From positions 4,596,501 to 4,660,500 of the forward strand of contig NZ_CP011509.1 of assembly GCF_001027285.1 (NCBI RefSeq): a stretch of 64,000 bases of DNA, written 5' to 3'. Source of the stretch: Archangium gephyra. GTDB taxonomy: Bacteria; Myxococcota; Myxococcia; Myxococcales; Myxococcaceae. Shown in pieces: positions 1 through 64,000 of this stretch (positions within the stretch are counted from its first letter, which is position 1; every line of letters begins with the position of its first letter). The notes beneath the pieces were generated by a model. That model saw only the letters and a program-made list of their open reading frames with translations. It was not told where the DNA came from and did no database searches. Both the position numbers and the translations under genes were made by a program.

Positions 1-1381
1 CGAGCCAATGCGATTCAGCCTGGACGGCTCGTTCGAGCGCGTGCAGGACCTCCGATTCATCATCCCCCAGGGCTTCCGCCGTCCACCCGAGGCTCTCCTC
101 GACCGCGCTCGGCCCGGACTCCCGGCACATCGCCTCCAGGTATCGGATGTCCCGGCACAGCGAGGCCGCTTCCCGCGGCTCCCCGGCTTCGAGCCGGTGG
201 GCGACCCCATGACGAGCGGCATACTGTTTCAGGAAACCGTCGCCATGCGCCTTTGGCGGCCAGCGGCCCAGGTGCTCCGCCAGCCGGCGATGCGCCTCCC
301 TCATTCCGTTTCTGCCCACCCTGTCCGCCACGAAGGCCCTGAATGACTCGTGGAAGGGCCGCCAGGATTTCTCTCCCTGCCAGGTCGCTGGCTCCTCGAG
401 CAGGAAGGGCCTGGCATTCCGGAGGAAGTGCTCGAAATTCTGGGGCTGCGTCCAACCCGCCAGCTCCTCCAGCCTGGATCTCGGAAGCGCCTCGCGTGCG
501 GCCGCCACGAGCCCGAGCCCTGTGCGCACGTCCCTTTGTGCTTCCTCCTCGAGCTCCTGGAGCCGTTCCCAGCTCTGGGTCAGGAATGCCTCCAGGTTTT
601 CCGGCAACCACTCCACACGCCAGTGGTCCCGCGGCTGCTCCGCCAACCACTCCGCCAGCTTCACCGTGTAGAGGATGTTGCCGCCAGCGCGCCGCGCCGC
701 CTCGTGGATGAAGCCGCTCTCCAACGGGGGCACGAGCCGCTGGGCCAGCTCACTCCAGTAGAGGAGCACCACGGCCTGGTTGGAGTCCGCCCAGCGAGGC
801 GCATCCAGGTTGAGCACGCGGACGCCCTCCCATTGCTCCAGCCAGGAGAGGGAGGGGTAGGTGGGCCGCGAGGCGCACAACACCTGGACTCCGGGCGGGA
901 GCACGTGCGGCAACATGAGAGGAAGCGGGTTCTCGCGCGCGGCGCTCGTGGAGGCCTCGTCCAGGCCATCCACGACCAGCAACAACCGCCTTCGTTCTGG
1001 TACCAGCCGCTCGTCCGAGGCGCGCTGGAGCACCTCCCGTAGGCGCTCGTCGGGGCGCAGGTCGGGTTTGGCTGGCAGTCCGAGCGACTTTTCCACTTGC
1101 GCCGCCAGGTTCTGTGCCACCCGCCATGGCTTGTCCCAGTCCCCGATTCCGTGTCTCAGGAAGTGGTGGGGCACCTGTTCGCCCGCGGCCTCCATCCGCG
1201 CGAGGTAGTGGGCCAGGACGGCGCTCTTGCCCATCCCCGGTCCCCCCTTCACCAGCACCCATCCTGGTGCCATCCCATCACGGGGCAGGCACCGATCCAG
1301 CTCTTCGACCACATCGTCCCGTCCGAACCAACGTGCGTGGCGCCCGCGCTCCAGACGGAAGTCGATGATTTCCTCTGCCAT
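1..1381 (-). CDS. STAND (NACHT-like) P-loop NTPase, 3' end beyond window
   Basis: The minus frame is open from the ATG at 1381 to the window edge, about 460 residues, so the C-terminus is missing. It shows Walker A GGPGMGKS (residues about 46-53) and Walker B LLLVVDGLDE (about 133-142). A later FHESFRAFV stretch resembles the helical region of NACHT/STAND ATPases. The NTPase starts almost at the N-terminus, leaving no room for an N-terminal effector domain. Known family members are ATP-driven oligomerising switches, often with C-terminal WD40 or TPR sensors; whether that applies here cannot be seen. It lies 30 bp behind the oxygenase-like gene on the same strand, so the two are probably co-transcribed. 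The family call is solid; the function is unknown. Confidence 0.75.
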   Translation of the reverse strand, partial: MAEEIIDFRLERGRHARWFGRDDVVEELDRCLPRDGMAPGWVLVKGGPGMGKSAVLAHYLARMEAAGEQVPHHFLRHGIGDWDKPWRVAQNLAAQVEKSLGLPAKPDLRPDERLREVLQRASDERLVPERRRLLLVVDGLDEASTSAARENPLPLMLPHVLPPGVQVLCASRPTYPSLSWLEQWEGVRVLNLDAPRWADSNQAVVLLYWSELAQRLVPPLESGFIHEAARRAGGNILYTVKLAEWLAEQPRDHWRVEWLPENLEAFLTQSWERLQELEEEAQRDVRTGLGLVAAAREALPRSRLEELAGWTQPQNFEHFLRNARPFLLEEPATWQGEKSWRPFHESFRAFVADRVGRNGMREAHRRLAEHLGRWPPKAHGDGFLKQYAARHGVAHRLEAGEPREAASLCRDIRYLEAMCRESGPSAVEESLGWTAEALGDDESEVLHALERAVQAESHWL

Positions 1382-1411
1382 CGTGGGGCACACGATACCC
1401 CGGGGCGTGGC

Positions 1412-2242
1412 TCAGGGGGGGTGGTCCCGCTGGAGCCGCTCGAGGAAGGCGGGCGTGAAGACGCCATCCACGCGCAGCGAGTAGCGGAAGTGGGGGGCGG
1501 GCTCGACGCCGTGGTAGTCGAAGTCGTTGAACCAGTAGGCGCGGCCCTCCACGTGCGTCTTCTCCTGGCGCTCCTCGTTCCAGAGGTAGAGGCGCTTGTT
1601 GCCGCGCGGGCAGACGGTGATGAAGTGGTCGGGGGCCTCCTGGTCCTCGGGCTCGCCGTCGCGGTGGACGGTGCCGTGGTCATTGGCGTTGAGCCCGAGC
1701 AGGGTGCAGCGGCCGATCTCCTGGAAGGGGAGGGACTTCACGAAGGCCACGGTGCGGGGGAAGTAGAGGCGGGCCTCGCGGGTGAAGTCCTTGCCGGCGC
1801 TGGTGCTCTTCTCGCTCCAGTAGCCGCCGGGGACGAGCTCGTAGAAGACCTTCCAGGGGAAGTAGACGCCGTGCTTGTACTCGAGGAAGCGCATCTGCTC
1901 GCGGGTGAGCGGATGGTCGCGCTCCTCGCCGAACTCGTACGCATGGCGGCGGCGCGCGTCGAAGGCGCCGGGGTCGCTTCCGAGTGAGACGAAGGTGGCG
2001 AACTCCTTCTCGGAGAAGCCGCGGATGACCTGGCCGTAGTCGACGTAGGGGTCGTCCGCGAGCGAGGGCGGGACGATGCCCATGGCCTTGTGGCTGCCGC
2101 CCGTGTAGCTGGTGCCCACCTGGGCGAGCGCGTAGCAGATCTCGTCATCCAGCGAGGCGAGTGGGGCCAGGTCGAGGTAGGGCTCGAGGTTGATGAAGGG
2201 GCGATCCCAGATGCCCACGAGACCGTTGCGTGCGCCTGCCAT
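1412..2242 (-). CDS. 2OG-Fe(II) oxygenase-like (aspartyl-hydroxylase-type) protein
   Basis: 276 residues. The C-terminal half has a double-stranded beta-helix pattern. An HRD (His-x-Asp) in TVHRDGEPED is followed about 50 residues later by His in DFDYHGVEP and then an Arg-containing strand RYSLRVDGVF. This is the layout of the Fe(II) triad plus the 2-oxoglutarate anchor seen in aspartyl/asparaginyl beta-hydroxylase-like enzymes. No signal peptide is visible, so it is likely cytoplasmic. The substrate is unknown. It precedes the STAND ATPase by 30 bp on the same strand, which suggests one transcript. The assignment rests on motif spacing, and a non-catalytic cupin-like protein is possible. Confidence 0.55.
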   Translation of the reverse strand: MAGARNGLVGIWDRPFINLEPYLDLAPLASLDDEICYALAQVGTSYTGGSHKAMGIVPPSLADDPYVDYGQVIRGFSEKEFATFVSLGSDPGAFDARRRHAYEFGEERDHPLTREQMRFLEYKHGVYFPWKVFYELVPGGYWSEKSTSAGKDFTREARLYFPRTVAFVKSLPFQEIGRCTLLGLNANDHGTVHRDGEPEDQEAPDHFITVCPRGNKRLYLWNEERQEKTHVEGRAYWFNDFDYHGVEPAPHFRYSLRVDGVFTPAFLERLQRDHPP

Positions 2243-2416
2243 GGCGTGTCCGTCCGACTCCGGGCCTCGAAGGGAGACCCTGTTCCGGGGCGCAGGATAC
2301 GTCCTGGGGAGCGGGCCGGGAATGGCTGTTGGAGGCCGGGCTTCCCGGGGTGCGGCCGGGCAGGCGCCATTTCTTCCTCACGCGCGCATGCACGGTAGGC
2401 TGGCCCGGGTCACCCC

Positions 2417-3445
2417 ATGCCCTGGCTCGCCCTCGCTCTTCTCGCCATGATCGTCGTGCTGCTGCGGCAGCCGCTCATCGACGCGCTGTTCGCGCTGGCG
2501 GAGGAGTGCAGCTTCCACTGGGGGGCCTATCGCGGCACGCTCCGCCTCACCCGGGCCATCGGGATGCTGGGCGCCGATGAGGTGATGCGGCGGTCGCTGC
2601 GGCAGCTCCAGGTGCATGCACACGAGGCGCTCGGACAGACGGCGCGAGCCGTCGAGGGGGCGCGGCGTCTCGCGGACGAGGCGAGGACGGTGGGAGATTG
2701 GAGCCTCGCCAACACGGCCATCAACACCTTCATCAACGCGGGCCTCTACCAGGAGGCGCTCGAGGTCGAGCGCCGGTGGGAGCCCCGGGCGGTGGATGAC
2801 GCGGAGGAGCTGGGAGCCGACGAGGAGGAGGCCCTGGCGCGGTTCAACCTCTGCGAGGCGCTCTACAACCTCGGCGATTGGGAGGCGGCCCGTGAGCGCC
2901 TCCGCGCGGTGGAGGAGTCGCCAGCGGGGGAGCCCCTGCTCCGGCATGCGATCCTCATGCAGCGGGCGTGGATTCAAGCGCACACGGGGCAGGGGACCGA
3001 GGCGCTCGCGACGCTGGAGCGGTTGAACCGTGAGGACATTCCCCGGGTGTACTGGAGCGAGGTGGCCTTCACCCGGGCCGCGGCGTTGCTGGCGCTGCGG
3101 CGGTACGACGAGGCGGGGAACGAGGCGAGGGCGGGGCTGAAGCTGGCGCGCCGGGTCGCGAGCACGCGGAACGGGCTGTTCATGCTGGGGCACGTCGCGC
3201 TGGCGGCGGGGCGGCTGGAGGAGGCCGCACGTCACTTCGAGGCCGGCGCGGTGCACCCGTACAAGGGGCAGGGTGGGGGCGCGTTGCTGGCGTGGGGTGA
3301 TTGTCTCGAGAAACTTGGCCGGGGTGAACGGGCCCGCGAGGCGTGGAGGCTGGTGCTCGAGCGGGACTCCCAGAGCGCCGCGGCGCGGGAAGCGGCCTCA
3401 CGGCTCGGGTTCACGGGGTGGCACGTTCCTGGGGCCGGAGGGTGA
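2417..3445 (+). CDS. TPR-repeat membrane-anchored protein
   Basis: 342 residues starting MPWLALALLAMIVVLLRQP, a hydrophobic N-terminal segment (signal anchor or uncleaved signal). The rest is alpha-helical with repeated Ala/Leu/Gly-rich pairs typical of tetratricopeptide repeats, for example EALARFNLCEALYNLGDWEAA and DEAGNEARAGLKLARR. No catalytic motif is seen. A role as a scaffold for protein-protein contacts is the usual expectation for the family; the partner is unknown. Its stop codon overlaps, by four bases, a possible GTG start of the next cysteine-rich reading frame. It is divergent from the oxygenase/STAND pair. Confidence 0.7.
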   Translation: MPWLALALLAMIVVLLRQPLIDALFALAEECSFHWGAYRGTLRLTRAIGMLGADEVMRRSLRQLQVHAHEALGQTARAVEGARRLADEARTVGDWSLANTAINTFINAGLYQEALEVERRWEPRAVDDAEELGADEEEALARFNLCEALYNLGDWEAARERLRAVEESPAGEPLLRHAILMQRAWIQAHTGQGTEALATLERLNREDIPRVYWSEVAFTRAAALLALRRYDEAGNEARAGLKLARRVASTRNGLFMLGHVALAAGRLEEAARHFEAGAVHPYKGQGGGALLAWGDCLEKLGRGERAREAWRLVLERDSQSAAAREAASRLGFTGWHVPGAGG

Positions 3446-3798
3446 GTCTTGGTCGTAAGCAACTAGAATGCTGCTTGAAGGAAAACCCCGGCCAGTACGA
3501 GCGGTGCGCGGCCGTAGCGCCACCGAACTCGCAGTCACAGCCCAGCCCGTTGCTGCCAGGGGAAACAACGGCCGCGCATCCCGAACTAGAGGCCGCACCG
3601 ATTCCTGATCTTCCGACACAGGACGAGAGGGAGCGTTGGGAGAAAGACATCTGCCTACCGCACTACGAGAAGTGCAGAAGTGGGAGACATGACGGCCGGG
3701 TCTGGGGTGAGTCGCATTGCAAGGCGTGCTTCAGCGCCTGCATGCGATATGGTTACTGGCCCCTACGTGCCAATGGGAAGGCCTGTCCCGGGGCGTAA
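3442..3798 (+). pseudogene. Cysteine-rich toxin-like C-terminal fragment, N-terminus missing
   Basis: The frame from GTG at 3442 encodes about 118 residues with nine cysteines, including LECCLKENPGQYERC near the start and CLPHYEKC, CKACFSACMRYGYWP and CPGA near the end. I associate this pattern with the tails of secreted or lipoprotein toxins in myxobacteria. Here it has no signal peptide or lipobox, and its only start overlaps the stop of the TPR gene (GTGA). The composition is more AT-rich than its neighbours. The immunity-like gene begins two bases after its stop. The likeliest reading is a 5'-truncated toxin or orphan toxin tip. A functional short protein translated by coupling to the TPR gene cannot be excluded. 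The toxin role is inference. Confidence 0.45.
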
Positions 3799-3800
3799 TC

Positions 3801-4307
3801 ATGAAGACTTCACGCCAGGAACATTCCGCGACCTTCAGCGAGGAGCTCGACCTTCACTACCTGGAGTTGCTCAAGGAGAAGGCTCCCTACGAGCGATGCC
3901 GGCGCGAACTTCTGAAGCTGGAGAAACGCTGGCTGCAAAAGGCAAAGACCCCTGCCCAGCGCCTCGCGGTGCAGCGCATCATCGCAAGCACCATTCTCAC
4001 CGAGGCATATGGCGACAAGATGCCGTGGAAGGAGTTTGGCCGGTGGCTTCGTCGCCTACGGCAACTTGGCTTCCGCGATCTGGGCATGCGCGTCCACGTC
4101 ACCTGCCTCTACGTGCAGTCACTCCACCTCTTTCCTCGGCAGGCCCACGAGGCGTGGGAAATGCTGGAGGATGCTGAGCGCAGAGTGCGCCGACTCCGTC
4201 GAGAGAACCCTCTTCGCGAGGAACACATCGAGGCCATCGCACACGCGAGGAAGGTCACCCGGGTGCCGCGTCCCACTTCTACGGGAACGTCAAACCGCGC
4301 ACGGTGA
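3801..4307 (+). CDS. Immunity-like alpha-helical protein
   Basis: 168 residues from ATG 3801, starting MKTSRQEHSATFSEELDLHY. It is highly charged and helical, rich in Arg, Glu and Leu, with no signal peptide, membrane segment or recognisable catalytic motif. It starts two bases after the stop of the cysteine-rich toxin-like fragment. That spacing, its size and its cytoplasmic character fit the immunity partner of a polymorphic toxin, but no family match can be named. Its last 29 bases overlap the convergent 3' end of the DUF2381 gene. Base composition is less GC-biased than in flanking housekeeping genes, consistent with acquired DNA. Confidence 0.5.
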   Translation: MKTSRQEHSATFSEELDLHYLELLKEKAPYERCRRELLKLEKRWLQKAKTPAQRLAVQRIIASTILTEAYGDKMPWKEFGRWLRRLRQLGFRDLGMRVHVTCLYVQSLHLFPRQAHEAWEMLEDAERRVRRLRRENPLREEHIEAIAHARKVTRVPRPTSTGTSNRAR

Positions 4308-5193
4308 TTCCGCGTGAGTTTTCATCCCTCAGCCACAGCATCAACTCGCCATGGCCCTGGGTCCGCGGTGCGTCCACCTCTACGATGACCGAACCTTCGC
4401 TGTTGGGCTCAATGGGATTCTCTTGCCGAAGTTTCATCCTCCCTACCTCATGGCCCTGGGCGTCCACTAGCGAGCCAACAGCTGCTGTCCAGGGCTCAGG
4501 GCTCGAGTTCTTCAACCACAACTCCGCTGCGATGCTCTTGTCCGAGCGATAGCCGTAGCCCCACTCATAGGCCAGTACCCCCTCCGAGCGGACAAGTTCC
4601 TTCTTCTTGAGTTCTTGGCGCTGAATACCCTTTTCGCTGAGCGTCTTGTTGGCGATCAATCCGAGGAGTCCGCTCGCCTGCTCGAGTCTGACCCGTAGCT
4701 GCGCGAGCTGGGCTCGTGTTTGATCGAGTTCGTCGAGCAGTTGCTGGTTCTTCGCCTGCCCCTGAGCTATTTCGAGCTGCAGGGCCTCCCGAGGACGTTT
4801 GTCTCGGTACACCTCCACCTGGTGTGTTGATCGCCCCGGGTCGCCGACCAGGGAGAAGGTGACACGCTGTTGGGTTGAGCCCTCCCCCAGGGTTGCTGTC
4901 AGCCGGAGGCGCTCGCCCTTCACCAGATCTGGTGGTGGTAGGAGGCTCAGAGTGCTGCGCCCTCGTGTCATCTCCTGGAAGCGTACCTCGTCTTGCAACT
5001 CCACTTTCACGGGCGAGTCAAAGACGAAGTTCGTCATGAGTCCTGGGCTGACGCAGATTTCCGGGGCCTCTGCCAGAGGTACCAACGCAAGCTCGATGCG
5101 CTGCAACTGCTTGCACACCGCGTCGGGGGGCGGCTGGATGAGCGGTGCGCCTTGATGAAGCACGAGAAGCAGGATGCAGGAAGGGGGGAGCAC
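4279..5193 (-). CDS. DUF2381 family protein (Myxococcus paralogous family)
   Basis: About 304 residues. I take GTG 5193 as the start: it gives a signal-peptide-like N-terminus (LPPSCILLLVLHQG), has GGAGAAGG upstream at good spacing, and lies 23 bp after the kinase stop. The body has an N-terminal beta-rich half (SPGLMTNFVFDSPVKVELQ), a central helix or coiled coil around QLLDELDQTRAQLAQLRVRLEQ and a C-terminal beta domain (ELWLKNSSPEPWTAAVGSL). This is the layout of the DUF2381/TIGR02268 family, which I know only from myxobacteria, often next to a Ser/Thr kinase as here. It is probably exported. Its function is unknown. Confidence 0.75.
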   Translation of the reverse strand: MLPPSCILLLVLHQGAPLIQPPPDAVCKQLQRIELALVPLAEAPEICVSPGLMTNFVFDSPVKVELQDEVRFQEMTRGRSTLSLLPPPDLVKGERLRLTATLGEGSTQQRVTFSLVGDPGRSTHQVEVYRDKRPREALQLEIAQGQAKNQQLLDELDQTRAQLAQLRVRLEQASGLLGLIANKTLSEKGIQRQELKKKELVRSEGVLAYEWGYGYRSDKSIAAELWLKNSSPEPWTAAVGSLVDAQGHEVGRMKLRQENPIEPNSEGSVIVEVDAPRTQGHGELMLWLRDENSRGITVRGLTFP

Positions 5194-5216
5194 GGGCAGC
5201 CTTCTCCAGCAAGGGT

Positions 5217-6923
5217 CTATTGGAAGTGAAGTACGTGCTCGACGCTCATGATGTTGGAGACACGGGCCTTCTCGGACGTGCTGCCGGGTTCCATGGCAAT
5301 GCCCAGCCCCTTCGATGTGCTCATCTCCAGGCAAATCGGAGCCATCTCACCATCAGGCAAGCGAACCCGGGTGAAACGACCGTAGACATGGCTCTTGCCG
5401 AAAAACAGCTCGCCGTAGATGTGGGTGTGTCCGGGGAGATCGCCCCACGGGGGGAGGATCTCGCCAGTGACAGGTCCTTCCGAAACCAAGGCGTCAGGGT
5501 AGTCGGTATCAAATGGATGGATGATGATGCGTTTCATTGTGAGCGGGAGGATGTTGAATCGCTTGATGGTTGCGTCAGCGCCTGGCGGGCAGTCGGCAGG
5601 CTTCGGGGGTTGCCGATGCTGCGGACCACTCACGCAGGCGGAACCGGCAACGCAGCCGGCGGCGAGCAGGGCTCGGGTTGTCTTGGACTTCGTCATGGAG
5701 GGTTCCTCGCGGTTCGTCGCGCTGGCGGCGGGCGCGGGGGTGGATGACTGCTCAGGTGTCGCGCCGTTGCCAACCTCTCCCGTCAACTGGCCTGGAGCCA
5801 ATTCCTGGCGAGGAATGACCTGCTGCGGTGGTTTCGGGGGGGGAGACTGCTCGCGTTGGCCAGGGGGCATCTCCTTCGAGGGGGGCTGCTGCCACGGTGC
5901 GAGCAGTGAAAACGCTCCAGCTCCCCCCAGCACCACGGCGAGAACGAGCCCGGCAACCCACCATCGTGCGGGGAACTGGCGTCGGGGCTCCGCCGGGGTG
6001 GGGTCAGGACGTTGGTCTTGTCTGGCTTCCGGAAACAGCCGTACGCGCCAGCTCTTGTCCGCCTGGGTGCACTGTTCCGCCAGGTCCTCCGCGAGCGCCC
6101 GCGCATCCGGGTAGCGGGCCTCGGGCTCCTTGTCGAGCATCCGCATGCACAACTCGCTCAGCGCCAGCGGCACGCGCGGGTTGAGCACATGCGGAGCGGG
6201 TGGTGTGGTCTCGAGGATGGCTCGATTCAACCCCAGGTTGCTCCGGTCGCCGAAGGGCAGCGTGCGCGTCATCAGCGCGTAGGTGACGACGCCCATCGCC
6301 CACAGGTCATCTCCCGGTGCGAAGGGGTAGGGCTCTCCCTCCCACTGCCGGGCGAAGCGCAACGCCTCGGGGCTGCGGTACTCCGCGGTGCCCGGTGGCA
6401 GCCGCAGGGTCAGACGCGGCGCCCCCTCCTTGAGGCCCGCCGCGCCGAAGTCCACCAGCACCGGTTGCCCGTCCGCCTCGCGAACGATGATGTTGGCTTC
6501 CTTGATGTCCCGGTGCACCACGCCCGCGTCATGCACGTCCGCCAGGGTGAGCGCGAAGGGCAACAGCACGCGCGTCACCAGCTCGAGCGCGGAGGGATTC
6601 TCCCGGGCCGCCCAGGCATCGAGCGTGAGGCCCTCGACCAGCTCCAAGGCCAGGACGAGCCAGTGCGGAGCATCCTCTGGCCAGAGGCCATAGCCGTGGA
6701 AGGACACCACGTTGGGGTGCCGCATCAGCCGCAGTGCGGCCGCCTCCCGATCGCCCCGCGGGTCGATGCGCACCAGCTTGATGGCGTAGGGCCGTCCGCT
6801 TCGCCTCGCCCGGTACACGGTGCCGAAGCTGCCGGAGGCGATCGTCTCCTCGATGATGAATCCCGCCACCTCCGTCCCCGGCGCGAAGCGCGGTCCGGAA
6901 AGCTCCCCCTTCTCGTCGAGCAT
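5217..6923 (-). CDS. Membrane Ser/Thr protein kinase with C-terminal lipoprotein-like module
   Basis: 568 residues. The N-terminal Hanks-type kinase domain keeps its catalytic set: glycine loop GSFGTVY (31-37), Lys49 in YAIKLV, HRDIKEAN with Asp139 and Asn144, and DFG 158-160, so it should be active. A transmembrane helix spans about 321-342, followed by a Pro/Gln-rich linker. From about residue 410 comes a second module that itself looks like a precursor: Met, basic residues, hydrophobic ALLAAGC, then a compact domain with two further cysteines (DCPPG, PICLEM). An internal ATG at 5696 has GAGGAA upstream. The start at 6923 has GGAGG at good spacing. It is followed directly by the DUF2381 gene and they probably form one operon. 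Confidence 0.85.
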   Translation of the reverse strand: MLDEKGELSGPRFAPGTEVAGFIIEETIASGSFGTVYRARRSGRPYAIKLVRIDPRGDREAAALRLMRHPNVVSFHGYGLWPEDAPHWLVLALELVEGLTLDAWAARENPSALELVTRVLLPFALTLADVHDAGVVHRDIKEANIIVREADGQPVLVDFGAAGLKEGAPRLTLRLPPGTAEYRSPEALRFARQWEGEPYPFAPGDDLWAMGVVTYALMTRTLPFGDRSNLGLNRAILETTPPAPHVLNPRVPLALSELCMRMLDKEPEARYPDARALAEDLAEQCTQADKSWRVRLFPEARQDQRPDPTPAEPRRQFPARWWVAGLVLAVVLGGAGAFSLLAPWQQPPSKEMPPGQREQSPPPKPPQQVIPRQELAPGQLTGEVGNGATPEQSSTPAPAASATNREEPSMTKSKTTRALLAAGCVAGSACVSGPQHRQPPKPADCPPGADATIKRFNILPLTMKRIIIHPFDTDYPDALVSEGPVTGEILPPWGDLPGHTHIYGELFFGKSHVYGRFTRVRLPDGEMAPICLEMSTSKGLGIAMEPGSTSEKARVSNIMSVEHVLHFQ

Positions 6924-7125
6924 CTCCCAACCTCCAAAAAACTTCGGAGGTTACCAGGGAGATGGGCTCGTGACCTGGATGCAGTGGGTTGGGTGATAGG
7001 GGGAAAACCTGCTCCGGATGGGCGAGCGGAGTTGGCTCCAACTCCAGCATGGTTCACGGGGACCAGTGCTTCTTCCCCTCCTCATCGCCATCGCCGCAAG
7101 GTCATGCAGAAGCAAGCCCCATGTC

Positions 7126-7731
7126 TCAGGGCGTGGCGGTGGGGGGAGGCAAGGGCTGGTAGCGGAACGAGAGGCGGGCGGGTGTGCCGGCGCCGTCGTA
7201 GTACGAGAGCATCTGCAGCTTGAAGAATTGCCCGTTGCTGCTGCGGACCACGTACAGCAACTCCTCTCGGGGCGAGAGCCGGTGCACGGAGAGATCGTAG
7301 AAGTACCAGCCGCCCTCGACGCCGTTGAACACGGGCTCCGAGGCGTCCTGCTGGTAGCCCTCGGCGGGCGCGGCCGTGAGGGAGTCCCAGGGCGCGTTCT
7401 TGAGTACCGCCACCCGCACCTGGCCCGTGGGGTTGCCGCCACCCCCGTTCATCGTGATGGTGTAGCGCTGGAAGGCCAGATCCCAGGCATTGGTGGAGAA
7501 GGCCTCATCGGTCTTCATCTCCCGGCCCTCGTCGATGTCGAAGAAGACCAGGGCGGACTTGTTCGTCGCGTCGATCAGTGCGTGGGAGCTCCCGTCTTCA
7601 TGAGGCGACACCTCGACGAGGGGCCCGTTGTTCGTCTGACCATCGAAGGGGTAGTCCGAGCGCAGGTCCGGGGCACAGCCCGCCACCGCGAGCCCGAGGA
7701 GCAGCACTGTCTCGTGAATCCGTATCCGCAT
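7126..7731 (-). CDS. HmuY-family lipoprotein (putative haem/iron-carrier-binding)
   Basis: 201 residues from ATG 7731. The N-terminus VLLLGLAVAGC is a clear lipobox with Cys at about residue 17. The rest is beta-rich, with HmuY-family features such as NAWDLAFQRYTITMNGG and GWYFYDLSVHRLSPREELLYVVR. In Bacteroidetes, HmuY is a surface haem-binding lipoprotein that works with the TonB-dependent receptor HmuR; myxobacterial homologues are usually annotated only by family. A TonB-dependent receptor gene on the same strand lies upstream at 8857-10881, separated from it by two opposite-strand genes. Ligand and role are inferred from family and context. Confidence 0.7.
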   Translation of the reverse strand: MRIRIHETVLLLGLAVAGCAPDLRSDYPFDGQTNNGPLVEVSPHEDGSSHALIDATNKSALVFFDIDEGREMKTDEAFSTNAWDLAFQRYTITMNGGGGNPTGQVRVAVLKNAPWDSLTAAPAEGYQQDASEPVFNGVEGGWYFYDLSVHRLSPREELLYVVRSSNGQFFKLQMLSYYDGAGTPARLSFRYQPLPPPTATP

Positions 7732-7891
7732 GTCGATCCTCACCCGGGCTTTCTCCCAGGCGAGGCGGGGGCCTGTCCAGCGGTGGGCAGTCCGTGCCAC
7801 CAGGAGCAACCCGTCAGCCTGGAGGTGTTCGCGGCTGGTACCGTCCGAGCCGGCGGGCAGGCAAGGCCGTACGGGCATGAGGGAGCGTGCA

Positions 7892-8407
7892 ATGAGGTCG
7901 GTGGTCCTGGCGCAATGGACGTTTCTGCTGATGGTCGTGGCTGTGGCCAGTGGCGGATGCTCCCACACACAGAATCCGGAGCGAAGGGTCTACGTCATTT
8001 CCCAGGACGCGAGCGGAGTGGGCTCGAACCTCGAGAGCGGAACGGGCGGGGCTGGCGCGGAAGCTTACTGCAACGAAATGGAGAAACAGTGTTTCAAGAA
8101 GTGCTGGAGGCGCAAGCCCAAGGAGCCGAGTATCGAGAAGCATACCGAAAACCATCACAAATACTGCTCCAGTGAATGTCTCAAGGTGTTCATGCAGTGT
8201 CTCAAGGAGCAGGAGGAACTGGAGCGGCAGGAGTCACAGCCTCAGCGCAAAGAGCTTCATTTCCCAACTGTGGATGCGGCTCTCGACTGGATCAGGGTGC
8301 ACAAGATCGAGGTAGCGATTGGAACAGTCGTCATCGTGGGGGGCATGGTCGCCGCTCCTTACGTCATTGCTGTTTTGGGGGGCGCGTTGGTTCTGGCCCC
8401 GCTGTGA
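7892..8407 (+). CDS. Lipoprotein, toxin-like (cysteine-rich body, hydrophobic C-terminus)
   Basis: 171 residues from ATG 7892, preceded by GGGAG at good spacing. The signal ends in VAVASGGC, a lipobox with Cys at about residue 23. The body has a cysteine cluster (YCNEMEKQCFKKCWRRKP, YCSSECLKVFMQC) and a helical Glu/Gln-rich stretch. A C-terminal hydrophobic hairpin begins VAIGTVVIVGGMVAAPYVIAV. It is followed 24 bp later by a small acidic gene, an arrangement like lipoprotein toxin/immunity pairs such as SitA/SitI of Myxococcus, which move between cells by outer-membrane exchange. That link is inference. The membrane-inserting tail would fit a pore-type toxin. The pair interrupts the HmuY/TonB-receptor gene order. 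Confidence 0.5.
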   Translation: MRSVVLAQWTFLLMVVAVASGGCSHTQNPERRVYVISQDASGVGSNLESGTGGAGAEAYCNEMEKQCFKKCWRRKPKEPSIEKHTENHHKYCSSECLKVFMQCLKEQEELERQESQPQRKELHFPTVDAALDWIRVHKIEVAIGTVVIVGGMVAAPYVIAVLGGALVLAPL

Positions 8408-8431
8408 GCGGACCGAAGGCTTGGTGCTGAG

Positions 8432-8827
8432 ATGGCAGACATTCCCAAATTTGATTTGGATGAAGCGCTCTATTTCCTGAACCCCTTTATCGAGAATCAT
8501 GCGGAAGGCTCGAAGGAGAGGAGGTTGTTCGGGCTTGCTCAGATTGCGTTGCTCTTCATTCGTGACCGCGTGAAGGGGGATGAGTTCGAAAAGTTTTATA
8601 AATCATGTTTTGACACCTCTTTCACGGTCGAGGTTGCTCATGAGTTCGCGACACGCGAAGAGGCGGACCAATGGCTTGCCAGCGGAAAGCCTGTGCATAC
8701 CGAGCGCGTGAAGATCGCTGGCAAGGGCTTCATGGTGGTCGAGGTGTCAGGGAAGCTCTACTTCATGATCGCCCCTCTCCCGGAGGAGTTGGAGACGGAC
8801 GAATGGAAGGATGATTCCGAGGAGTAG
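8432..8827 (+). CDS. Small acidic immunity-like protein
   Basis: 131 residues, starting MADIPKFDLDEALYFLNPF. It is acidic and soluble, without a signal peptide. The N-terminal half is helical. The C-terminal half carries EVAHEFATREEADQWL followed by VKIAGKGFMVVEVSGKLYF, a module I recognise from small uncharacterised myxobacterial proteins that accompany toxin-like genes. The local sequence is distinctly AT-richer than the surroundings (for example around 8440-8600). It lies 24 bp behind the toxin-like lipoprotein, which suggests co-transcription and an immunity role; this is inference from context. It ends 29 bp before the convergent 3' end of the TonB receptor gene. Confidence 0.5.
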   Translation: MADIPKFDLDEALYFLNPFIENHAEGSKERRLFGLAQIALLFIRDRVKGDEFEKFYKSCFDTSFTVEVAHEFATREEADQWLASGKPVHTERVKIAGKGFMVVEVSGKLYFMIAPLPEELETDEWKDDSEE

Positions 8828-8856
8828 GCGCCGAGGGGGCTCGGCTGACCTCGGGC

Positions 8857-10881
8857 TCAATACTCCCACTGGACTCCGCCCAGCACGCCGCGCGGGGGCC
8901 GCGGGTTGAACTGCTGGTCGCCCGCGTTGAGCAGGTTGTAGCCGTTGACGAAGACGTCGAACCCGCCCCGCAGCTTGTAGGTGACCTGCGCCTCGAGGTC
9001 GAAATACGCGGGTGCCCATACCTCGCGCTCGTCGAGGCCGATCACGTTGGCCATGCCGCCGTCCGTGCCCAGGTAGTACGGCCGTCCGCTCACCCATGAG
9101 CCCCGGACGTTCGCCTCCAGGTTCCATGGCCGGTACTTCGTGGCCAGCTGCGCGTTGACCCGGTGCCGCGAGCGGGCCTCCAGCGGGCGGTTGCGCGTCT
9201 GATCCCTCGCATCCAGCAGCATGTACGCCAGATCCAGGTACGTGGACCGGATGGGCAGCTTGAAGCGTCCGTTGACCTCGAAGCCCTGCGTGTACGCCCT
9301 GGCCACGTTCTCGTAGCTGAAGGTCACCGGGTTGTCCGGGTCCGGTGTCCCTCCGGCGGTGATGTTGATGAGGTTGGTGAGCCGGGTGTGGAAGGCGCTC
9401 GCGGAGAGCACCCACCCGTCGATGGGGGGGCGCCAGTCCACGCCCGCGTTCACCGCCGCGGAGCGCTCGGCCGTGAGGCTCCGGTTGCCCGAGACGATGT
9501 AGCCGATGCCCTGGTTGGTGAAGCGCAGGTACAGCTCCTGGAAGGACGGCGGGCGGAACCCCAGTCCCACCGAGGCACGCACCGTCAGCGCGGGGGTCGG
9601 ATCCAGCTTGAGCGCCAGCCGCGGCGAGGGAGCTCCGCCGAACTGCGAGTCCAGATCGAAGCGGAAGCCCGGCGCCACCTTCAGCTTCGGCCCGGAGCCG
9701 TCCGAGGACAGCGCCACGTCCCACTCGTCCTGGAGGAACGCGCCGCCCCGGATGCGGGCCACCGGGCTCTCCTCGAGCCGCGCCGAGGTGAGCCGTTCGC
9801 CGAGCACCTCGACGCCTCCGGTGAGCGCATGGTCGCCGAGCCGGTGGTCCGCCTGGACGACGCCCTCGTAGAGCCGGTTGACGTTCTGCGAGTAGTCATC
9901 GAGCGCCCGCGAGCCGCGCTGGTCCTGCAGCAGCTGATCGCGGAACAGGCCGAAGTGCCCCCGGACGAGCAGGGAGGTGTCGCTGGCGAGCCGGTTCCTG
10001 CCGCCGAGCGACACATCGAACTGCTCCTGCCGCTGCCGCCGGTCCAGCACGGCCCCCGAGGGGTTGAGGTCGACGGCGTTCTCGTCGCGAAAGGTGTACT
10101 GGCTGCGCAGCCACAGGCGCGATCGGTCATCCGGCGCGTAGGCGAGGGCCACGTCGCCGTCGATCCGGCGGATGCCCGAGCCGCTCGTCGCCGCGTCCGC
10201 CGGTACCCAGTCGTAGGGGTTGCGCGTGCGGTAGCCGCCGCCCACGCGCACCTCGAAGGGGCCCTGCTTCGTACCCGCGTTCGCGCGGACATCGCCCTCC
10301 AGCAGCGTGCCCAACGAGCCCCGGACTCCCAGCTCCAGCGGGCGCTGCACGTGCCGCGAGATGAGGTTCACCACGCCGCCAATCGCATCCGCTCCGTAGA
10401 GGGCAGCAGCCGGTCCCTTGACGATCTCCACGCGCTCCACGTCGCGCAGGCTGAAGCGTCCGAGGTCCAGCGTGGTGCCCACCCGGCCGCTCACGCGCTC
10501 GCCGTCCACGAGCACGAGCACGTACTCGGGATCCAGGCCCTGCAGGCGCAGGCCCGTGCCCCGGAAGGTGTGCACGAGCTCCACGCCCGGGTGCTGTTGC
10601 AGCAACTGGCCCAGGTCCCGCGCCCCCACCGCTTCGATCTGCTTGCGGGTGATGACCTCGGTGGCCACCACGACGTCCTCGAGCTTGCGCTCGGAGCGCG
10701 AGGCCGTGATGACCGTCTGCTTGCGCCGGTCCGCCTCCTCGGGCTCGGGTGGTGCCGGGGGCGGGGAAGCAGGGGACTCGGAGACGACGGGCGTGGCGTC
10801 GGGGTTGGCGGCGCCCACGCCGGGCTGCTGGGGGTCGAGCGTCTGGCCCACCACGAGGGCGGCCACCAGGGGGAGGATCAC
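8857..10881 (-). CDS. TonB-dependent outer-membrane receptor (BtuB/CirA/HmuR type)
   Basis: About 674 residues if GTG 10881 is the start; this gives the hydrophobic N-terminus ILPLVAALVVGQ and a Pro-rich linker, but no good ribosome site is seen, so the start is uncertain. The plug domain is clear (VITASRSERKLEDVVVATEV, then VELVHTFRGTGLRLQGLD, LVLVDGERVSGRVG and RVEIVKGPAAALYGADAIGG). A long beta-barrel follows, ending in an aromatic-rich C-terminus (GVQWEY) with the usual final aromatic residue. Such receptors import siderophores, haem or cobalamin with TonB-ExbBD energy. Together with the HmuY-family lipoprotein gene, a haem/iron role is plausible. The ligand cannot be read from sequence. 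Confidence 0.85.
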   Translation of the reverse strand: MILPLVAALVVGQTLDPQQPGVGAANPDATPVVSESPASPPPAPPEPEEADRRKQTVITASRSERKLEDVVVATEVITRKQIEAVGARDLGQLLQQHPGVELVHTFRGTGLRLQGLDPEYVLVLVDGERVSGRVGTTLDLGRFSLRDVERVEIVKGPAAALYGADAIGGVVNLISRHVQRPLELGVRGSLGTLLEGDVRANAGTKQGPFEVRVGGGYRTRNPYDWVPADAATSGSGIRRIDGDVALAYAPDDRSRLWLRSQYTFRDENAVDLNPSGAVLDRRQRQEQFDVSLGGRNRLASDTSLLVRGHFGLFRDQLLQDQRGSRALDDYSQNVNRLYEGVVQADHRLGDHALTGGVEVLGERLTSARLEESPVARIRGGAFLQDEWDVALSSDGSGPKLKVAPGFRFDLDSQFGGAPSPRLALKLDPTPALTVRASVGLGFRPPSFQELYLRFTNQGIGYIVSGNRSLTAERSAAVNAGVDWRPPIDGWVLSASAFHTRLTNLINITAGGTPDPDNPVTFSYENVARAYTQGFEVNGRFKLPIRSTYLDLAYMLLDARDQTRNRPLEARSRHRVNAQLATKYRPWNLEANVRGSWVSGRPYYLGTDGGMANVIGLDEREVWAPAYFDLEAQVTYKLRGGFDVFVNGYNLLNAGDQQFNPRPPRGVLGGVQWEY

Positions 10882-10985
10882 GGGGTGACTCTCGGCCGGA
10901 TGCCCCCGGCCGTCAATGGGCGCACACCGGGTGAGCGGGCTCTCGAAACGCGAGAGGGCCCCGGGGCTCAACCCGGGACCCTCGA

Positions 10986-11021
10986 TACCCTCACCCCGTC
11001 CCTCTCCCGAGGGGAGAGGGG
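10986..11021. repeat. Palindromic repeat, copy A
   Basis: TACCCTCACCCCGT is followed by a perfect 9-bp inverted repeat, CCCTCTCCC-GAG-GGGAGAGGG (11000-11020). It begins 5 bp after the clpB stop and lies upstream of the TonB receptor gene. It matches copy D near 60.6 kb over about 37 bases and copies B and C in the palindrome and the CCCTCACCCC part. Confidence 0.8.
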
Positions 11022-11025
11022 TGGG

Positions 11026-13629
11026 TTACGCGGCCTTCGCCTGGCCCTTGCCGAACGTCAGCCCGTCCTTGCCCGCGTCCACCATGATGTGGTCCCCGGG
11101 CAGGAACTCGCCCCCGAGCACCTTCAGCGCCAGCGGATCCATCAGGTACTTCTGGATGGCCCGCTTCAGCGGCCGCGCGCCGTACGTCGGATCGTAGCCG
11201 CGCTCCGACAGCACGTCCTGCGCCTTCTCCGTCAGCTCCAGCGTCAGCCGCTTGTCGGTCAGCAGCTTCTGCAGCCGCGCCACCTGCAGCTCGACGATCC
11301 GCCGGATGTCCTTCTTGCGCAGCGGCTCGAAGATGATGACCTCGTCCACGCGGTTGAGGAACTCCGGCCGGAACTGCTGGCGCAGAATGCCCATCACGTC
11401 GTCGCGCGTCGCCTCGTCCAGCTCCTCCTTGCCCGCCATCCCCTCCTGCAGGGCCTGCGAGCCGATGTTGCTCGTCATGATCAGCACCGTGTTCTTGAAG
11501 TCCACGGTCCTGCCCTGGCTGTCCGTCAGCCGGCCCTCGTCCAGGATCTGGAGCAGCATGTTGAAGACGTCCGGGTGGGCCTTCTCGATCTCATCGAACA
11601 GGACCACCGTGTACGGCCGGCGCCGCACCGCCTCGGTGAGCTGGCCGCCCTCCTCGTAGCCGACGTACCCCGGAGGCGCGCCCACCAGCCGGGCCACGGA
11701 GTGCTTCTCCATGTACTCGGACATGTCGATGCGCACCATCGCGCTGTCGTCGTCGAAGAGGAACTCCGCCAGGGCCTTGGCCGTCTCCGTCTTCCCCACG
11801 CCCGTGGGGCCCAGGAAGATGAACGAGCCGATGGGCCGGTTCGGGTCCTGCAACCCGGAGCGCGCCCGGCGCACCGCGTTGCTCACCGCCTCGATGGCGC
11901 TGCGCTGCCCGATGACCCGATTGGCCAGCCGGTCCTCCATGTGCACCAGCTTCTGGACCTCGCCCTCCATCAGCTTGGAGACGGGGATGCCCGTCCACTT
12001 GCCCACCACGGCGGCGATGTCTTCCGCGTCCACCTCCTCCTTGAGGAACTTGTGGCTCTTCTGCAGCTCGGCCAGCTTCGCGTTCTGCTGGGCGATCTCC
12101 TTCTCCAGCCCGGGCACGACGCCGTACTTGATCTCCGCCGCCTTGTTGAAGTCGCCCTGCCGCTCGGCCGCCGCCTGATCGTTCTTCGCCTTCTCGAGCT
12201 TCTCCTTCTGCTCGCGGATGCCGGCAATGGCCTTCTTCTCCGAGTCCCAGTGCGCCTTCAGCCCGGTGAAGCGCTCGTTGAGCTCGGCCAGCTCCTTCTC
12301 GATCTTCCCCAGCCGCTCCACCGAGTGCGGATCCGTCTCCTTGCGCAGGCCCTCGCGCTCGATCTCCAGCTGGTTCATCTTCCGCCGGATGTCGTCGATC
12401 TCCGTGGGCATCGAGTCGATCTCGATGCGCAGGCGGCTGCAGGCCTCGTCCACGAGATCGATCGCCTTGTCCGGCAGGAAGCGGTCGGAGATGTAGCGGT
12501 TGGACAGGTTGGCCGCGGACACCAGCGCCGAGTCCTGGATGCGCACGCCGTGGTGCACCTCGTAGCGCTCCTTGAGGCCGCGCAGGATGCTGATGGTGTC
12601 GTGCACGCTCGGCTCGCCCACCATCACCGGCTGGAAGCGCCGCTCCAGGGCCGCGTCCTTCTCGATGTGCTTGCGGTACTCGTCCAGCGTGGTCGCGCCG
12701 ATGCAGTGCAGCTCACCGCGCGCCAGCGCCGGCTTGAGCATGTTGCCCGCGTCCATCGAGCCCTCGGCCTTGCCCGCGCCCACCAGGGTGTGCAGCTCGT
12801 CGATGAAGAGGACGATCTCCCCCGCCGCGTCCGCCACCTCCTTGAGGACGGCCTTGAGGCGCTCCTCGAACTCGCCGCGGAACTTGGCACCGGCCACCAT
12901 CGCGCCCAGGTCCAACGTCACCAGCCGCTTGTTCTTCAGGCCCTCGGGCACGTCGCCGTCGATGATCCGCCGCGCCAGGCCCTCGACGATGGCCGTCTTG
13001 CCCACGCCCGGCTCACCGATGAGCACCGGGTTGTTCTTCGTGCGCCGGCTGAGCACCTGGATGCAGCGGCGGATCTCCTCGTCCCGGCCGATGACGGGAT
13101 CCAGCTTCCCGGCGCGCGCCGCGTCCGTCAGATCGCGCCCGTACTTCTCCAGCGCCTGGTAGGTGGACTCCGCGTCCTGGCTCGTCACCCGGCTGGAGCC
13201 ACGCACTTCCTTCAGGCTGGACAGGACGCGATCGCGCGTCACGCCCGAGGACTTCATCACCTCGCCCACGGCGCCCTTGTCCTGCGCGAGCGCCAGCAGC
13301 AGGTGCTCGCTGGCGACGAAGTCGTCCTTGAGCGACTTGGCCTCGTCCTCGGCCTTGTCGAAGGTCTTGAGCAGCCGTTGGCTGAGCGTCGCGCCCTCGC
13401 CGCCCTGCATGCGCGGCAGCTTCTGGAGCGCCTCGCCCAACCGGCCGGCGAACAGCTTCACGTCCACGCCAATCTTGCGCAGCAGGGGCTCGACGAGGCC
13501 CTCCTTCTGCCCGAGCAACGCGGTCGCGAGATGCTCCGGCTCGTAGTTCGGGTTGTCAGCCCGGCGCGCCAGAGACTGCCCTTCCTGGATGGCCTCCTGG
13601 GCCTTGACTGTGTACTTGTCGAGTCTCAT
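11026..13629 (-). CDS. clpB: ATP-dependent disaggregase ClpB
   Basis: 867 residues from ATG 13629 ([14 protein letters not shown]), the usual ClpB length. Order: N-terminal Clp repeats ([10 protein letters not shown]), NBD1 with GEPGVGKTA, a long coiled-coil middle domain (about 410-530) that separates ClpB from ClpA/ClpC, and NBD2 with GPTGVGKTE and the [24 protein letters not shown] region. The family extracts and refolds aggregated proteins together with DnaK. A longer frame upstream of 13629 lacks family similarity and was not used. It is monocistronic, with a palindromic repeat directly after its stop. A heat-shock promoter was looked for but not convincingly seen. Confidence 0.97.
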
Positions 13630-13696
13630 GACCCCAACGTAAGAGCAGGGGGAGCCTTGGCAAGGACACGCGGGACGCTCACATTTCACTTGTCGC

Positions 13697-14365
13697 GTGA
13701 GCCTGGATGCTTGGAGCCTCTACGAACTTCCAGGCTCTCCGGGAGTTGCCTTTCTCCTACAAGCCCGGGTATATGCGCGCCCACTTGGGGGGCATCCTCT
13801 GGAAGCGCACGGCGGTTATCTCATCCGAACTGAATCCCTGGGCGGCCTGAAGCTCCTCGAGCTGGCCCGGCGGGCGCTCGTCGAGGACGGCGCTCCGGCG
13901 GACACGCAGCTGACGGTGTCCGTCTACCGCCGGCGCAAGGTCGTCCGGTTGGCGCTCGACGGCCCCCACACCGCGGGACGCCGGGGCTCGCACTGGTACA
14001 GCGAGCACCAGGCGCTCGCCCGGTTGCTGTCCAAGGAAGCGGGCCTCACCGTCCATTCCTACGTCTACGACCCGCAGGAGTACGAGGAGGTCATGGCCTT
14101 TGGTGGAGGCCAGAACGTGGGCGGGGAGCGGCTGCTCTATGACGAGGTGGAACTGCCCGAGTGCCTGGACGGGGAGTTCGACGACGCGGCCTTCGCGCGG
14201 ATGCAGGAGCGCTGGCCGCTGGGCCATCTGGCATGGGTGTACGGGGTGGAGCGGGATCTGCTGCTGCAACTGCACCGCATGCAGGGGACGCGGCTGGGAC
14301 TCACCGGCTCGGAGCCGGAGTCGGAGCGGCCGTTGGAGCACCTGCTGAGGGGAATCGCGGCTTAG
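13697..14365 (+). CDS. Conserved hypothetical protein
   Basis: 222 residues from GTG 13697, divergent from clpB with only 67 bp between starts. No signal peptide or membrane segment is present. The sequence is a soluble mixed alpha/beta protein ([59 protein letters not shown] is its acidic centre). No known family is recognised. The last four bases overlap the convergent stop of the four-helix membrane protein gene. The start is uncertain because no clear ribosome site is visible. Confidence 0.6.
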
Positions 14366-15021
14366 TCTTCTTCTTCCACGGCCAGCTCGCCATCCTGGGC
14401 GCTGATGGCCTCGCGGACGCTGTCGGAGCGGAAGTACTGGCCGAGCAGGGCGAAGGTGCCGGCGATGAGGGCCGTCATGCCCATGGTGAAGGCCGAGGCG
14501 ATGCCCGGCAGCAGGGCCTTGAGCTGGGCGGCGGCCTGGGGATTCTGGAAGGCGGGCAGGGTGCTGAGGTGATCGGCCATGACGGGGCCGATGCGCCGGG
14601 CCACCACGGCCCATTGCGCGCCGTCGATGGTGCGCAGCAGGGCGGCGAGGATGATGGAGGTGGAGAGCACCCGGCGCATCCGCTCCAGGGGCAGCCCTCC
14701 AGGCCGCAGCAGCCGGCCGGCGGCCACGAAGGCGAAGGAGCACGCCACCGAGAGCGCTCCCAGCACCAGCGAGCGCGCCTCGCTCATGGGCTCGAGTGCG
14801 GCGATCTGCGCCTCGGAGATGTGCGCGGCGATGAGGACGTCCGGGTCCTTGGAGAAGCGCGCCAGGTTGCTGACCTCGTCGCGCAGCTCCCCCAGGTGGC
14901 CCAGTTCCAGGGTCTCCCGGAGGGCCGAGAAGCCCGTGAGGGCGGCGAGCACGAGGCACACCGCCGCCGCGAAGCGGATGCGCCGCGGCAGCAGCGGGGT
15001 GGGGGAGCCAGGAGACGTCAC
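14362..15021 (-). CDS. Polytopic membrane protein, unknown function
   Basis: 219 residues with about four transmembrane segments: FAAAVCLVLAALTGFSAL, SLVLGALSVACSFAFVAAG, LSTSIILAALL and FTMGMTALIAGTFALLG. A soluble helical loop lies between the first and second. The C-terminal tail is acidic (ELAVEEED). No family is recognised. Its start overlaps the stop of the DUF1844 gene by four bases, so the two genes, plus the small acidic protein gene before them, look like one translationally coupled operon. Confidence 0.7.
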   Translation of the reverse strand: MTSPGSPTPLLPRRIRFAAAVCLVLAALTGFSALRETLELGHLGELRDEVSNLARFSKDPDVLIAAHISEAQIAALEPMSEARSLVLGALSVACSFAFVAAGRLLRPGGLPLERMRRVLSTSIILAALLRTIDGAQWAVVARRIGPVMADHLSTLPAFQNPQAAAQLKALLPGIASAFTMGMTALIAGTFALLGQYFRSDSVREAISAQDGELAVEEED

Positions 15022-15317
15022 CGCTTGTTCGCCTCCACGAAGCGCAGGCGCAGATCAGCGAGGAGGTTGTCGAAGAGCTGCTTCTCCTCGGCGGTGAGAT
15101 TGCCGCGCGTCTTCTCGTGCAGCATGGCCAGCAGCTCGATGCTCTGACGGGCGAGCACCAGGTCCTTGCCGGCCTGGCCCGTCTCCGGGTTGGGTGCCTC
15201 TCCCAGGTGGATGAGGGCACTGGACGCCAGCCCGATGAGGAAGGTGCTGAAGGTGATGGCCGCCTCGGGCACCTCACCCCGCATCACGAAGGTCTCTCCG
15301 CGCTTCTCCTCGCTCAT
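15018..15317 (-). CDS. DUF1844 family protein
   Basis: 99 residues. The central part ITFSTFLIGLASSALIHLGEAPNPETG followed by LARQSIELLAMLHEKTRGNLTAEE is the signature of the DUF1844 family, small proteins common in Deltaproteobacteria and other phyla with no assigned function. One hydrophobic segment is present. It overlaps the downstream membrane protein gene by four bases and follows the acidic protein gene by four bases, which indicates a three-gene operon. Confidence 0.8.
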   Translation of the reverse strand: MSEEKRGETFVMRGEVPEAAITFSTFLIGLASSALIHLGEAPNPETGQAGKDLVLARQSIELLAMLHEKTRGNLTAEEKQLFDNLLADLRLRFVEANKR

Positions 15318-15321
15318 GGCA

Positions 15322-15555
15322 TCACTCGTCCGACTCGGAGTCCTCGTCGCCCTCGTCCTCGTCGTCCTCGAAGTCGTCGTCCTCGTCGTTCTCCAACTCG
15401 TCGTGCATCACCGTCTCGACGGGGACGCTCTTCTCGGAGACATCCGGGAGGGTCTCGATGTGGCGCTGGTACGCCTTCTCGTCCACGGCGCCGGAGCGCA
15501 GGTAACGCTCGGCCGTACGCTTGTCGAGCTGCTTGGGGTCTGTCGGGTTGGCCAT
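15322..15555 (-). CDS. Small protein with strongly acidic C-terminal tail
   Basis: 77 residues from ATG 15555, preceded by GAGGAGT at ideal spacing; upstream in-frame starts are not needed. The N-terminal half (MANPTDPKQLDKRTAERYLR) is a short helical domain that continues into a conserved-looking YQRHIETLPDVSEKS segment. The last 25 or so residues are nearly all Asp and Glu. No family with a known function is recognised. It heads the operon with the DUF1844 and membrane protein genes. The acidic tail might bind a basic partner or mimic nucleic acid, but nothing in the sequence proves it. Confidence 0.7.
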   Translation of the reverse strand: MANPTDPKQLDKRTAERYLRSGAVDEKAYQRHIETLPDVSEKSVPVETVMHDELENDEDDDFEDDEDEGDEDSESDE

Positions 15556-15650
15556 GGTCAACTCCTCGGAATCTCTTGGAAAAGGGCGCGCCACCTTATA
15601 GCAGGGCTACCCTCTGTCAACGCTGCTGAACCCCCACCCATCCGGAGCCG

Positions 15651-16328
15651 ATGAACGCCCCCGCCCGTCCGTCCCTTCCCCGAGGCCTGTATGTCCTCTG
15701 TGATGACACCGTGCGCCCCGAGTTGCCCTTGAGGGAGAAGGCGGCCGGTCTGCTCGCCGGAGGGGCGAGGGTGGTGCAGCTGAGGATGAAGCGGACGCCC
15801 CTGCGAGAGGCGCTGGCGGCGGCGCGGGAGGTGGTGGCGGCCTGCCGGCGCGCGGGAGCGGTGTGCCTGGTGAACGACCGGGTGGACCTGGCGTTGCTGT
15901 CGGGCGCGCACGGGGTGCATGTGGGTGACGAGGATCTGCCGGCGGAGGAGGCGAGGGCGCTGCTGGGCCCGGAGGCCCTGGTGGGGGTGACGGTGCGGGG
16001 CCTGGAGGACGCGAAGGCGGCCCGGGCGGCGGGGGCGGACTACGTGGGCCTGGGCCCGGTTTTCGGCACCACGACCAAGCAGGTGAACGCGCCGGTGCTG
16101 GGGCTGGGGGGCTTCGCCGCCGTGGTGCGCACCAGTCCCCTGCCGGTGGTGGGGATTGGTGGGGTGAAGCTGGAGAACATCGCCGAGCTGGCCGCCACGG
16201 GGGCACACGGTGGCGCGGTGGCCTCGGATGTCCTGCTCGCCGAGGACCTCGCCGAGCGTGTCCGGCGCCTGTCCGCTGCTTTTGACAGGGGCGCCCAGGG
16301 GGCTAGCCTCGTGGGCGGAGACGTATGA
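15651..16328 (+). CDS. thiE: Thiamine-phosphate synthase ThiE
   Basis: 225 residues, a TIM-barrel protein of usual length. Landmarks: GARVVQLRMKR (pyrophosphate and Mg site region), CLVNDRVDLALLSGAHGVHVGDEDLP, DYVGLGPVFGTTTK and PVVGIGGVKLENI. It joins HMP-pyrophosphate and thiazole phosphate to give thiamine monophosphate in the cytoplasm. The ATGA overlap with the next gene and GTGA overlap after that show a translationally coupled thiE/C26 amidotransferase/thiD operon. The 56 bp before the start hold no recognisable TPP riboswitch. The region is highly GC-rich like other housekeeping genes here. Confidence 0.92.
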   Translation: MNAPARPSLPRGLYVLCDDTVRPELPLREKAAGLLAGGARVVQLRMKRTPLREALAAAREVVAACRRAGAVCLVNDRVDLALLSGAHGVHVGDEDLPAEEARALLGPEALVGVTVRGLEDAKAARAAGADYVGLGPVFGTTTKQVNAPVLGLGGFAAVVRTSPLPVVGIGGVKLENIAELAATGAHGGAVASDVLLAEDLAERVRRLSAAFDRGAQGASLVGGDV

Positions 16329-17086
16329 AACCTCATGGCCATGGCCAGGCTCCCCGCCGGCCCAACATCGGCATCACCCCGGACTTCAGCGCCAACCGGC
16401 CGGACTCGCCGTTCCCGTACTACGAGTTGAAGGTGCCCTACGCGGACGCGGTGCTGCGCGCGGGGGGCCTGCCCTTCGTGCTGCCGTACTCGGACGAGCT
16501 GGCGTGCGTGGACGCGTACCTGGATCGCATCTCCGGGCTGCTCGTCACGGGCGGGGCCTTCGACATTCCGCCCGAGGCCTATGGCGAGACGGCGCGCGAG
16601 GGCATGGGGCCGCTGAAGCTGTCGCGCACGGCCTTCGAGACGGCGCTGATGCGTGGGGCGCTCAAGCGCAACATGCCGGTGCTGGGCATCTGCGGGGGCA
16701 TGCAGCTGCTCAACGTGGTGCTGGGCGGCACGCTGCACCAGGACATCGGCCGCGAGGTGAAGGGCGCGCACGAACACGAGCAGAAGCACGACCGGACGCA
16801 CCCGCAGCACCCGGTGGACGTGAAGGATGGGACGCTGCTGGCGGAGGCGCTCGGCAAGGGCCAGCTGATGGTGAACTCCACGCACCACCAGGCGGCGCAG
16901 CGGATGGGCGCGCAGGTGGTGGTGAGCGCGGTGTCGCCGGACGGGGTGGTGGAGGCCATCGAGTCCACCCAGTACGGCTTCGCGCTGGGCGTGCAGTGGC
17001 ACCCGGAGCTGATGCTCAACACGGTGCCGGTGCACGTGGGCGTATACCGGCTGTTCATCCAGAAGGCGCGAGAGCACCGGCGGTGA
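16325..17086 (+). CDS. Class I glutamine-amidotransferase-like hydrolase (peptidase C26, PuuD-like)
   Basis: 253 residues. The catalytic triad is visible: nucleophile Cys123 in GICGGMQLLN, then His and Glu in GVQWHPE. YYELKVPYADAVLRAGGLP and LLVTGGAFDIPPEAYG are typical of the gamma-glutamyl-gamma-aminobutyrate hydrolase family. Characterised members cleave gamma-glutamyl amides, for example in putrescine breakdown. Its place between thiE and thiD, with four-base overlaps on both sides, is unusual and might mean a thiamine-linked amide substrate. That is a guess, so no symbol is given. Confidence 0.85.
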   Translation: MKPHGHGQAPRRPNIGITPDFSANRPDSPFPYYELKVPYADAVLRAGGLPFVLPYSDELACVDAYLDRISGLLVTGGAFDIPPEAYGETAREGMGPLKLSRTAFETALMRGALKRNMPVLGICGGMQLLNVVLGGTLHQDIGREVKGAHEHEQKHDRTHPQHPVDVKDGTLLAEALGKGQLMVNSTHHQAAQRMGAQVVVSAVSPDGVVEAIESTQYGFALGVQWHPELMLNTVPVHVGVYRLFIQKAREHRR

Positions 17087-17823
17087 GCGGAGCACCGCGC
17101 GTGCTGCTGTGCGCGGGCCATGAGCCCACGGGCCGCGCGGGACTGCTGGCGGATGTGGCCGCGGTGCGGGCGCTCGGTGGCGCCCCGGTGGCCGTGCCCT
17201 CGGCGCAGACGGCGCAGGGCCGGGGAACCTTCCTGTACCAGCCCACGCCTGCGCGCGTGCTGGGCGCCCAGGTGAAGGCGGCGCTCGAGCTGGGGCCGCT
17301 GCACGCGGTGAAGCTGGGACAGGTGCCCGGGCCGGCGCTGCTGGCCGCGCTGCGCGAGGCGCTCGAGGGCGTGGACGCGTGGTGGGTGGTGGACCCGGTG
17401 GTGCGGACCTCCCGGGGCGAGCCGCTCTCGAAGCTGACGCGGCGGCACTACCTGGGCCTGGCGGGGCCGAAGGTGGTGCTCACCCCGAACCTGGACGAGG
17501 CGGCGTGGCTGCTCGGCGGGGGCGAGGTGCGCTCGGTGGAGGAGGCGCGCGAGGCGGGGGGGGCGCTGGTGGCCCACGGCTTCGGCGCGGTGCTGGTGAA
17601 GGGCGGACACCGGCAGACGGGGGCGGTGGACGTGCTGTGCCTGCCGGACCGGGACGTGGTGCTGGAAGGGGAGCGGCTGGAGCGCGCTCCCGAGCGCCGG
17701 GGAACGGGATGCCGGCTGGCCTCGGCCCTGGCGGTGGAGCTGGGACGAAGCAGGACGCCCACGGCCGCGGCGCGCCGGGCGAAGTCCTACGTGACGCGCT
17801 ACCTGCGCACCGGCCGGGACTGA
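17083..17823 (+). CDS. thiD: Hydroxymethylpyrimidine/phosphomethylpyrimidine kinase (ThiD-like)
   Basis: 246 residues from GTG 17083, which overlaps the TGA of the preceding gene. It has a ribokinase fold: LCAGHEPTGRAGLLADVAAV near the N-terminus, VVDPVVRTSRGEPL, VVLTPNLDEAAWLLG, LVKGGHRQTGAVDVL, and RGTGCRLASALAVEL holding the anion-hole GTGC with the variant next residue. It phosphorylates HMP to HMP-P and HMP-PP, supplying the ThiE substrate from the same operon. The first motif is less canonical than the usual AGSDPSGGAG, so substrate preference is not certain. A longer in-frame reading upstream was rejected because it overlaps the two other genes. Confidence 0.82.
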   Translation: MSGAPRVLLCAGHEPTGRAGLLADVAAVRALGGAPVAVPSAQTAQGRGTFLYQPTPARVLGAQVKAALELGPLHAVKLGQVPGPALLAALREALEGVDAWWVVDPVVRTSRGEPLSKLTRRHYLGLAGPKVVLTPNLDEAAWLLGGGEVRSVEEAREAGGALVAHGFGAVLVKGGHRQTGAVDVLCLPDRDVVLEGERLERAPERRGTGCRLASALAVELGRSRTPTAAARRAKSYVTRYLRTGRD

Positions 17824-17903
17824 AGCGCCTCGAGTCAGGACATCCGTGCAACCATTGTCAGACCGGTATGGGACACAGGAGGTCCCGAGCACGGAGAGGA
17901 GCT

Positions 17904-18572
17904 ATGGCCATCCAGAACGAGCACCGGCTGCGCGAACTTCTGCAGATTCCGCCCGATGCCTGGATACCCGAGGACGACAGGCCCGAGTATTGGGACGAGA
18001 CCTTCATGCGCCTGGGGCGCGGTTACGGTTTCGACCCGGAGGCGGGTGAGTACCCGGTCAATCACGGGCAGCTGGTGTTGGATCTCGCGAGGCTCGTCGC
18101 GCCCCTGCTGGACGGAGCGAGGTTCACGCAGGTGCTCCCCGGAGCGGTTGATCCGGAAGGGGAGGAGCACGCCCTTGTGCCGGAAGACGCCGACACAGAG
18201 GGAAACGGGACGGACAACCGTTACACGCTGCGCCTGAGGCACGCGGGGCGGCGCTACAGCGTCACGTTCCACGACTTCTCGGGCTTCTTCAACATCAACG
18301 CGCTGCTGGCCCTGCTCAACGCGGCGCTGGAGCCGACCGGCACGCCGATGCGTTTCTTCGGCTTCGGAGACGTGGTCGTCGTGGGGCCGCTGCGCGGGGT
18401 GCAGCAGGCCATGCGCGAGGGCTTCATCCCCGGCTTCTCCGGGGCGGGCGTCTTCGAGGACTGGGAGCTGGAGGAGCTCGACGCCTGGAGCGAGTCCGGC
18501 GACACGCCCGAGTCCCTCGTGAGACAGCTGGAGAAGGGACGCAGGCGCGTGCGGGCCGTGTTCGTGGTGTGA
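17904..18572 (+). CDS. Hypothetical soluble protein
   Basis: 222 residues from ATG 17904 with GAGAGGAG just upstream. No signal peptide or membrane helix is present. It begins MAIQNEHRLRELLQIPPDAW and contains YTLRLRHAGRRYSVTFHDFSG and FFGFGDVVVVGPLRG, suggesting a compact alpha/beta fold. No family is recognised. It lies 80 bp after thiD and is convergent with dnaB, with only three bases between stop codons. It is probably transcribed separately from the thi operon. Confidence 0.65.
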   Translation: MAIQNEHRLRELLQIPPDAWIPEDDRPEYWDETFMRLGRGYGFDPEAGEYPVNHGQLVLDLARLVAPLLDGARFTQVLPGAVDPEGEEHALVPEDADTEGNGTDNRYTLRLRHAGRRYSVTFHDFSGFFNINALLALLNAALEPTGTPMRFFGFGDVVVVGPLRGVQQAMREGFIPGFSGAGVFEDWELEELDAWSESGDTPESLVRQLEKGRRRVRAVFVV

Positions 18573-18575
18573 GTG

Positions 18576-19949
18576 CTACTCGACGCGCGCCCGGCTCTCG
18601 AAGCGCGTGTACTCGGCGAGGAAGATCAGGTCGATGTCGCAGATGGGGCCGTTACGCTGCTTGGCGATGACGAGCTGCACGGGGATGGCCGAGCTGGTGC
18701 GTTGGACCTCGCCGCCTTCAGCGTTCTCGCCCTGGTCCTCGCGGTGGATGAACATCACCACGTCGGCGTCCTGCTCGATGGCGCCCGACTCACGGAGGTC
18801 CGAGAGCATCGGCTTGCCGCCCTTGCGCTCCTCCACCTTACGGCTGAGCTGCGAGAGCGCGATGATGGGCACCTCCAGCTCCTTGGCCAGCTGCTTGAGG
18901 CTTCGGGAGATCTCCGAGATTTCCAGCTGGCGGCTCTCCACCTTGCCCTTCTGATGCATGAGCTGGAGGTAGTCGATGATGATCAGCGAGAGCCGGGGAT
19001 CCCGCTGCTTGAGCCGCCGCGCCTTGGCGCGCAGGTCGAACGGGGAGAGGCCACCCGAGTCGTCGATGTAGATGGGGGCGTTGTAGAGCTTGCCCGCCAT
19101 CTCCTGGAACTTCTCCTCGTCATGCGGGGTGAGCCGGCCGCCGCGCAGCTTCTTCATGTCCACGCGCGCGCTCGAGGCCAGCAGACGCATGAGGAGCTGA
19201 TCCGCGGGCATTTCCAGGCTGAAGATGGCCGCCGCCTTGGGCTCCTCGGCCAGGCCCACGTGCGTGGCGATGTTCATCGCGAAGGACGTCTTTCCGACGC
19301 CGGGGCGCGCCGCGAGGATGAGGAGCTCGCCCGCGTGCAGACCCGTGAGCGCCTGGTCCAGGTCGGCGTAGCCCGTGGACAGGCCGGTGATGCCCGTCGT
19401 CGCGGTCTTCATCTTGTCCAGGAGGTCCAGCGTGTGCTCCATCAGCTCGCTGACGGGCCGCAGATCTCCCACGCGCTTCTTCTCGGCCAGGAGGAAGACC
19501 TTGCGCTCGGCCTCGTCCAGCAGCACGTCCAGCTCGCCCGTTTCCTGGCTCGCCAGCTCCTGGATCTCCCGCCCCGCGTTCGCCAGCCTCCGCCGGAGGG
19601 CCTGATCCTTGACGATATGCGCGTACTGGACGGCGTTGCCCGGCACGGGCACCACCTGATCCAGGCTCATCAGGTAGGCCGGGCCGCCCACCGCCGCCAG
19701 CTGCCCGAGCACCTTCAGCTCCTCGGCCAGCGTCAGGTGGTCCACCTGCCGCGAGGAGCCGGCCAGCTTCACCATCGCCGCGAAGATCTGCGCGTGCGCC
19801 GGACTGGCGAAGTCGTCCTGGTGAACCACCTCCGCCAGGCTGTCGATGATGGTGTTGTCCGCGAGCACGGCGCCCAGCACCGCGCGCTCCGCGGCCAGGT
19901 CCTCGTGAGACCTGCGCCCGCCCGTCCGAATGTCGAGGATGTTGTCCAT
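18576..19949 (-). CDS. dnaB: Replicative DNA helicase DnaB
   Basis: 457 residues from ATG 19949 (MDNILDIRTGGRRSHEDLAA), the usual length. The N-terminal domain begins ERAVLGAVLADNTIID. The linker and RecA-like core show LLILAARPGVGKTSFAMNIA (Walker A), a Walker B in LSLIIIDYLQLM and the conserved SQLSRKVEERKGGKPMLSDLRESGAIEQDADVV region with the arginine finger. It unwinds DNA at the replication fork and binds primase and the clamp loader. It lies downstream of the rpsF-rpsR-rplI operon, a classic neighbourhood, but a terminator lies between them. An upstream extension to 20018 is possible but not family-like. Confidence 0.96.
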   Translation of the reverse strand: MDNILDIRTGGRRSHEDLAAERAVLGAVLADNTIIDSLAEVVHQDDFASPAHAQIFAAMVKLAGSSRQVDHLTLAEELKVLGQLAAVGGPAYLMSLDQVVPVPGNAVQYAHIVKDQALRRRLANAGREIQELASQETGELDVLLDEAERKVFLLAEKKRVGDLRPVSELMEHTLDLLDKMKTATTGITGLSTGYADLDQALTGLHAGELLILAARPGVGKTSFAMNIATHVGLAEEPKAAAIFSLEMPADQLLMRLLASSARVDMKKLRGGRLTPHDEEKFQEMAGKLYNAPIYIDDSGGLSPFDLRAKARRLKQRDPRLSLIIIDYLQLMHQKGKVESRQLEISEISRSLKQLAKELEVPIIALSQLSRKVEERKGGKPMLSDLRESGAIEQDADVVMFIHREDQGENAEGGEVQRTSSAIPVQLVIAKQRNGPICDIDLIFLAEYTRFESRARVE

Positions 19950-20057
19950 GGTGCCAGGCCAGTCTACAGGCTCCGCTACGAGGATGTAGCGCGGCAGCCT
20001 GAACTCGGCCTCTGACATGCCTCGGGGCCCCGGGACTGGCTTCCTCCCGCAAACGAA

Positions 20058-20091
20058 AGGGCCGCCCGGGGGTTGACTCCCGGACGGCCCT
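20058..20091 (-). terminator. Intrinsic terminator after rplI
   Basis: A hairpin AGGGCCGTCCGG / CCGGGCGGCCCT read on the minus strand has one internal mismatch, a short loop and TTTCGTTTG following. It lies 50 bp after the rplI stop and upstream of dnaB, so it probably ends the rpsF-rpsR-rplI transcript. Confidence 0.75.
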
Positions 20092-20101
20092 GACTTCTTC
20101 C

Positions 20102-20132
20102 CTCACCCCGAGCCTCTCCCAGGGGGAGAGGC
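20102..20132. repeat. Palindromic repeat, copy B
   Basis: CTCACCCCGA is followed by a perfect 9-bp inverted repeat GCCTCTCCC-AGG-GGGAGAGGC (20112-20132), a one-base variant at each end of the other copies. The compensating change (outer C-G to G-C pair) preserves the stem. It lies directly after the rplI stop. Confidence 0.75.
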
Positions 20133-20141
20133 AGTGGGGGC

Positions 20142-20588
20142 TCAGGCCTCGGCGGCGACCTCGACCTTGATCTTGGCCACCACGTCGCGGTGCAGGCGCA
20201 GCTCCACCTCGTACTGACCCGTGGCCTTGATGGGCTCGGGCAGGTGGATGTGACGGCGATCCACCGTCTGGCCCTGGGCGGCGAGCGCCTCGGCGATGTC
20301 CAGCGCCGTGACGGAGCCGTACAGCTTGTCCTGCTCACCCACCTTGCGGCGGATGACGGCCTTGACCGCGCCGATCTTCTTGGCCTGCTCCTCGGCGGCG
20401 CCCTTCAGCTTGGCGTTGCGCGCCGAGATGACCGAGCGCTCGTGCTCGAGCTGGCGCACGTTCTGCTCGGTGGCCAGCACCGCCAGCTTGCGCGGCAGCA
20501 GGTAGTTGCGGCCGAAGCCGTCCTTCACCGTCACGAGCTCACCGGACTTGCCCAGGTTCGCGACGTCCTCACGAAGAATGACCTTCAT
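20142..20588 (-). CDS. rplI: Ribosomal protein bL9
   Basis: 148 residues, normal for bL9. The N-terminal rRNA-binding part is classic: [19 protein letters not shown] followed by [15 protein letters not shown] long connecting helix and the C-terminal domain with [16 protein letters not shown] and [21 protein letters not shown] follow. It is the third gene of the rpsF-rpsR-rplI operon, 33 bp after rpsR, and a hairpin terminator with a palindromic repeat lies beyond it. Confidence 0.97.
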
Positions 20589-20621
20589 GTGATGTCTCCG
20601 TTGATGCGTGGGAGCCGGCTA

Positions 20622-20969
20622 TCAGCCGACCATCGCGTTGTAGGGAAGCAGCGCCAGACCGCGAGCGCGCTTGATGGCCGTGGCGATCTCGCGCTGGTGC
20701 TTGGCGCAGTTGCCGGAAATGCGGCGGGGGATGATCTTGCCGCGCTCGGTGACGAAGTACTTCAGCGTGGGCTGATCCTTGAAGTCCACCTTGGAGTTCT
20801 TCTCGGCGCAGAAGCGGCAGACCTTCTTGCGGCCAAAGCCACGGCCGCCACGCTTCTCGTCATCACCACCGGCGCCACCGCGATCACCGCGGTCACCGCC
20901 CCGATCCCTGTCGCCGCCCCGGTCCCGGTCACCACCACCGCGGGAAGCGTTCCTGTCGTTGCCAATCAT
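20622..20969 (-). CDS. rpsR: Ribosomal protein bS18 with RG-rich N-terminal extension
   Basis: 115 residues, against about 75 for most bS18. The C-terminal 70 or so residues are canonical, with [30 protein letters not shown] and [22 protein letters not shown]. The CxxC and later Cys suggest a zinc-binding version. The first about 45 residues are an extension of Arg-Gly-Asp repeats ([17 protein letters not shown]), like RGG RNA-binding tails. The ATG at 20969 is the only sensible start, and downstream in-frame starts are absent before the conserved part. It lies 51 bp after rpsF. Confidence 0.95.
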
Positions 20970-21020
20970 GAGTATTTCCTCTTCTCTGGAATGGATCCGT
21001 AGAAGACGACCTCGGGGGCA

Positions 21021-21485
21021 CTAGGCCTCCTCGGTGCCCTCCTCCTCGGTCTCGGCGACATCGTCCACCACCGCGGCGCGCTCAACGCCCGCGGGAGCGC
21101 CCGGACGGGTCTCCTCGACGTCACCGGCCAGCTTCAGGTCCTCGAGCACCGGACGGGACTCGGGATCCACCTCGTCCGCCAGCTTGGTGGACAGGAAGCG
21201 CGTGACCTCGTCGTAGTTGCGGAGGTTACGCTCGAGCTCCGCCACCAGCCCGGTGCCGCCCAGGTAGCTGGCGTGCACGTAGATGGCGCGGGGCTGCTTG
21301 GCGATGGGGAAGGCCGTCTTCTTCTTGCCCCACACCGTGAAGCGGAGGACCTTGCCACCCTCACGGCCCACGATGCCACGGACGCGCTCCTTGAGCTTGT
21401 CCACGTTGTCGTCGGTGAGGTCCGGCTTGACCAGGAAGATGGTCTCGTACTCACGAAGCCGCTTGGCGGCCTGCGTCTCAGCCAT
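21021..21485 (-). CDS. rpsF: Ribosomal protein bS6
   Basis: 154 residues from ATG 21485, with GGGGAGAGAAAC upstream. The S6 fold is clear: LREYETIFLVKPDLTDDNV, GKVLRFTVWGKKKTAFPIAKQPRAIYVH and ELERNLRNYDEVTRFLSTKL. The C-terminus has an acidic extension of about 45 residues (for example AETEEEGTEEA), comparable to the glutamate tails of other S6 proteins. S6 binds S18 on the 30S platform. It is the first gene of the operon. A longer upstream frame to 21554 has no family support. Confidence 0.96.
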   Translation of the reverse strand: MAETQAAKRLREYETIFLVKPDLTDDNVDKLKERVRGIVGREGGKVLRFTVWGKKKTAFPIAKQPRAIYVHASYLGGTGLVAELERNLRNYDEVTRFLSTKLADEVDPESRPVLEDLKLAGDVEETRPGAPAGVERAAVVDDVAETEEEGTEEA

Positions 21486-21713
21486 GTTTCTCTCCCCTTG
21501 GGGTTGAGTGCCCCCCGGAGGTCCGAGGAGCGGGGAAACGGTCAGCCGGTCCAAGGGGGACCGTCCGCCGGGAACGGGAAAACCACGCGCCCGTCTCCCT
21601 CGCGTTTCGTCCCGGAGGCTCGCGCACCCGGGATGATGGAAAAGAACAGACCCACCCGGCCAAAGCTTCCGGCCAGCGGGGAAGGGGCCTTCTACGGGGG
21701 GGAGGACCCCGAG

Positions 21714-22292
21714 TCAAGGCGCCCGCTTGTTGTACCGGTTCATCGCCGTGGCCAGCCCGTCGCGCACCCAGGTGTCGGCCGCGTCCGCCGCCAGGGCGAT
21801 CAGGTCCTCCAGCTGCCGGCGCTCCCCGTCATCGAAATTGGACAGGACGTAGCCGGCCACCCGCTCCTTGGCGTTGGGGCCCTGGGGCTTGTCGATGCCG
21901 AAGCGCAGGCGGATGAAGCCGTCCGCTCCCAGGCTGGAGACGGTGCTCTTCAGCCCGTTGTGGCCCCCGCTGCCCCCGCCCGCCTTGAGCTGCAGCCGCC
22001 CGAAGGGCAGATCCAACTCGTCGTGGATGACGAGGATGTCCTCCACCGCCACCTTGTAGAAGCGCGCCGCCTCGGCCACCGAGCGGCCGGACAGGTTCAT
22101 GTACGTCTGCGGCTCCAGGAAGAGGACCTTCTCGCCGCCCAGGGTGCCCTGGCCCACCCGGGCCTGGAACTTCTCGTGGTTGAGCTCGGCGCGCGCACGC
22201 CCCAGCAGCGCCTCCACCACCATGAAGCCGATGTTGTGACGGTGGCGCTCGTACTCGCGCCCGGGATTGCCCAGTCCACAGATGATCTTCAT
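21714..22292 (-). CDS. pth: Peptidyl-tRNA hydrolase
   Basis: 192 residues, normal length. It starts [20 protein letters not shown] with the catalytic His20 in [26 protein letters not shown] and [11 protein letters not shown] are the conserved substrate-binding segments. It recycles peptidyl-tRNA released from stalled ribosomes. It follows rplY (ctc), and with prs further upstream this is the common prs-ctc-pth gene order. A strong hairpin with a U-run separates it from rplY, so it depends on read-through or its own promoter. Confidence 0.96.
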
Positions 22293-22305
22293 GGCGGTGA
22301 CTCCG

Positions 22306-22343
22306 AAAAAACAGACGGGGCCAGCCCCCTTCGGGCTGACCCC
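22306..22343 (-). terminator. Intrinsic terminator after rplY
   Basis: On the minus strand GGGGTCAGCCC-GAAGG-GGGCTGGCCCC is followed by CGTCTGTTTTTT. An 11-bp stem with a single mismatch and a six-T run make a textbook terminator, 24 bp after the rplY stop and only 13 bp before the pth start codon. Confidence 0.85.
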
Positions 22344-22366
22344 GCGTGTACGGCAGGACGAAGAGA

Positions 22367-23065
22367 TTACTTCTTCGCGCCGGCCGCGGGCTTGGCCGCA
22401 GCACCGGCCGCGGGCTTGGCCGCAGCACCGGCCGCAGGCTTGGCCGCCGCAGCAGCCGCGGGAGCCGCAGCCGCCGCCGCCGCGGGAGCCGCCTCGGCCG
22501 CACCCTCGGGCGCGCTCACGACGGCGATGGTGTAGTTGACGTTCGACTTCACCACCACGCCCTCGGGCAGCTTCACATCGTTGATGTGCATGGCCATGGC
22601 GATCTTCAGCGGCGTCACGTCCACCTCGATCTTCTCGGGGATGGAGCGCGGCTTGGCGTAGACCTCGATCTCACGGCGGACCTGGGAGAGCAGACCGCCA
22701 TCGGCCACGCCCTCGGCCTTGCCGATGAGGATCAGCGGCACGTTTACCTTCACCTGCTCGTCCTCACGCACGGCGATGAAGTCCACGTGGAGGATGTCGC
22801 GGCTGACCGGATCCCGCTGGTAGTCCTTGAAGAGGACCTGCTGGTCGGCGCCCACACCCTTGAGGGTGATGAGGGTGTTGAGCTTGTGCGGGGTGTTGAT
22901 GGCCGCGCGAACGGCCTTCGGGTCGACGGCGACGCTCAGGGGCTTCTCCAGGTGCTTGCCGTAGACGACGGCGGGCACCAGGCCCTGGCTGCGCAGACGG
23001 CGGGCGGCGCCCTTGCCGGAGCCCTCACGCGCCTTCACCTCGAGCGTGCTCTTGTCGATGGACAT
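22367..23065 (-). CDS. rplY: Ribosomal protein bL25/Ctc (general stress protein) with Ala/Pro/Lys tail
   Basis: 232 residues. The N-terminal L25 domain ([41 protein letters not shown]) binds 5S rRNA. The C-terminal TL5/Ctc beta domain ([25 protein letters not shown]) follows. The last about 50 residues are low-complexity Ala-rich sequence ending in three copies of a KPAAGAAA unit, encoded by a 24-bp tandem DNA repeat. Other bacteria have Ctc tails, but this one is long and histone-like. It lies between prs and pth, the usual context. Confidence 0.94.
22380..22451. repeat. 24-bp tandem repeat, three copies, inside rplY
   Basis: The unit CCGGCCGCGGGCTTGGCCGCAGCA recurs three times with one or two substitutions and encodes the AAGAAAKP repeats at the Ctc C-terminus. 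Repeats of this kind can change copy number by slippage without breaking the frame. Confidence 0.8.
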
Positions 23066-23252
23066 GGATTTCTCTCTTTATGGGGACTGCGATGTGACCG
23101 CGCTGGGCCCTGGCGCCTCTGGCATCCCGCCCCCGTGGCGGGCCCCGAGACGGCACCTTCCGAACGCGAAGGGCCAACGTGGTGTGGGTGCGACATGCCA
23201 GCGCGGGCGGCGGGAGTCAAGCCGCCCGGCGGACAGGAGGGCCCTTCTTCGC

Positions 23253-24206
23253 CTAGACGAAGAGGGAGCTGAGCGAGTCGGCGCGGTGGATGCGCGCGAT
23301 GGCCTCACCGAAGAGACGCTCGGTGGTGATGATCTTCAACTTGCCGCAGGCCTGGGCGGCGGGCGAGAGGGGGACCGTGTCCGTCATGACGAGCTCCTCC
23401 AGCACCGAGTCCTGGATGCGCTGGATGGCGGGCCCGGAGAGGATGGGGTGGACGGCGTAGGCCACCACCCGGCGAGCGCCCCGCTCCTTGAGGGCGGCGG
23501 CCGCCTGGGTGAGCGTGCCCGCGGTGTCCACCATGTCGTCCACCAGGATGGCGTCCTTGCCGTTGACGTCTCCGATGAGGTTCATCACCTCGGAGGAGTT
23601 GGGCCGCGGCCGGCGCTTGTCGATGATGGCCAGGCCGCAGTTGAGCCGCTTGGAGTAGGCGCGCGCCCGCTCCACGCCGCCCGCGTCCGGCGACACGATG
23701 ACCATGTCCTGGGTGTCCGGGAACTTCTTGCGCAGGTCATCCAGGAAGACCGGCGAGGCGTAGAGGTGATCCGAGGGGATGTTGAAGAAGCCCTGGATCT
23801 GCCCGGCGTGCATGTCCATGGACACCACGCGCGTGGCCCCGGCCACCTCCAGCAGATCCGCCACCAGCTTGGCGGTGATGGGCGTGCGCGGCGCCACCTT
23901 CCGGTCCTGCCGGGCATACCCGTAGTAGGGGATGACGGCGTTGATGGAGCCGGCGCTCGCCCGCTTGAGGGCGTCGCAGATGATGAGCAGCTCCATCAGG
24001 TTGTCGTTCGTCGGCGGGCACGTGGACTGGACGATGAAGACGTCCAGACCGCGGACGTTCTCGCCGATCTCCACGTGGATCTCTCCGTCCGAGAAGCGGC
24101 CAACCGAGGCCTTCCCCAAGGGACGCTTGAGATAGTCGCAGATGCGATGGGCCAGACCCGGGTTGGAGCTCCCGGTGAACACCTTGAAGTCGCGGGGCTG
24201 CTGCAT
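23253..24206 (-). CDS. prs: Ribose-phosphate pyrophosphokinase (PRPP synthetase)
   Basis: 317 residues from ATG 24206, normal for bacterial Prs. Conserved parts: [58 protein letters not shown] with the ATP-binding loop, the [12 protein letters not shown] region and the PRPP loop [12 protein letters not shown]. It makes PRPP for purine, pyrimidine and NAD synthesis; two PRPP-using salvage enzymes are encoded 1.6-3 kb away. It lies between spoVG and rplY on the same strand. A longer frame to 24329 lacks family similarity. Confidence 0.97.
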
Positions 24207-24273
24207 GGGCGCGCTACTAACGCGCCCCGTGGCGGAAGGGAAGCCCCTTCCACCTGCCTGCCCGGACCGGTGC

Positions 24274-24576
24274 TCAGTCGTGGTCGCCCGCGGCGGCCAG
24301 GAAGGGGCTCGGCGCCCCGCCCGGTCCATGCTGCCGCTCGTACTCCTGCAGGATGGTCCGCTCCATCTGGTTGCGCGTGTCCGCGTTGAGCGGATGGGCG
24401 ATGTCCTTGTACGTCCCGTCCTTGCGGCGCTTGGCCGGCATGGCGATGAACAAGCCGGAAGCCCCGTGGATCACCTTCAAATCCCGGATCACGAAACAGT
24501 GATCCAGGGTGATGGTGACATAGGCCTTCAGCTTATCTTCATCGACCGGGTACACCTTGACGTCGGTGATGTTCAT
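24274..24576 (-). CDS. spoVG: SpoVG-family RNA/DNA-binding regulator
   Basis: 100 residues. It has the SpoVG fold sequence [63 protein letters not shown]. SpoVG is named for Bacillus sporulation and acts as a nucleic-acid-binding regulator in several bacteria; in myxobacteria a developmental role is possible but not shown by sequence. It lies 67 bp before prs on the same strand, as in Bacillus, where spoVG lies just upstream of glmU-prs-ctc. Confidence 0.93.
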
Positions 24577-24666
24577 GGTCCCCCCACAGACCCTCGAGGT
24601 ACGAGCTAGGGGGGAGCCTGAATCGGACCGGCCCGGAAAAGCAAGTCTGTCGGGGCTTCTTGTGCG

Positions 24667-25080
24667 TCAACCGATGCCCCGATGACACATGTGGGCCAGG
24701 AACGCGAGGTGGTACACGTCGATGACGACGTAGAGGGCGGCCCCCGCCTGGATGGCCCGCTGGCTCAGCCGCATGGAGCGGTGCAGGCACAGCAGCGTCA
24801 GCCCGAGGCTCACGATGGTGACCTTGATGGCCATGAAGGCCAGGGGCGAGTGCTCGTAGGCCACGCGCATCAGCGGGTTCAGTTCCTCGGCCACCTCCAA
24901 CTGTAAAAAGGTGAGGGTGAAGAGCCCGTCCAGCAGGTTGAGCACCAGCAGCAGGACCGCCGCCGGCGTGATGTGGAACGAAGCCCCCTCGATACCCGAC
25001 CACCGCGATGCCTGCGTCGTCGCCGCCACCCGGACCTCCCCGATTGGAATCCGGGCGGGGTTCTTCAAGATGCTTGCCAA
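24667..25080 (-). CDS. DUF5658-like small membrane protein
   Basis: 137 residues with three to four hydrophobic helices: AAVLLLVLNLLDGLFTLTFLQ, FMAIKVTIVSLGLTLLCLH and ALYVVIDVYHLAFLAH. The NLLDGLFTLTFLQLEVAEELNPLMR segment is characteristic of the DUF5658 family of unknown function. The N-terminal about 40 residues are polar. It lies about 90 bp upstream of spoVG on the same strand and is divergent from tdk; the region between holds their promoters, which I cannot define. Confidence 0.7.
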   Translation of the reverse strand: MASILKNPARIPIGEVRVAATTQASRWSGIEGASFHITPAAVLLLVLNLLDGLFTLTFLQLEVAEELNPLMRVAYEHSPLAFMAIKVTIVSLGLTLLCLHRSMRLSQRAIQAGAALYVVIDVYHLAFLAHMCHRGIG

Positions 25081-25202
25081 CGCGCGGGGGGTCCGGGAGG
25101 CCCGGTGGGGGAAGCGCGGACGGGTTTTGAAAGTTGACGTGTCAGAAGGGGCGTGACAGAGGAGACCCGCGCTCCCGCACAGCCTCCCGAAGAGTCCTCC
25201 GC

Positions 25203-25805
25203 GTGCAACAATTTCCCAATGACATCGGGTGGATAGAGGTCATCTGCGGCTCGATGTTCTCCGGCAAGACGGAGGAGTTGATCCGCCGCATCAAGCGGGC
25301 CGTCTACGGCAAGCAGGTCGTCCAGGTGTTCAAGCCTCGACTGGACAACCGCTATGACGAGACCCAGGTGGTCAGCCACTCCCAGCTGAAATTGACGTCG
25401 ATCCCCATCGAACGGGCTGAAGAAATTTTCCATCACCTGTCCCCCAAGACGCAGGTGGTGGGCATCGACGAGGTGCAGTTCTTCGGCACCGAGGTGGTGG
25501 CGGTGTGTGAGGCGCTGGCCAACCGCGGCATCCGGGTGATCGTCGCGGGGCTGGACCAGGACTACCAGGGCCGCCCGTTCGAGCCGATGCCGCAGCTGCT
25601 GGCGATCGCCGAGTACGTGACGAAGCAACTGGCCATCTGCGTGGTGTGTGGGAATCCGGCCAACCGCTCGCAGCGTCTGGTGGATAGTGGAGAGCGCGTG
25701 GTGGTGGGCGCCGCCGGGGCCTACGAGGCCCGCTGCCGCAAGTGCCACCGGGCCGAGCCCACCGAGGCCACGCCTCCCCAGACGCTCGATTTGTTCGAAC
25801 ACTGA
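25203..25805 (+). CDS. tdk: Thymidine kinase (type II)
   Basis: 200 residues from GTG 25203; longer upstream frames are not conserved. Walker A GSMFSGKTEELIRR at about 16-29, DEVQFF (Walker B-like with the catalytic Glu) and lasso residues follow. The zinc site is CVVCGNPA plus CRKCH. It phosphorylates thymidine and deoxyuridine for salvage. It is the first gene of a probable tdk/uracil phosphoribosyltransferase/hpt operon with gaps of 30 and 10 bp. No strong ribosome site is seen before the GTG, so the exact start is slightly uncertain. Confidence 0.94.
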   Translation: MQQFPNDIGWIEVICGSMFSGKTEELIRRIKRAVYGKQVVQVFKPRLDNRYDETQVVSHSQLKLTSIPIERAEEIFHHLSPKTQVVGIDEVQFFGTEVVAVCEALANRGIRVIVAGLDQDYQGRPFEPMPQLLAIAEYVTKQLAICVVCGNPANRSQRLVDSGERVVVGAAGAYEARCRKCHRAEPTEATPPQTLDLFEH

Positions 25806-25835
25806 AGCCCTGACTGACGCTCCAGAGGTCCGGCC

Positions 25836-26651
25836 ATGCGTGACACCCTCTACGCCAACGTTCCCTTCCAGTTGAGCGAGATGCCCCACCGGTATGGCCC
25901 CAACGTGCACCTGGTGGGCAACCCCTTCCTGCTCTCGCAGCTGGCGAAGCTGTGCAGCAAGGGCACCGTGCAGCCGGAGATCAACCGGCTGGTGGCGGTG
26001 CTCTACACGGACCTGGTGAAGATGGTCATCAACGCGGAGTTCCCCCGCAAGATGGTGGCCATGCCCACCCGGATGATCGATCACACGCCGCAGGGCATGT
26101 ACCAGGGCGAGGTGATCGACCCCGCGGTGCGCGCGGTGACGGTGAACATCGCCCGCGCCGGCACGCTGCCCTCGCAGGTGGCGTACGACTTGCTCAACAC
26201 CACGGTGGATCCGGTGCTGGTGCGCCAGGATCACATCATCATGAGCCGGATGATCGACGCCAAGGAGCACGTGGTGGGCTCGAACATCGGCGGGGCCAAG
26301 ATTGGCGGGGACATCGATGATGCGATCGTCCTCTTCCCGGATCCGATGGGCGCCACCGGCGGCAGCTTGAGCACCGCGGTGACGATGTACAAGGAGAAGG
26401 TCCCCGGCACCCCCCGGCGGATCCTCAGCCTCAACCTGATCGTCACGCCCGAGTTCCTGCGGAGGATTTCCCGCGAGCATCCGGATGTGGTGGTGTACGC
26501 GCTGCGCCTGGACCGCGGGCTGTCACCGCCGGAGGTGTTCGGCACGGTGCCCGGCGAGTTGTGGGAGAAGGAGCGGGGGCTGGATGACCGGCAATACATC
26601 GTCCCCGGTGGCGGCGGCTTCGGGGAGATCATGAACAACGCGTACGTGTAG
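25836..26651 (+). CDS. Uracil phosphoribosyltransferase-like protein
   Basis: 271 residues, longer than the about 208 of standard Upp. LFPDPMGATGGSLSTAV matches the uracil-binding/PRPP loop of UPRTases (DPMxATGGS). An N-terminal segment HLVGNPFLLSQLAKLCSKGT recalls the start of Upp (HP.I..KL), and AVTVNIARAGTLPSQV holds the conserved RAG. It should convert uracil and PRPP to UMP, with PRPP from the nearby prs product. Sequence outside these motifs is divergent with an extra central stretch, so I leave the symbol blank. It lies between tdk and hpt in a salvage operon. Confidence 0.78.
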   Translation: MRDTLYANVPFQLSEMPHRYGPNVHLVGNPFLLSQLAKLCSKGTVQPEINRLVAVLYTDLVKMVINAEFPRKMVAMPTRMIDHTPQGMYQGEVIDPAVRAVTVNIARAGTLPSQVAYDLLNTTVDPVLVRQDHIIMSRMIDAKEHVVGSNIGGAKIGGDIDDAIVLFPDPMGATGGSLSTAVTMYKEKVPGTPRRILSLNLIVTPEFLRRISREHPDVVVYALRLDRGLSPPEVFGTVPGELWEKERGLDDRQYIVPGGGGFGEIMNNAYV

Positions 26652-26661
26652 AGGTACGACC

Positions 26662-27195
26662 GTGGCTTTCTACGAGCAGGATGTCGGCGTCCACATCGAC
26701 GAGAAGAAGCTCCAGGCGCGCGTGCGCGAGCTGGGTGCGCAGATCACCCGCGACTACCAGGGCAAGGAGCTGACGTTCATCTGCGTGCTCAAGGGCTCGG
26801 CGTTCTTCGCCATGGACCTGGCGCGCTACGTGGACCTGCCGCTGACGATCGAGTTCCTCGGGGTGTCCTCGTACCAGGGCGGCACCGAGACGACGGGCGA
26901 GGTGCGCATCACCACCGACGTGAGCAAGCCCATGGCGGGCAAGCACCTGCTCGTCATCGAGGACATCATCGACACCGGGCTCACCATGAGCTTCCTGCTG
27001 GAGAACCTGAAGGCCCGGCACCCGGCGTCCGTGAAGGTGTGCTCGCTGCTCGAGAAGCCCTCGCGCGCCCGCACCCAGGTGCCCATCGACTACAAGGGCT
27101 TCGTCATCGACGACGTCTTCGTGGTGGGCTACGGGCTCGACTACGCCGAGCGCTACCGCAACCTGCCCTTCATCGGCGTGATGAAGGGGAAGTAG
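26662..27195 (+). CDS. hpt: Hypoxanthine phosphoribosyltransferase
   Basis: 177 residues from GTG 26662, normal length. It has FICVLKGSAFFAMDLAR (conserved KG loop), the PRPP motif LLVIEDIIDTGLTMSFLL, then VPIDYKGFVIDDVFVVGYGLDYAERYRNLPFIGV, diagnostic for HPRT. It salvages hypoxanthine and guanine to IMP and GMP. It lies 10 bp after the uracil phosphoribosyltransferase-like gene in the same probable operon. The next gene, the RiPP exporter, begins 117 bp later with a different function. Confidence 0.95.
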   Translation: MAFYEQDVGVHIDEKKLQARVRELGAQITRDYQGKELTFICVLKGSAFFAMDLARYVDLPLTIEFLGVSSYQGGTETTGEVRITTDVSKPMAGKHLLVIEDIIDTGLTMSFLLENLKARHPASVKVCSLLEKPSRARTQVPIDYKGFVIDDVFVVGYGLDYAERYRNLPFIGVMKGK

Positions 27196-27312
27196 TCCCG
27201 GAGACCTCCGCCGTGTCCGGGGCCCGTCGGGTCCCCGGCCCGGCGGCCAGCGGACCAGGCGCTCCTTGCGAGGCAGTCCGCCCCTCCCCATGGTCTGGCC
27301 CATGCCACGTGC

Positions 27313-29565
27313 GTGGGTTCATTCATCCGAGGGGCCGTGCTAGCCGCTCCCGCCTTGCGCCTCCGCACCCGGCTCGCCCGGCGCCGCCGCTATCCGCTCC
27401 GCCGTCAGGTCGAGGAGTCGGACTGTGGCCCGGCCTGTCTGGAGATGATCTCCGCCTTCCACGGCTCGGAGCACGCCCAGGCCCTGCTGCGCGAGCTCAC
27501 GTACGTGCGCGCCCCGGGCGCCACCCTGTTGGACATCGCCCGGGCGGCGGAGCAGCTCGGCTTCCGGGCCCGGGGGGTCCACGTGGAGGACGCGGCCGAC
27601 CTCGAGGACGAGGAGGGTCAGGCCCTGCTGCCCGCCATCGCCCACTGGGAGGGCAACCACTTCGTCGTCCTGTATGAGGTGAATGCGCGCAACGCCGTGG
27701 TGGGAGACCCCGCCGTGGGCTTGCGGCGCATCCCTCGTGCCGAGCTGGCCTCGCATTGGAACGGCATCCTCCTACTGCTCGAGCCCACCGAGGCCCTCTT
27801 CCAGCCCCGGGCCGTGTCCGACGCGCCCGTGCGCCGTCCCACCGCGCTGCGCCGCTTCGCCCACGGGATGCTGCGCTACCGCGCGCTGCTGGCGCAGATC
27901 GTCCTCGCCACGCTCCTGCTGCAAGGGCTGGCGCTGGCGCAGCCGTTGCTCGTCCAGGGTCTGGTGGACAAGGCCGTGGGCGGACGCGACGTGCCGCTGC
28001 TCACCGCCATCGGCGTGGGCCTGGGCGTCCTGCTGGCCGCTCAGGTGGCCGTCACCGCCGTCCGGGGCGCCGCCCTGTTCCTGCTCTCCGGCAGCTACTC
28101 GATGCTGCTGCTCACCCGCTTCTGGAAGCGGCTGCTGTCACTGCCCCTGTCCTTCTTCGCCCGGCGCCACCGGGGTGATCTGCTCAAGCGCATCGAGGAC
28201 CACCAGCGCATCCGCCGCATCCTCCAGGGCGCCGCCTCCTCCGTGCTGCTCGACCTCGTCATGTTGGTGGGCTACTCCGGGGTGCTCCTGCTCTACGACA
28301 CCACCGTCTTCGCCCTCTTCCTCGGCGGGGCCGTCCTCTACGCGGCCTGGACGCTGATGCTGCTGCCTCGCCGCGGCCGTCTGGACGCCGAGCGCTTCCG
28401 CGTGGGGGCCGAGGCCAGCCGCCTGGAGCTGCAGATGCTCGGCGGCATCCAGACCCTCAAGGCCGCCAGCGCCGAGCAGCAGCTGCGTGCCTCCTGGGAG
28501 CGGCTCCAGGCCCGCGACTTCGCCGCCTGCCGCCGCCTCTGGTTGCTCGACACCCTCCACCAGGGCGGCACCCTCTTCATCAACCAGGCCATGTACCTGG
28601 GCATCCTCCTCTACGAGGCCTGGCTCGTGCTCGAGGGGCGTCTGTCTATCGGCCAGCTCGTCGCCACCCTCGCCATCCTCGCCCTGGTGCTCAACCCCCT
28701 GCAGAACCTCGTCACCTTCGTGCACGAGCTGCAGGACGTGGCCCTCTCCCTGCGCCGCGTGGAGGTCGTCTACGAGGCCGAGCCGGAGCCGCTCGACACG
28801 CCAGCAGCCCAGGCTCCGGGGCTCGCGCATGCCCCGGAGATCCGGCTCGAGCACGTCACCTTCCGCTATGGCTCTCCCCATGAGCCTCCCATCCTCGACG
28901 ACGTGAGCTTCACCCTGCCCGCGGGGAAGATGACCGCCATCGTCGGCCGCTCCGGCGCGGGCAAGACCACGCTCGCCCACCTGCTGCACGGCCTCTACCG
29001 TCCCCAGCAGGGCCGCATCCTCTACGACGGCCTCCCCTTGGAGTCGCTGCCTCCCACGCGCCTGCGCCGCTCGGTGGCCTACGTCTTCCAGAAGACGGAC
29101 ATCTTCGATGGCACGCTCGCGGAGAACATCTCCCTCGGGGACGAGCGGCCCGACCCGGAGCGGTTGATGCATGCCGCTCGCACCGCGTGCCTGGATGACC
29201 TGCTCGCGCTGCCTCGGGGGTTGGACACCCGCATCGGCGAGTCCGGCATCCGTCTCTCCGGTGGCGAGGAGCAGCGCCTGCAGCTCGCGCGCGCCATCTA
29301 TCGCGACCCCCGTGTGCTCTTCCTCGACGAGGCGACCAGCCACCTGGATGCCACCACCGAGCGCGCCATCACCGAGTCGCTCCAGCGGGAGGTGGCCGGC
29401 CGCACCGTGGTGGTGGTGGCGCACCGGCTCTCCACCATCCGCCGCGCGGACCTCATCGTCGTGCTGGAGCGCGGACGCGTGGTGGAGCAGGGCACTCACG
29501 ACGAACTGCTGGCCCGAGAGGGCGGACGCTACCGCGCGCTCGTGGAGAATCAGATGGAGGGTTGA
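27313..29565 (+). CDS. Peptidase C39-containing ABC transporter (RiPP leader cleavage and export)
   Basis: About 750 residues from GTG 27313 (start uncertain; GTG 27337 is an alternative). N-terminal C39 protease: Cys38 in EESDCGPACLEM, His116 in WEGNHFVVLYEV and Asp132 in VVGDPAVG, a complete triad. A membrane domain of about six helices spans roughly 190-480. The ATPase has GRSGAGKTT (about 545), LSGGEEQRLQLAR (about 648) and LFLDEATSHLD (about 670). Such PCATs cut leaders after double glycine and export the core. The nearby precursor has exactly that site, so it is the likely cargo. A small membrane protein gene follows after three bases. Confidence 0.93.
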   Translation: MGSFIRGAVLAAPALRLRTRLARRRRYPLRRQVEESDCGPACLEMISAFHGSEHAQALLRELTYVRAPGATLLDIARAAEQLGFRARGVHVEDAADLEDEEGQALLPAIAHWEGNHFVVLYEVNARNAVVGDPAVGLRRIPRAELASHWNGILLLLEPTEALFQPRAVSDAPVRRPTALRRFAHGMLRYRALLAQIVLATLLLQGLALAQPLLVQGLVDKAVGGRDVPLLTAIGVGLGVLLAAQVAVTAVRGAALFLLSGSYSMLLLTRFWKRLLSLPLSFFARRHRGDLLKRIEDHQRIRRILQGAASSVLLDLVMLVGYSGVLLLYDTTVFALFLGGAVLYAAWTLMLLPRRGRLDAERFRVGAEASRLELQMLGGIQTLKAASAEQQLRASWERLQARDFAACRRLWLLDTLHQGGTLFINQAMYLGILLYEAWLVLEGRLSIGQLVATLAILALVLNPLQNLVTFVHELQDVALSLRRVEVVYEAEPEPLDTPAAQAPGLAHAPEIRLEHVTFRYGSPHEPPILDDVSFTLPAGKMTAIVGRSGAGKTTLAHLLHGLYRPQQGRILYDGLPLESLPPTRLRRSVAYVFQKTDIFDGTLAENISLGDERPDPERLMHAARTACLDDLLALPRGLDTRIGESGIRLSGGEEQRLQLARAIYRDPRVLFLDEATSHLDATTERAITESLQREVAGRTVVVVAHRLSTIRRADLIVVLERGRVVEQGTHDELLAREGGRYRALVENQMEG

Positions 29566-29568
29566 AGG

Positions 29569-29739
29569 GTGCATCCACGTGAGGAGGACGAAGACGACCC
29601 GACACTCACCGAGGAGCTGCGCACCGTCATGCGTCCACGCTCCGGGCGGCTCCTCGTGCTGCTGGTGTTGATGGCACTGGTGCTGGGCGCGCTGGTGCTC
29701 GTGGCCTCACGCACGGTGCTCGCCGGCTTGTGGCGATGA
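29569..29739 (+). CDS. Small single-helix membrane protein
   Basis: 56 residues from GTG 29569, three bases after the stop of the exporter. An acidic N-terminus (HPREEDEDDPTLTEELRTV) is followed by basic MRPRSGR and one hydrophobic helix LLVLLVLMALVLGALVLVAS. No family is recognised. Its spacing indicates co-transcription and perhaps translational coupling with the exporter, so it may be an accessory subunit or a remnant of an HlyD-like adaptor, of which only the anchor would be left. The coding call rests on spacing and the clean topology. Confidence 0.5.
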   Translation: MHPREEDEDDPTLTEELRTVMRPRSGRLLVLLVLMALVLGALVLVASRTVLAGLWR

Positions 29740-29806
29740 CCGCGGGGCCGGACGGCAGGGCGGTGGGGTTGTCCCCACCGTCTCTGCTCGGATTCAACGG
29801 GAGTGC

Positions 29807-29968
29807 TCAGCAGGCCAGGCAGCCAGGGGGCTCTTCGCCACACGCGTAGGTGGTGATGTCCGGGCACTTCTTGTCCTGCACGGGCCCGGCGCCACCCTCG
29901 ATGCGAGCGAGGTCCTGCACGAAGAGTTCCTTGATCTTCTTGACCTTCTTTTCCTTCTTCGGCTCCAT
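29807..29968 (-). CDS. Graspetide-like RiPP precursor peptide (double-glycine leader, TTxxxxEE core)
   Basis: 53 residues from ATG 29968, with GGAGAG six bases upstream. The lysine-rich leader contains KELFVQDLARIEGG; the LFVQDL (15-20) resembles the LFIEDL leader motif recognised by the plesiocin ligase PsnB, and Gly25-Gly26 is a C39 cleavage site. The 27-residue core has TTYACGEE (39-46), which fits the TTxxxxEE macrocyclisation motif of group-2 graspetides, here only once. It also has four cysteines (35, 43, 50, 53). Expected modification: ester bonds from Thr39/Thr40 to Glu45/Glu46 by the ATP-grasp enzyme, plus one or two disulfides. The product and its activity are unknown. Confidence 0.85.
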   Translation of the reverse strand: MEPKKEKKVKKIKELFVQDLARIEGGAGPVQDKKCPDITTYACGEEPPGCLAC

Positions 29969-30144
29969 GGTCGTCTCTCCAGGCTTCGGTGGCGCGCGGG
30001 TCCATCCCACGAGCCGCAGGCGCTCGACGAACCTGCATTCGAGAGAACGACTCCCGGAGAGAGCCCAGTCCAGGAGAGCCGAGAAGCCATTCCATGCCCG
30101 AGTGCACGCCTGCCCTGGACACGGGCGCTCGACGGCTCGGCGGC

Positions 30145-31101
30145 TCAGGGAATGGAAGTGCGCGCGGCTCGCACGAGGGCCCGCGCCAGATGCCCGAGGA
30201 GGTCCGTGCCCGCGCGCGCGTCGAAGCCGAGGAACATGGGCGAGGCGTTGAGCTCGAGGAAGCGCAGCGTGCCCCGTGCATCCCGCTTGAGGTCCATCCC
30301 CGTCCAGCGCAGCCCCACCACCTCCGTGGCCCGGAGGCACTGACGCGCCACCTCGGGCGGTAGCTCGAAGGACTCGATGCGCTCCTCGTTCTGCCGGAAG
30401 TCGAGCGCACGCGAGATGATGCGCAGGCTGGCGATGATCTCCCCGTCGAGCACGTAGACGCGCACGTCCTCGCCGGGCATCAACTCCTGGAAGGTGACGG
30501 GGGCGGCCTCCAGGGCCTCCAGCCGTGCGTCGGTGAGATCCTCGGGCCCCAGCTCCAGCGTGGCCGCGCCGCCCTCGACGGGCTTGTAGGCCACGCGCCG
30601 GCCCGCGGCGAACCGGCGCACCGCCTCCGGATCATTCGTCCAGAGTGTCTCGGGCACCGGCAGCCCCGCGTCCGCCAGGAGCGCGAGCTGTACCGGCTTG
30701 GGCGTGCGCCAGTCCGAGGTGAGCGGGTTGTAGAGCGGCACGCCCATGGCCTCCCAGCGCCCCACCAGCCCGCGCAGCAGCGTGGTCTTCTCCCGGAAGG
30801 CCACGAGCGTGGTGCGCCAGTCGTCATCCATCGCCTCCTGTGCGTCCACGCCGAAGGTGAGCGGATGGGCGTGGTAGCTGCGCAGGTAGATGGCTCCGGG
30901 CCGCTCGAGACGCCGTCCCTCCAGGGTGATGCCGTCGAGGCCTTCCGTCAGGGACAGGCGCGTCTCCTGCGGGAAGGTGAGGGTGTCCACCATGAGGGCC
31001 TCGGCTCCCTCCTGCTCGACCCGGCGCGCCAGCTCCGACACGTGCGTGTCGTCGCGGGAGCCCACGAAGAGCACGGGCCGGGCGGGTGAGCGGGTCGTCA
31101 T
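30145..31101 (-). CDS. ATP-grasp ligase (RimK/MvdD/PsnB-like), graspetide macrocyclase
   Basis: 318 residues from ATG 31101, which overlaps the TGA of the VKOR-fusion gene (ATGA). ATP-grasp landmarks: VAYKPVEGGAATLELG with the nucleotide-binding Lys, FQELMPGEDVRVYVLDGEII, and the Mg-binding end GMDLKRDARGTLRFLELNASPMF, with Asp, Glu and Asn in place. The N-terminal part (LFVGSRDDTHVSELARRVE) is the pre-ATP-grasp domain seen in MvdD-type RiPP enzymes. The family joins side-chain carboxylates to hydroxyl or amine groups. The precursor gene lies 177 bp downstream on the same strand. Substrate assignment is by context and motif. Confidence 0.88.
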   Translation of the reverse strand: MTTRSPARPVLFVGSRDDTHVSELARRVEQEGAEALMVDTLTFPQETRLSLTEGLDGITLEGRRLERPGAIYLRSYHAHPLTFGVDAQEAMDDDWRTTLVAFREKTTLLRGLVGRWEAMGVPLYNPLTSDWRTPKPVQLALLADAGLPVPETLWTNDPEAVRRFAAGRRVAYKPVEGGAATLELGPEDLTDARLEALEAAPVTFQELMPGEDVRVYVLDGEIIASLRIISRALDFRQNEERIESFELPPEVARQCLRATEVVGLRWTGMDLKRDARGTLRFLELNASPMFLGFDARAGTDLLGHLARALVRAARTSIP

Positions 31102-32870
31102 GGTGCGTGTGCTCCTTCGGGGTGGGGTTCGACGGAGGAGATCCGGGGCGTGAGGGGGTCGAGCAGGGCTGGCCGGTCGAGCCACTCGGCGACATGGGCC
31201 AGCGGTGCCTCGCAGCGGCGGCCATCGAGGAAGAGGGTGGGCAGGCCCCGGGCATGACGCTGCTTGAGCGCGGCGGCCGCGTGTACCCGGGCCCGGGCAC
31301 GCTCTCGTACGGCCATGAGTGTTCCGGCCTCCTGTCCCGCATCCGCCGCCACGAGGGCCAGGGGCTCCCCGGCGTTCCGCAGGCGCGTGTAGTCCCGTTT
31401 GGCCGCGCGGAAGAGCTGGAGGAAGAGCTCGCCTCCCCAGGCCACTCCGGCCGCCGCGAGCGCCTCGCATGCCGCCTGGTCCTTCGGGTCATCCGGGTCC
31501 ATGGGCGCGAGCGCTACGTACGCGCGCACCTGCGCTCCGTGCCGTGCCAACAGCGTCTCGAGCTCCTCGAGGACGGGGCCGCAGTGGCCGCAAGCGGGGT
31601 GCGCCAGGACGATGAGCACGTGCGGTGCGTCCGCCTCTCCCAGCCGGGGTCCGAGGGCCTCTCCGTCGAGGGCCAGCCGTGGCTCCTGGGAGAGCTGCGC
31701 GAGCGTCGCCAGTGGGGAGCGCAGCAGGCGCGTGTGCTCCCGGAGGAGGGACTCGTTCTCGCTGCCGCGGGAGAGCAGGGGCACCGAGGAGGACAGCACC
31801 AGCCCGAACAGGAGCACCAGCAGCAGCGCGGCGGGAAGCAGGCCCGGCGGCGGCGTGGGCCCCCGCGGCAGGACTCCGAGGAGGAAGACGGCCGCGCCGC
31901 CGAGGTCCACCGCATGCACCATCATGCAGAGCGTGCAGAAGCGCCGCATCCGCACCTGCGCCACGACCAGGAGCAGGGACAGGGGCAGGGTGGGGAGGAA
32001 GGCCGCGCCCGTGAGCCACGTCTGCACCGGGCCGCCGCCGAGCGGAGCGGTGCACAGCACCAGCAACTGGGCTCCGAAGAAGGCGGTACCCAGTCCGGCC
32101 AGTGGCACTCCGGCGGGACTCGCCCAGGCGGAGAGCAGCACGCTCTCGCAGTCCAGCGCTCCGCCGCCTCCACACAGGCGCGAGGCCTTGCCGTCTCGTG
32201 TCCACGAGAGCGCCGTCAGTGCCGCCGCGAGTCCCACTCCAGAGAGCAGCGCCAGCAGTGCGGTGGGCAGCCGGAGGCCGGGGGGTTGGGCGAGCACTGC
32301 CCCTACGAGCAGCACGCCTACCAGCGCCGCCAGGAATCCGCGCATCCAGGGCGAGGCGGACGGGCCGGCGAGGGCCGTCTTCAGCTTCCAGTCCCGGAGG
32401 AGCAGTTCTCGTACGCGGTGACGGAGATAGCCCGGCTCGGGCTCGCCCTCGCCGCCGTACTCCAGGAAGACCACGACTCCCGACCAGAGGGCCGAGAGCG
32501 TGTCCCGATCCATCTCCCGGCTGCCCCGCCGGCTGTCCCAGATGCGGAAGGTGCCCGGCGTGTCCTCCGTCGGCGGAGTGACCGCTTCGAGCAGGCCGAA
32601 GCCTCCCTGGGGCCCGGACTGGAAGTGGAGGATGGCGGGTAGCTCGTCCGCCTCCAGGGTGTCGAGGGTCTCCAGGTCTCCCTGGCCCGCGGTGACGTCC
32701 AGCCCCAACGCGGGAGCCTCCTGCGCCAGGGCCAGCAGGGTGCCTGGTTGCGCGTGGCGTGCGAGGACCTCGCGCACGTGGGTTCGCGAGTAGCGCAGGC
32801 CCAGGCGCCGGGCCACCTCGGCGAGGACCTCCGCCGGGTCATCGCTGGGGACGTCGGGATCTCGAAGCAT
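31098..32870 (-). CDS. C39-like / VKOR / thioredoxin-like fusion protein, putative disulfide-forming enzyme
   Basis: 590 residues from ATG 32870. The N-terminal about 140 residues resemble a C39 peptidase fold, but the position of the catalytic Cys is occupied otherwise, so it is probably non-proteolytic. A VKOR membrane domain follows (about 178-365, five helices) with the loop pair Cys233/Cys241 (LDCESV) and active-site FCTLC (312/315). The soluble C-terminus has a thioredoxin-like CGHC (427-430) in HPACGHCGPVLEEL. VKOR-Trx fusions act as DsbB/DsbA-like disulfide generators. Its stop overlaps the start of the ATP-grasp gene. The degenerate C39 domain may bind the leader; that is inference. 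Confidence 0.85.
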   Translation of the reverse strand: MLRDPDVPSDDPAEVLAEVARRLGLRYSRTHVREVLARHAQPGTLLALAQEAPALGLDVTAGQGDLETLDTLEADELPAILHFQSGPQGGFGLLEAVTPPTEDTPGTFRIWDSRRGSREMDRDTLSALWSGVVVFLEYGGEGEPEPGYLRHRVRELLLRDWKLKTALAGPSASPWMRGFLAALVGVLLVGAVLAQPPGLRLPTALLALLSGVGLAAALTALSWTRDGKASRLCGGGGALDCESVLLSAWASPAGVPLAGLGTAFFGAQLLVLCTAPLGGGPVQTWLTGAAFLPTLPLSLLLVVAQVRMRRFCTLCMMVHAVDLGGAAVFLLGVLPRGPTPPPGLLPAALLLVLLFGLVLSSSVPLLSRGSENESLLREHTRLLRSPLATLAQLSQEPRLALDGEALGPRLGEADAPHVLIVLAHPACGHCGPVLEELETLLARHGAQVRAYVALAPMDPDDPKDQAACEALAAAGVAWGGELFLQLFRAAKRDYTRLRNAGEPLALVAADAGQEAGTLMAVRERARARVHAAAALKQRHARGLPTLFLDGRRCEAPLAHVAEWLDRPALLDPLTPRISSVEPHPEGAHAP

Positions 32871-33013
32871 CGGGATACACGCCGGAAGGGCGCGCTTCCC
32901 GGAGATAAGGCGGGGGGCAGGTCCGTGACGCCGGTAACCCGCTGACACGAGCACCAATGAACAGATCCGGCCCCTGGCGATGAAGAGTGGTCAGGGGAAA
33001 CGTCCTCCAGCCT

Positions 33014-33919
33014 TCACGAATCTTTTCTCGTGGAGGTGGGGTCCGGCACGCACACCCAGGGTTGGCTTGGATGGTTGCGGCCACAGCGGAAACCCGGTCC
33101 ACAGGCCGAGGTGTTTTCGGGGTCACACGACTTGCGGCATTGGAAGAGGAAGCAGGCCGTTTCCTCCGGGCAGGGTGGCCTGCTCGTGCCACAACCCTGC
33201 AGACATTCCATCCAAATATGACCCGGAGTGCGCGGATTGGCATTGAGTGTGCAGTGCTGGCCCTGCGGGCAGGGGGTTTGCTCGCAATCTTGTCCATGAA
33301 TCGTCATGCAGACAGACCCCTGTCCTGCCATCAACCCGATACAGCGCTGGCCCGCCGGACAGGGTCGGTCTTCACAGGTAGGCATGCAGTAGGAGCCTTC
33401 TTTGTCGGAATGGCAATAGTACCCCTCCGGGCAACTGGCGGACTCGTCCACACGGCACGGGCGACCGCAGAATCCATGGCAGAAGAGGCCCTTCGCACAG
33501 CCGTCCTTTGGGCTTTCAGGCAGGGATTGGCAGAGTTCACCCTCCGTGCGCACGCCGGTGAGCGAGCAGATGCCGATCATGTCCTTGTCATTTTCAGCGG
33601 ACCAGGGGATGCAGGCGAAGCCTTGTGGGCAATGTTCATCCCCCGTGCACAAGCTGTCCGTGCAGTGGTAGCGGCTTGTCGGCACGTCGTAGGCGCAGCG
33701 GAGTGGATGATCGCAGTCCGCGTCGGTGCGGCAGTCATGCGCATAGGTGGGCAGGCGCAGGCGCTCCTCAAGTGAAAGCATGGGGACGAGCGTCCTACCC
33801 GGGGGCAGCGTCATCCGCTCACTGGACCCATGCCCGGACATGGCGATGGAGATCAACCAGACAAGGGGCAGAGGCATGAGGAGAACGAGCAAAGTGGACA
33901 CTGCTTTGCGCCATTTCAT
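33014..33919 (-). CDS. Cysteine-rich exported protein
   Basis: 301 residues. An N-terminal hydrophobic segment (TLLVLLMPLPLVWLISIAM) acts as signal or anchor. The remainder has about 36 cysteines in EGF/Dickkopf-like small modules: CRTDADCDHPLRCAY, CTGDEHCPQGFAC, CPEGYYCHSDKEGSYC, CPAGQRC and CGPGFRC. Such proteins fold outside the cytoplasm with many disulfides, and their function in myxobacteria is unknown. Composition is somewhat less GC-rich than the neighbours. It lies 12 bp after a small lipoprotein gene, in the same operon, and 143 bp from the VKOR-fusion gene start on the same strand. Confidence 0.7.
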   Translation of the reverse strand: MKWRKAVSTLLVLLMPLPLVWLISIAMSGHGSSERMTLPPGRTLVPMLSLEERLRLPTYAHDCRTDADCDHPLRCAYDVPTSRYHCTDSLCTGDEHCPQGFACIPWSAENDKDMIGICSLTGVRTEGELCQSLPESPKDGCAKGLFCHGFCGRPCRVDESASCPEGYYCHSDKEGSYCMPTCEDRPCPAGQRCIGLMAGQGSVCMTIHGQDCEQTPCPQGQHCTLNANPRTPGHIWMECLQGCGTSRPPCPEETACFLFQCRKSCDPENTSACGPGFRCGRNHPSQPWVCVPDPTSTRKDS

Positions 33920-33931
33920 GCGCCATTCCTG

Positions 33932-34162
33932 CTAATTCCTGGCGGGTTTACATACGGCAGGACATCCCTTTTGTTGTGAGGGCGGTCTGCTCCAGTAGTC
34001 TTCACCGCATTTCTCCATCCACTCTTCATCGCTCAGGTGGCATTGCTGATGGCGATTCACCATGTCCCTGTGGAGGGCCATGGGGAGTGATCCGTCCGGT
34101 CCGAAGGCCGTGCAGCCCATCATCACGGTGAGCAGTGGCAACAGCAAAGGTCTCGCTGGCAT
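33932..34162 (-). CDS. Small cysteine-containing lipoprotein
   Basis: 76 residues from ATG 34162. The N-terminus PLLLPLLTVMMGC is a lipobox with Cys at about 17. The short mature part has five further cysteines or so (HQQCHLSDEEW, KCGEDYW, KGCPAVCKP). No family is recognised. It lies 12 bp upstream of the cysteine-rich exported protein gene on the same strand, so the two are probably made together. The mature part shares the style (short, Cys, Trp) of the toxin-like lipoprotein tails elsewhere in the window, but I see no real alignment. Confidence 0.6.
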   Translation of the reverse strand: MPARPLLLPLLTVMMGCTAFGPDGSLPMALHRDMVNRHQQCHLSDEEWMEKCGEDYWSRPPSQQKGCPAVCKPARN

Positions 34163-34194
34163 GGGGCCTTCCCTGTTCGCAGCCGGGGCCGTGC

Positions 34195-34725
34195 TCAGGC
34201 GCGCTGAGATCGCTTCCTGGCCGGAGCCTTCTTCGCCGCGGCCTTCTTCGCGGGAGCCTTCTTCGCCGCGGCCGGCGCGGACTTCCGGGCCGGTGCGCTC
34301 CGGGTCTTGGCGGGCGCCTTCTCCGCCTTGGGCGCTCCCGCCGCACCGCCCAGCTGCGCCACGAGCTTCTTGGGCGCCACCGCGCGGTAGCTCTCGTCCA
34401 GCCACTGGCGCAGCATGTCGAGCGGCGGCGTGTCACGCGCACCGAAGCTCGCGGACACCCAGCCGCTCTTGCCCAGGCCGTACCCCGTCGGCTGCACGAA
34501 CGGCAGCATCAGCGCCGCCCCGTTCGACTGCGGCAGCTTCATGGACATCGACAGGCCCTCGCCCGTCAGCGACAGGAAGACGAAGGCCTTTCCCTTCACC
34601 TTGAGCGTCCGGTGCCCCCACGGGAAATCCTCGGTCACCTCGGGGTAGCCCATGCCCGCCTCGCGCAGGGCCAGTTCGAAGGGCTCGAGTCGCTTCATCT
34701 CGGGGGGAACCGGAGTCATCGTCAT
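34195..34725 (-). CDS. MmcQ/YjbR family protein with histone-H1-like tail
   Basis: 176 residues. The first about 115 are an MmcQ/YjbR domain: [27 protein letters not shown] followed by [12 protein letters not shown] and [20 protein letters not shown]. The fold is a double-wing DNA-binding-like domain of unknown function. The last about 60 residues are Ala/Lys/Pro-rich ([16 protein letters not shown]), like the tail of histone H1 and several bacterial histone-like proteins. That suggests nucleic-acid binding. It is upstream of the small lipoprotein gene, 32 bp apart, so co-transcription is possible though the functions look unrelated. Confidence 0.8.
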
Positions 34726-34779
34726 GGAGTGCGTCTCCTCGTGGGGCCCTCAGGTATACCCCACGCGGATTCGCCTCCC

Positions 34780-35235
34780 TTACTTCTTCGGCTTCAACAG
34801 CGTGAGCACCTGGGTGAACGTCCTGTCTCCGTTCGGCGTGGTGGTCAGCACTCCGCTCGCCCCTTCGTAGGTGCCCGTGCCTCCGATGATCGGAATCAGC
34901 GACGTGCCCGTCTCGGCTTCCCGGCCCGCGACCGTGATGGTGCCGTCCGCCATCGTCAGCGTCCACTGGCACTCGCTGAACTGCCCGGGCAGCGTCCGGA
35001 CGCAGTAGCCGCTGTTGCTCCCGATCGTCTCCTTCGCCTCGTTCAACAACGGCTGGTCGAACACGAACATGTCGCCCGGCGAGTCACCCGGCGGATCCAC
35101 ATCCACCGGCGTGGCGATGCCGCTGCGGGCATCGGCGATGGTGTTCAGCGTCCAGGCTTCCTCCGCGGGCCCGTTGTTGGCACAGCTCAGCATCGGTGCC
35201 GCGGTCAGGACGGCCATGAGGATGGTCTTGCGCAT
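34780..35235 (-). CDS. Exported lipoprotein with allene-oxide-cyclase-like barrel
   Basis: 151 residues from ATG 35235, with AGGAGGGG upstream. A signal ends in TAAPMLSC (lipobox). The C-terminal half FSECQWTLTMADGTITVAGRE followed by IIGGTGTYEGASGVLTTTPNG resembles the allene oxide cyclase/dirigent-type eight-stranded barrel, known from plants and from many bacterial proteins of unknown role. No catalytic claim is made. It is flanked by unrelated genes with gaps of about 50 and 85 bp. Confidence 0.65.
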   Translation of the reverse strand: MRKTILMAVLTAAPMLSCANNGPAEEAWTLNTIADARSGIATPVDVDPPGDSPGDMFVFDQPLLNEAKETIGSNSGYCVRTLPGQFSECQWTLTMADGTITVAGREAETGTSLIPIIGGTGTYEGASGVLTTTPNGDRTFTQVLTLLKPKK

Positions 35236-35319
35236 CTCTTCCCCTCCTTGGGATTGGCTCGCTCTGGAGCCCACCCGTGCACCTAGCTTCCGGAGGGGGT
35301 CTGGGCAAATTCCTCGGTG

Positions 35320-36168
35320 TTACTGGGGGCGCTGCTGCGTCTCGCTGTCGCTGGACCGCACTCCCGCAGGAGGCGTCGTGGGCGGAGGCGTGGCCCCGGT
35401 GCCCTGCTCCTGGGGAGCCGTCTGCTGGCCCTCGGGGGCCGGAGGGGGGAGGCCCGTTCCGGACGGGGCCGGGGAGGAGCCGGGCTCGGCCAGACTGGCG
35501 TCCACTGCCCGCAGGGCCTTCTCCAGCGCCTGGGCCGCCGGGCCCACCACGGTGAGCATCTGGTTGGCCTTCTGCGTGTTGCGGTTGCGGCTCTCCGACG
35601 CCAGCTTCAGCTGCGTCAGCGCCTCCGTCACGTCCCGCCGCGCCTGCTCCAGCTTCTGCCGCGCCTGGAAGAAGGCCACGTCCGCCTTCATCGTCTCCAG
35701 CGTGCGGCGCTGCTCCTCCGTCAGCCCGGACAGCAGCTCCGCCCGACGCAGGAAGTAGAGTCCCTTCTCCAGCACCGCCGGGTCGTCCGACTGCACCCGC
35801 GGCCGGGCGAGCCCCTCCAGCACCGGGAAGAGGGCCCGGTCCAGCTCGTCCCGCTCGGTGAAACGCTGCTCCAGGAGCGCCGAGACGTCCCGGCCCTCGA
35901 AGGGGAGGGGGGCATAGGCGTCCGCCAGCCGCGCGTCCCCGGGCCGGTAGGGCGCCGCCCCGGTGGGCAGCATCCGCCCCTTCATCACCACCAGTTGCCC
36001 GTTCTCCTGGGCCAGGGTGAAGGTGCGGGCGTTGAGCTGCGAGAGCAGGAAGGCCACCGCCCCTCCCAGGCCCAGGATCAAGAGGATGACGAGCAGCCGC
36101 GTGAAGGCGCTCGTGGCCCGGCGGCCGAAGCCCGGCCGGTTCTGCTGTGGGTTCATCATGGGATTCAT
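35320..36168 (-). CDS. Single-pass membrane protein with helical periplasmic region and Pro-rich tail
   Basis: 282 residues. A cytoplasmic Asn/Met/Pro-rich start (MNPMMNPQQNRPGFG) is followed by one transmembrane helix (LLVILLILGLGGAVAFLLSQL, about 25-45). A long helical region with coiled-coil character around RRTLETMKADVAFFQARQKLE follows. The tail is low-complexity Pro/Gln/Ser/Gly. No catalytic motif is seen. It is divergent from the large coiled-coil gene, with about 100 bp between starts. Similar proteins are sometimes labelled IF-2-like because of low-complexity matches; that label is not meaningful. Confidence 0.65.
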   Translation of the reverse strand: MNPMMNPQQNRPGFGRRATSAFTRLLVILLILGLGGAVAFLLSQLNARTFTLAQENGQLVVMKGRMLPTGAAPYRPGDARLADAYAPLPFEGRDVSALLEQRFTERDELDRALFPVLEGLARPRVQSDDPAVLEKGLYFLRRAELLSGLTEEQRRTLETMKADVAFFQARQKLEQARRDVTEALTQLKLASESRNRNTQKANQMLTVVGPAAQALEKALRAVDASLAEPGSSPAPSGTGLPPPAPEGQQTAPQEQGTGATPPPTTPPAGVRSSDSETQQRPQ

Positions 36169-36269
36169 GTCGCTTGCTCCCCAGACGTCCAGGCGGCGTG
36201 CCGATTTCCCGGCCCCAGTGCTTTCCTTGGGACAACCGTCTCCAGGGCTATACTCGGCCGGCCCTACTC

Positions 36270-39200
36270 ATGCATCCCACATTCCGCCGCCTGGGGACCA
36301 GCGAGCTGTTGCCCCGGTACATCTTCGCGGAGAGCCTCTTCGCACGCCGTCGCGTGTTGGAGGTGGACGCGGTCGCCACCACCGGCGGCGAGAGCGCGCG
36401 CTTCCTCCTGGAGCGCGGCGCCCGCACCGTCGTGGCCTGTGACGCGGACCTCGCGGCCGTGGCGGCGGCCCAGAAGGCTCATGGCAGCGCCTCGCTGCGC
36501 TACCGCGCCAACATCTACGACGACCTCGAGCCCGGCAGCTTCGACCTGGTGCTGGTGGCCGATCTCGCCCCCTACGTGCGCGCGCCCATGCTCCTGGCCG
36601 AGCTGGCACGGCTCGTGAGCCGCCAGGGCTACCTCATCGGCGGCCTGCGCAACACCGCCGGGCTCGCCCTCTGGCAGCTCATGGACGTGGAGGAGGGCGT
36701 GCCGCCCACGTACGGGCAGCTGCTCGACGCGCTCTCCCCGCACTTCCCGAACGTGGAAGTCGCCACGCAGTCGCCCGTGCTGGGCTACCAGCTCGCCTTC
36801 GAGAAGGGCGATGGCCTCCAGGTGGACGGCACCCTCATCCGGGGCAGCGAGGCCGCCTATTACGTGGTGGTGGCCGGCGCCGAGCCCGCCCGCATCGTGG
36901 ACCCCACCTGGGTGCAGCTGCCCCCCGAGCCGCTCGCCTTCACCCGCGGCAAGCTGGACGAGGTGGCCCAGCGCGCCAAGGGCTGGGAGGAGCGCACCGG
37001 CCGTCTCAAGGAGTCCCTCACCCGGCTGCGCGCGGAGCTGACCGACCGCGAGAACGAGGTGACGCAGCTCAAGCCGGCCCTGGAGCTCACCCGCGACGAG
37101 GTGGCCCGCCTCACCGCCCAGCTGGAGCAGGCGCGTGGCACCCCGGAGAGCACCCGCGAGCGCGATGAGCTGTCCTCCCGCCTGCGCCGCACCGAGCTGG
37201 AGCTGCAGGTGGCCCTGGAGCGCGTGGCCGACGCGGACCGGAGGCTTGGCCAGCAGCGGCTGGAGCTGGAGGCCGCGGAGCGCTCCCGGAAGGAGGCCGA
37301 GGTCCAGACCCTGGGCTCCCAGGAGACGCTGCGGCTGGAGCGCGCCCGCCGCGAGGAGCTGAACACCACCCTGGAGGAGTCGCGCGAGCGTCTCACCCAG
37401 GCCTATACCCAGCTGCGCGAGCTGCAGGACGAGATGGCCGGGCTGCGCGTCGAGCGCGAGAAGGACCGGCTCTCGGCGGAGCGCGCGCGGGAGCAGTCCG
37501 AGGAGCTGCGGCGGCAGGTGGAGGCGGCCCGCGAGCGCGAGCTGCGTCTGGCCGAGCAGTATTCGACGTCGCTCGCCGCGGTGGAGCTGCTCAAGTCGGA
37601 CGTGGCCCGGGCCGAGCAGGCCCGCCAGACGTCCGAGTCCCTGTTGCGCTCGCGTGACGCGGACCTGGCGCGTCTGGCACGCGAGGTGGAGGACGGCTCC
37701 CGGCGCGTGTCGGCGGCGGAGGCGGCCCGGCGTGACGCGGAAGTGAGCCTGACGGCCCGTGAGGCCGAGTGGCGCGGGCTGGAGACGGAGCTCACGGCGG
37801 CGCGTGCCGAGCTGGAGCGGCTCACGGCCGAGGTGGAGGCCCGGACTCGCTCCGAGGAGAATGTCCGCTCGGCGGCGGCCCGGCTCGAGCAGGAGCTGCA
37901 CGAGGCCCGCGGCAGCCTGGAGTCGCTCGAGGAGGAGCGGGTCCGCTCGGCCGCGGAGCTGGAGGAGACCATCGAGGAGGAGCGCCAGCGCGCGGAGACG
38001 CGGGTGGCGCAGGAGCGGGCGCGGACGGAGCAGGCCGAGGCCGAGGCCGCCCGCGAGAAGGCCGCTCGCGAAGAACAGGAGCTGCGCGCCGAGGGGCTCG
38101 AGAACCAGGTGCGCGTGGAGGCCGGCGCACGGGAGGAGGCCTCGCGGGCCCTCGCCGAGCTGGAGGCCCAGCGGCAGCAGTGGGCCGACGAGCGCGGGGC
38201 CCTCCGGCGGCGCGTGGTGGAGGTCGAGGCGACGCTCTCGGACCTGGAGCGGGTGCGGGCCTCGGACGTGGAATCGATCACCCGGCTCGACGCGGCGCTG
38301 AAGGCGACGCAGGGCTCCATCACGGCGGAGCAGCAGGCGCGGGCCCGGGCCGACGAGGCGCGCGAGCAGGCGCTGGCAGAGCTGGAGCTGGAGCGCGAGG
38401 GGAGGGCGCGGCTGGAGGAGGCCGTGGCCCAGTCCCAGGCCCGGCTGGAGGCGGAGCACCAGCGGCTCGAGGAGACCCGCGAGGCGCTCTCGACCGTCCG
38501 CGCCGAGCTGAAGTCGGAGAGGCAGCAGCGCGTCCAGGTGGAGGAGGAGCGCACGCGGCTCCAGGCCGGGCTCGAGGAGGAGCGCCAGCAGCGGGCCCGC
38601 GTGGAGGCCTCCCTGGCGGAGGTCCAGGCCGGGCTCGCCGCCGAGCGGCAGGGGAGCACCGGACTCGCGTCCGAGCTGGCGGAGCTGCAGGCCGGGCTCG
38701 ACGTGGAGCGTCAGCAGCGGCTCCAGGTGGAGGAGTCCCTGGAGCAGGTCCGGGCCGAGCTCAAGGCCGCGCGGCAGCGGAGCACCGGGCTGGAGTCCGA
38801 GCTGGCCCTCGCCCAGGCCGGGCTCGAGTCCGCGTGGCAGGCGCATGGCGCGTCGAAGGAGTCCATCACGCGGGTGCTCGCCGAGCTCGAGACGGAGCGT
38901 CGGGAGCGGAGCGGGGTGGAGGCGTCGCTCACGGCCGTCCGGGCCGAGTTGGAGGCGGAGCGCGCGAACAGGACGCGCACCGAGGAGTCGCTGGAGCTCG
39001 CCTGGACGCAGCTGGAAGCCGAGCGGCGGCAGCTCGCCGAGGCCGAGGTGTCGCTCGTGTCGGAGCGCGAGAAGGCCGAGGCGCTCCTGGCCCAGGTGCG
39101 CGCCGGGCTCGAGGTGGAGCGCGATGCGCTGCGCCTGGATCTGGATCGCGCTCGCGAGCTGTCCGAGGCGGCCCTCGAGGAGACCCGGCGCAAGCTGGAG

Positions 39201-40985
39201 GATGAGCGCGCCGGACGCGAGGCCCTGGCGCAGTCGCTGGCCGAGGCCCGCGCGGACCTGGAGTCCTCCCGGGCGGGCGCAGACGAGCGCGAGCGGGCCC
39301 GGCTCGAGGTGCTGGAGGAGGCCCGGCGGGAGTCCTCGGCGCTGCGCGCGGAGCTGGAGTCTGCCCGGCGCGAGGGCGAGGCGCTGGACACGTCCCTGGC
39401 GGAGCAGAAGCGGCTCGTCGAGGAGCTGCGGGCCACCCTGGAGGAGGAGCGCGCGAGCCAGAAGGCCCTGAAGGAGTCCCTCGCGGAGGCCCGGGCGCGC
39501 GAGGAGGCCATCTCCACCGAGCGCGACACCCGCAAGCGTGACGCGCTGGAAGTCCGGATGGAGCTGGAAGGCCTCCGGGACGACCTCGCGAAGAAGGACC
39601 AGGAGCTGGAGGCGCTGCGGGCCCAGGTGGCGCAGCTCGAGGCCACCCGCTTCCAGGCGCACCAGGCCTCCATGGCGCTCCAGCAGGCGCACCAGGGGCT
39701 GCGGGACCGGGACATGCACATCGCGCACCTCCAGAAGGAGGTGTCCGAGACACGGGCCCGGCTCGCCGCGGAGCACGAGCAGATGGAGCTCGTCACCCTG
39801 CAGCTCGAGTCGGCCCGGCGCATCGCGGGCAAGGCGCCCTCGCTCGAGTCGGCCCTCGAGGAGGAGCGCGCGGCACTCGGGAGCGTCCGCGAGGCGCTGG
39901 AGACGGCGCGCGGTGGGCTGGAGACGGCCCGGGAGGAGCTGGAGACCCTTCGCGCCGCGCTGGCCCGTTCTCAGGAGGAGCAGCGGGCGGAGCGGGAGCG
40001 GGTGGCCGAGGCGCGGCGCTCGGCGGACGAGCTGGAGACACGGCTGGCGGAAGCCCGGCGCGAGCTGGAGACACGGCTGGCGGAAGCCCGGAGCGAGCTG
40101 GAGGCCACGAAGGCGAAGCAGGCCGAGCTGGAGGCCCAGGCGGACGAAGCCGGACTGCGGGCCCGGGAACGGGAGGCCGCTGTCGAGGCGCGGCTGGCCG
40201 AGCTGGAGGCCCAGGCGGAGGAGGCCCGGCGGGAGGCCCGGGAGCAGGAGGCCGCCGCTCGGCAACGGCAGTCCGGGCTGGAAGCGCAGCGGGCCGAGCT
40301 GGAGGCGAAGCTGGCCGGGCTGGAGGCCCGGGCGGAGGAGGCGGAGCGCCGGTTCCGGGAGCGCGAGGGCTCCGCGCAGGCCATCCAGGAGCAGTTCGCC
40401 AAGCTGGAGATGGAGAAGGGCACGCTCGTCTCCGAGCGCGAGCGGCTCAACTCGGACCTCACGGTGGCGCGTGCGGCGCGCATCCGGCTGGAGGGCCGGG
40501 TGACGGCGCTGGAGGCGGCCTCCGCCGAGGCGGTGAAGTTCCTCGACGCCGAGCGCGCCGAGAAGGCCAGGGCGGCCCAGGCGCTGGCCGACCGCATCCA
40601 GATGTTGGAGACGGAGCGGACCGGGCTGCGCGAGCGCATCGAGCTGCTCCAGGCGCGCAAGCCGGTGTCGGACTCCGAGGCCATCCTGGAGATGTCCGAG
40701 GAGCTGGAGCGGCTGCAGGGCGAGTTCGACGCCCTCCAGTCCACCCTGGGCGAGCGCGAGCTGGTGCTGGCCGAGCAGAAACGACGGTTGGAGGAGCAAG
40801 AGGCCGAGCTGGCCTCTCTCAAGCGGCTCTCCGCCCGCAAGGGGGCGGACACCGTGCAGGACATCTACGCTCGGGCCAATGCCGAGCTGAACGCGGTCAA
40901 GAATGAGTTGCTTCGCCGTCCGAAGGGGAGCACACCCTCTTCTCCGGCACCCGCGTCCACCCAGAAACCCGATGACCCGGGCTGA
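36270..40985 (+). CDS. Giant coiled-coil protein with methyltransferase-like N-terminal domain
   Basis: 1571 residues from ATG 36270. The first about 230 residues have a Rossmann methyltransferase pattern (RRVLEVDAVATTGGESARFLLERG, VVACDADLAAVAAA, SFDLVLVADLAPYV), but motif I lacks the normal GxGxG, so it may not bind SAM. From about 240 to 1540 there is near-continuous heptad-type coiled coil rich in Glu, Arg, Leu and Ala, with repeats such as LEAERQ and RAELEA. A Ser/Pro tail ends it. The layout (degenerate globular head plus very long coil) recalls myxobacterial polarity and motility scaffolds such as AglZ, whose head is a pseudo-receiver instead. A scaffold role is inference. It is 15 bp upstream of dapF. 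Confidence 0.85.
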   Translation: MHPTFRRLGTSELLPRYIFAESLFARRRVLEVDAVATTGGESARFLLERGARTVVACDADLAAVAAAQKAHGSASLRYRANIYDDLEPGSFDLVLVADLAPYVRAPMLLAELARLVSRQGYLIGGLRNTAGLALWQLMDVEEGVPPTYGQLLDALSPHFPNVEVATQSPVLGYQLAFEKGDGLQVDGTLIRGSEAAYYVVVAGAEPARIVDPTWVQLPPEPLAFTRGKLDEVAQRAKGWEERTGRLKESLTRLRAELTDRENEVTQLKPALELTRDEVARLTAQLEQARGTPESTRERDELSSRLRRTELELQVALERVADADRRLGQQRLELEAAERSRKEAEVQTLGSQETLRLERARREELNTTLEESRERLTQAYTQLRELQDEMAGLRVEREKDRLSAERAREQSEELRRQVEAARERELRLAEQYSTSLAAVELLKSDVARAEQARQTSESLLRSRDADLARLAREVEDGSRRVSAAEAARRDAEVSLTAREAEWRGLETELTAARAELERLTAEVEARTRSEENVRSAAARLEQELHEARGSLESLEEERVRSAAELEETIEEERQRAETRVAQERARTEQAEAEAAREKAAREEQELRAEGLENQVRVEAGAREEASRALAELEAQRQQWADERGALRRRVVEVEATLSDLERVRASDVESITRLDAALKATQGSITAEQQARARADEAREQALAELELEREGRARLEEAVAQSQARLEAEHQRLEETREALSTVRAELKSERQQRVQVEEERTRLQAGLEEERQQRARVEASLAEVQAGLAAERQGSTGLASELAELQAGLDVERQQRLQVEESLEQVRAELKAARQRSTGLESELALAQAGLESAWQAHGASKESITRVLAELETERRERSGVEASLTAVRAELEAERANRTRTEESLELAWTQLEAERRQLAEAEVSLVSEREKAEALLAQVRAGLEVERDALRLDLDRARELSEAALEETRRKLEDERAGREALAQSLAEARADLESSRAGADERERARLEVLEEARRESSALRAELESARREGEALDTSLAEQKRLVEELRATLEEERASQKALKESLAEARAREEAISTERDTRKRDALEVRMELEGLRDDLAKKDQELEALRAQVAQLEATRFQAHQASMALQQAHQGLRDRDMHIAHLQKEVSETRARLAAEHEQMELVTLQLESARRIAGKAPSLESALEEERAALGSVREALETARGGLETAREELETLRAALARSQEEQRAERERVAEARRSADELETRLAEARRELETRLAEARSELEATKAKQAELEAQADEAGLRAREREAAVEARLAELEAQAEEARREAREQEAAARQRQSGLEAQRAELEAKLAGLEARAEEAERRFREREGSAQAIQEQFAKLEMEKGTLVSERERLNSDLTVARAARIRLEGRVTALEAASAEAVKFLDAERAEKARAAQALADRIQMLETERTGLRERIELLQARKPVSDSEAILEMSEELERLQGEFDALQSTLGERELVLAEQKRRLEEQEAELASLKRLSARKGADTVQDIYARANAELNAVKNELLRRPKGSTPSSPAPASTQKPDDPG

Positions 40986-41000
40986 AGAGCCCCGACGACC

Positions 41001-41855
41001 ATGAGCACTACGGCAGAGTTCTTCTTCAAATATCACGGCCTCGGCAACGACTTCATCGTGCTGGACTGCCGGCAGGGTGGCACGGACATCGACGCGAAAT
41101 TCTCCCAGTGGCTGTGCGACCGGCGCAGGGGAGTGGGCGCGGACGGCGTGCTCAGCCTGCTGCCCTCGGACACCGCCCTGGCGCGCATGGTGGTCCACAA
41201 CTCCGATGGCAGCATCGCGGAGATGTGCGGCAATGGCCTGCGCTGTGCGGTGAAGTACCTCGTGGACCACTCCGGCGAGAAGCCCGAGCGCATCGAGGTG
41301 GAGACGGGCGCCGGAATCCTCACGTGTATGCCCGGGTACGGCACGGACGGCGTCGCCGAGGTGGAGATCTCCATGGGGCCCGCGCGGCTCATCGCCCCCA
41401 ACCTGCCCTCGGGCGCCACCGGCCAGCCCTTCCTGGGCGAGGCCGTTCCCGGCCACTCCGGGCTGCGGGGCTACGCCATCAACATGGGCAACCCCCACCT
41501 GGTCCTGCTCGACCAGCCCCTGGAGGATGCCAGCCGCCTGGGCCCCGTCCTCGAGCGCCACCCGGACTTCCCGGAGCGCACCAACGTGGAGTTCGTCCGC
41601 GTCACCGAGGAGGGCCTCGCCGCTGTCGTGTGGGAGCGGGGCTGTGGCCTGACCGAGGCCTGCGGCACCGGGGCCTGCGCGGCGGCCGTGGCGGCGGTGC
41701 TCGCCCGGAGGCTTCCGGCGGATGCCTGGCTGCGTGTCACGCTGCCGGGCGGGGACCTGCACATCCGGGTGCCCTCGGACCTCTCGGACGTGCGCCTCCG
41801 GGGGCCCGTCTCCTTCGTCTTCACGGGCGTTGTCCCGGATCTCCCGGGCCGGTAA
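41001..41855 (+). CDS. dapF: Diaminopimelate epimerase
   Basis: 284 residues, normal length. Both catalytic cysteines are present: Cys76 in NSDGSIAEMCGNGLRC and the second in ERGCGLTEACGTGACAAA at about residue 220. GLGNDFIVLD near the N-terminus and NMGNPHLVL are also conserved. It converts LL- to meso-diaminopimelate for lysine and peptidoglycan synthesis. It lies 15 bp after the coiled-coil gene and 36 bp before a response regulator gene, so it may be part of a longer transcript with functionally different genes. Confidence 0.97.
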   Translation: MSTTAEFFFKYHGLGNDFIVLDCRQGGTDIDAKFSQWLCDRRRGVGADGVLSLLPSDTALARMVVHNSDGSIAEMCGNGLRCAVKYLVDHSGEKPERIEVETGAGILTCMPGYGTDGVAEVEISMGPARLIAPNLPSGATGQPFLGEAVPGHSGLRGYAINMGNPHLVLLDQPLEDASRLGPVLERHPDFPERTNVEFVRVTEEGLAAVVWERGCGLTEACGTGACAAAVAAVLARRLPADAWLRVTLPGGDLHIRVPSDLSDVRLRGPVSFVFTGVVPDLPGR

Positions 41856-41891
41856 CCTCGCCTCTCCCCCCTCCCCGTCGAGTTCCCCGCC

Positions 41892-43742
41892 GTGGCTGGC
41901 CCCATCCTCGTCGTCGATGACGACAACTTCTTCCGGCAGCTCGCTTCCGACATGCTCTCCCGGAAGGGCTACCTCGTCGTCCCCGCCGCGAACGCCGCCC
42001 AGGCCCTGGAAGCGGCCACGCACGAGGCCTTCGATCTGGTCATCACCGATCTGGTGATGCCCGAGGTGGACGGCTTCGGCCTCACCGCCAAGCTGCGCGA
42101 GCGCGATCCCGATCAGGAGATCATCCTCGTCACCCAGCGCACGGACGTGAAGGGCTCGGCCATGGCCCTGAGCGCCGGGGTGGCCGTGGTGCTCTCCAAG
42201 CCCATCGACGAGACGGACCTGCTGCTCGCGGTGGAGCGCGCCATGGAGCGCGTCCAGTTGCGCCGCGAGCGCTCCCAGCTCCAGACGGAGAACCTGGAGT
42301 TCGCCCGCTACCAGAACCTCCACCAGCGCTGCCTGGAGTTCCTCTCCCAGCCGGACCTCGAGTGGCTCCAGGAGCGGGTGGCCGGCGAGCTCGCCGCCGT
42401 CTGCGATGCGCAGAGCGCCGCCCTGTGGATCTCCGATGACCGCGGGCACCTCGTCCTGCGCGCCTACCGGGGCCTGCTGGACAAGCAGTTCCTCGCCGAG
42501 CGCATGAGCCCGGACGGGCCGCTCGGCAACCGCCTGCGCGAGGCCCTGCCGTGGATCGCCCGCGACGAGCGCTCGCCGGTCCTCTATGTCCCCTTCGTCA
42601 TTGGCGGGGAGATCATGGGCCTGGCGCAGCTGTCGGATCCGGTGGCCGGCGACTTCCGCTCCGAGCACGTGCGCTACGCGAAGATTCTGGGCGACTCGGC
42701 CGCGGTGGGCGTGAAGAACGGCCGGCGGATGCTGGCGCTGCAGCGGCTGGGCCTGAGGGACCGGGACACCGCCGCCTACAACCTCAGCTACTTCACGGAC
42801 TACGCCTCCAAGGAGATCTACAAGGCGCGGCGCTACGGGCGGACGTTCTCGCTGCTGACGTTCTCCGTGGACAACCTGCCGCTGGTGCGCATGCGCCTGG
42901 GCGTGCCGGACGCGAAGCTCGCGGTGCGCGGCATCATCAAGGCGTTCGGCCGCATCGTCCGGGACTCGGACGTCATCGCCAAGGCGAGCGACCAGGAGTT
43001 CTACCTGCTGCTGCCGGAGACGGACTTCTTCGGCGCGATGATGTTCGTGCGGCGCGCCCTGGACGCGGTGCGCGCGGAGCCGGAGGCGCAGGAGGTGGAG
43101 TCGCGCCTGCCGCTGGCGCTGGTGGGCGGGGCGAGCACCTTCCCCAAGGACGGCGAGGACTTCGACGAGCTGGTGCACCGGTGCCGCCGGCGCATGGACG
43201 AGCGGCGCTGCTCGCTGCAGCGCAAGCTGATGCTGGACACGCTGCCCTTCTGGGACGAGGTGGACCTGCTGCTCGGCAATGCCTCCAGCCCCAAGCTGCC
43301 GGTGGAGGAGAACGCGGAGCCCTCGCGCCGCGGCAAGGTGTCCGACGTCCTCTTCGACGAGCTGCAGACGGAGATCGCCCGCGAGCTGATGCGCGACCCG
43401 AGCTCGCGCGGCCTGCTGTACGTGGGCGGGCCGGAGATCCGCGCGGATCTGCCCATCGCCCAGGGCCTGGAGTCGGCCTCGCCGGAGATGGCCTCGCGCA
43501 TCTACCTGCTGGGGCGGCGCGGGGACCTGGACTCGCATCCGGCGCTCACGCCCGTCTTCCTGGAGGGGGACGAGCGCATGGCCCGGCACGAGTTCATCCT
43601 CTGGATGTCGGAGACGGCCTCGTACGCGCTCATCCAGCGCCGGGGCCTGGGCGCCACCTGGGGATTCCACTCGTCCGACACCGCCGTGGTGGACGGGCTC
43701 ATCACCCGCCTGCAGGCCGAATACGACCTGCAGCCGTACTGA
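41892..43742 (+). CDS. Response regulator with GAF-like and degenerate GGDEF domains
   Basis: 616 residues. The receiver domain at 1-120 has Asp9-Asp11, phosphoacceptor Asp53 (DLVITDLVMPEVDG) and Lys in VLSKPID. A GAF-like sensor region spans about 150-285. A GGDEF-type domain follows (AAYNLSYFTDYASKEIYKARRYGR), but the active-site loop reads ASDQEF (about 364-369) instead of GGDEF, so diguanylate cyclase activity is unlikely; c-di-GMP or protein binding remains possible. The C-terminal about 150 residues are of unknown fold. It is followed 17 bp later by another receiver protein gene, probably in one operon. Confidence 0.85.
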   Translation: MAGPILVVDDDNFFRQLASDMLSRKGYLVVPAANAAQALEAATHEAFDLVITDLVMPEVDGFGLTAKLRERDPDQEIILVTQRTDVKGSAMALSAGVAVVLSKPIDETDLLLAVERAMERVQLRRERSQLQTENLEFARYQNLHQRCLEFLSQPDLEWLQERVAGELAAVCDAQSAALWISDDRGHLVLRAYRGLLDKQFLAERMSPDGPLGNRLREALPWIARDERSPVLYVPFVIGGEIMGLAQLSDPVAGDFRSEHVRYAKILGDSAAVGVKNGRRMLALQRLGLRDRDTAAYNLSYFTDYASKEIYKARRYGRTFSLLTFSVDNLPLVRMRLGVPDAKLAVRGIIKAFGRIVRDSDVIAKASDQEFYLLLPETDFFGAMMFVRRALDAVRAEPEAQEVESRLPLALVGGASTFPKDGEDFDELVHRCRRRMDERRCSLQRKLMLDTLPFWDEVDLLLGNASSPKLPVEENAEPSRRGKVSDVLFDELQTEIARELMRDPSSRGLLYVGGPEIRADLPIAQGLESASPEMASRIYLLGRRGDLDSHPALTPVFLEGDERMARHEFILWMSETASYALIQRRGLGATWGFHSSDTAVVDGLITRLQAEYDLQPY

Positions 43743-43759
43743 CCCGATAGGGAGCGACC

Positions 43760-45262
43760 ATGGCCCAGGTTCGAAAGATCCTCATCGCCGATCCCGACCT
43801 CGAGTCGGTCCGCCCGCTCTCGCGCTCCTTGCGCACGCGGGGCTACCAGGTGCACTACGCGCCGGATGGCTCGCGCGCGCTCGAGGTGGCGGTGCTGCGC
43901 CATCCGGACCTCATCCTGTTCGATGAGGCGTGCCGGATGCTGGATGCGCGCACCTTCATCAACATCCTGCGCACCAACCCGCGCACGGATGACATCCCGG
44001 TGGTGGTCTCCACCGGCCAGTTCGAGGCGGACAGGCTGCGCGGCCTGCGCGACGGCTTCCTGCGCAAGCCCTTCAACATCGACGAGGTGCTCTCCCGCAT
44101 CGAGCACGTCTTCCGCCGCAACGAGGCGGCGAAGGACCTCAAGAGCGAGGTGCAGGAGATCGAAGGCTCGCTCAGCCAGCTGAGCATTCCGGATCTGATG
44201 CAGATCCTCGGGATGAACAAGCGCAGCGGGAAGCTGACGCTGGAGCGGGGCAACGAGCGCGGGGAGATCGTCGTGGTGGACGGCCGCCCGGTGAACGCGC
44301 GGGTGGGCCGCGCCGAGGGCGAGAAGGCCCTCTTCCGGCTGCTGGTATGGAGCGAGGGCTCCTTCACCTTCTCCCCGGGGAACACGGGCGGCAAGCCCCG
44401 CATCCAGCGCGCCGTGGACGACGCCCTGCTGGAGGCGATGCGCCAGGCGGACGAGGTGAACCGGCTGTTGCCGGGGCTGCCGGCGCGCAATGTCCGGCTG
44501 GTGCTCGCGCCGGAGGCGGACCTGACGCAGGACCAGCACCCGGTGACGGCGCAGGTGGTGGAGCTGCTGCGCCAGCCGCGCGCGCTCGGCGAGGTGTTGG
44601 ACCTGGCGCCGGCCACGGACCTGGAGGTGGTGGGCGTGCTGCACACGCTCCTCCAGAAGGGCGTGGCCCGCATGTCCGAGCCCGAGCGGGACGAGGGCAG
44701 TGGTCCTCTGCTCGGGCCCGCGGAGCTGCACTCGCTGCGCGGACGCATCCTCCGGGGACGGGGGCCCTCGCGCGAGGCCACCGCCAAGGTCTTCGTCTGT
44801 GGCAGCGGCCCGGCGGTGGCGCGGCGGCTGTTGTCGCAGCTGCCGGACATCGCGGCGGTGGCGGCCGAGCCCGCCGCGGTGCGCAGCGGCTTCGGGACGC
44901 TGGGGCGGTTGGACCTCAACGAGCTGCTGCACCTGGACTTCTGCGTGCTGCCTCCGGCGGAGGCGGCGAGGCCGCTGTGGCGCCCGTTCAGCTCGGGGGG
45001 CGTGGGCGCGCTGCTCTTCGATGTCTCGGAGGCGGCGGTGAAGTTGGCGCACTTCCTGGCGTGGGACATCCGCATGCCGGTGGTGCTGGTGGGCCATCCC
45101 GTACCACCGGAGCTGCAGGGGGCTCCCGCGGGCGCGGCCAGCGTGGGCGAGGACCTCACCGAGGCGGTGCGCAGCCTGCTCCTGCTGGCGCTCAACCCGG
45201 CGCCGATGCTGCCCGGGGTGCCGCAGTCGCAGGCGCCCCGGCTCAACGCCACCGCCAGCTGA
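43760..45262 (+). CDS. Response regulator with DUF4388 (PATAN-like) domain
   Basis: 500 residues. The receiver at 1-120 has Asp11/Asp13, a phosphoacceptor Asp55 in LILFDEACRM and Lys in FLRKPFN; the Pro usually found after the phosphoacceptor is missing. Residues about 130-240 form a DUF4388 domain (GSLSQLSIPDLMQILGMNKRSGKLTLERG, then GEIVVVDGRPVNARVG), common in myxobacterial signalling proteins. A winged-helix-like stretch follows (PVTAQVVELLRQPRALGEVLDLA). The C-terminal about 180 residues have a P-loop-like start (AKVFVCGSGPAVARRLL) of uncertain function. It lies downstream of the degenerate-GGDEF regulator gene. Confidence 0.85.
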   Translation: MAQVRKILIADPDLESVRPLSRSLRTRGYQVHYAPDGSRALEVAVLRHPDLILFDEACRMLDARTFINILRTNPRTDDIPVVVSTGQFEADRLRGLRDGFLRKPFNIDEVLSRIEHVFRRNEAAKDLKSEVQEIEGSLSQLSIPDLMQILGMNKRSGKLTLERGNERGEIVVVDGRPVNARVGRAEGEKALFRLLVWSEGSFTFSPGNTGGKPRIQRAVDDALLEAMRQADEVNRLLPGLPARNVRLVLAPEADLTQDQHPVTAQVVELLRQPRALGEVLDLAPATDLEVVGVLHTLLQKGVARMSEPERDEGSGPLLGPAELHSLRGRILRGRGPSREATAKVFVCGSGPAVARRLLSQLPDIAAVAAEPAAVRSGFGTLGRLDLNELLHLDFCVLPPAEAARPLWRPFSSGGVGALLFDVSEAAVKLAHFLAWDIRMPVVLVGHPVPPELQGAPAGAASVGEDLTEAVRSLLLLALNPAPMLPGVPQSQAPRLNATAS

Positions 45263-45274
45263 GCCGAGGATGTT

Positions 45275-45305
45275 CCCTCTCCCTTGGGGAGAGGGTCAGG
45301 GTGAG
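45275..45305. repeat. Palindromic repeat, copy C (inverted orientation)
   Basis: A perfect 9-bp inverted repeat CCCTCTCCC-TTG-GGGAGAGGG (45275-45295) is followed by TCAGGGTGAG, the reverse of the CTCACCC flank in copies A and D. It lies between two convergent stop codons. Confidence 0.8.
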
Positions 45306-45316
45306 GGTCTTCCCCC

Positions 45317-46863
<1,547 letters not shown>

Positions 46864-46867
<4 letters not shown>

Positions 46868-47322
46868 GCACTCCGTCTCGGGGTAGGAAGCTCGTTGAGG
46901 ACGAGCCAGTACATGCCCAGCTGCCGCACCGCGTCGAAGAAGGCGGTGACGTCCACGGGCTTGTGGACGAAGCTGTTGACGCCGAGCTGGTAGCCCTCCA
47001 CCAGGTCGCGCTCTTCCTTGGACGAGGTGAGGATGACCACGGGCAGCATGCGCGTCTGCTCGTTGGCGCGGATGCGCCGCAGCACCTCCAGGCCGTCGAT
47101 GCGCGGCAGGTGCAGATCCAACAGCACCACCTGGGGCCGGATGTCCGGATCCCGCTCCGCGTGCCGGCCCTGGAGGAAGAGATAGTCCAGTGCCTCGGCC
47201 CCGTCGCGCACGACGACCACGGGGTTGTGGATGTTGCTCTTGCGGAAGGCCCGGAGGGTCATCAGCTCGTCGTCGGAGTTGTCCTCGACGAGCAGGATGA
47301 CGCGTTGGTGGGGGTCATACAT
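46864..47322 (-). CDS. Single-domain response regulator (Rcp1-like)
   Basis: 152 residues from ATG 47322. Acidic pocket LVEDNSDDE, phosphoacceptor Asp69 in VVLLDLHLPRIDG, Thr in VILTSS and Lys in VHKPVD are all present. The insertion around YLFLQGRHAERDPD is typical of Rcp1-type regulators that pair with phytochrome-like kinases. No output domain is present. It overlaps the upstream kinase gene by 8 bp and the downstream hybrid kinase gene by 4 bp, so it probably shuttles phosphate between the two. Confidence 0.92.
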
Positions 47323-48955
47323 GGTGGCCCTCAGTTGCTGTCGGACGGGCTGGAGGAGGGAGGAACAGGCGGGGGAGCGTCTCGTGGAGGGTGAAGTAGA
47401 ACGCGGCGCCCTGACCCACCCGGCCCTCGCCCCACACCCGCCCCCCATGGCGGCGGATGATGCGCTGCACCGTGGCCAGCCCCACGCCGTTCCCCTCGAA
47501 CTCCTGCTGCGTGTGCAGCCGTTGGAAGACGCCGAAGAGCTTCTTCTGGTACTCCATGTCGAAGCCCGCCCCGTTGTCCCGCACGAAGTAGACGCGCCCG
47601 GTTCCGGTCCCGCTCTCCGGCAGCGTGCCGAACTCGATCTCCGCCACCGGTTTCTCGCGGGTGAACTTCCAGGCGTTGCCCATCAGGTTCTCCAGCACCA
47701 GGCGCAGCAGCTGGGAGTCACCCCGGTCCACCAGGCCGTCCTGGAGCTGGAAGCGCACGGCACGCTCGGGCTGCCAGCGCTGGAGCTGCTCGGAGATGGA
47801 GCGCGAGATGCCGGACAGGTTGACTTCCGTCTCCACGAACTCGGTGCGGTTGACGCGCGAGAGCGCGAGGATGCCGTCGATGAGCTCGGCCATGCGCTGC
47901 GAGGAGGCACGGATGCGCTGCAGGTAGTCCAGGCCGGTGGCGTCGAGCTTGTCGGCGCAGTCCTCGGACAGGGCGAGCGTGAAGTTGGAGATGCTGCGCA
48001 GCGGGGCGCGCAGGTCATGGGCGACGGAATAGGCGAAGGCCTCCAGCTCGCGGTTGGAGAACTCGAGCTGGGCGGTGCGCTCGGCGATGCGGCGCTCCAG
48101 CTCCGCGTTGAGCTGGCGCACCTGCTCCTCGGCCTGGCGGCGCTGGGTGATGTCGGTGATCATCGCCATGGCGCCGATGTACTTGCCGGTCTCGTCGTAG
48201 AGGGGGCCGGTGGACACCAGGGTCCAGAGCACCGTGCCGTCCTTGCGCACCAGGCGGAAGTCGTTGAGGACGGCGGAGCGCCCCTGGCGCCGTTGCTCGA
48301 CGTACTGCTGCATGAGGGGGATGTCCTCGGGGCAGATGACGTCGAAGAGCGTCTTGCCCGTCATCTCATCGACCGCATAGCCCAGCATCTGGCACAGGTA
48401 GCGGTTGGCGTAGATGGTGCGGCCGTCGACGTCCACCGTCCAGAGGCCCTCCTGCGCGGACTCCACGAGCAGCTGGAAGCGCAGCTCGGTGCGGCGCTGA
48501 TCGGCCTCGGCCATCCGCTGCTCGTGGGTGTCGCGCATGCTGAGGGTCACCCCGAGGATGTTCCCCTGGCTGTCACGCACGGGCCGGGCGATGGAGTGGA
48601 CGTGCCGGCCCTCCGGGTGCGTGGCGTTGCGCATGAAGAGGTCCTCTTCAGGCGAGGGCTCGCCCTGGAGGGCGCGGTAGATGGGCAGCCGCTCGGAAGG
48701 GCAGCGCGTCTTCGTGTCCGGGTAGAAGATGCCGTAGCGCTCGCTCCACGCCTCGGGCGCGGCGTCCACGAGTCCCACGCCCAGAATCTTGCGGGCCGTG
48801 TCGTTGAAGTAGAGCAGCCGCCCCTTCGCGTCGGCCACGGCCAGTCCTTCCGCGGCGTTGTCGAGGATGGCCCGGAGCAAGGGCTGGTACTGAGGCTGGA
48901 AGAGGCTTTCGGCCAGCTCGTCAGGAGGCAGGGTCGAGGAAGGCGTCGCGGTCAT
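47315..48955 (-). CDS. PAS-PAS sensor histidine kinase (phytochrome-type kinase core)
   Basis: 546 residues from ATG 48955 (48982 is an alternative). Two PAS domains are present: about 25-150 (LRAILDNAAEGLAVADAKGRLLYFN) and about 165-285 (LLVESAQEGLWTVDVDGRTIYANR, with PAC YIGAMAMITDITQRR). A coiled linker leads to EAFAYSVAHDLRAPLRSIS with the phospho-His. The HATPase has LVLENLMGNAWKFT, DNGAGFD and GNGVGLATVQ. No membrane segment is seen. The AHDLRAPL kinase type often pairs with Rcp1-like regulators, as encoded next. It heads the three-gene operon. Confidence 0.92.
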   Translation of the reverse strand: MTATPSSTLPPDELAESLFQPQYQPLLRAILDNAAEGLAVADAKGRLLYFNDTARKILGVGLVDAAPEAWSERYGIFYPDTKTRCPSERLPIYRALQGEPSPEEDLFMRNATHPEGRHVHSIARPVRDSQGNILGVTLSMRDTHEQRMAEADQRRTELRFQLLVESAQEGLWTVDVDGRTIYANRYLCQMLGYAVDEMTGKTLFDVICPEDIPLMQQYVEQRRQGRSAVLNDFRLVRKDGTVLWTLVSTGPLYDETGKYIGAMAMITDITQRRQAEEQVRQLNAELERRIAERTAQLEFSNRELEAFAYSVAHDLRAPLRSISNFTLALSEDCADKLDATGLDYLQRIRASSQRMAELIDGILALSRVNRTEFVETEVNLSGISRSISEQLQRWQPERAVRFQLQDGLVDRGDSQLLRLVLENLMGNAWKFTREKPVAEIEFGTLPESGTGTGRVYFVRDNGAGFDMEYQKKLFGVFQRLHTQQEFEGNGVGLATVQRIIRRHGGRVWGEGRVGQGAAFYFTLHETLPRLFLPPPARPTATEGHHV

Positions 48956-49160
48956 GGGATGGGCGGGAGGCCTGTCGAGCATAGCGATTCCCCGGAGAAA
49001 GAGTCATCCGGGTGACAGGGTTCCATGGCTTGCAAGCCCGGTGCTTCACCCACAGAGCGGGAGTGCTCGCGAGGAGTTGATCCACGGGGCCTTTTCAGGA
49101 TCTTCCGCCGCCCGGGGCCCTTCACCGATGAAGGACCGGACACCCGGTGCTCCCGGTAAA

Positions 49161-49496
49161 TCAGAGGTCGCCTGCGAGTGCGTCACGCACGCCCGGTAAC
49201 TGGGCGAGCAACTCCAGCTCGGCGGCCTTCAAGTGGGAGACGCGGCGGCCGGCGATGCGCTCGAAGTGCAATTCGAGCCGGTGCTCGCCCTCGGCGTCGA
49301 GGTGGCGGAAGAGGCGGGCGCGCCGGCCCTCCCGCACGCAGGCGAGGATGTCCTGGTGGAGGCTCTTCAGCCGGCGGGACACCTTCAGCGCCATCCGACC
49401 CTCGGGGGTGTCGAACGTGTGGAAGTGCCGGTTGCGCGACAGGGGGCGCGCGGGATCATGGAGCCTCTCCACGAGGCGCCGAACGAATGGGTCCAT
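49161..49496 (-). CDS. Small hypothetical protein
   Basis: 111 residues from ATG 49496, which I prefer because it precedes the conserved-looking MDPFVRRLVERLHDPARPLSR. It is basic (FDTPEGRMALKVSRRLKSLH, REGRRARLFRHLD) and helical, with no signal peptide or known motif. It is divergent from the TPR lipoprotein gene, 40 bp apart, so their promoters overlap. Between its stop and the PAS kinase gene start about 205 bp hold no recognisable feature. Confidence 0.6.
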   Translation of the reverse strand: MDPFVRRLVERLHDPARPLSRNRHFHTFDTPEGRMALKVSRRLKSLHQDILACVREGRRARLFRHLDAEGEHRLELHFERIAGRRVSHLKAAELELLAQLPGVRDALAGDL

Positions 49497-49536
49497 CGAC
49501 GCCGCAGGATAACATCCGCTACCCTGCATCTCAGCG

Positions 49537-50856
49537 ATGCAATCGATATTTCCCCGCCTGCTCTGCGTACTGCCGCTGCTGCTTCCGCTTGCCTGCAAGG
49601 ACCCGGACACACTCTCCGTTCAAACCCGGGAGCAGAAGTTCCAGGCGAAGATGAGCGAGGGCCAGGCCCTGCTGGACAGTGGCGAGCCCGAGCAGGCCGC
49701 GAGGGCCTTCGAGGCGGCCTCGGGGCTGATGCCCGACAACCCCGAGCCGCTGATGCAGATGGCCGAGGCCCGGCGCCGGGAGGGCAACACGGGGGCGTCC
49801 ATCCTCGCCCTCAAGCGGGCCATGACGCTCAATCCGGCGCAGGCGCCGGAGATCAAACGCAAGCTCGCCGAGCGCCACGAGCACGACGGGCGCCTGCGCG
49901 ACGCCATCTCCGTGTTGCTGGAGCTGCGGGAAGCCGACGAGCTCGGGGACCTGGACGTCCTGAAGCTGGCGCACCTGCAGACGGAGGTGGGAGAGCACCA
50001 GGCCGCGTTCCAGACGCTGGAGCGCATCCTGCGCGAGCGCCCGGACGACGTGGACGCCAAGGTGGTGGAGGCGGAGATCCTCCTGGCCAAGGGGGACGAG
50101 GTGCTCGCCGGCAAGTTGATGGACCGGCTCCTGGAGGAGCAGCCGGGGCTCACGGCGGCGCGGAAGCTGCGTGCCCGCTTCTTCCTGCAGAGTGGCTACG
50201 CGGAGTACGCCGAGCAGGACCTGGCGGCGGTCTCGGGTGAGGAGGCCACGAAGCCGGACTTCGTCGCGCTGAAGGCGCGGGTGCTCACGAAGCTCGAGCG
50301 CCACGCGGACGTGGAGGCGCTGCTGACGGGGGCGGTGGCGAAGTACCCGCAGAACGCGGACCTCATCGCCCGGCTCGCCGAGACGCGGCTGACGCTGGGC
50401 AACAAGGCCGGGGCGCTGGCGGCGGTGGAGCAGGCGCTGAAGGCGCAGCCGGACTCGGCCCGCGCGCTCTATGTCCGGGGCCGGGTGCAGGAGACGCAGG
50501 GGGACCTCAAGCGCGCGAAGGAGGACTTCGGCGCCGCCCTCCAGCACAATCCCCGCCTGGTGCCAGCGCTCTCGCGGATGTGGCGGCTGCAGGAACAGGC
50601 CGGTGAGAAGGAGGAGGCCCTGGTGTCCCTGGAGCGGCTCGTGGACGCGAACGAGGCCTCGCTGGAGGAGAAGGTGGCGCTGGCGAACCTGTACGCGCAG
50701 ACGCGGCGGCGGCCGGATCGGGGCCTGAAGCTCATCGCCGAGGCGCTCAAGCAGGACGCGGGCAACCCCGAGTACCTGGACATCCAGAAGGCGCTGAAGA
50801 AGGCCCTGCCCAGGAAGAAGAAGTCAGGGCCCATCATCATGCGCGGACGCTGGTGA
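49537..50856 (+). CDS. TPR-repeat lipoprotein
   Basis: 439 residues. The signal LLCVLPLLLPLAC is a lipobox with Cys20; the next residue is Lys and then Asp. The mature protein is built of about ten TPR-like helical pairs, for example EQAARAFEAASGLMPDNPEPL, NTGASILALKRAMTLNPAQAPE, GALAAVEQALKAQPDSARALYV and KRAKEDFGAALQHNPRLVPAL. The C-terminus is basic (ALPRKKKSG). It should sit on a membrane facing the periplasm as a protein-assembly scaffold. The specific system is unknown. Confidence 0.82.
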   Translation: MQSIFPRLLCVLPLLLPLACKDPDTLSVQTREQKFQAKMSEGQALLDSGEPEQAARAFEAASGLMPDNPEPLMQMAEARRREGNTGASILALKRAMTLNPAQAPEIKRKLAERHEHDGRLRDAISVLLELREADELGDLDVLKLAHLQTEVGEHQAAFQTLERILRERPDDVDAKVVEAEILLAKGDEVLAGKLMDRLLEEQPGLTAARKLRARFFLQSGYAEYAEQDLAAVSGEEATKPDFVALKARVLTKLERHADVEALLTGAVAKYPQNADLIARLAETRLTLGNKAGALAAVEQALKAQPDSARALYVRGRVQETQGDLKRAKEDFGAALQHNPRLVPALSRMWRLQEQAGEKEEALVSLERLVDANEASLEEKVALANLYAQTRRRPDRGLKLIAEALKQDAGNPEYLDIQKALKKALPRKKKSGPIIMRGRW

Positions 50857-50875
50857 TGAGCGGGGCCGCCACCGG

Positions 50876-51691
50876 CTACGCGGGCGGACGCTGTCCCCAG
50901 ACGCCGAAGATGGTGGGGCCGTAGAACCAGGCGTTCGGATCCTTCAGGCGCTCGGAGTATTGGTCGAACTGGGCGCGCGTGAGCAGCCGCATCTTCTCCG
51001 CGTACGGCCAGTGCTGCTCGCCGGTGAGCCGGTGGAACTCGGCGGTGGGGCTGCCCCCGGAGAAGTAGAGCATCTCCCCCTCGGCGTTGACGTTCTGCAG
51101 GCCCCGCCGCTGGAAGGTGCGCGGCAGCGTCCGCGCCCAGTCCACGGCCGTGCCCGCGGCGCGCCCCATGGCGTGCATGATCTCCACCACCTGGAGGAAG
51201 GGCCCGGTGTCGTTCTGGAAGAGCGAGAAGGTCTCCATCTCCTCCAGCAACAGCCAGCCACCCGGTTTGAGCGAGGAGATCAGCCGCTCCACCAGCTCCT
51301 CCCGCTCGGCCAGGTGCTGGAGCACCATCCGGGAGTGCACGAGATCGAAGGTCCTCTCGGGAGGCCGCATCGTGGTGATGTCTTGCTGGCGCACCTCGAG
51401 GATGGCACTGGCCGCGTCGGCGACGAACTCGGTGTTCATGTCCACGGCCAGCACATGGCCGTGCGGTGCCACCCGGTAGCTCATCCAGCGCGCGATGGAG
51501 CCGCTGCCACAGCCCACCTCGAAGCAGCGCCACCCCTCCTTGATGCCCAGCCCCTCCATGCGCCGCAGGGTGATGTGATCGGCCATTCCCTCGATGGCTT
51601 GCAACCGCCGGCGCCCCTGCATGCCGGAGTTGCCCAGGTCCTGTTTGTAGCCCTGGATCTTCGCTGCCATCGTCTCGACCTGTGAGGTCAT
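50876..51691 (-). CDS. SAM-dependent methyltransferase
   Basis: 271 residues from ATG 51691. Class I fold: motif I CFEVGCGSGSIARWM, HVLAVDMN (motif II acidic residue), FDLVHSRMVLQHLAEREEL (motif IV) and LKPGGWLLLEEME. The substrate is unknown, but the form resembles small-molecule or UbiE/Mcf-like methyltransferases. It is followed on the complementary strand by the TPR lipoprotein gene 3' end, 20 bp away. A second methyltransferase gene lies upstream on the same strand, about 100 bp away. Confidence 0.85.
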   Translation of the reverse strand: MTSQVETMAAKIQGYKQDLGNSGMQGRRRLQAIEGMADHITLRRMEGLGIKEGWRCFEVGCGSGSIARWMSYRVAPHGHVLAVDMNTEFVADAASAILEVRQQDITTMRPPERTFDLVHSRMVLQHLAEREELVERLISSLKPGGWLLLEEMETFSLFQNDTGPFLQVVEIMHAMGRAAGTAVDWARTLPRTFQRRGLQNVNAEGEMLYFSGGSPTAEFHRLTGEQHWPYAEKMRLLTRAQFDQYSERLKDPNAWFYGPTIFGVWGQRPPA

Positions 51692-51792
51692 GTGGTCCAC
51701 CCCAGATGTAATGGGGGGGCGAGCATAGCGTGTGAGCCGCGCGCTTTCCGACCCCCCCTCAGAAGGACCTGCCCCCCACCGCTGGGGCCACA

Positions 51793-52761
51793 TCAGCTTT
51801 CACTTCTGGACAGCACGGCCACGTAGCCGGCGACAGGTTGACCGGCTTGCTTGCGCAGCGTCTCTTCCCGCACCAACACCGGGTGCAGGTAGGCCGCACT
51901 GGCGCAATCCCGGAGGTAATCGAGGTGGTGGACATAGCGCGCGGTGGGCTGGAGCCGGTAGCCTGGCTCGGTGCCCTTCTCCACGGTGAAGGCGAACAGG
52001 CCTCCGGGAGTGAGCCGCCGGGCCACGTGCTGGAAGAGTGTTTCCAGCGCGCCGAAGTAGACGAGCACGTCCACGGCGACGATGAGCTCATGACTCGCCG
52101 TGGAGGCGGCGAGCTCCGCGGTGATCTCCCCGGCCCGGAGGGCGTCGTACACGCCGCGCTCGCGCGCCTTGTCCAGCATGCCCGTGGACAGGTCGATGCC
52201 CTCCAGCCGCCGGGCGAAGGGCCGGAGCAGGGGACCGGCCAGTCCGGTGCCGCACCCCAGGTCGAGCACGTCCAGCTCCCGCCGTCCGCCGAGCACCGAG
52301 CGCACCGCGTCCACGAGCCGCTCGGGCGCGCGGTAGGAGAGGAAGCCGCGCAGGCTGTCGTCGAAGCTGGGGGCGTAGAGATCGAAGAGCGCGGCGACAT
52401 GGGCGTCGGCCATGCGCTCGGGCGGGGCGCCGCCGGTCTCTGCCGCTTCCATGTAGGCGATCGCCGCGTCCCGGGCCGGCTCGGGGATGCGCAGCTCGTG
52501 GCAGCGCCGCTCGTGCAGGTGGCGGCGGAGCGCGACCACCTCGCTGGCGCGCCCGTTCTCCTGGAGGATGGAGATGAGCATCTTCAGCGAGTCCTTGTCG
52601 TCCGGCTGCTGGTCGAGGTGCTCGCGCAGCGCCGCCTCCGCCGCCAGCGGCTCCCGCCAGGACCAGAGCACGTGGGCCGCGTAGGTGGCGGGCACGAGCT
52701 CCGCCCCTTCGAATCCACACGCTTCCAGGCGCGCACGCCAATCGATGGGAGAGGGCTTCAT
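51793..52761 (-). CDS. Methyltransferase with TPR-like N-terminal region
   Basis: 322 residues. The N-terminal about 100 residues are helical repeats (WREPLAAEAALREHLDQQPDDKDSLKMLISIL), like one or two TPRs. The methyltransferase domain follows: LDVLDLGCGTGLAGPLLRP (motif I), RLEGIDLSTGMLDKARERG (II), LIVAVDVLVYFGAL (IV) and LTPGGLFAFTVE. The pattern is that of TPR-methyltransferases of unknown substrate. It is divergent from the SDR gene with 78 bp between. Confidence 0.85.
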   Translation of the reverse strand: MKPSPIDWRARLEACGFEGAELVPATYAAHVLWSWREPLAAEAALREHLDQQPDDKDSLKMLISILQENGRASEVVALRRHLHERRCHELRIPEPARDAAIAYMEAAETGGAPPERMADAHVAALFDLYAPSFDDSLRGFLSYRAPERLVDAVRSVLGGRRELDVLDLGCGTGLAGPLLRPFARRLEGIDLSTGMLDKARERGVYDALRAGEITAELAASTASHELIVAVDVLVYFGALETLFQHVARRLTPGGLFAFTVEKGTEPGYRLQPTARYVHHLDYLRDCASAAYLHPVLVREETLRKQAGQPVAGYVAVLSRSES

Positions 52762-52838
52762 GGGCTTTGCCAGAAGCTACCCCCTGGAGATCCACATGGC
52801 CATTGACGCCGGGCTGGCACCCTTGGAAGCGTGGCGTC

Positions 52839-53645
52839 ATGGACAACCTGGTGCGGGCACGCAAATACGCGGTGGTGACGGGCGCCTCCAGTGGCATTGG
52901 CCGGGAGCTGGCGTCGCTGCTGGCGCGCGAGGGGTATGCGCTGGTGTTGGTGGCCCGGCGCACCGGCCCCATGCAGGAGCTGGCGGAGGAGCTCCAGCGG
53001 GCCCACGGAGTGCCCTCGGTGGTGGTGGGGGCGGACCTGGCCACGCCCGAGGGGGTGTCCACCGTGGTGAACGAGCTGAAGACGCGCCAGCTGGACGTCG
53101 AGGTGCTGGTGAACAACGCGGGCTTCGGGCTGGCGGGGAACTTCGAGGTGCTGCCGGCGGAGCAGCAGGTGGGGATGTTGGACCTCAACGTCCGGGCGCT
53201 CACCGCGCTCACCCGCGAGCTGGTGCCGGGGATGGTGGCGCGCAAGCGCGGGTACGTGCTCAACGTGGCCTCGCTGGCGGCCTTCACGCCGGGCCCGTTC
53301 ATGTCCGTGTACTACGCGAGCAAGGCGTACGTGCTGTCCTTCTCCACCGCGCTGCACTCGGAGCTCAAGGGCCAGGGGGTGACGGTGACGGCGCTGTGCC
53401 CGGGGTACACCGAGACGGAATTCGCCGCGCGGGCGGCGGAGCACCAGAAGGCGCGGCTCTTCAGCGGGCCCATGGGGACGAGCAACGCGCGCCAGGTGGC
53501 CGAGGCGGGCTTCCGGGGCCTGCTGAGGGGCAAGGCGGTGGTGGTGCCCGGGCTCTCCAACCGCCTCTCGGCCTGGTTCCTGCCGCTGGCCCCACTGGCG
53601 TTGAAGCTGCGCATCTCCGCGTACATGAACGCGAGCGAGCCCTGA
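52839..53645 (+). CDS. Short-chain dehydrogenase/reductase
   Basis: 268 residues from ATG 52839. Nucleotide-binding VVTGASSGIGREL, then VLVNNAGFG, the Ser of VASLAAF and catalytic YYASKAYVLSFS (Tyr and Lys) are all present. The basic VARRT after the second strand suggests NADP(H). Classic SDRs of about 260 residues reduce or oxidise lipids, sugars or keto compounds; the closest style is the DltE/YqjQ group acting on fatty or ketoacyl substrates. The substrate cannot be read. Confidence 0.92.
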   Translation: MDNLVRARKYAVVTGASSGIGRELASLLAREGYALVLVARRTGPMQELAEELQRAHGVPSVVVGADLATPEGVSTVVNELKTRQLDVEVLVNNAGFGLAGNFEVLPAEQQVGMLDLNVRALTALTRELVPGMVARKRGYVLNVASLAAFTPGPFMSVYYASKAYVLSFSTALHSELKGQGVTVTALCPGYTETEFAARAAEHQKARLFSGPMGTSNARQVAEAGFRGLLRGKAVVVPGLSNRLSAWFLPLAPLALKLRISAYMNASEP

Positions 53646-53710
53646 GCGGTGGGGCGCCCATGGCCAGCGAGGGCCTTCTGCCTCCAGAATGGGCCGGGGA
53701 GGAGCGTTCG

Positions 53711-54241
53711 ATGAGTGGGGACAAGCGGTGCCCTTCGTGCCGGGGGCGGATGCAGCGGTTCTTCGCGGTCGGAGTCGAGCTGGACCGGTGCCGCTCGTGC
53801 CGGGGCGTGTGGCTGGACGCGGGGGAGCTCTCCGAGGTGCTCCTGAGGGAGGTGTCACCGCGGCCGGTGGCGGGCCGGAGCGAGCGCCCGTGTGCCTTCT
53901 GCTCGCGCCCGATGCGCACGGCACAGCTTCCCGGAGGGGTCGCGGTGGAGACGTGCGAGCGCTGCCGGGGCATCTACCTGGACGAGGGCGAGCTGGAGCA
54001 CCTCACCTTCGGCACGGAGGACTCGGCGCCGCTCGCCGCGAACGTCAGTCCCGAGAAGCGGTTCTTCTTCTTCTACTGCGTGAGCTGTGGCGAGCGCTTC
54101 CCGCTCAACGAGGCGCGGAATGGAGAGGGCGGGCTGCACTGCACGGGCTGCGCTCCCTCCGCGCAGCCGCCTTCCGCCGAGGAGGAGCAGCCGGTGAAAC
54201 AGGTGGGCGGATGGTTGAGTCGGTGGTTCGGCCGGAGTTAG
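53711..54241 (+). CDS. Zinc-ribbon (TFIIB-type) protein
   Basis: 176 residues from ATG 53711, with GGGGAGGAG upstream; ATG 53660 is possible. Two tandem zf-TFIIB modules are visible: CPSCRGRMQRF with CRSCRGVWLDAGEL, and CAFCSRPMRT with CERCRGIYLDEGEL. A third ribbon-like CVSCGERF with CTGCAP follows near the C-terminus. Each CxxC pair set can bind zinc. The function of these small zf-TFIIB proteins is unknown. The gene is followed 9 bp later by rubredoxin, so the two metal proteins are probably co-expressed. Confidence 0.82.
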   Translation: MSGDKRCPSCRGRMQRFFAVGVELDRCRSCRGVWLDAGELSEVLLREVSPRPVAGRSERPCAFCSRPMRTAQLPGGVAVETCERCRGIYLDEGELEHLTFGTEDSAPLAANVSPEKRFFFFYCVSCGERFPLNEARNGEGGLHCTGCAPSAQPPSAEEEQPVKQVGGWLSRWFGRS

Positions 54242-54250
54242 AGAGACGGA

Positions 54251-54418
54251 ATGAACAAGCGCTACCGCTGCATCATGTGCGAGTACATCTATGACCCGGC
54301 CGTGGGGGATCCCGACTCCGGCATCGCGCCGGGCACGCCCTTCGAGCAGATTCCGGACTCCTGGTATTGCCCCCAGTGCGGCGCGAGCAAGGCCGACTTC
54401 GAGCCGATGGAGGATTAG
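54251..54418 (+). CDS. Rubredoxin
   Basis: 55 residues. Cys7-x-x-Cys10 ([12 protein letters not shown]) and Cys40-x-x-Cys43 ([10 protein letters not shown]) form the single-iron site. The length and the aromatic core (Tyr, Trp) are canonical. It is a small cytoplasmic electron carrier. It is 9 bp after the zinc-ribbon gene and its stop overlaps the convergent stop of the DUF2378 gene by three bases. The redox partner is not visible in this window. Confidence 0.95.
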
Positions 54419-55023
54419 GGGGCCGGGCGGCGCAGCACGTAGACGACGCGCTGGGAGCCGGGCTCGATGGGCTGCAGCTCGCTGCGCGTGAAGGGCGCGC
54501 CGACCAGCTCCATCATCGCGTCCATGTTGCCGTGCATGAAGTGCGGATCGATGCCCGGCGTGGAGCCGAGGGCGGCGATGAACTCGGGCATCACCTCGAA
54601 GGTGACCTCGAGCGCGCCGTCCGGCAGGAAGCGGGTCCGGGCCGACAGGAAGTTGGTCCCCGACTGCAGTCCACGGGAAATCCGGCCCAGCGAGCGCTCC
54701 CAGCCGAGCATCCGGAGCATGGCGAACACGGCCCGGCCCATGGTGGTCTGGCCGTAGCCGTCCACCAGCTTGCGGCCGATCCGGTAGCGGGCCTGCTCAT
54801 TGGAGAGATCCGGGAAGAGGACCTCCGAGCACACCCCCACGGCGGCGAACCAGGTCGGCACCGAGTAGGCGACGAGGAACGGATGATCCAGGTCGATGCC
54901 GATCTTCTTGAGCCGTGCCCGGGTGTGGGTGTCGAGCCGCTCCTTGAAGGCGTGCTTGAAGAGGGCCTCCACCACCTGACTGAAGATGACGGGTTCCTTC
55001 CGGGGTACGGCAGCGGTCATCAT
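54415..55023 (-). CDS. DUF2378 family protein (TIGR02265, myxobacterial)
   Basis: 202 residues. [22 protein letters not shown] near the N-terminus, then [31 protein letters not shown] and the C-terminal [24 protein letters not shown] are typical of the DUF2378 paralogous family, restricted to myxobacteria as far as I know. No catalytic motif or signal peptide is seen; the fold may resemble V4R-like ligand-binding domains. Upstream, 55024-55190 has no gene, only a weak inverted repeat. Confidence 0.82.
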
Positions 55024-55190
55024 CGAGCATCCCTGGACGAATGGGTACCCTGCTCAGGGTCTGGCCATCATCCGTGACCAGACCGGGCGCAGGGTAGCCC
55101 CTTGGTGGTGGCCTCTACCACCATCTCCAGGGATTTGGTTTCCGGAGTTGTGTCCCAAGGTAGGACACCACCCTCCCTGGGCGGGAGCGG

Positions 55191-55904
55191 CTACTGGATC
55201 AGATCAGCCTGGCGGGTGGCGGTGTTGCGGACGAGGCCGAAGTGGCTCTCGGAGAGGGTGTAGGTGGCGGTCTCGTTGGTGAGCTGGCTGGAGTGGACGC
55301 CGTCCACGGTGCACACGCCGGTGGCGCAGACGATCTCATCCGAGTTGCTCTTGAGGGAGTAGATGCGGGTGGCCATGCGCTTGCCGTGGATGCCGGTGAG
55401 GAAGGGGCTCTTCACGGACAGGCCCCAGTATCCGCAGGTGGAGGTGACGACGTTGAAGGGGTAGGTGCCGCAGGTCCACAGGCCGCGGTAGCCGGCGGCG
55501 AGCCCCACGAAGGCATCCACGCGGCTCTGCACGCCCAGGTCGAGGATGGCCTTGATGGCGAGCGTCACGCCCATGGAGTGGCCGATGACGTCGATCTTCC
55601 CGGTGCAGGAGCGGGCGAGGGCCTGGTTGATGGCGTCGCGCACCGGCGTCTCCTCGGAGCCGGAGTGGTCGTTACAGGCGGCGCACGTCTTGGAGCCCCA
55701 GCTGGGGCGGAAGATGTCCGCGGCGGCGTACCCGCGGGAGAGCAGCGTGTTGTAGGTGTTGTTGTAGTCCGAGGGATAGGAGGTGTTGCCGTGCACCAGC
55801 ACCACCGCATCCCGGCACGTCTGCGCGCTGGCGGAAGCCGCGGCGAACCCAACGACGAGAACGGACAGACAACGCACTGCGCTCGACAGCCGCTTCATCT
55901 CCAT
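55191..55904 (-). CDS. Secreted alpha/beta-hydrolase (lipase/esterase, EstA-like)
   Basis: 237 residues from ATG 55904, with GGAGGAG upstream. A Sec signal ends at about ASASAQ. VVLVHGNTSYPSDYNNTY gives the oxyanion HG motif. DVIGHSMGVTL has the nucleophile Ser110. His is near the C-terminus in SESHFGLV, and an Asp lies in between. Several cysteines (CAAC, CGTYP, CATGVC) suggest disulfides outside the cell. It is probably a secreted lipase or esterase used in predation or feeding. Confidence 0.88.
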   Translation of the reverse strand: MEMKRLSSAVRCLSVLVVGFAAASASAQTCRDAVVLVHGNTSYPSDYNNTYNTLLSRGYAAADIFRPSWGSKTCAACNDHSGSEETPVRDAINQALARSCTGKIDVIGHSMGVTLAIKAILDLGVQSRVDAFVGLAAGYRGLWTCGTYPFNVVTSTCGYWGLSVKSPFLTGIHGKRMATRIYSLKSNSDEIVCATGVCTVDGVHSSQLTNETATYTLSESHFGLVRNTATRQADLIQ

Positions 55905-56015
55905 GGTGCTCCTCCGGGGTCTTGCCGTCCTGCTGGGACGGCGCCGCCGGGGAGCCTTCATGAATCATGATTCAGGTGTCAACCTCTGACTCCCGGATTC
56001 ACGGAAAACAGTGAG

Positions 56016-57311
56016 TCAGCGGGTGGTGGGCAGTCCCTCGGCGGTCTCCACCACCTTCTCCAGGGCTTTGATCCCCTTGCGCTGGCCCACGGCCACCACG
56101 GTGAGGTTCTCGCGGGCGAAGTAGCGCCGGGCCACGTCGCGCACGTGCGCCGCGCTGGCGGCGTCCACCAGGTCCGCCCTGCGGCCGAAGGACTCGGGCC
56201 GGCGGAACAGCTCCGTCCCACCGAACCACCCGGCCAGCTCGCCCGGCGAGTCCTGCGAGAACTCCAGCAGCATCCGGTGCCGCCGCCTGGCGCGTGCCAG
56301 CTCCTCGTCGCCCACCGGCGTGGTGCTCAGCTCGCCCAGCACCCGGAACACCTCCGCCACCACCAGCGACGCCCGGTCCGGCGCACACGCGGCCTCGATC
56401 TCGAAGATGCCCGCGTCGTGGAAGGCCTCCAGCGAGGCGTGCACCGAGTACGCGAGCCCCCGCTTCTCGACGATCTCGAAGGGCAGCCGCGAGGACAGCC
56501 CGTCATCCAGGAAGCGCCGCAGCAACTGGAGGGCGGGCCAGTCCTCGTGGTGCTCGGGCACGGTGCGGAAGCTGATGCGGAACTCCGTCTGGGACTCGTC
56601 GTGGGTGACGACGTGCAGGTGCGGCCCGGCGGGCGTGGGCGGCGGCGGCAGGTCGATGCTCTCGGGGCCCCGGGGCAGCCGCGCGAAGTGGCGCTCCACC
56701 AGCGCGAGCACCTCGTCGTGCTTCACCCGGCCCGCCGCCGTCACCACCATGTTGCCGGTGACGTAGTGGCGCGCGAAGTGCTCGCGGATCTGCTCGTGGG
56801 AGAGCAGCGAGACGGACTCCTTGGTGCCGGCGATCTTGAAGGCCAGCGGGTGGTGGGGGAAGAGCACCCGCTTGGACAGGTTGTCGATGTCGATGTCCCG
56901 GCCCTTCTCGTCCACCTCGTCGAGCATCTCCTCGAGGATGATGTTGCGCTCCACCTCCATGTCGGTGAGCTTGGGGCGGGTGAGCATGTCCCCGAGCACC
57001 TCGAGGCCCACGTCCAGGTGCGCCGGGTGCAGGGGCGTGTAGTAGTAGCCGTGGTCGCGCGTGGTGACGCCGTTGAGGTTGCCGCCCACCTCCTCCACGG
57101 CGGAGTTCATCTTCACGGTGTCCGGCCAGCCCTCGCTGCCGCGGAAGAAGAGGTGCTCGAGGAAGTGGCTGACGCCGTTGTTGGCGGCCGTCTCGTGGCG
57201 GCTGCCGGTGCGCACGTACACCGCGAGCAGGGCGGTGTGCAGGTGCGGGGTCTCGACGGTAACGACGCGCAGCCCGTTGGGCAGGACATCGCGGTGGTAG
57301 CTGAAGCTCAT
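56016..57311 (-). CDS. M16 family zinc metallopeptidase (processing-peptidase-like)
   Basis: 431 residues from ATG 57311. The inverted zinc motif is intact: His49, Glu52 and His53 in HFLEHLFFRG, with a later Glu in ERNIILEEMLDEVDE. DGLSSRLPFEIVEKRGLAYSV is the conserved C-terminal substrate-binding segment. No signal peptide is seen, so it may be cytoplasmic. The family cleaves peptides and presequences. Its start overlaps the stop of the histidine kinase gene by four bases (ATGA), an unusual coupling. Confidence 0.93.
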   Translation of the reverse strand: MSFSYHRDVLPNGLRVVTVETPHLHTALLAVYVRTGSRHETAANNGVSHFLEHLFFRGSEGWPDTVKMNSAVEEVGGNLNGVTTRDHGYYYTPLHPAHLDVGLEVLGDMLTRPKLTDMEVERNIILEEMLDEVDEKGRDIDIDNLSKRVLFPHHPLAFKIAGTKESVSLLSHEQIREHFARHYVTGNMVVTAAGRVKHDEVLALVERHFARLPRGPESIDLPPPPTPAGPHLHVVTHDESQTEFRISFRTVPEHHEDWPALQLLRRFLDDGLSSRLPFEIVEKRGLAYSVHASLEAFHDAGIFEIEAACAPDRASLVVAEVFRVLGELSTTPVGDEELARARRRHRMLLEFSQDSPGELAGWFGGTELFRRPESFGRRADLVDAASAAHVRDVARRYFARENLTVVAVGQRKGIKALEKVVETAEGLPTTR

Positions 57312-58849
57312 GCGCGGGGAAGCCTGACGGAGAAGGTGGTGCCCTGGCCGGGCTCGCTCTGGCACCCGAGCGAGCCGCCGTGGGCCTTGAGGATCTGCTG
57401 GCAGACGGCGAGCCCCAGGCCCGTGCCGTCTTCCTTGGTGGTGAAGAAGGGTTCGAAGATGCGCGAGCGCACGGCCTCGCTCATGCCGCGCCCGGTGTCC
57501 TGGATGGCGACCTCCACCTGGCGCTCGTGCACGCGCGTGGCGATGGTGAGCCGGCCGCCATCGGGCATGGCCTCGCGGGCGTTGCGCAGCAGGTTGAGGA
57601 ACACCTGGCGCAGCTGGCCCTCGTCGGCCAGGGCCTGGGGCGGAGCCTCGGCGAGCTCGCGCACCACCTCCACGTGGGCACGCTCCAGCTCCTCGCGGGA
57701 GAAGTCCAGCACGCTGGCCAGCACCTCGGTGACGTCGGTGGGCTCGAGGCTGGGCTGGGGCGGGCGCGCCATGCGCAGGTACTGCTCCGTCACCTCGGTG
57801 AGCCGATCCACCTCGCGGGTGACGGCGGCGAGCAGCTCGCGCGCCTCGCGGGCGTCCACCGGGGACTCGAAGGTGGCGCGCTCGAAGGCGTCCTGCATCA
57901 GCTCCACGTTGAGGCCGATGGAGGACAGGGGGTTGCGCACCTCGTGGGCCACCTGGGCGGAGATGCGGCCCACGGCCGCCAGCTGCTCGGCGCGCATGAG
58001 GGCCTCGGCCTGGGCCTTGAGCTGGGCCTCGCGGGCCTGGAGCGAGCGGGCCATGGCGTCGAACTCGCGGGCGAGCACCGCCACCTCGTCATCTCCGCGC
58101 ACACCCAGCTGGGCGCTGTAGTCACCGCGGCCGATGCGCGACACGCCCTCGATGAGGGTGCGCACCGGGCGCAGCGTGCGGGCCGACCACGCGGTGGCGC
58201 CCAGGCCCACGCCGATGGCCAGCACGGACAGGGTGATGATGGCCAGCCCCGTGCGCCGCTCGCGGTCCTCGGCTCCGTCCACGCGCTCGCGGATGCGGTT
58301 GCTCAGCGCGGCGCGCAGGAAGCGGATGTCCCGGCCGATGGAGGACTCCTGCTGGCGCAGCTCGGAGGTGGCGCGCGCCACCTCCTCCGCGGTGGGCTTC
58401 TCGTTGGAGAGCACCGTGAAGACGGCCTCCGCTGCCCGCCCGTAGGATTGGTAGCGGTTGGAGAGCTCTCCCAGGCGCGACTCCAGGTCCTGGACGAAGT
58501 GCACCTCGCCGGTGGGGGCCATGGTGCGCACCTCGCCGGCCCTCGTCTTCGCCGCCTGCAGCCGCTCCGTCATGAGCGAGGGGAAGTACAACCGCGCCAG
58601 CCGGATGAGGGCCCGCCGCGTCTCCACGCTGCCCTCCTCGAGCAGGCGCTCGGTGTCCTTCTCCTGGTTGGTGTGGAAGGACTCGAGCGCGGCCGCGTCC
58701 TGCGACAGCTGGAGGTAGCCCTGGCTCACCAGGCGGATCTCCAGCCGGTTGCGGTGCAGCTCGGCCACGCTGAAGAGCGACACCGCGCCGAAGGTGGCGA
58801 GCACCACCGCGTAACCGAGGAAGATGCGGGTGGCGAGCGAGAGCTTCAT
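57308..58849 (-). CDS. Membrane sensor histidine kinase (NtrB-type)
   Basis: 513 residues. TM1 is at about 7-28 (IFLGYAVVLATFGAVSLFSV), then a helical periplasmic sensor of about 170 residues, TM2 at about 202-222 (LAIITLSVLAIGVGLGATAW) and a HAMP domain (LRPVRTLIEGVSRIGRGDYS). The kinase core has VGRISAQVAHEVRNPLSSIG with the phospho-His (about 300), LLRNAREAMPDGG, DTGRGM and GTGLGLAVCQQIL. HEVRNP is the NtrB-type core that commonly pairs with sigma-54 activators, but no such regulator is adjacent. It overlaps the M16 peptidase gene. Confidence 0.92.
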   Translation of the reverse strand: MKLSLATRIFLGYAVVLATFGAVSLFSVAELHRNRLEIRLVSQGYLQLSQDAAALESFHTNQEKDTERLLEEGSVETRRALIRLARLYFPSLMTERLQAAKTRAGEVRTMAPTGEVHFVQDLESRLGELSNRYQSYGRAAEAVFTVLSNEKPTAEEVARATSELRQQESSIGRDIRFLRAALSNRIRERVDGAEDRERRTGLAIITLSVLAIGVGLGATAWSARTLRPVRTLIEGVSRIGRGDYSAQLGVRGDDEVAVLAREFDAMARSLQAREAQLKAQAEALMRAEQLAAVGRISAQVAHEVRNPLSSIGLNVELMQDAFERATFESPVDAREARELLAAVTREVDRLTEVTEQYLRMARPPQPSLEPTDVTEVLASVLDFSREELERAHVEVVRELAEAPPQALADEGQLRQVFLNLLRNAREAMPDGGRLTIATRVHERQVEVAIQDTGRGMSEAVRSRIFEPFFTTKEDGTGLGLAVCQQILKAHGGSLGCQSEPGQGTTFSVRLPRA

Positions 58850-58964
58850 TCAGGGACAGGGGGCCGCGTTGACCACGGACGGAGGCCATCGCTACGCTCG
58901 GGACGGTCCGAGCGCAAGCCATCTTTGTCCGCGTCGTGGCCGGATACCGCAAAAGGGGAACACC

Positions 58965-60536
58965 ATGGGCCGGAGTATCAACGGGTGGACCTCGTCCGCC
59001 CGGGGGGGCATCGCGAAGGGCAGGGCCCGTTCGCCAGGTTGGAAGGCGGGAGTGGCGGCGCTGGGGCTCCTGAGTGCCTGTGGGCCCTGGGAGGCCCGCT
59101 ACGAGGTGAAGCTCCTCACCGGCACCTGTTCGGCCATCCCCGCGTTGGAGGGCGCCCGCTACCTGCGTTTCCGCGTCACCGGCGCGGACATGGAGCCCGT
59201 GGAGCGCTACGTCCCGGTGGATCAGGGCACGGCGGCGCTGCCGATCGTCCCTCCTGGGAAGGGGCGCGTGCTGGAGGTGCGCGGCTATACGGACCTGCCT
59301 CGCATGGGGGGCCGCCTGGTGGCCCTGGGCCGCTCCCGTTCCTTCGAGGTGCCGGAGTCGGCCGGGGAGGCGCGCCCGACGGTCTCCGTCGCCGTCCGCA
59401 TGGTGGACACGTACGTGCGTCCGGCCACGGCCCAGGGGACGTGTGTGTCACTCGCCGAGCCTCGCGCGGCCCATACCGCGACGCTGCTCGACGACGGCCG
59501 GGTGCTGCTGGCCGGGGGCTTCCGGACCGGTTCGGAGGGCGTGGACTCCACGGTGTCCTCGGCGGAGCTGTTCGATCCGGTGACGGGCACGGTGACGCAG
59601 GTGCCGGCGCTGGGCACCGCGCGGGCGTTCCACACCGCGACGCGGCTGCCGGGCGGCAAGGTGCTGCTGGCGGGCGGTGAGATGCGGTCGGTGGAGGGCG
59701 CGTTGCCCGTGCGGAGCGCCCGGGTACTGGATGTGGCCCAGGGCATGTCCACCGAGGTGGAGCTGAAGGTGGCGCGCAGCCACCACGCGGCGGCGGTGGA
59801 CTCGGGCGGGCGGGTGCTGCTCGTCGGCGGAGTGGGGGCGGGTGGCGCGGTGGTGGCACAGGCCGAGGGTTATGACTCCGCGACGGGCCAGGTGTTCTCC
59901 GTGAGCACGCCGGTGCCCCGCGTGGGCATGGCGGCGATGCCGGTGCAGGACGGCCGGCGCATCGCCGTGGTGGGCGGCTCGGACGGGGCGGAGCTGAGGC
60001 CGGAGGTGCTGTTCTTCTCCTTCGAGGGCGGCTCCTTCGTCCCGGTGGGCGAGGGCGCGCGGCTCCGGGAGCCCCGGCGCGACGCGGCGCTCGTGCCCTT
60101 CGGCGGGCTGGAGCGGCTGCTGTACGTGGGCGGATATGACTCGGCGGGCGATGTGGCGGAGGCGCGCGTCCTGGCCTCCTCGGAGCTCGTCTCCCCGGGC
60201 GCGGCGGTGCAGGTGTCCCCGGGGCCTCAGGTGTTCGCCCGGAGCGGGCTGTGCGCCGTGGCGCTCCCGGACGGTCGCGTGATGACCCTCGGCGGGGTGC
60301 GGTACGGCGCGGGTGGGCTCGTGAGCGACCCTCATGTGGAGTTGCTCGTTCCCGGCCAGAACGGCGCCGCGACGGCCCTGCTCGGGTTGAAGCCGCTGGA
60401 CCCGTCGCGTCATCAGCACTCGTGCACGGTGCTGGACGATGGCTCGGTGCTCATCGCGGGAGGGCAGGGGGAAGATGGGAGCCGGGGGACGACGTTGGGC
60501 GACCTCGTCATCTACACGCCGGTTCCGCTGGACTGA
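58965..60536 (+). CDS. Kelch-repeat lipoprotein
   Basis: 523 residues from ATG 58965, with AAGGGGA upstream. The basic N-terminal region ends in VAALGLLSAC, a lipobox with Cys at about 39; an earlier in-frame start is not needed. A beta domain of about 130 residues precedes kelch-type repeats, recognisable by HTATLLDDGRVLLAGG, HTATRLPGGKVLLAGG, HHAAAVDSGGRVLLVGG and HSCTVLDDGSVLIAGG. They form a beta-propeller on the outer surface. Such proteins are numerous in myxobacteria; their ligands are unknown. Confidence 0.85.
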   Translation: MGRSINGWTSSARGGIAKGRARSPGWKAGVAALGLLSACGPWEARYEVKLLTGTCSAIPALEGARYLRFRVTGADMEPVERYVPVDQGTAALPIVPPGKGRVLEVRGYTDLPRMGGRLVALGRSRSFEVPESAGEARPTVSVAVRMVDTYVRPATAQGTCVSLAEPRAAHTATLLDDGRVLLAGGFRTGSEGVDSTVSSAELFDPVTGTVTQVPALGTARAFHTATRLPGGKVLLAGGEMRSVEGALPVRSARVLDVAQGMSTEVELKVARSHHAAAVDSGGRVLLVGGVGAGGAVVAQAEGYDSATGQVFSVSTPVPRVGMAAMPVQDGRRIAVVGGSDGAELRPEVLFFSFEGGSFVPVGEGARLREPRRDAALVPFGGLERLLYVGGYDSAGDVAEARVLASSELVSPGAAVQVSPGPQVFARSGLCAVALPDGRVMTLGGVRYGAGGLVSDPHVELLVPGQNGAATALLGLKPLDPSRHQHSCTVLDDGSVLIAGGQGEDGSRGTTLGDLVIYTPVPLD

Positions 60537-60583
60537 CGGACCTACGGTGGGGGCCCGGTGCGTGGCATGACCCGGGACCCCCG

Positions 60584-60620
60584 ATACCCTCACCCCGTCC
60601 CTCTCCCGAGGGGAGAGGGG
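60584..60620. repeat. Palindromic repeat, copy D
   Basis: ATACCCTCACCCCGT and the perfect inverted repeat CCCTCTCCC-GAG-GGGAGAGGG (60599-60619) are the same as in copy A. It lies between the convergent ends of the kelch gene and the coiled-coil membrane protein gene. Confidence 0.8.
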
Positions 60621-60689
60621 ATATTGGGGATAGAGGGGGATTGCTAGGTGTTGCTGGGTGTTTCTGGGGCGGCTGGTCTCGGGTGAGAC

Positions 60690-61757
60690 TCAGGCGCTCG
60701 GCGTCTGGGCCTTCTCGTCCTGCGAGGGCTCGCTCTTCGCGGGCTGCTCGCCCGTCGTCGCCGGCTCGCTCGCCGCCGCCACCGCCTGCTGCTGCGCCGC
60801 CTCCGCCGTGGCTCGGGCCTGCGCGGCCTCCTCCACCTTCCGGTCGCTCGCCGCCATCTCGTCCGGCGTCAGCTCCGTGCGCTCGGCCAGCATGCCCGTC
60901 TTCTTCTCCAGGTCCTTGATCGCCCGGCGCAGCAGATCCCGCTCCAGCAGCGTGCGGTTCAGCCGCTTCTCCAGCGCCTTGTACTTGTCCTTCACCAGCT
61001 CCAGCTCGTTCTTGCTGGCGGAGAAGATGCGCTGCTGCGAGTCCGCACGGCCCTTGATGCGCTTCACCTCGCGCTCCAGCTCGGCCGCCCGGCTGCGCTC
61101 CTTGTTCGCCGTCTGCTCCAGCCGCTCCATCTTCTCGCGGTCGGCGTCGTTCAGCTCCCGGTAGCGGCGCTGGGCCTTGTCCGCGGCGGGCTCGGCGGCG
61201 GCAGCGGCGGCGGGCACCACCGTCGTGCTCGCCGTCACCACGCGCTCCTCCGGCTGCGCCGGGGCCGACAGCTGCTGCGACGGAGCCGGCGCGGCGGCGG
61301 CCACCGGAGCCGGGGCGGGCGCGGCACCACGGCGGCCTCCCTTGCCGCCCATCTCCACCTCGGACTTCAGGCGGGCGATCTCCGCCTCGGCCTGGGCCAG
61401 CTCACCCCGGACCATCTCCAGCTGCAGGGACGCGCCGCGCTCCACCTCGGCGCGGGCCTTGGCCAGGTCCTTCTCGCCCTTCTCCGACTCCTTCTGCTCG
61501 TAGAGCTTGCGCTTGGCCTGCTTGAGCTGCTCCTTCACCTCCTGCAGCTGCACGCGCTGTTCATCGGCCTCCTTGCGCTTGCGATCCAGCTCCGCCTCCA
61601 GCTTCGCGCGCGCCTTGGTGTCCGACTCCAGCTCGCCCCGCGCCGTGGGAGAGGACGACGAGGAGGGGAGTGCCCCGGCCTGCTTCTGGCCGAAGAGCAC
61701 ATAGGCGAGCAATCCGATGACGAGCACCGTTTCGACGACGAGCAGAACTACCAACAC
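60690..61757 (-). CDS. Membrane-anchored coiled-coil protein
   Basis: 355 residues from GTG 61757, with GGAGG at seven bases. The N-terminal helix VLVVLLVVETVLVIGLLAYVLF (1-23) anchors it. Two long coiled-coil regions flank an Ala/Pro-rich linker with 'AAPAPAPVAAAAPAP': the first about 45-140 (ARAKLEAELDRKRKEADEQ), the second about 195-320 (YRELNDADREKMERLEQ). No catalytic motif is seen. It is convergent with the kelch gene. Scaffold or cell-envelope architecture are possible roles; the sequence proves neither. Confidence 0.78.
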   Translation of the reverse strand: MLVVLLVVETVLVIGLLAYVLFGQKQAGALPSSSSSPTARGELESDTKARAKLEAELDRKRKEADEQRVQLQEVKEQLKQAKRKLYEQKESEKGEKDLAKARAEVERGASLQLEMVRGELAQAEAEIARLKSEVEMGGKGGRRGAAPAPAPVAAAAPAPSQQLSAPAQPEERVVTASTTVVPAAAAAAEPAADKAQRRYRELNDADREKMERLEQTANKERSRAAELEREVKRIKGRADSQQRIFSASKNELELVKDKYKALEKRLNRTLLERDLLRRAIKDLEKKTGMLAERTELTPDEMAASDRKVEEAAQARATAEAAQQQAVAAASEPATTGEQPAKSEPSQDEKAQTPSA

Positions 61758-62035
61758 GGGGTGACCTCCGGGGAGGATGCAAAAAGCGGCGCAGCCTAGC
61801 GTCCGGCGGCGCGGCGTCAATAGGTCTCGTCGCCCGCCCTCCAGCCGTCAGGCCAGGCGCCTCCCCGCCGGTTCCCTCCTGCGGAGGGGGGACCCGCTGC
61901 TCAAGTTAGGGGCCAGGGTGCTGGAGTGCCGGAAGGCCCGGGTGGTGGTGCGCAGGGCAGGGGGGCTTTCTCCGGGACCGGAAAAAAATGTAAAGCTGGG
62001 GGCTCGCGCACCGTCTTTGGAGGAACCACCGCGTC

Positions 62036-62920
62036 ATGGCGCACCTGGAACTCATTCCCAAGGAGAACGTCTCCAGCTTTCGCAAGCTGGCCATCGGCAG
62101 CTGGAAGACGGCGTACGATCCGACCGTCTACGGCACGATGACGCTGCGCATGGACAAGGCCCTCGCCTACATCGAGGCCTTCCGCGTGAAGACGGGCATC
62201 CGGCTCACCGTCACCCATCTGCTGGCCAAGGCCATGGCCGAGGCGCTTCGCCGCTGCCCCGACGCCAACGCCATCCTGCGCTTCAACCGCATCTACCTGC
62301 GCAAGCGCGTCACCATCTCCACCCTCGTGGTGCAGACGGATGGCGGCAAGGTGGACCTGACCTCGGCGAAGATCGACGACGCGGAGCAGAAGTCCCTCCG
62401 GGAGATCGCCGCCGAGCTCGAGGCCGCCGTGCAGAAGGTCCGTCAGCGCAAGGACGAGATGCTCGAGCGGGGCAAGGGCACCATCCACAAGATGCCCTAC
62501 GCCTTCCTCAACTTCTTCACCTGGCTCATCTCCTTCTTCATGTACACGCTGAACTGGGACATGACGTGGGCGGGCATGCCCCGGGACGCGTTCGGCTCGG
62601 CCATCATCACCAACGTGGGCTCGCTGGGGCTGGACACGGCCTACGTGCCGCTGGTGCCCTACACCCGCGTGCCCATCTTCATCGCCCCGGGCGCCATCAA
62701 GGACGCCCCCGTGGTGGAGAACGGCAAGGTGGTGCCCGGCAAGCTGATGAACGTGAACGCCTCGTTCGATCACCGCTTCATCGACGGCTTCCACGCCAGC
62801 ATCCTCGCCAACACCTTCCGCGAGATGCTGGAGAACCCCTTCGAGCACTTCGACAAGCTCGACGACGTGGCCCCGGTGATCCCGGCGGACGTCAAGCCGC
62901 CGGTCTCGGCCGCGGGGTAG
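62036..62920 (+). CDS. 2-oxoacid dehydrogenase acyltransferase (E2) catalytic-domain protein
   Basis: 294 residues that match only the E2 catalytic core: VTHLLAKAMAEALRRCPDANA, FGSAIITNVGSLGLDTAYVPLVPYTRVPIFIAPGAIKD and the active-site DHRFIDGF (HxxxDG). The lipoyl and E1/E3-binding domains of full E2 subunits are absent, and a hydrophobic insert FFTWLISFFMYTLNW lies in the middle. It may be a stand-alone acyltransferase with another acyl donor or a membrane-associated variant. No E1 or E3 gene is nearby. It lies 15 bp from the convergent end of htpX. Confidence 0.82.
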   Translation: MAHLELIPKENVSSFRKLAIGSWKTAYDPTVYGTMTLRMDKALAYIEAFRVKTGIRLTVTHLLAKAMAEALRRCPDANAILRFNRIYLRKRVTISTLVVQTDGGKVDLTSAKIDDAEQKSLREIAAELEAAVQKVRQRKDEMLERGKGTIHKMPYAFLNFFTWLISFFMYTLNWDMTWAGMPRDAFGSAIITNVGSLGLDTAYVPLVPYTRVPIFIAPGAIKDAPVVENGKVVPGKLMNVNASFDHRFIDGFHASILANTFREMLENPFEHFDKLDDVAPVIPADVKPPVSAAG

Positions 62921-62935
62921 TCCCCCGGGCTCCCG

Positions 62936-63892
62936 CTACGCCCAGGCGCTTCGCCAGGCGCGGGAGCCCCCGTGGGCCCCCATCTCGCGCAGGCGCCGCA
63001 CCCGCTCGGGGATGGGCGGGTGGGTGGAGAACAGGCCCATGATGGCGCCGCCGGACAGCGGGTTCACGATGAAGAGGTGCGAGGTGGCCGGCGCCCGGTC
63101 ATAGGGCATCAGTTCCGCGCCGCGCTCCAGCTTCAGCAGCGCATTGGCCAGCGCGTCCGGATCCCCACACAGCTCCGCTCCCGTCGCATCCGCGCCGTAC
63201 TCGCGCGAGCGGCTCACCGCCAGCTGCAGCAGTGTGGCGGCAATGGGCGCCACCAGCAGCACGCCCAGGTTGCCCAGCGCGTGCCCCAGCCCGTCCTCGT
63301 CGTCATCGCGGCTGAGCAGCGAGCCGCCGAACCAGAAGAGCATCTGCGCCGCGTAGCTGATGACGCCCGCCAGCGTGGCCGCCACCGTGCCAATGAGCGT
63401 GTCGCGGTTCTTCACGTGCGCCAGCTCGTGCGCCAGCACGCCCTCGAGCTCCCGCTGATCCAGGATGTCCACGATGCCGGCCGTCACCGCCACCGCGGCG
63501 TGCTCCGGGTCGCGGCCCGTGGCGAACGCGTTGGGCGTCCGGGTGGGCAGCAGGTACAGCTTCGGCTTGGGCATGCCCGCGCGAGCCGCCAGCCGCTCCA
63601 CCATCTGGTGCAGCCACGGCGCCTCCGCGTACTCCAGCGGCTGCGCCCCGTGCATCGCCAGGGCGATCCGATCACTGAACCAGTACGAGCCGAAGTTCAT
63701 CACCACGACGAAGAAGCCCGCGAAGACGAGCCCCCGCGGGCCGCCCAGGCGCTCGCCGACGAACAACATCAGCGCCGTGAGTCCCGCCAGCAGCACCGTC
63801 GTCTTCAGCGCGTTGCTCAGCCGGTGTCCCCAGCCGCTCCCGCGCACGCCCCCTTGGGGCATCGACGATCCATACCTCCCGCCAGCACTCAT
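62936..63892 (-). CDS. htpX: HtpX-like membrane zinc metalloprotease
   Basis: 318 residues. Two N-terminal helices (TTVLLAGLTALMLFVGE, LVFAGFFVVVMNFGSYWF), then the zinc site His155-Glu156-x-x-His159 in LEGVLAHELAHVKNRDT, two further helices and the third ligand Glu in SRSREYGADATGAEL. STHPPIPERVRRL near the C-terminus is also conserved. HtpX degrades damaged membrane proteins with FtsH. The first about 25 residues are a Gly-rich extension (MSAGGRYGSSMPQGGVRG), so the true start could be a little downstream. Confidence 0.94.
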   Translation of the reverse strand: MSAGGRYGSSMPQGGVRGSGWGHRLSNALKTTVLLAGLTALMLFVGERLGGPRGLVFAGFFVVVMNFGSYWFSDRIALAMHGAQPLEYAEAPWLHQMVERLAARAGMPKPKLYLLPTRTPNAFATGRDPEHAAVAVTAGIVDILDQRELEGVLAHELAHVKNRDTLIGTVAATLAGVISYAAQMLFWFGGSLLSRDDDEDGLGHALGNLGVLLVAPIAATLLQLAVSRSREYGADATGAELCGDPDALANALLKLERGAELMPYDRAPATSHLFIVNPLSGGAIMGLFSTHPPIPERVRRLREMGAHGGSRAWRSAWA

Positions 63893-64000
63893 GACGTTGC
63901 CTTGCCTTTCCTTTCCCCTCTCGGGTCCGGAATCAACCTAAGCAGGCGGCGGGGCGCGTCAAACGCACCGGAGACCGCTGGCACCCGCTAGAGGTAGAAG

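Follow-up and report, generated by a model that had tools for sequence, protein, structure and literature searches.

The five-gene cluster described here, located in a window of 64,000 nucleotides from Archangium gephyra (the whole stretch of DNA that was analysed), probably yields a graspetide of group 2 (plesiocin-type) with two disulfides besides its ester rings. Our best reading of its sequence is a subfamily of group-2 graspetides whose disulfides have a pathway of their own, possibly guided by the leader. What we observe are the genes and their homologies, the conservation of motifs and cysteines, and the co-distribution of the precursor cysteines with one gene, which encodes a fusion of C39-like, VKOR and DsbA-like domains. 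A sequence-only reading of this DNA had placed five genes within 5.6 kb, and all of them lie there, with the following features (positions of the window).

27313-32870: five-gene cluster of Archangium gephyra (exporter, 56-aa membrane protein, precursor, ATP-grasp ligase, fusion)
27313..29565, + strand: C39-peptidase ABC exporter, 750 aa from GTG (Pfam; catalytic residues)
29569..29739, + strand: 56-aa membrane protein, a companion of the exporter, not of the fusion
29807..29968, - strand: precursor peptide with four Cys, 53 aa (leader, GG, TTxxxxEE and Cys all conserved)
29831..29854, - strand: core motif TTYACGEE, precursor residues 39-46 (predicted nested ester rings, one Cys inside)
29891..29896, - strand: double glycine, precursor residues 25-26 (predicted cleavage site)
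29909..29926, - strand: leader motif LFVQDL, precursor residues 15-20 (conserved)
30145..31101, - strand: ATP-grasp graspetide ligase, 318 aa (7drm 322 bits; 156/301 identical)
31098..32870, - strand: C39-like/VKOR/DsbA-like fusion, 590 aa (Pfam, fold matches, homologue alignment, TM prediction)
31161..31682, - strand: DsbA-like thioredoxin domain, fusion residues 397-570, with C427/C430 (DsbA-type proteins, Z up to 16.5)
31860..32315, - strand: VKOR domain, fusion residues 186-337, with C233/C241 and C312/C315 (6wv7, Z 13.3)
32442..32843, - strand: C39-like domain, fusion residues 10-143 (ComA/PCAT1 peptidase-domain fold, Z about 15)

The fusion and ligase genes share an ATGA overlap (31098-31101). 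Moreover, the ligase adjoins the fusion in the same direction at 5/5 loci with the fusion, while the positions of the precursor and the exporter vary among these loci.

The ligase is a RimK-type ATP-grasp protein according to Pfam; NCBIfam gave no model at its cut-off. Its best match in the PDB is 7drm (322 bits, 52% identity), which we take to be PsnB, the plesiocin synthetase, and the next matches are 5ig9 at 55 bits, 7qyr at 45 and CdnC at 26. On these comparisons it is closest by far to a graspetide ligase of known structure, 7drm, and nearer to PsnB than to MvdC/MvdD or to non-RiPP ligases. We accordingly rejected a non-RiPP ligase, a grouping that would have spoken against the sequence-only reading.

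The motifs of plesiocin are LFIEDL in the leader and TTxxxxEE in the core; within the literature searched, no paper used these motifs in the plesiocin sense. The precursor carries their counterparts, LFVQDL and TTYACGEE, as expected for group 2, and LF.. and TTxxxxEE are present in all 26 precursors that we found in related loci. Its cysteines are residues 35, 43, 50 and 53, and a GGAGAG stands directly upstream of its ATG. We rejected a chance motif because, over the six frames of the window, LFxxx[LW] is joined to TTxxxxEE in the precursor's frame only, and because the frame is conserved at other loci. Indeed, a precursor with four Cys is kept at five further loci in four other genomes, and is present at 5/5 loci with the fusion, so that the lack of conservation once named as fatal to the proposal was not encountered. 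Among the six four-Cys precursors dN was below dS in 15/15 pairs, with small counts (dN 0.17 against dS 0.26 for the pair L068-L067). The precursor had no match in Pfam and no convincing relative in the PDB (best E 1.2).

Pfam recognises three domains in the fusion: VKOR (54.5 bits), Thioredoxin_4 (25.0, cut-off 23.2) and Peptidase_C39 (24.3, cut-off 22). The VKOR part has the expected transmembrane core, the loop pair CXnC (C233/C241) and the CXXC pair (C312/C315). In 6/6 homologues of the fusion the VKOR domain is found by Pfam and the eight Cys of the redox domains are invariant. The N-terminal domain is the C39-like one. The first Cys of the window's fusion is residue 233, with none N-terminal of it, the Peptidase_C39 match begins at profile position 17, and a pairwise MAFFT alignment to the C39 domain of the exporter shows GGF at the His position, with the Asp kept. 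The Cys-His-Asp set of a C39 peptidase is thus incomplete, and we ruled out an active second peptidase, since both the catalytic Cys and His are missing. This refines the earlier label, C39-like: the domain has the fold but is not a peptidase. Six TM helices are predicted, and together with the charge distribution they suggest that the active side of the fusion faces the cytoplasm, where oxidation may take place. VKOR is present in 94/96 genomes of the family, and the genome from which the window comes carries one at another site besides the fusion, which is therefore an addition to an ordinary VKOR. In G003 and G004, the ORF maps of extra VKOR genes (L112, L113) flagged no C39 active-site motif. 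No match to the fusion was found on plasmids at E 1e-5.

The exporter combines Peptidase_C39, ABC_membrane and ABC_tran domains, with the catalytic Cys (SDCGPAC), His (NHF) and Asp (GDPA) intact, as in peptidase-containing ABC transporters; its true start may lie later than the GTG. The 56-aa membrane protein occurs at 4/5 loci with the fusion. It also stands beside the exporter at 11 of the 12 fusion-free exporter loci (E 1e-5), and weakly at the twelfth, L084, so that in its distribution it follows the exporter and not the fusion.

We surveyed 195 genomes of the phylum and one Sorangium. Loci L009-L013, L015 and L016 were taken, from the lengths of their contigs, as repeats of seven other loci and not counted a second time; of this group only L014 was added. 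This type of ligase is found at 28 loci, with a precursor at 26; at L076 and L083 none was found by motif or on reading the ORFs immediately before the ligase gene. Exactly four Cys, together with the leader GG, are present in 6/26 precursors, and the other 20 have none. The fusion was found at 5/6 four-Cys loci against 0/20 zero-Cys loci (Fisher p 9e-5, with no correction for kinship). In a first tree the distant paralogues L093-L095 were included; its branches were very long and its forks weak, and all three paralogues are omitted from the tree that we used. A single clade of four-Cys loci was rejected (AU p 0.00036). Since the tree yields no more than two independent contrasts, a sign test is unable to reach significance. 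The Cys count is even in all the Cys-bearing precursors seen, four in these six and two in two precursors of grasp-with-spasm clusters. One of the latter clusters, in G091, contains a relative of the fusion beside a two-Cys GG precursor, in favour of the proposal; the other, which tells against it, is in G104, where no fusion is seen at E 1e-15. The sequence-only reading had suggested looking for the gene set in other myxobacterial genomes; the same set stands at 5 loci, with a changed order. The co-distribution of fusion and cysteines strengthens that reading's suggestion of disulfides, and with the ligase match and the precursor motifs it favours a putative product with both side-chain rings and disulfides.

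The same distribution bears on whether the fusion acts on the precursor. The oxidation of the cysteines could be spontaneous, or the work of the general periplasmic system once the peptide is exported, with the fusion serving another purpose, for instance the redox state of the exporter's peptidase or of another envelope protein. We consider this unlikely. The locus L067 (G003), which also tells against our main reading, would fit it: its precursor has four Cys and its ligase is 89% identical, with fusion and exporter absent within about 7 kb and no match to the fusion in the genome at E 1e-3. So would the ordinary VKOR of almost every genome of the family. However, the fusion is missing from 20/20 loci with Cys-free precursors, and it is unnecessary for the exporter because exporters without it are common (12/23 fusion-free loci). 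A neighbourhood that is decaying, or assembled by chance, in which no ring former acts on the precursor, is extremely improbable: L067 did lose, or never had, the exporter and the fusion, but the frames are open, the precursors show the dN deficit described above in every pair, and the gene set recurs despite its altered order.

The cysteines could also serve another chemistry, such as thioester or thioether links or metal binding, the fusion only setting the thiol state. Non-native thioester links are possible with some graspetide synthetases (PMC13097080, available text), and Makarova and co-workers propose Cys thioethers in other graspetide precursors beside radical SAM enzymes (PMC8939145, available text). 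Nevertheless, both TT and EE are retained in every precursor, so the usual ring donors remain; no radical SAM or lanthionine-type gene was seen among the five genes of the cluster, and the DsbA-like oxidising partner points to disulfides. We therefore hold this explanation to be decidedly improbable.

For a group-2 graspetide with two disulfides, the order of steps that we infer is as follows. The ATP-grasp ligase would bind the leader at LFVQDL and, by homology, close nested ester rings between the Thr pair and the Glu pair of TTYACGEE. The C39-like domain, a dead peptidase, would bind the same double-glycine leader and deliver the core to the DsbA-like domain. Judging from the domains and their intact Cys pairs, the latter would oxidise the four Cys of the core and be re-oxidised by VKOR, with electrons passing to quinone. 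The C39-ABC exporter would then cleave after GG and export the 27-residue core. The calculated monoisotopic mass of this core is 2765.22 Da in linear form and would be 2725.16 Da after the loss of two waters (36.02 Da) and the closure of two disulfides (4.03 Da). Rather more tentatively, and with somewhat less than even confidence, we propose that in the fusion VKOR is inverted, facing the cytoplasm, and that the dead peptidase domain acts as the leader-binder, the GG peptide being oxidised on its leader in the cytoplasm before export, in the compartment where the rings form.

Graspetides include potent serine protease inhibitors. To this class, disulfides made by a dedicated pathway would bring a further modification and a combined ester-plus-disulfide scaffold. 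According to the available text of a 2026 survey, its authors know one more secondary modification besides the acetylation of microviridin, the formation of a methyl ester that goes on to aspartimide; the survey also refers to a recent step that forms aminomalonate (PMC13097080). Recruitment of the double-glycine leader by the C39-like domain, if it occurs, would offer a transplantable route for disulfides into chosen peptides, and the inverted fusion, if real, would act in RiPPs as a portable disulfide synthetase guided by the leader, common to at least two types of graspetide. The 20 Cys-free relatives are natural controls.

In the portions of text available, disulfide and vitamin K do not occur in PMC8939145, disulfide, VKOR and cysteine do not occur in PMC13097080, and neither C39 nor fusion occurs in PMC4555120. 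Similar portions of two other papers mention a leader cysteine mutated to prevent disulfide formation and engineered products that are disulfide-bonded (PMC13003496), and one disulfide in an engineered protein (PMC12291112). Among the matches listed, at the level of titles and abstract openings, no paper describes a natural disulfide-bearing graspetide, and none places a VKOR within a cluster for graspetides.

The cluster resembles plesiocin and group 2 in its ligase, 52% identical, and in its LFxxDL leader and TTxxxxEE core. It also has an NHLM-type peptidase exporter, which co-occurs highly with group 2 graspetides (PMC13097080, available text). It differs in having one core unit, whereas plesiocin has tandem repeats and is tetravalent (PMC12291112, available text), and in its four Cys, its C39-like/VKOR/DsbA fusion and a GG leader that overlaps the ligase motif. 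With grasp-with-spasm clusters (TIGR04192/TIGR04193) it shares an ATP-grasp ligase and a Cys-holding GG precursor, as well as the relative of the fusion in G091, but those clusters have another ligase family and a SPASM maturase. The dead C39-like domains of 3zua, presumably HlyB, and 3b79 likewise keep the C39 fold without peptidase function; they are fused to an exporter, whereas here the domain is fused to a disulfide-forming enzyme. Finally, in VKOR-DsbA fusions of bacteria (Synechococcus VKOR, 4nv2; Clostridium VKOR-DsbA, PMC12453122, available text), as here, a single chain combines a thioredoxin partner with a VKOR core that has its CXnC and CXXC pairs. The present fusion differs from them: it has an additional C39-like domain at the N terminus and one more TM helix, its charge pattern suggests the opposite orientation, and its gene lies within a RiPP cluster.

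The cluster lies in the window at 4,596,501-4,660,500 of a 12.49 Mb genome on one contig, with its genes divided between the strands.

Within 27313-32870, plus strand: C39-ABC exporter and 56-aa membrane protein
Within 27313-32870, minus strand: C39-like/VKOR/DsbA-like fusion, then ATP-grasp ligase, then precursor, in order of transcription

An ATGA overlap joins the fusion and ligase genes, and the precursor sequence is MEPKKEKKVKKIKELFVQDLARIEGG / AGPVQDKKCPDITTYACGEEPPGCLAC, with cleavage predicted at the slash. Adjoining the cluster is the gene of a 301-aa Cys-rich protein with a hydrophobic stretch at its N terminus (33014-33919, minus strand), for which we found neither an NCBIfam match at E 1e-5 nor a counterpart among the ORFs mapped at the equivalent position of L068, a related locus.

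The best PDB match of the ligase is 7drm (322 bits; 156 of 301 aligned residues identical), which we take to be PsnB, followed by 5ig9 (55 bits) and a glutamate ligase (45 bits). NCBIfam groups it with ATP-grasp peptide maturases, every model being far under its cut-off (TIGR04187: 74.5 bits vs 350), and its named relatives are from myxobacteria (Myxococcus, Pyxidicoccus, Sorangium). The window's own genome also carries two adjacent distant ATP-grasp paralogues (L094, 7323-9296 of G000:C1:3627500-3643000), possibly another graspetide cluster.

Searching 195 genomes of the phylum with the ligase (E < 1e-55) gave 27 loci in 26 genomes, from one family and four genera; a 28th, L014 of Sorangium cellulosum So ce26, was taken from another collection. 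A precursor with LF.. and TTxxxxEE is present at 26 of these 28 loci, none having been found at L076 and L083. Exactly four Cys occur in six precursors (window, L067, L068, L069, L070 and L014), in all of which LFVQDLARI is followed by one further residue and then GG. The remaining 20 contain no Cys and no GG at that leader position (GG is found elsewhere in 6 of them). The Cys layout is C-x3-TT-x2-CGEE-x3-C-x2-C in the window, L068, L067 and L014, and TT-x2-CCEE-x4-CC in L069 and L070. dN is lower than dS in 15/15 precursor pairs, among them window-L068 (0.11 vs 0.59), window-L014 (0.31 vs 1.05) and L068-L067, whose two values differ least (0.17 vs 0.26); judged by sequence, the precursor is a maintained gene. 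At L077-L082 and L084-L087, Cys-free group-2 precursors without the usual GG leader adjoin an exporter that keeps the C39 catalytic Cys.

Of the six four-Cys loci, five carry the fusion, vs none of the 20 zero-Cys loci (Fisher p 9e-5, kinship ignored); it is also missing at both precursor-less loci. The exporter occurs at 5/5 fusion loci and at 12/23 fusion-free loci. Since, with 7drm as root, the ligase tree does not unite the Cys loci in a single clade (AU p 0.00036), and since the window, L067 and L068 are sister (support 98/96) to five Cys-free loci devoid of fusion, exporter and leader GG, these three features and the Cys seem to have been gained or lost largely as a set. The minimum number of changes on this tree is two for the Cys and three for the fusion, and only two contrasts are independent, so that a sign test cannot reach significance. 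The ligase adjoins the fusion at all five fusion loci despite reordering: the precursor is upstream of the exporter in L069 and L070 and upstream of the fusion in L014, where an extra gene separates ligase and exporter. At L070 (G002:C1), MvdD-like and MvdC-like ATP-grasp genes (10798-12822; 433.6 and 410.3 bits, both slightly below cut-offs) lie ~1.6-3.6 kb past the fusion that belongs to the four-Cys cluster. They adjoin a small ORF (12864-13097) with repeated SEGYF units, which makes two neighbouring graspetide clusters.

L067 has a four-Cys precursor and a ligase 89% identical to the window's, with neither exporter nor fusion within ~7 kb on either side; a fusion search of its genome at E 1e-3 gave no match. 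Going by gene names read by eye, its precursor and ligase (7305-8598, G003:C1) occupy the window's chromosomal site, adjoining the same phosphoribosyltransferase gene, and acyl-CoA dehydrogenase-like genes come next, exporter and fusion being absent. Genome G091 has a fusion that shares 49-50% identity with the one in the window and lies inside a grasp-with-spasm graspetide cluster.

7664-9409, 6267-7250, 5056-6063 and 7356-7586 of G091:C6:572000-590000 (L097): grasp-with-spasm cluster with fusion relative

In this cluster a two-Cys GG precursor accompanies a grasp-with-spasm ligase (TIGR04192, 266 bits, cut-off 230) and a SPASM maturase (TIGR04193, 306 bits). Among 96 family genomes there is just one more locus of the grasp-with-spasm type, in G104; its precursor likewise has two Cys, and a fusion search of that genome at E 1e-15 gave no match. 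Given the G091 locus and the fusion-free L067 and G104, the fusion accompanies Cys-bearing precursors at 6/6 fusion loci, and Cys occur without it too.

When six fusion homologues were aligned, the VKOR cysteines C233/C241 (CX7C) and C312/C315 (CXXC) were invariant (6/6), as were C427/C430 of the thioredoxin domain, C468 and C553. Pfam recognizes VKOR and C39 in all six and Thioredoxin_4 in three. An AlphaFold2 model built on these six sequences (mean pLDDT 72.8, pTM 0.38; good for domains only) has predicted folds matching the peptidase domains of ComA and PCAT1 (Z ~15), human VKOR (Z 13.3) and proteins of the DsbA type, for which Z reaches 16.5. VKOR is found in 94/96 family genomes, and the window genome carries one apart from the fusion, which is therefore extra to the general system.

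The model predicts six TM helices, with an extra one (174-193) ahead of the usual five, by which the C39-like domain, the active-site loops and the DsbA-like domain would share one side. On this active side the six fusions carry 15, 12, 17, 18, 13 and 10 Lys+Arg (86-90 residues) vs 0, 1, 0, 0, 2 and 0 on the opposite side (16-19 residues), or 11-20 vs 1-2 with helix ends counted in. This contrast gives p 0.07 for the window fusion alone and a pooled p of 8e-5, relatives being taken as independent, few residues lying on the opposite side and pLDDT being below 50 in some model loops. In the ordinary VKOR that the window genome also encodes, Lys+Arg make up 6/74 residues on the active side vs 8/47 on the other, which is not significant (p 0.15). 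Under the positive-inside rule, the Lys+Arg excess would place the active side of the fusion in the cytoplasm. We thus tentatively propose that the fusion may be an inverted VKOR with its active side towards the cytoplasm, and lean towards that compartment as the site of oxidation. A paper on Aeropyrum pernix (cited in PMC12453122) has a title describing a VKOR acting in two compartments.

The sequence-only reading of a graspetide cluster with its own disulfide pathway stands, with the C39-like domain reassigned. Pairwise alignment (MAFFT) of this N-terminal domain with the exporter C39 shows the catalytic Cys and His missing and the Asp kept; its Pfam C39 match starts at profile position 17, and BLASTP between the two domains found no match. 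On these residues it is a dead peptidase, probably a binding module, and by analogy should bind double-glycine leaders. The consensus of such leaders has conserved positions at -12, -7 and -4, which in the precursor correspond to L15, L20 and I23 relative to cleavage after GG. L15-L20 is the LFVQDL motif, which doubles as double-glycine leader positions, so that one leader could serve three proteins, used successively by the ligase, the C39-like domain and the exporter.

We did not find the disulfide variant described, in the searched literature only; the supplementary tables of PMC13097080 or earlier surveys may list the fusion. Disulfide, cysteine and VKOR are absent from the main text of that 2026 co-occurrence survey, which assigns an NHLM-type exporter to group 2. 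In its available text, the 2022 phylogenomic analysis (PMC8939145) considers conserved Cys as possible thioether donors, and disulfide, thioredoxin and vitamin K yield no match there. The N-terminal domain of the fusion resembles the C39-like domain of 3zua, which is a dead peptidase too.

Follow-up and report, generated by a model that had tools for sequence, protein, structure and literature searches.

The window analysed here, a 64,000-nucleotide stretch of an Archangium gephyra chromosome, contains a small open reading frame (ORF) in which a single TTxxxxEE ring motif is combined with four cysteines. This raises the question of whether the encoded peptide is cross-linked by both ester bonds and disulfides and, if so, by which enzymes. 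The precursor, its parts and the adjoining synthetase are as follows:

29807-29968, minus strand: precursor gene, 53 aa, with a single TTYACGEE and four cysteines (from translation and the alignment of relatives)
29891-29968, minus strand: leader, residues 1-26, with LFVQDL common to relatives and GG at 25-26 as the expected C39 cut (from alignment)
29831-29854, minus strand: TTYACGEE, residues 39-46, with predicted donors T39/T40, predicted acceptors E45/E46 and Cys43 inside
29810-29866, minus strand: cysteine-bearing stretch, with Cys35 (29864-29866), Cys43 (29840-29842), Cys50 (29819-29821) and Cys53 (29810-29812)
30145-31101, minus strand: PsnB-like ATP-grasp graspetide synthetase, 318 aa, 322 bits to 7DRM

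Minus-strand translation of 29807-29968 yields MEPKKEKKVKKIKELFVQDLARIEGG/AGPVQDKKCPDITTYACGEEPPGCLAC* (leader/core; full 53-aa product, MEPKKEKKVKKIKELFVQDLARIEGGAGPVQDKKCPDITTYACGEEPPGCLAC), with a core of 27 residues following the GG leader and cysteines spaced as CX7CX6CX2C; translation of the plus strand of this interval gave no comparable peptide. The initial annotation was correct in its placement of T39, T40, C35, C43, E45, E46, C50 and C53, and in reporting TTxxxxEE only once in the precursor. Within the 64-kb window, TT....EE was identified in one of 157 short ATG ORFs, namely the precursor. GGAGAG lies upstream of its ATG, the gene is located ~180 bases downstream of the ATP-grasp gene on the same strand, and its cysteine codons differ among orthologues only synonymously (TGC/TGT). 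On sequence evidence, the 53-aa ORF is a real gene. Searches of the precursor against the PDB returned no meaningful match, and no promoter or terminator matches were found around it. A match of the leader to the NCBIfam model bact_IIb_cerein (0.056) was below cut-off and was rejected as mirroring only the shape of a GG leader.

Synthetase and relationship to plesiocin

The precursor is adjoined by a graspetide-clade ATP-grasp synthetase, of which residues 13-315 match 7DRM (322 bits, E=1.9e-95). The database entry for 7DRM says only ATP-grasp protein; we take it to be PsnB, the plesiocin synthetase, and 7DRM-7DRP to be structures of the plesiocin system PsnA2/PsnB. Matches were also obtained to NCBIfam TIGR04187 and TIGR04184, both below cut-off. 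Consistent with group 2 graspetides, the core carries TTxxxxEE, present once as TTYACGEE, and the leader motif LF(V/I)xDL or a near variant, the putative recognition site of the synthetase, was detected in nearly all relatives found. The motif is not repeated as it is in plesiocin, repetition being a plesiocin trait rather than a requirement of group 2. By synthetase, motif and leader, the peptide groups with plesiocin-type graspetides, with predicted ester rings, and the earlier assignment of a plesiocin-type precursor was supported by the adjoining PsnB-like enzyme and by the invariance of Thr40, Glu45 and Glu46 in aligned relatives.

Conservation of the ring motif and cysteines

Among 195 Myxococcota genomes, 27 loci with synthetases of at least 66% identity were identified, and the leader and TTxxxxEE were kept beside synthetases of 89-66% identity. 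Since the precursors beside most of these loci carry one TTxxxxEE each, a single motif is normal in the clade; the initial impression that it is unusual did not hold, nearly all close relatives' precursors having one. An alignment, proposed previously as a check on whether the Thr, Glu and Cys positions are invariant, gave a divided answer. Thr40, Glu45 and Glu46 are invariant in all aligned relatives, Thr39 is replaced once by Ser, and the leader motif LF(V/I)QDL (or LF(V/I)xDL and near variants) is common to them, but the four cysteines are not all invariant. Cysteines in precursors are limited to one genus-level (Archangium-type) group, many relatives being Cys-free. Within the Cys-bearing subgroup Cys43, which occupies the third x of the ring motif, does not vary; Cys-free relatives served by the same enzyme family have Leu or Val in its place, while Cys35 and Cys53 are confined to three direct orthologues.

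These three orthologues, from the window and from genomes G003 and G005, occupy one chromosomal site beside hpt and share Cys35, Cys43, Cys50 and Cys53. Between the window and G003, 11 of the 27 core residues are changed, with the four cysteines, TT and EE all kept (p about 0.006). The precursors of G002 and of a second G005 locus (G005b), TTLACCEEANDGCC, also possess four cysteines, placed differently (CC..CC), and a second G003 precursor located beside an orphan exporter, STLACGEEPGGCDPL, retains the equivalents of Cys43 and Cys50 only. Only even numbers of cysteines were observed among Cys-type precursors. Because the two-Cys G003 paralogue keeps just these equivalents, Cys43 and Cys50 are likely the core pair, which lends sequence-based support to the earlier proposal that a cysteine within the ring may tie it to the tail.

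A scan of genome contigs with the synthetase alignment identified seven loci, all from Myxococcus or Pyxidicoccus, and no new Cys type, and a plasmid search recovered two haloarchaeal synthetases (32-36% identity) and no C39-like/VKOR/DsbA fusion of the type described below. In Myxococcus/Pyxidicoccus loci L062-L071, the C39 motif of the exporter is intact, even though no GG site is present in the neighbouring precursors.

The exporter and the C39-like/VKOR/DsbA fusion

The remaining genes of the locus comprise an exporter module and a multidomain membrane protein:

27313-29565, plus strand: PCAT, a C39 peptidase (DCGPAC intact) with ABC exporter, convergent with the operon
29569-29739, plus strand: 56-aa protein with one TM segment, its position after PCAT-family genes conserved in Archangium-type and Myxococcus/Pyxidicoccus loci
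31098-32870, minus strand: C39-like/VKOR/DsbA-like membrane fusion, 590 aa, first gene of the operon, its stop overlapping the synthetase start (ATGA, 31098-31101)
32451-32843, minus strand: C39-like domain of the fusion, catalytic-Cys position and His-bearing stretch not conserved, a presumed leader binder
31869-32264, minus strand: VKOR domain of the fusion, with invariant loop Cys233/Cys241 and CxxC at 312/315
31176-31628, minus strand: DsbA-like thioredoxin domain of the fusion, CGHC, with C427/C430 invariant

The exporter and its 56-aa partner (27313-29739) behave as a module, which G003 lacks at this position, hpt and the precursor being separated there by ~58 remaining bases; the G003 exporter sits at another site (L093) with its own precursor. 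Upstream of the operon, a 301-aa Cys-rich protein is encoded at 33014-33919 on the minus strand; it was ruled out as a cassette member, being absent from both syntenic relatives. Rearrangement was also observed between loci L031 and L032, in which a ~270-base segment between exporter and synthetase (4556-4827 and 4708-4981, respectively) is inverted, the loci being otherwise 93% identical. The ends of this segment form an inverted repeat, CCCTCTCCCTCTGGGAGAGGG, suggestive of a possible mobile or invertible element. In both loci, at about 9.1-11.2 kb, an MvdC/MvdD-like ATP-grasp gene pair adjoins the Cys-type graspetide locus, and a similar pair occurs elsewhere in the window's genome (G000:C1:3634825-3636789).

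On the minus strand the operon runs from the fusion through the ATP-grasp gene to the precursor. Pfam assigned the fusion to Peptidase_C39, VKOR (PF07884, 1.8e-14) and Thioredoxin_4. The loop cysteine pair C233/C241 and the CxxC C312/C315 expected of a VKOR are invariant, and all redox cysteines (233/241, 312/315, 427/430) are conserved without exception in five fusion homologues of 49-74% identity. The C-terminal part is predicted to adopt a thioredoxin fold with a CxxC, its model matching DsbA structures in Foldseek at E about 1e-4, and the C39 part of the AlphaFold model matched PCAT peptidase domains, including 6MPZ, which was solved with a leader peptide. PCAT retains DCGPAC...GNHF, whereas in the fusion the catalytic Cys is replaced (SDDP) and the His-bearing stretch is not conserved; its C39-like domain may therefore serve to bind a leader, probably the GG leader, and is not expected to cleave it. 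Similar C39-VKOR proteins are annotated in Bacteroidota, and in the part of the open literature searched no published description of a C39/VKOR fusion in RiPP clusters was found. The initial annotation had proposed disulfides in the product without mentioning this protein; its linkage to the operon argues, at the level of sequence, in favour of that proposal. An unusual large VKOR-domain membrane protein (ORF of 651 aa or more; L104, L105 and L127) also occurs in G003 and G004 and is unrelated to the RiPP fusion.

Exactly five copies of the fusion were found in the 195 Myxococcota genomes, and all have an ATP-grasp RiPP enzyme and a Cys-bearing precursor as neighbours. In four cases the neighbour is a Cys-type graspetide precursor; the fifth copy, that of G134, adjoins a grasp-with-spasm pair. 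The fusion is present in 4/5 Cys-type synthetase loci and in none of the 22 others, which have other precursors or none identified (Fisher p=0.0004 for 4/5 v 0/20, kinship ignored), and this co-occurrence rests on few lineages. G003 is the exception, having four- and two-Cys precursors yet no such fusion in its genome; at the shared site the exporter is missing as well. Given that G003 keeps its Cys precursors, either the fusion can be dispensed with or decay is under way in G003. In a synthetase tree of 23 of the 30 sequences, a Cys-free group (G015, G019, G033, G125 and G126) is nested in the clade holding all Cys types (support 98/91), and two changes in the Cys label are needed: two gains, or a gain plus a loss. 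This nested group also lacks GG, exporter and fusion; nesting and shared absences fit a joint loss of all four features.

Because the AlphaFold model is unreliable across the membrane part (mean pLDDT 54.8), the topology of the fusion was judged solely from charge counts. Counting as the redox side the loops with redox cysteines and the segments next to the C39-like and DsbA-like domains, we found 10-19 Lys plus Arg on this side versus 1-2 on the other in 5/5 fusions. The bias is reversed in five ordinary VKORs from related genomes, with 2-4 in redox-side loops versus 5-8 opposite (controls were restricted to rows in which VKOR motifs could be recognised, and two of these, L109 and L120, gave no usable helix set). 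Under the positive-inside rule, this charge pattern suggests that the redox sites of the fusion would lie on the cytosolic side, on which the peptide still carries its GG leader. A precedent for a VKOR whose activity can lie on the cytosolic side is known from Aeropyrum pernix, whose enzyme acts in two compartments (Hibender 2017, as cited in PMC12453122), although this protein is archaeal and has no RiPP link. We tentatively raise the possibility of a leader-guided, cytosol-facing disulfide machine, in which the dead C39 domain would grip the GG leader at the inner membrane face while the core is oxidised by an inverted VKOR and the DsbA-like domain, ahead of cleavage by the exporter. If so, the product would be a ring-tied hybrid of ester and disulfide cross-links.

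Proposed pathway, alternatives and related systems

From the genes, conservation, domain content, co-occurrence and pattern of loss described above, we infer a pathway whose chemistry, pairing, order, compartment and activity would be as follows. The PsnB-like enzyme would read the LFVQDL leader and, by homology, join T39/T40 to E45/E46 as two nested omega-esters. Cys43 would pair with Cys50 in the PPGC tail, tying the ring to the tail, and Cys35 would then pair with Cys53. These disulfides would be made by the operon's fusion, with electrons passing from the peptide thiols to the DsbA-like domain, the VKOR and a quinone; with the GG leader probably gripped by the inactive C39 domain, oxidation would precede cleavage and export. 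PCAT would cut after GG26 and export the 27 residues that follow as the product, which, like plesiocin, may inhibit proteases. We assign a probability of roughly 68% to this reading, in which a dedicated disulfide step is part of a single-domain plesiocin-type (group 2) graspetide cluster. The product would be a bicyclic omega-ester graspetide, with a disulfide from its own, perhaps leader-guided, oxidase fastening the ring to the tail. Weighing against it, Cys35 and Cys53 are not conserved beyond the three orthologues, and the cysteines of G002 and G005b are placed differently.

The alternative that survives best, although we consider it rather unlikely, is an ordinary plesiocin-type graspetide with cysteines oxidised after export by general periplasmic Dsb enzymes or air, the fusion serving another substrate or being redundant. 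G003, with Cys precursors and no fusion, could be so explained, and other VKOR genes exist elsewhere in the genomes of the window and of G003; however, the fusion overlaps the synthetase gene by ATGA, stands beside Cys-type ATP-grasp clusters in 5/5 cases, and possesses a C39-like domain, a type that binds GG leaders. It is considerably less probable that Cys43 takes no part in a disulfide and acts as a ring nucleophile, the ATP-grasp enzyme making a thioester or swapping donors to give rings unlike those of plesiocin. Graspetide synthetases can form thioesters once donors are replaced (PMC13097080; PMC12291112), but every Cys-type precursor retains T40 and a Thr or Ser at position 39, the Cys43 position is Leu or Val in Cys-free relatives with the same enzyme family, and a thioester would make the VKOR/DsbA fusion needless. 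Very improbable, too, is that the cysteines coordinate a metal or join two peptides into a dimer, with no internal disulfides: CX7CX6CX2C could hold a metal and even Cys numbers also permit dimers, yet the operon encodes a thiol oxidase and no metal transporter, and the Cys spacing varies between subgroups, which a metal site tolerates poorly. Finally, a decayed or chance reading frame with no working precursor, suggested by the shortness of the ORF and by the ability of such loci to shed parts, as in G003, is largely refuted by orthologues in three species at one site, synonymous Cys-codon changes, and conservation of leader, start and flanking enzyme.

Returning to the graspetide with a dedicated disulfide step, its parts resemble several known systems. 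Plesiocin, which is tetravalent with two esters per repeat (PMC12291112), shares a close synthetase homologue (322 bits), TTxxxxEE and a nearby peptidase-exporter, NHLM-type transporters often accompanying group 2 graspetides (PMC13097080); it has four motifs, whereas the window precursor has one motif, four cysteines and an operon-linked VKOR/DsbA fusion. Gra-5 is likewise of group 2 with fewer donor/acceptor sets than plesiocin, but the accessible part of the refactoring study (PMC9576775) describes one dehydration and reports no disulfide machinery. Fuscimiditide and other stem-loop graspetides share two nested esters and a short core but belong to another synthetase group, with a PIMT partner rather than a VKOR; cysteine is treated there as a nuisance, with no designed cross-link, ThfA C76 having been mutated by its authors to avoid disulfides (PMC13003496). 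The G134 grasp-with-spasm system (L080, 5056-9421) encodes its own 49%-identical C39-like/VKOR/DsbA fusion beside an ATP-grasp gene and a GG precursor with two cysteines near the core ends, but has another ATP-grasp family with a SPASM partner and an unrelated core; the same type of disulfide enzyme is thus found in a different RiPP class. The Synechococcus VKOR-thioredoxin fusion (4NV2; match E=0.0085) joins VKOR and thioredoxin in one chain but lacks a C39-like domain, and to our knowledge is not in a RiPP operon.

A peptide that appears to be cross-linked by two ester rings and, probably, by one or two disulfides from its own membrane oxidase is a combination of which no published description was found in the part of the open literature searched. 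Secondary modifications of graspetides listed in 2026 comprise microviridin acetylation, methyl-ester/aspartimide formation and aminomalonate, with disulfides not among them (PMC13097080), and this short list would be extended by disulfide formation through a dedicated membrane oxidase. If the proposal is true, the locus would supply nature's own way of making peptides in which ester and disulfide cross-links are orthogonal. It would also allow the recruitment of a disulfide enzyme by a RiPP leader to be tested, possibly at the cytosolic face of the membrane.
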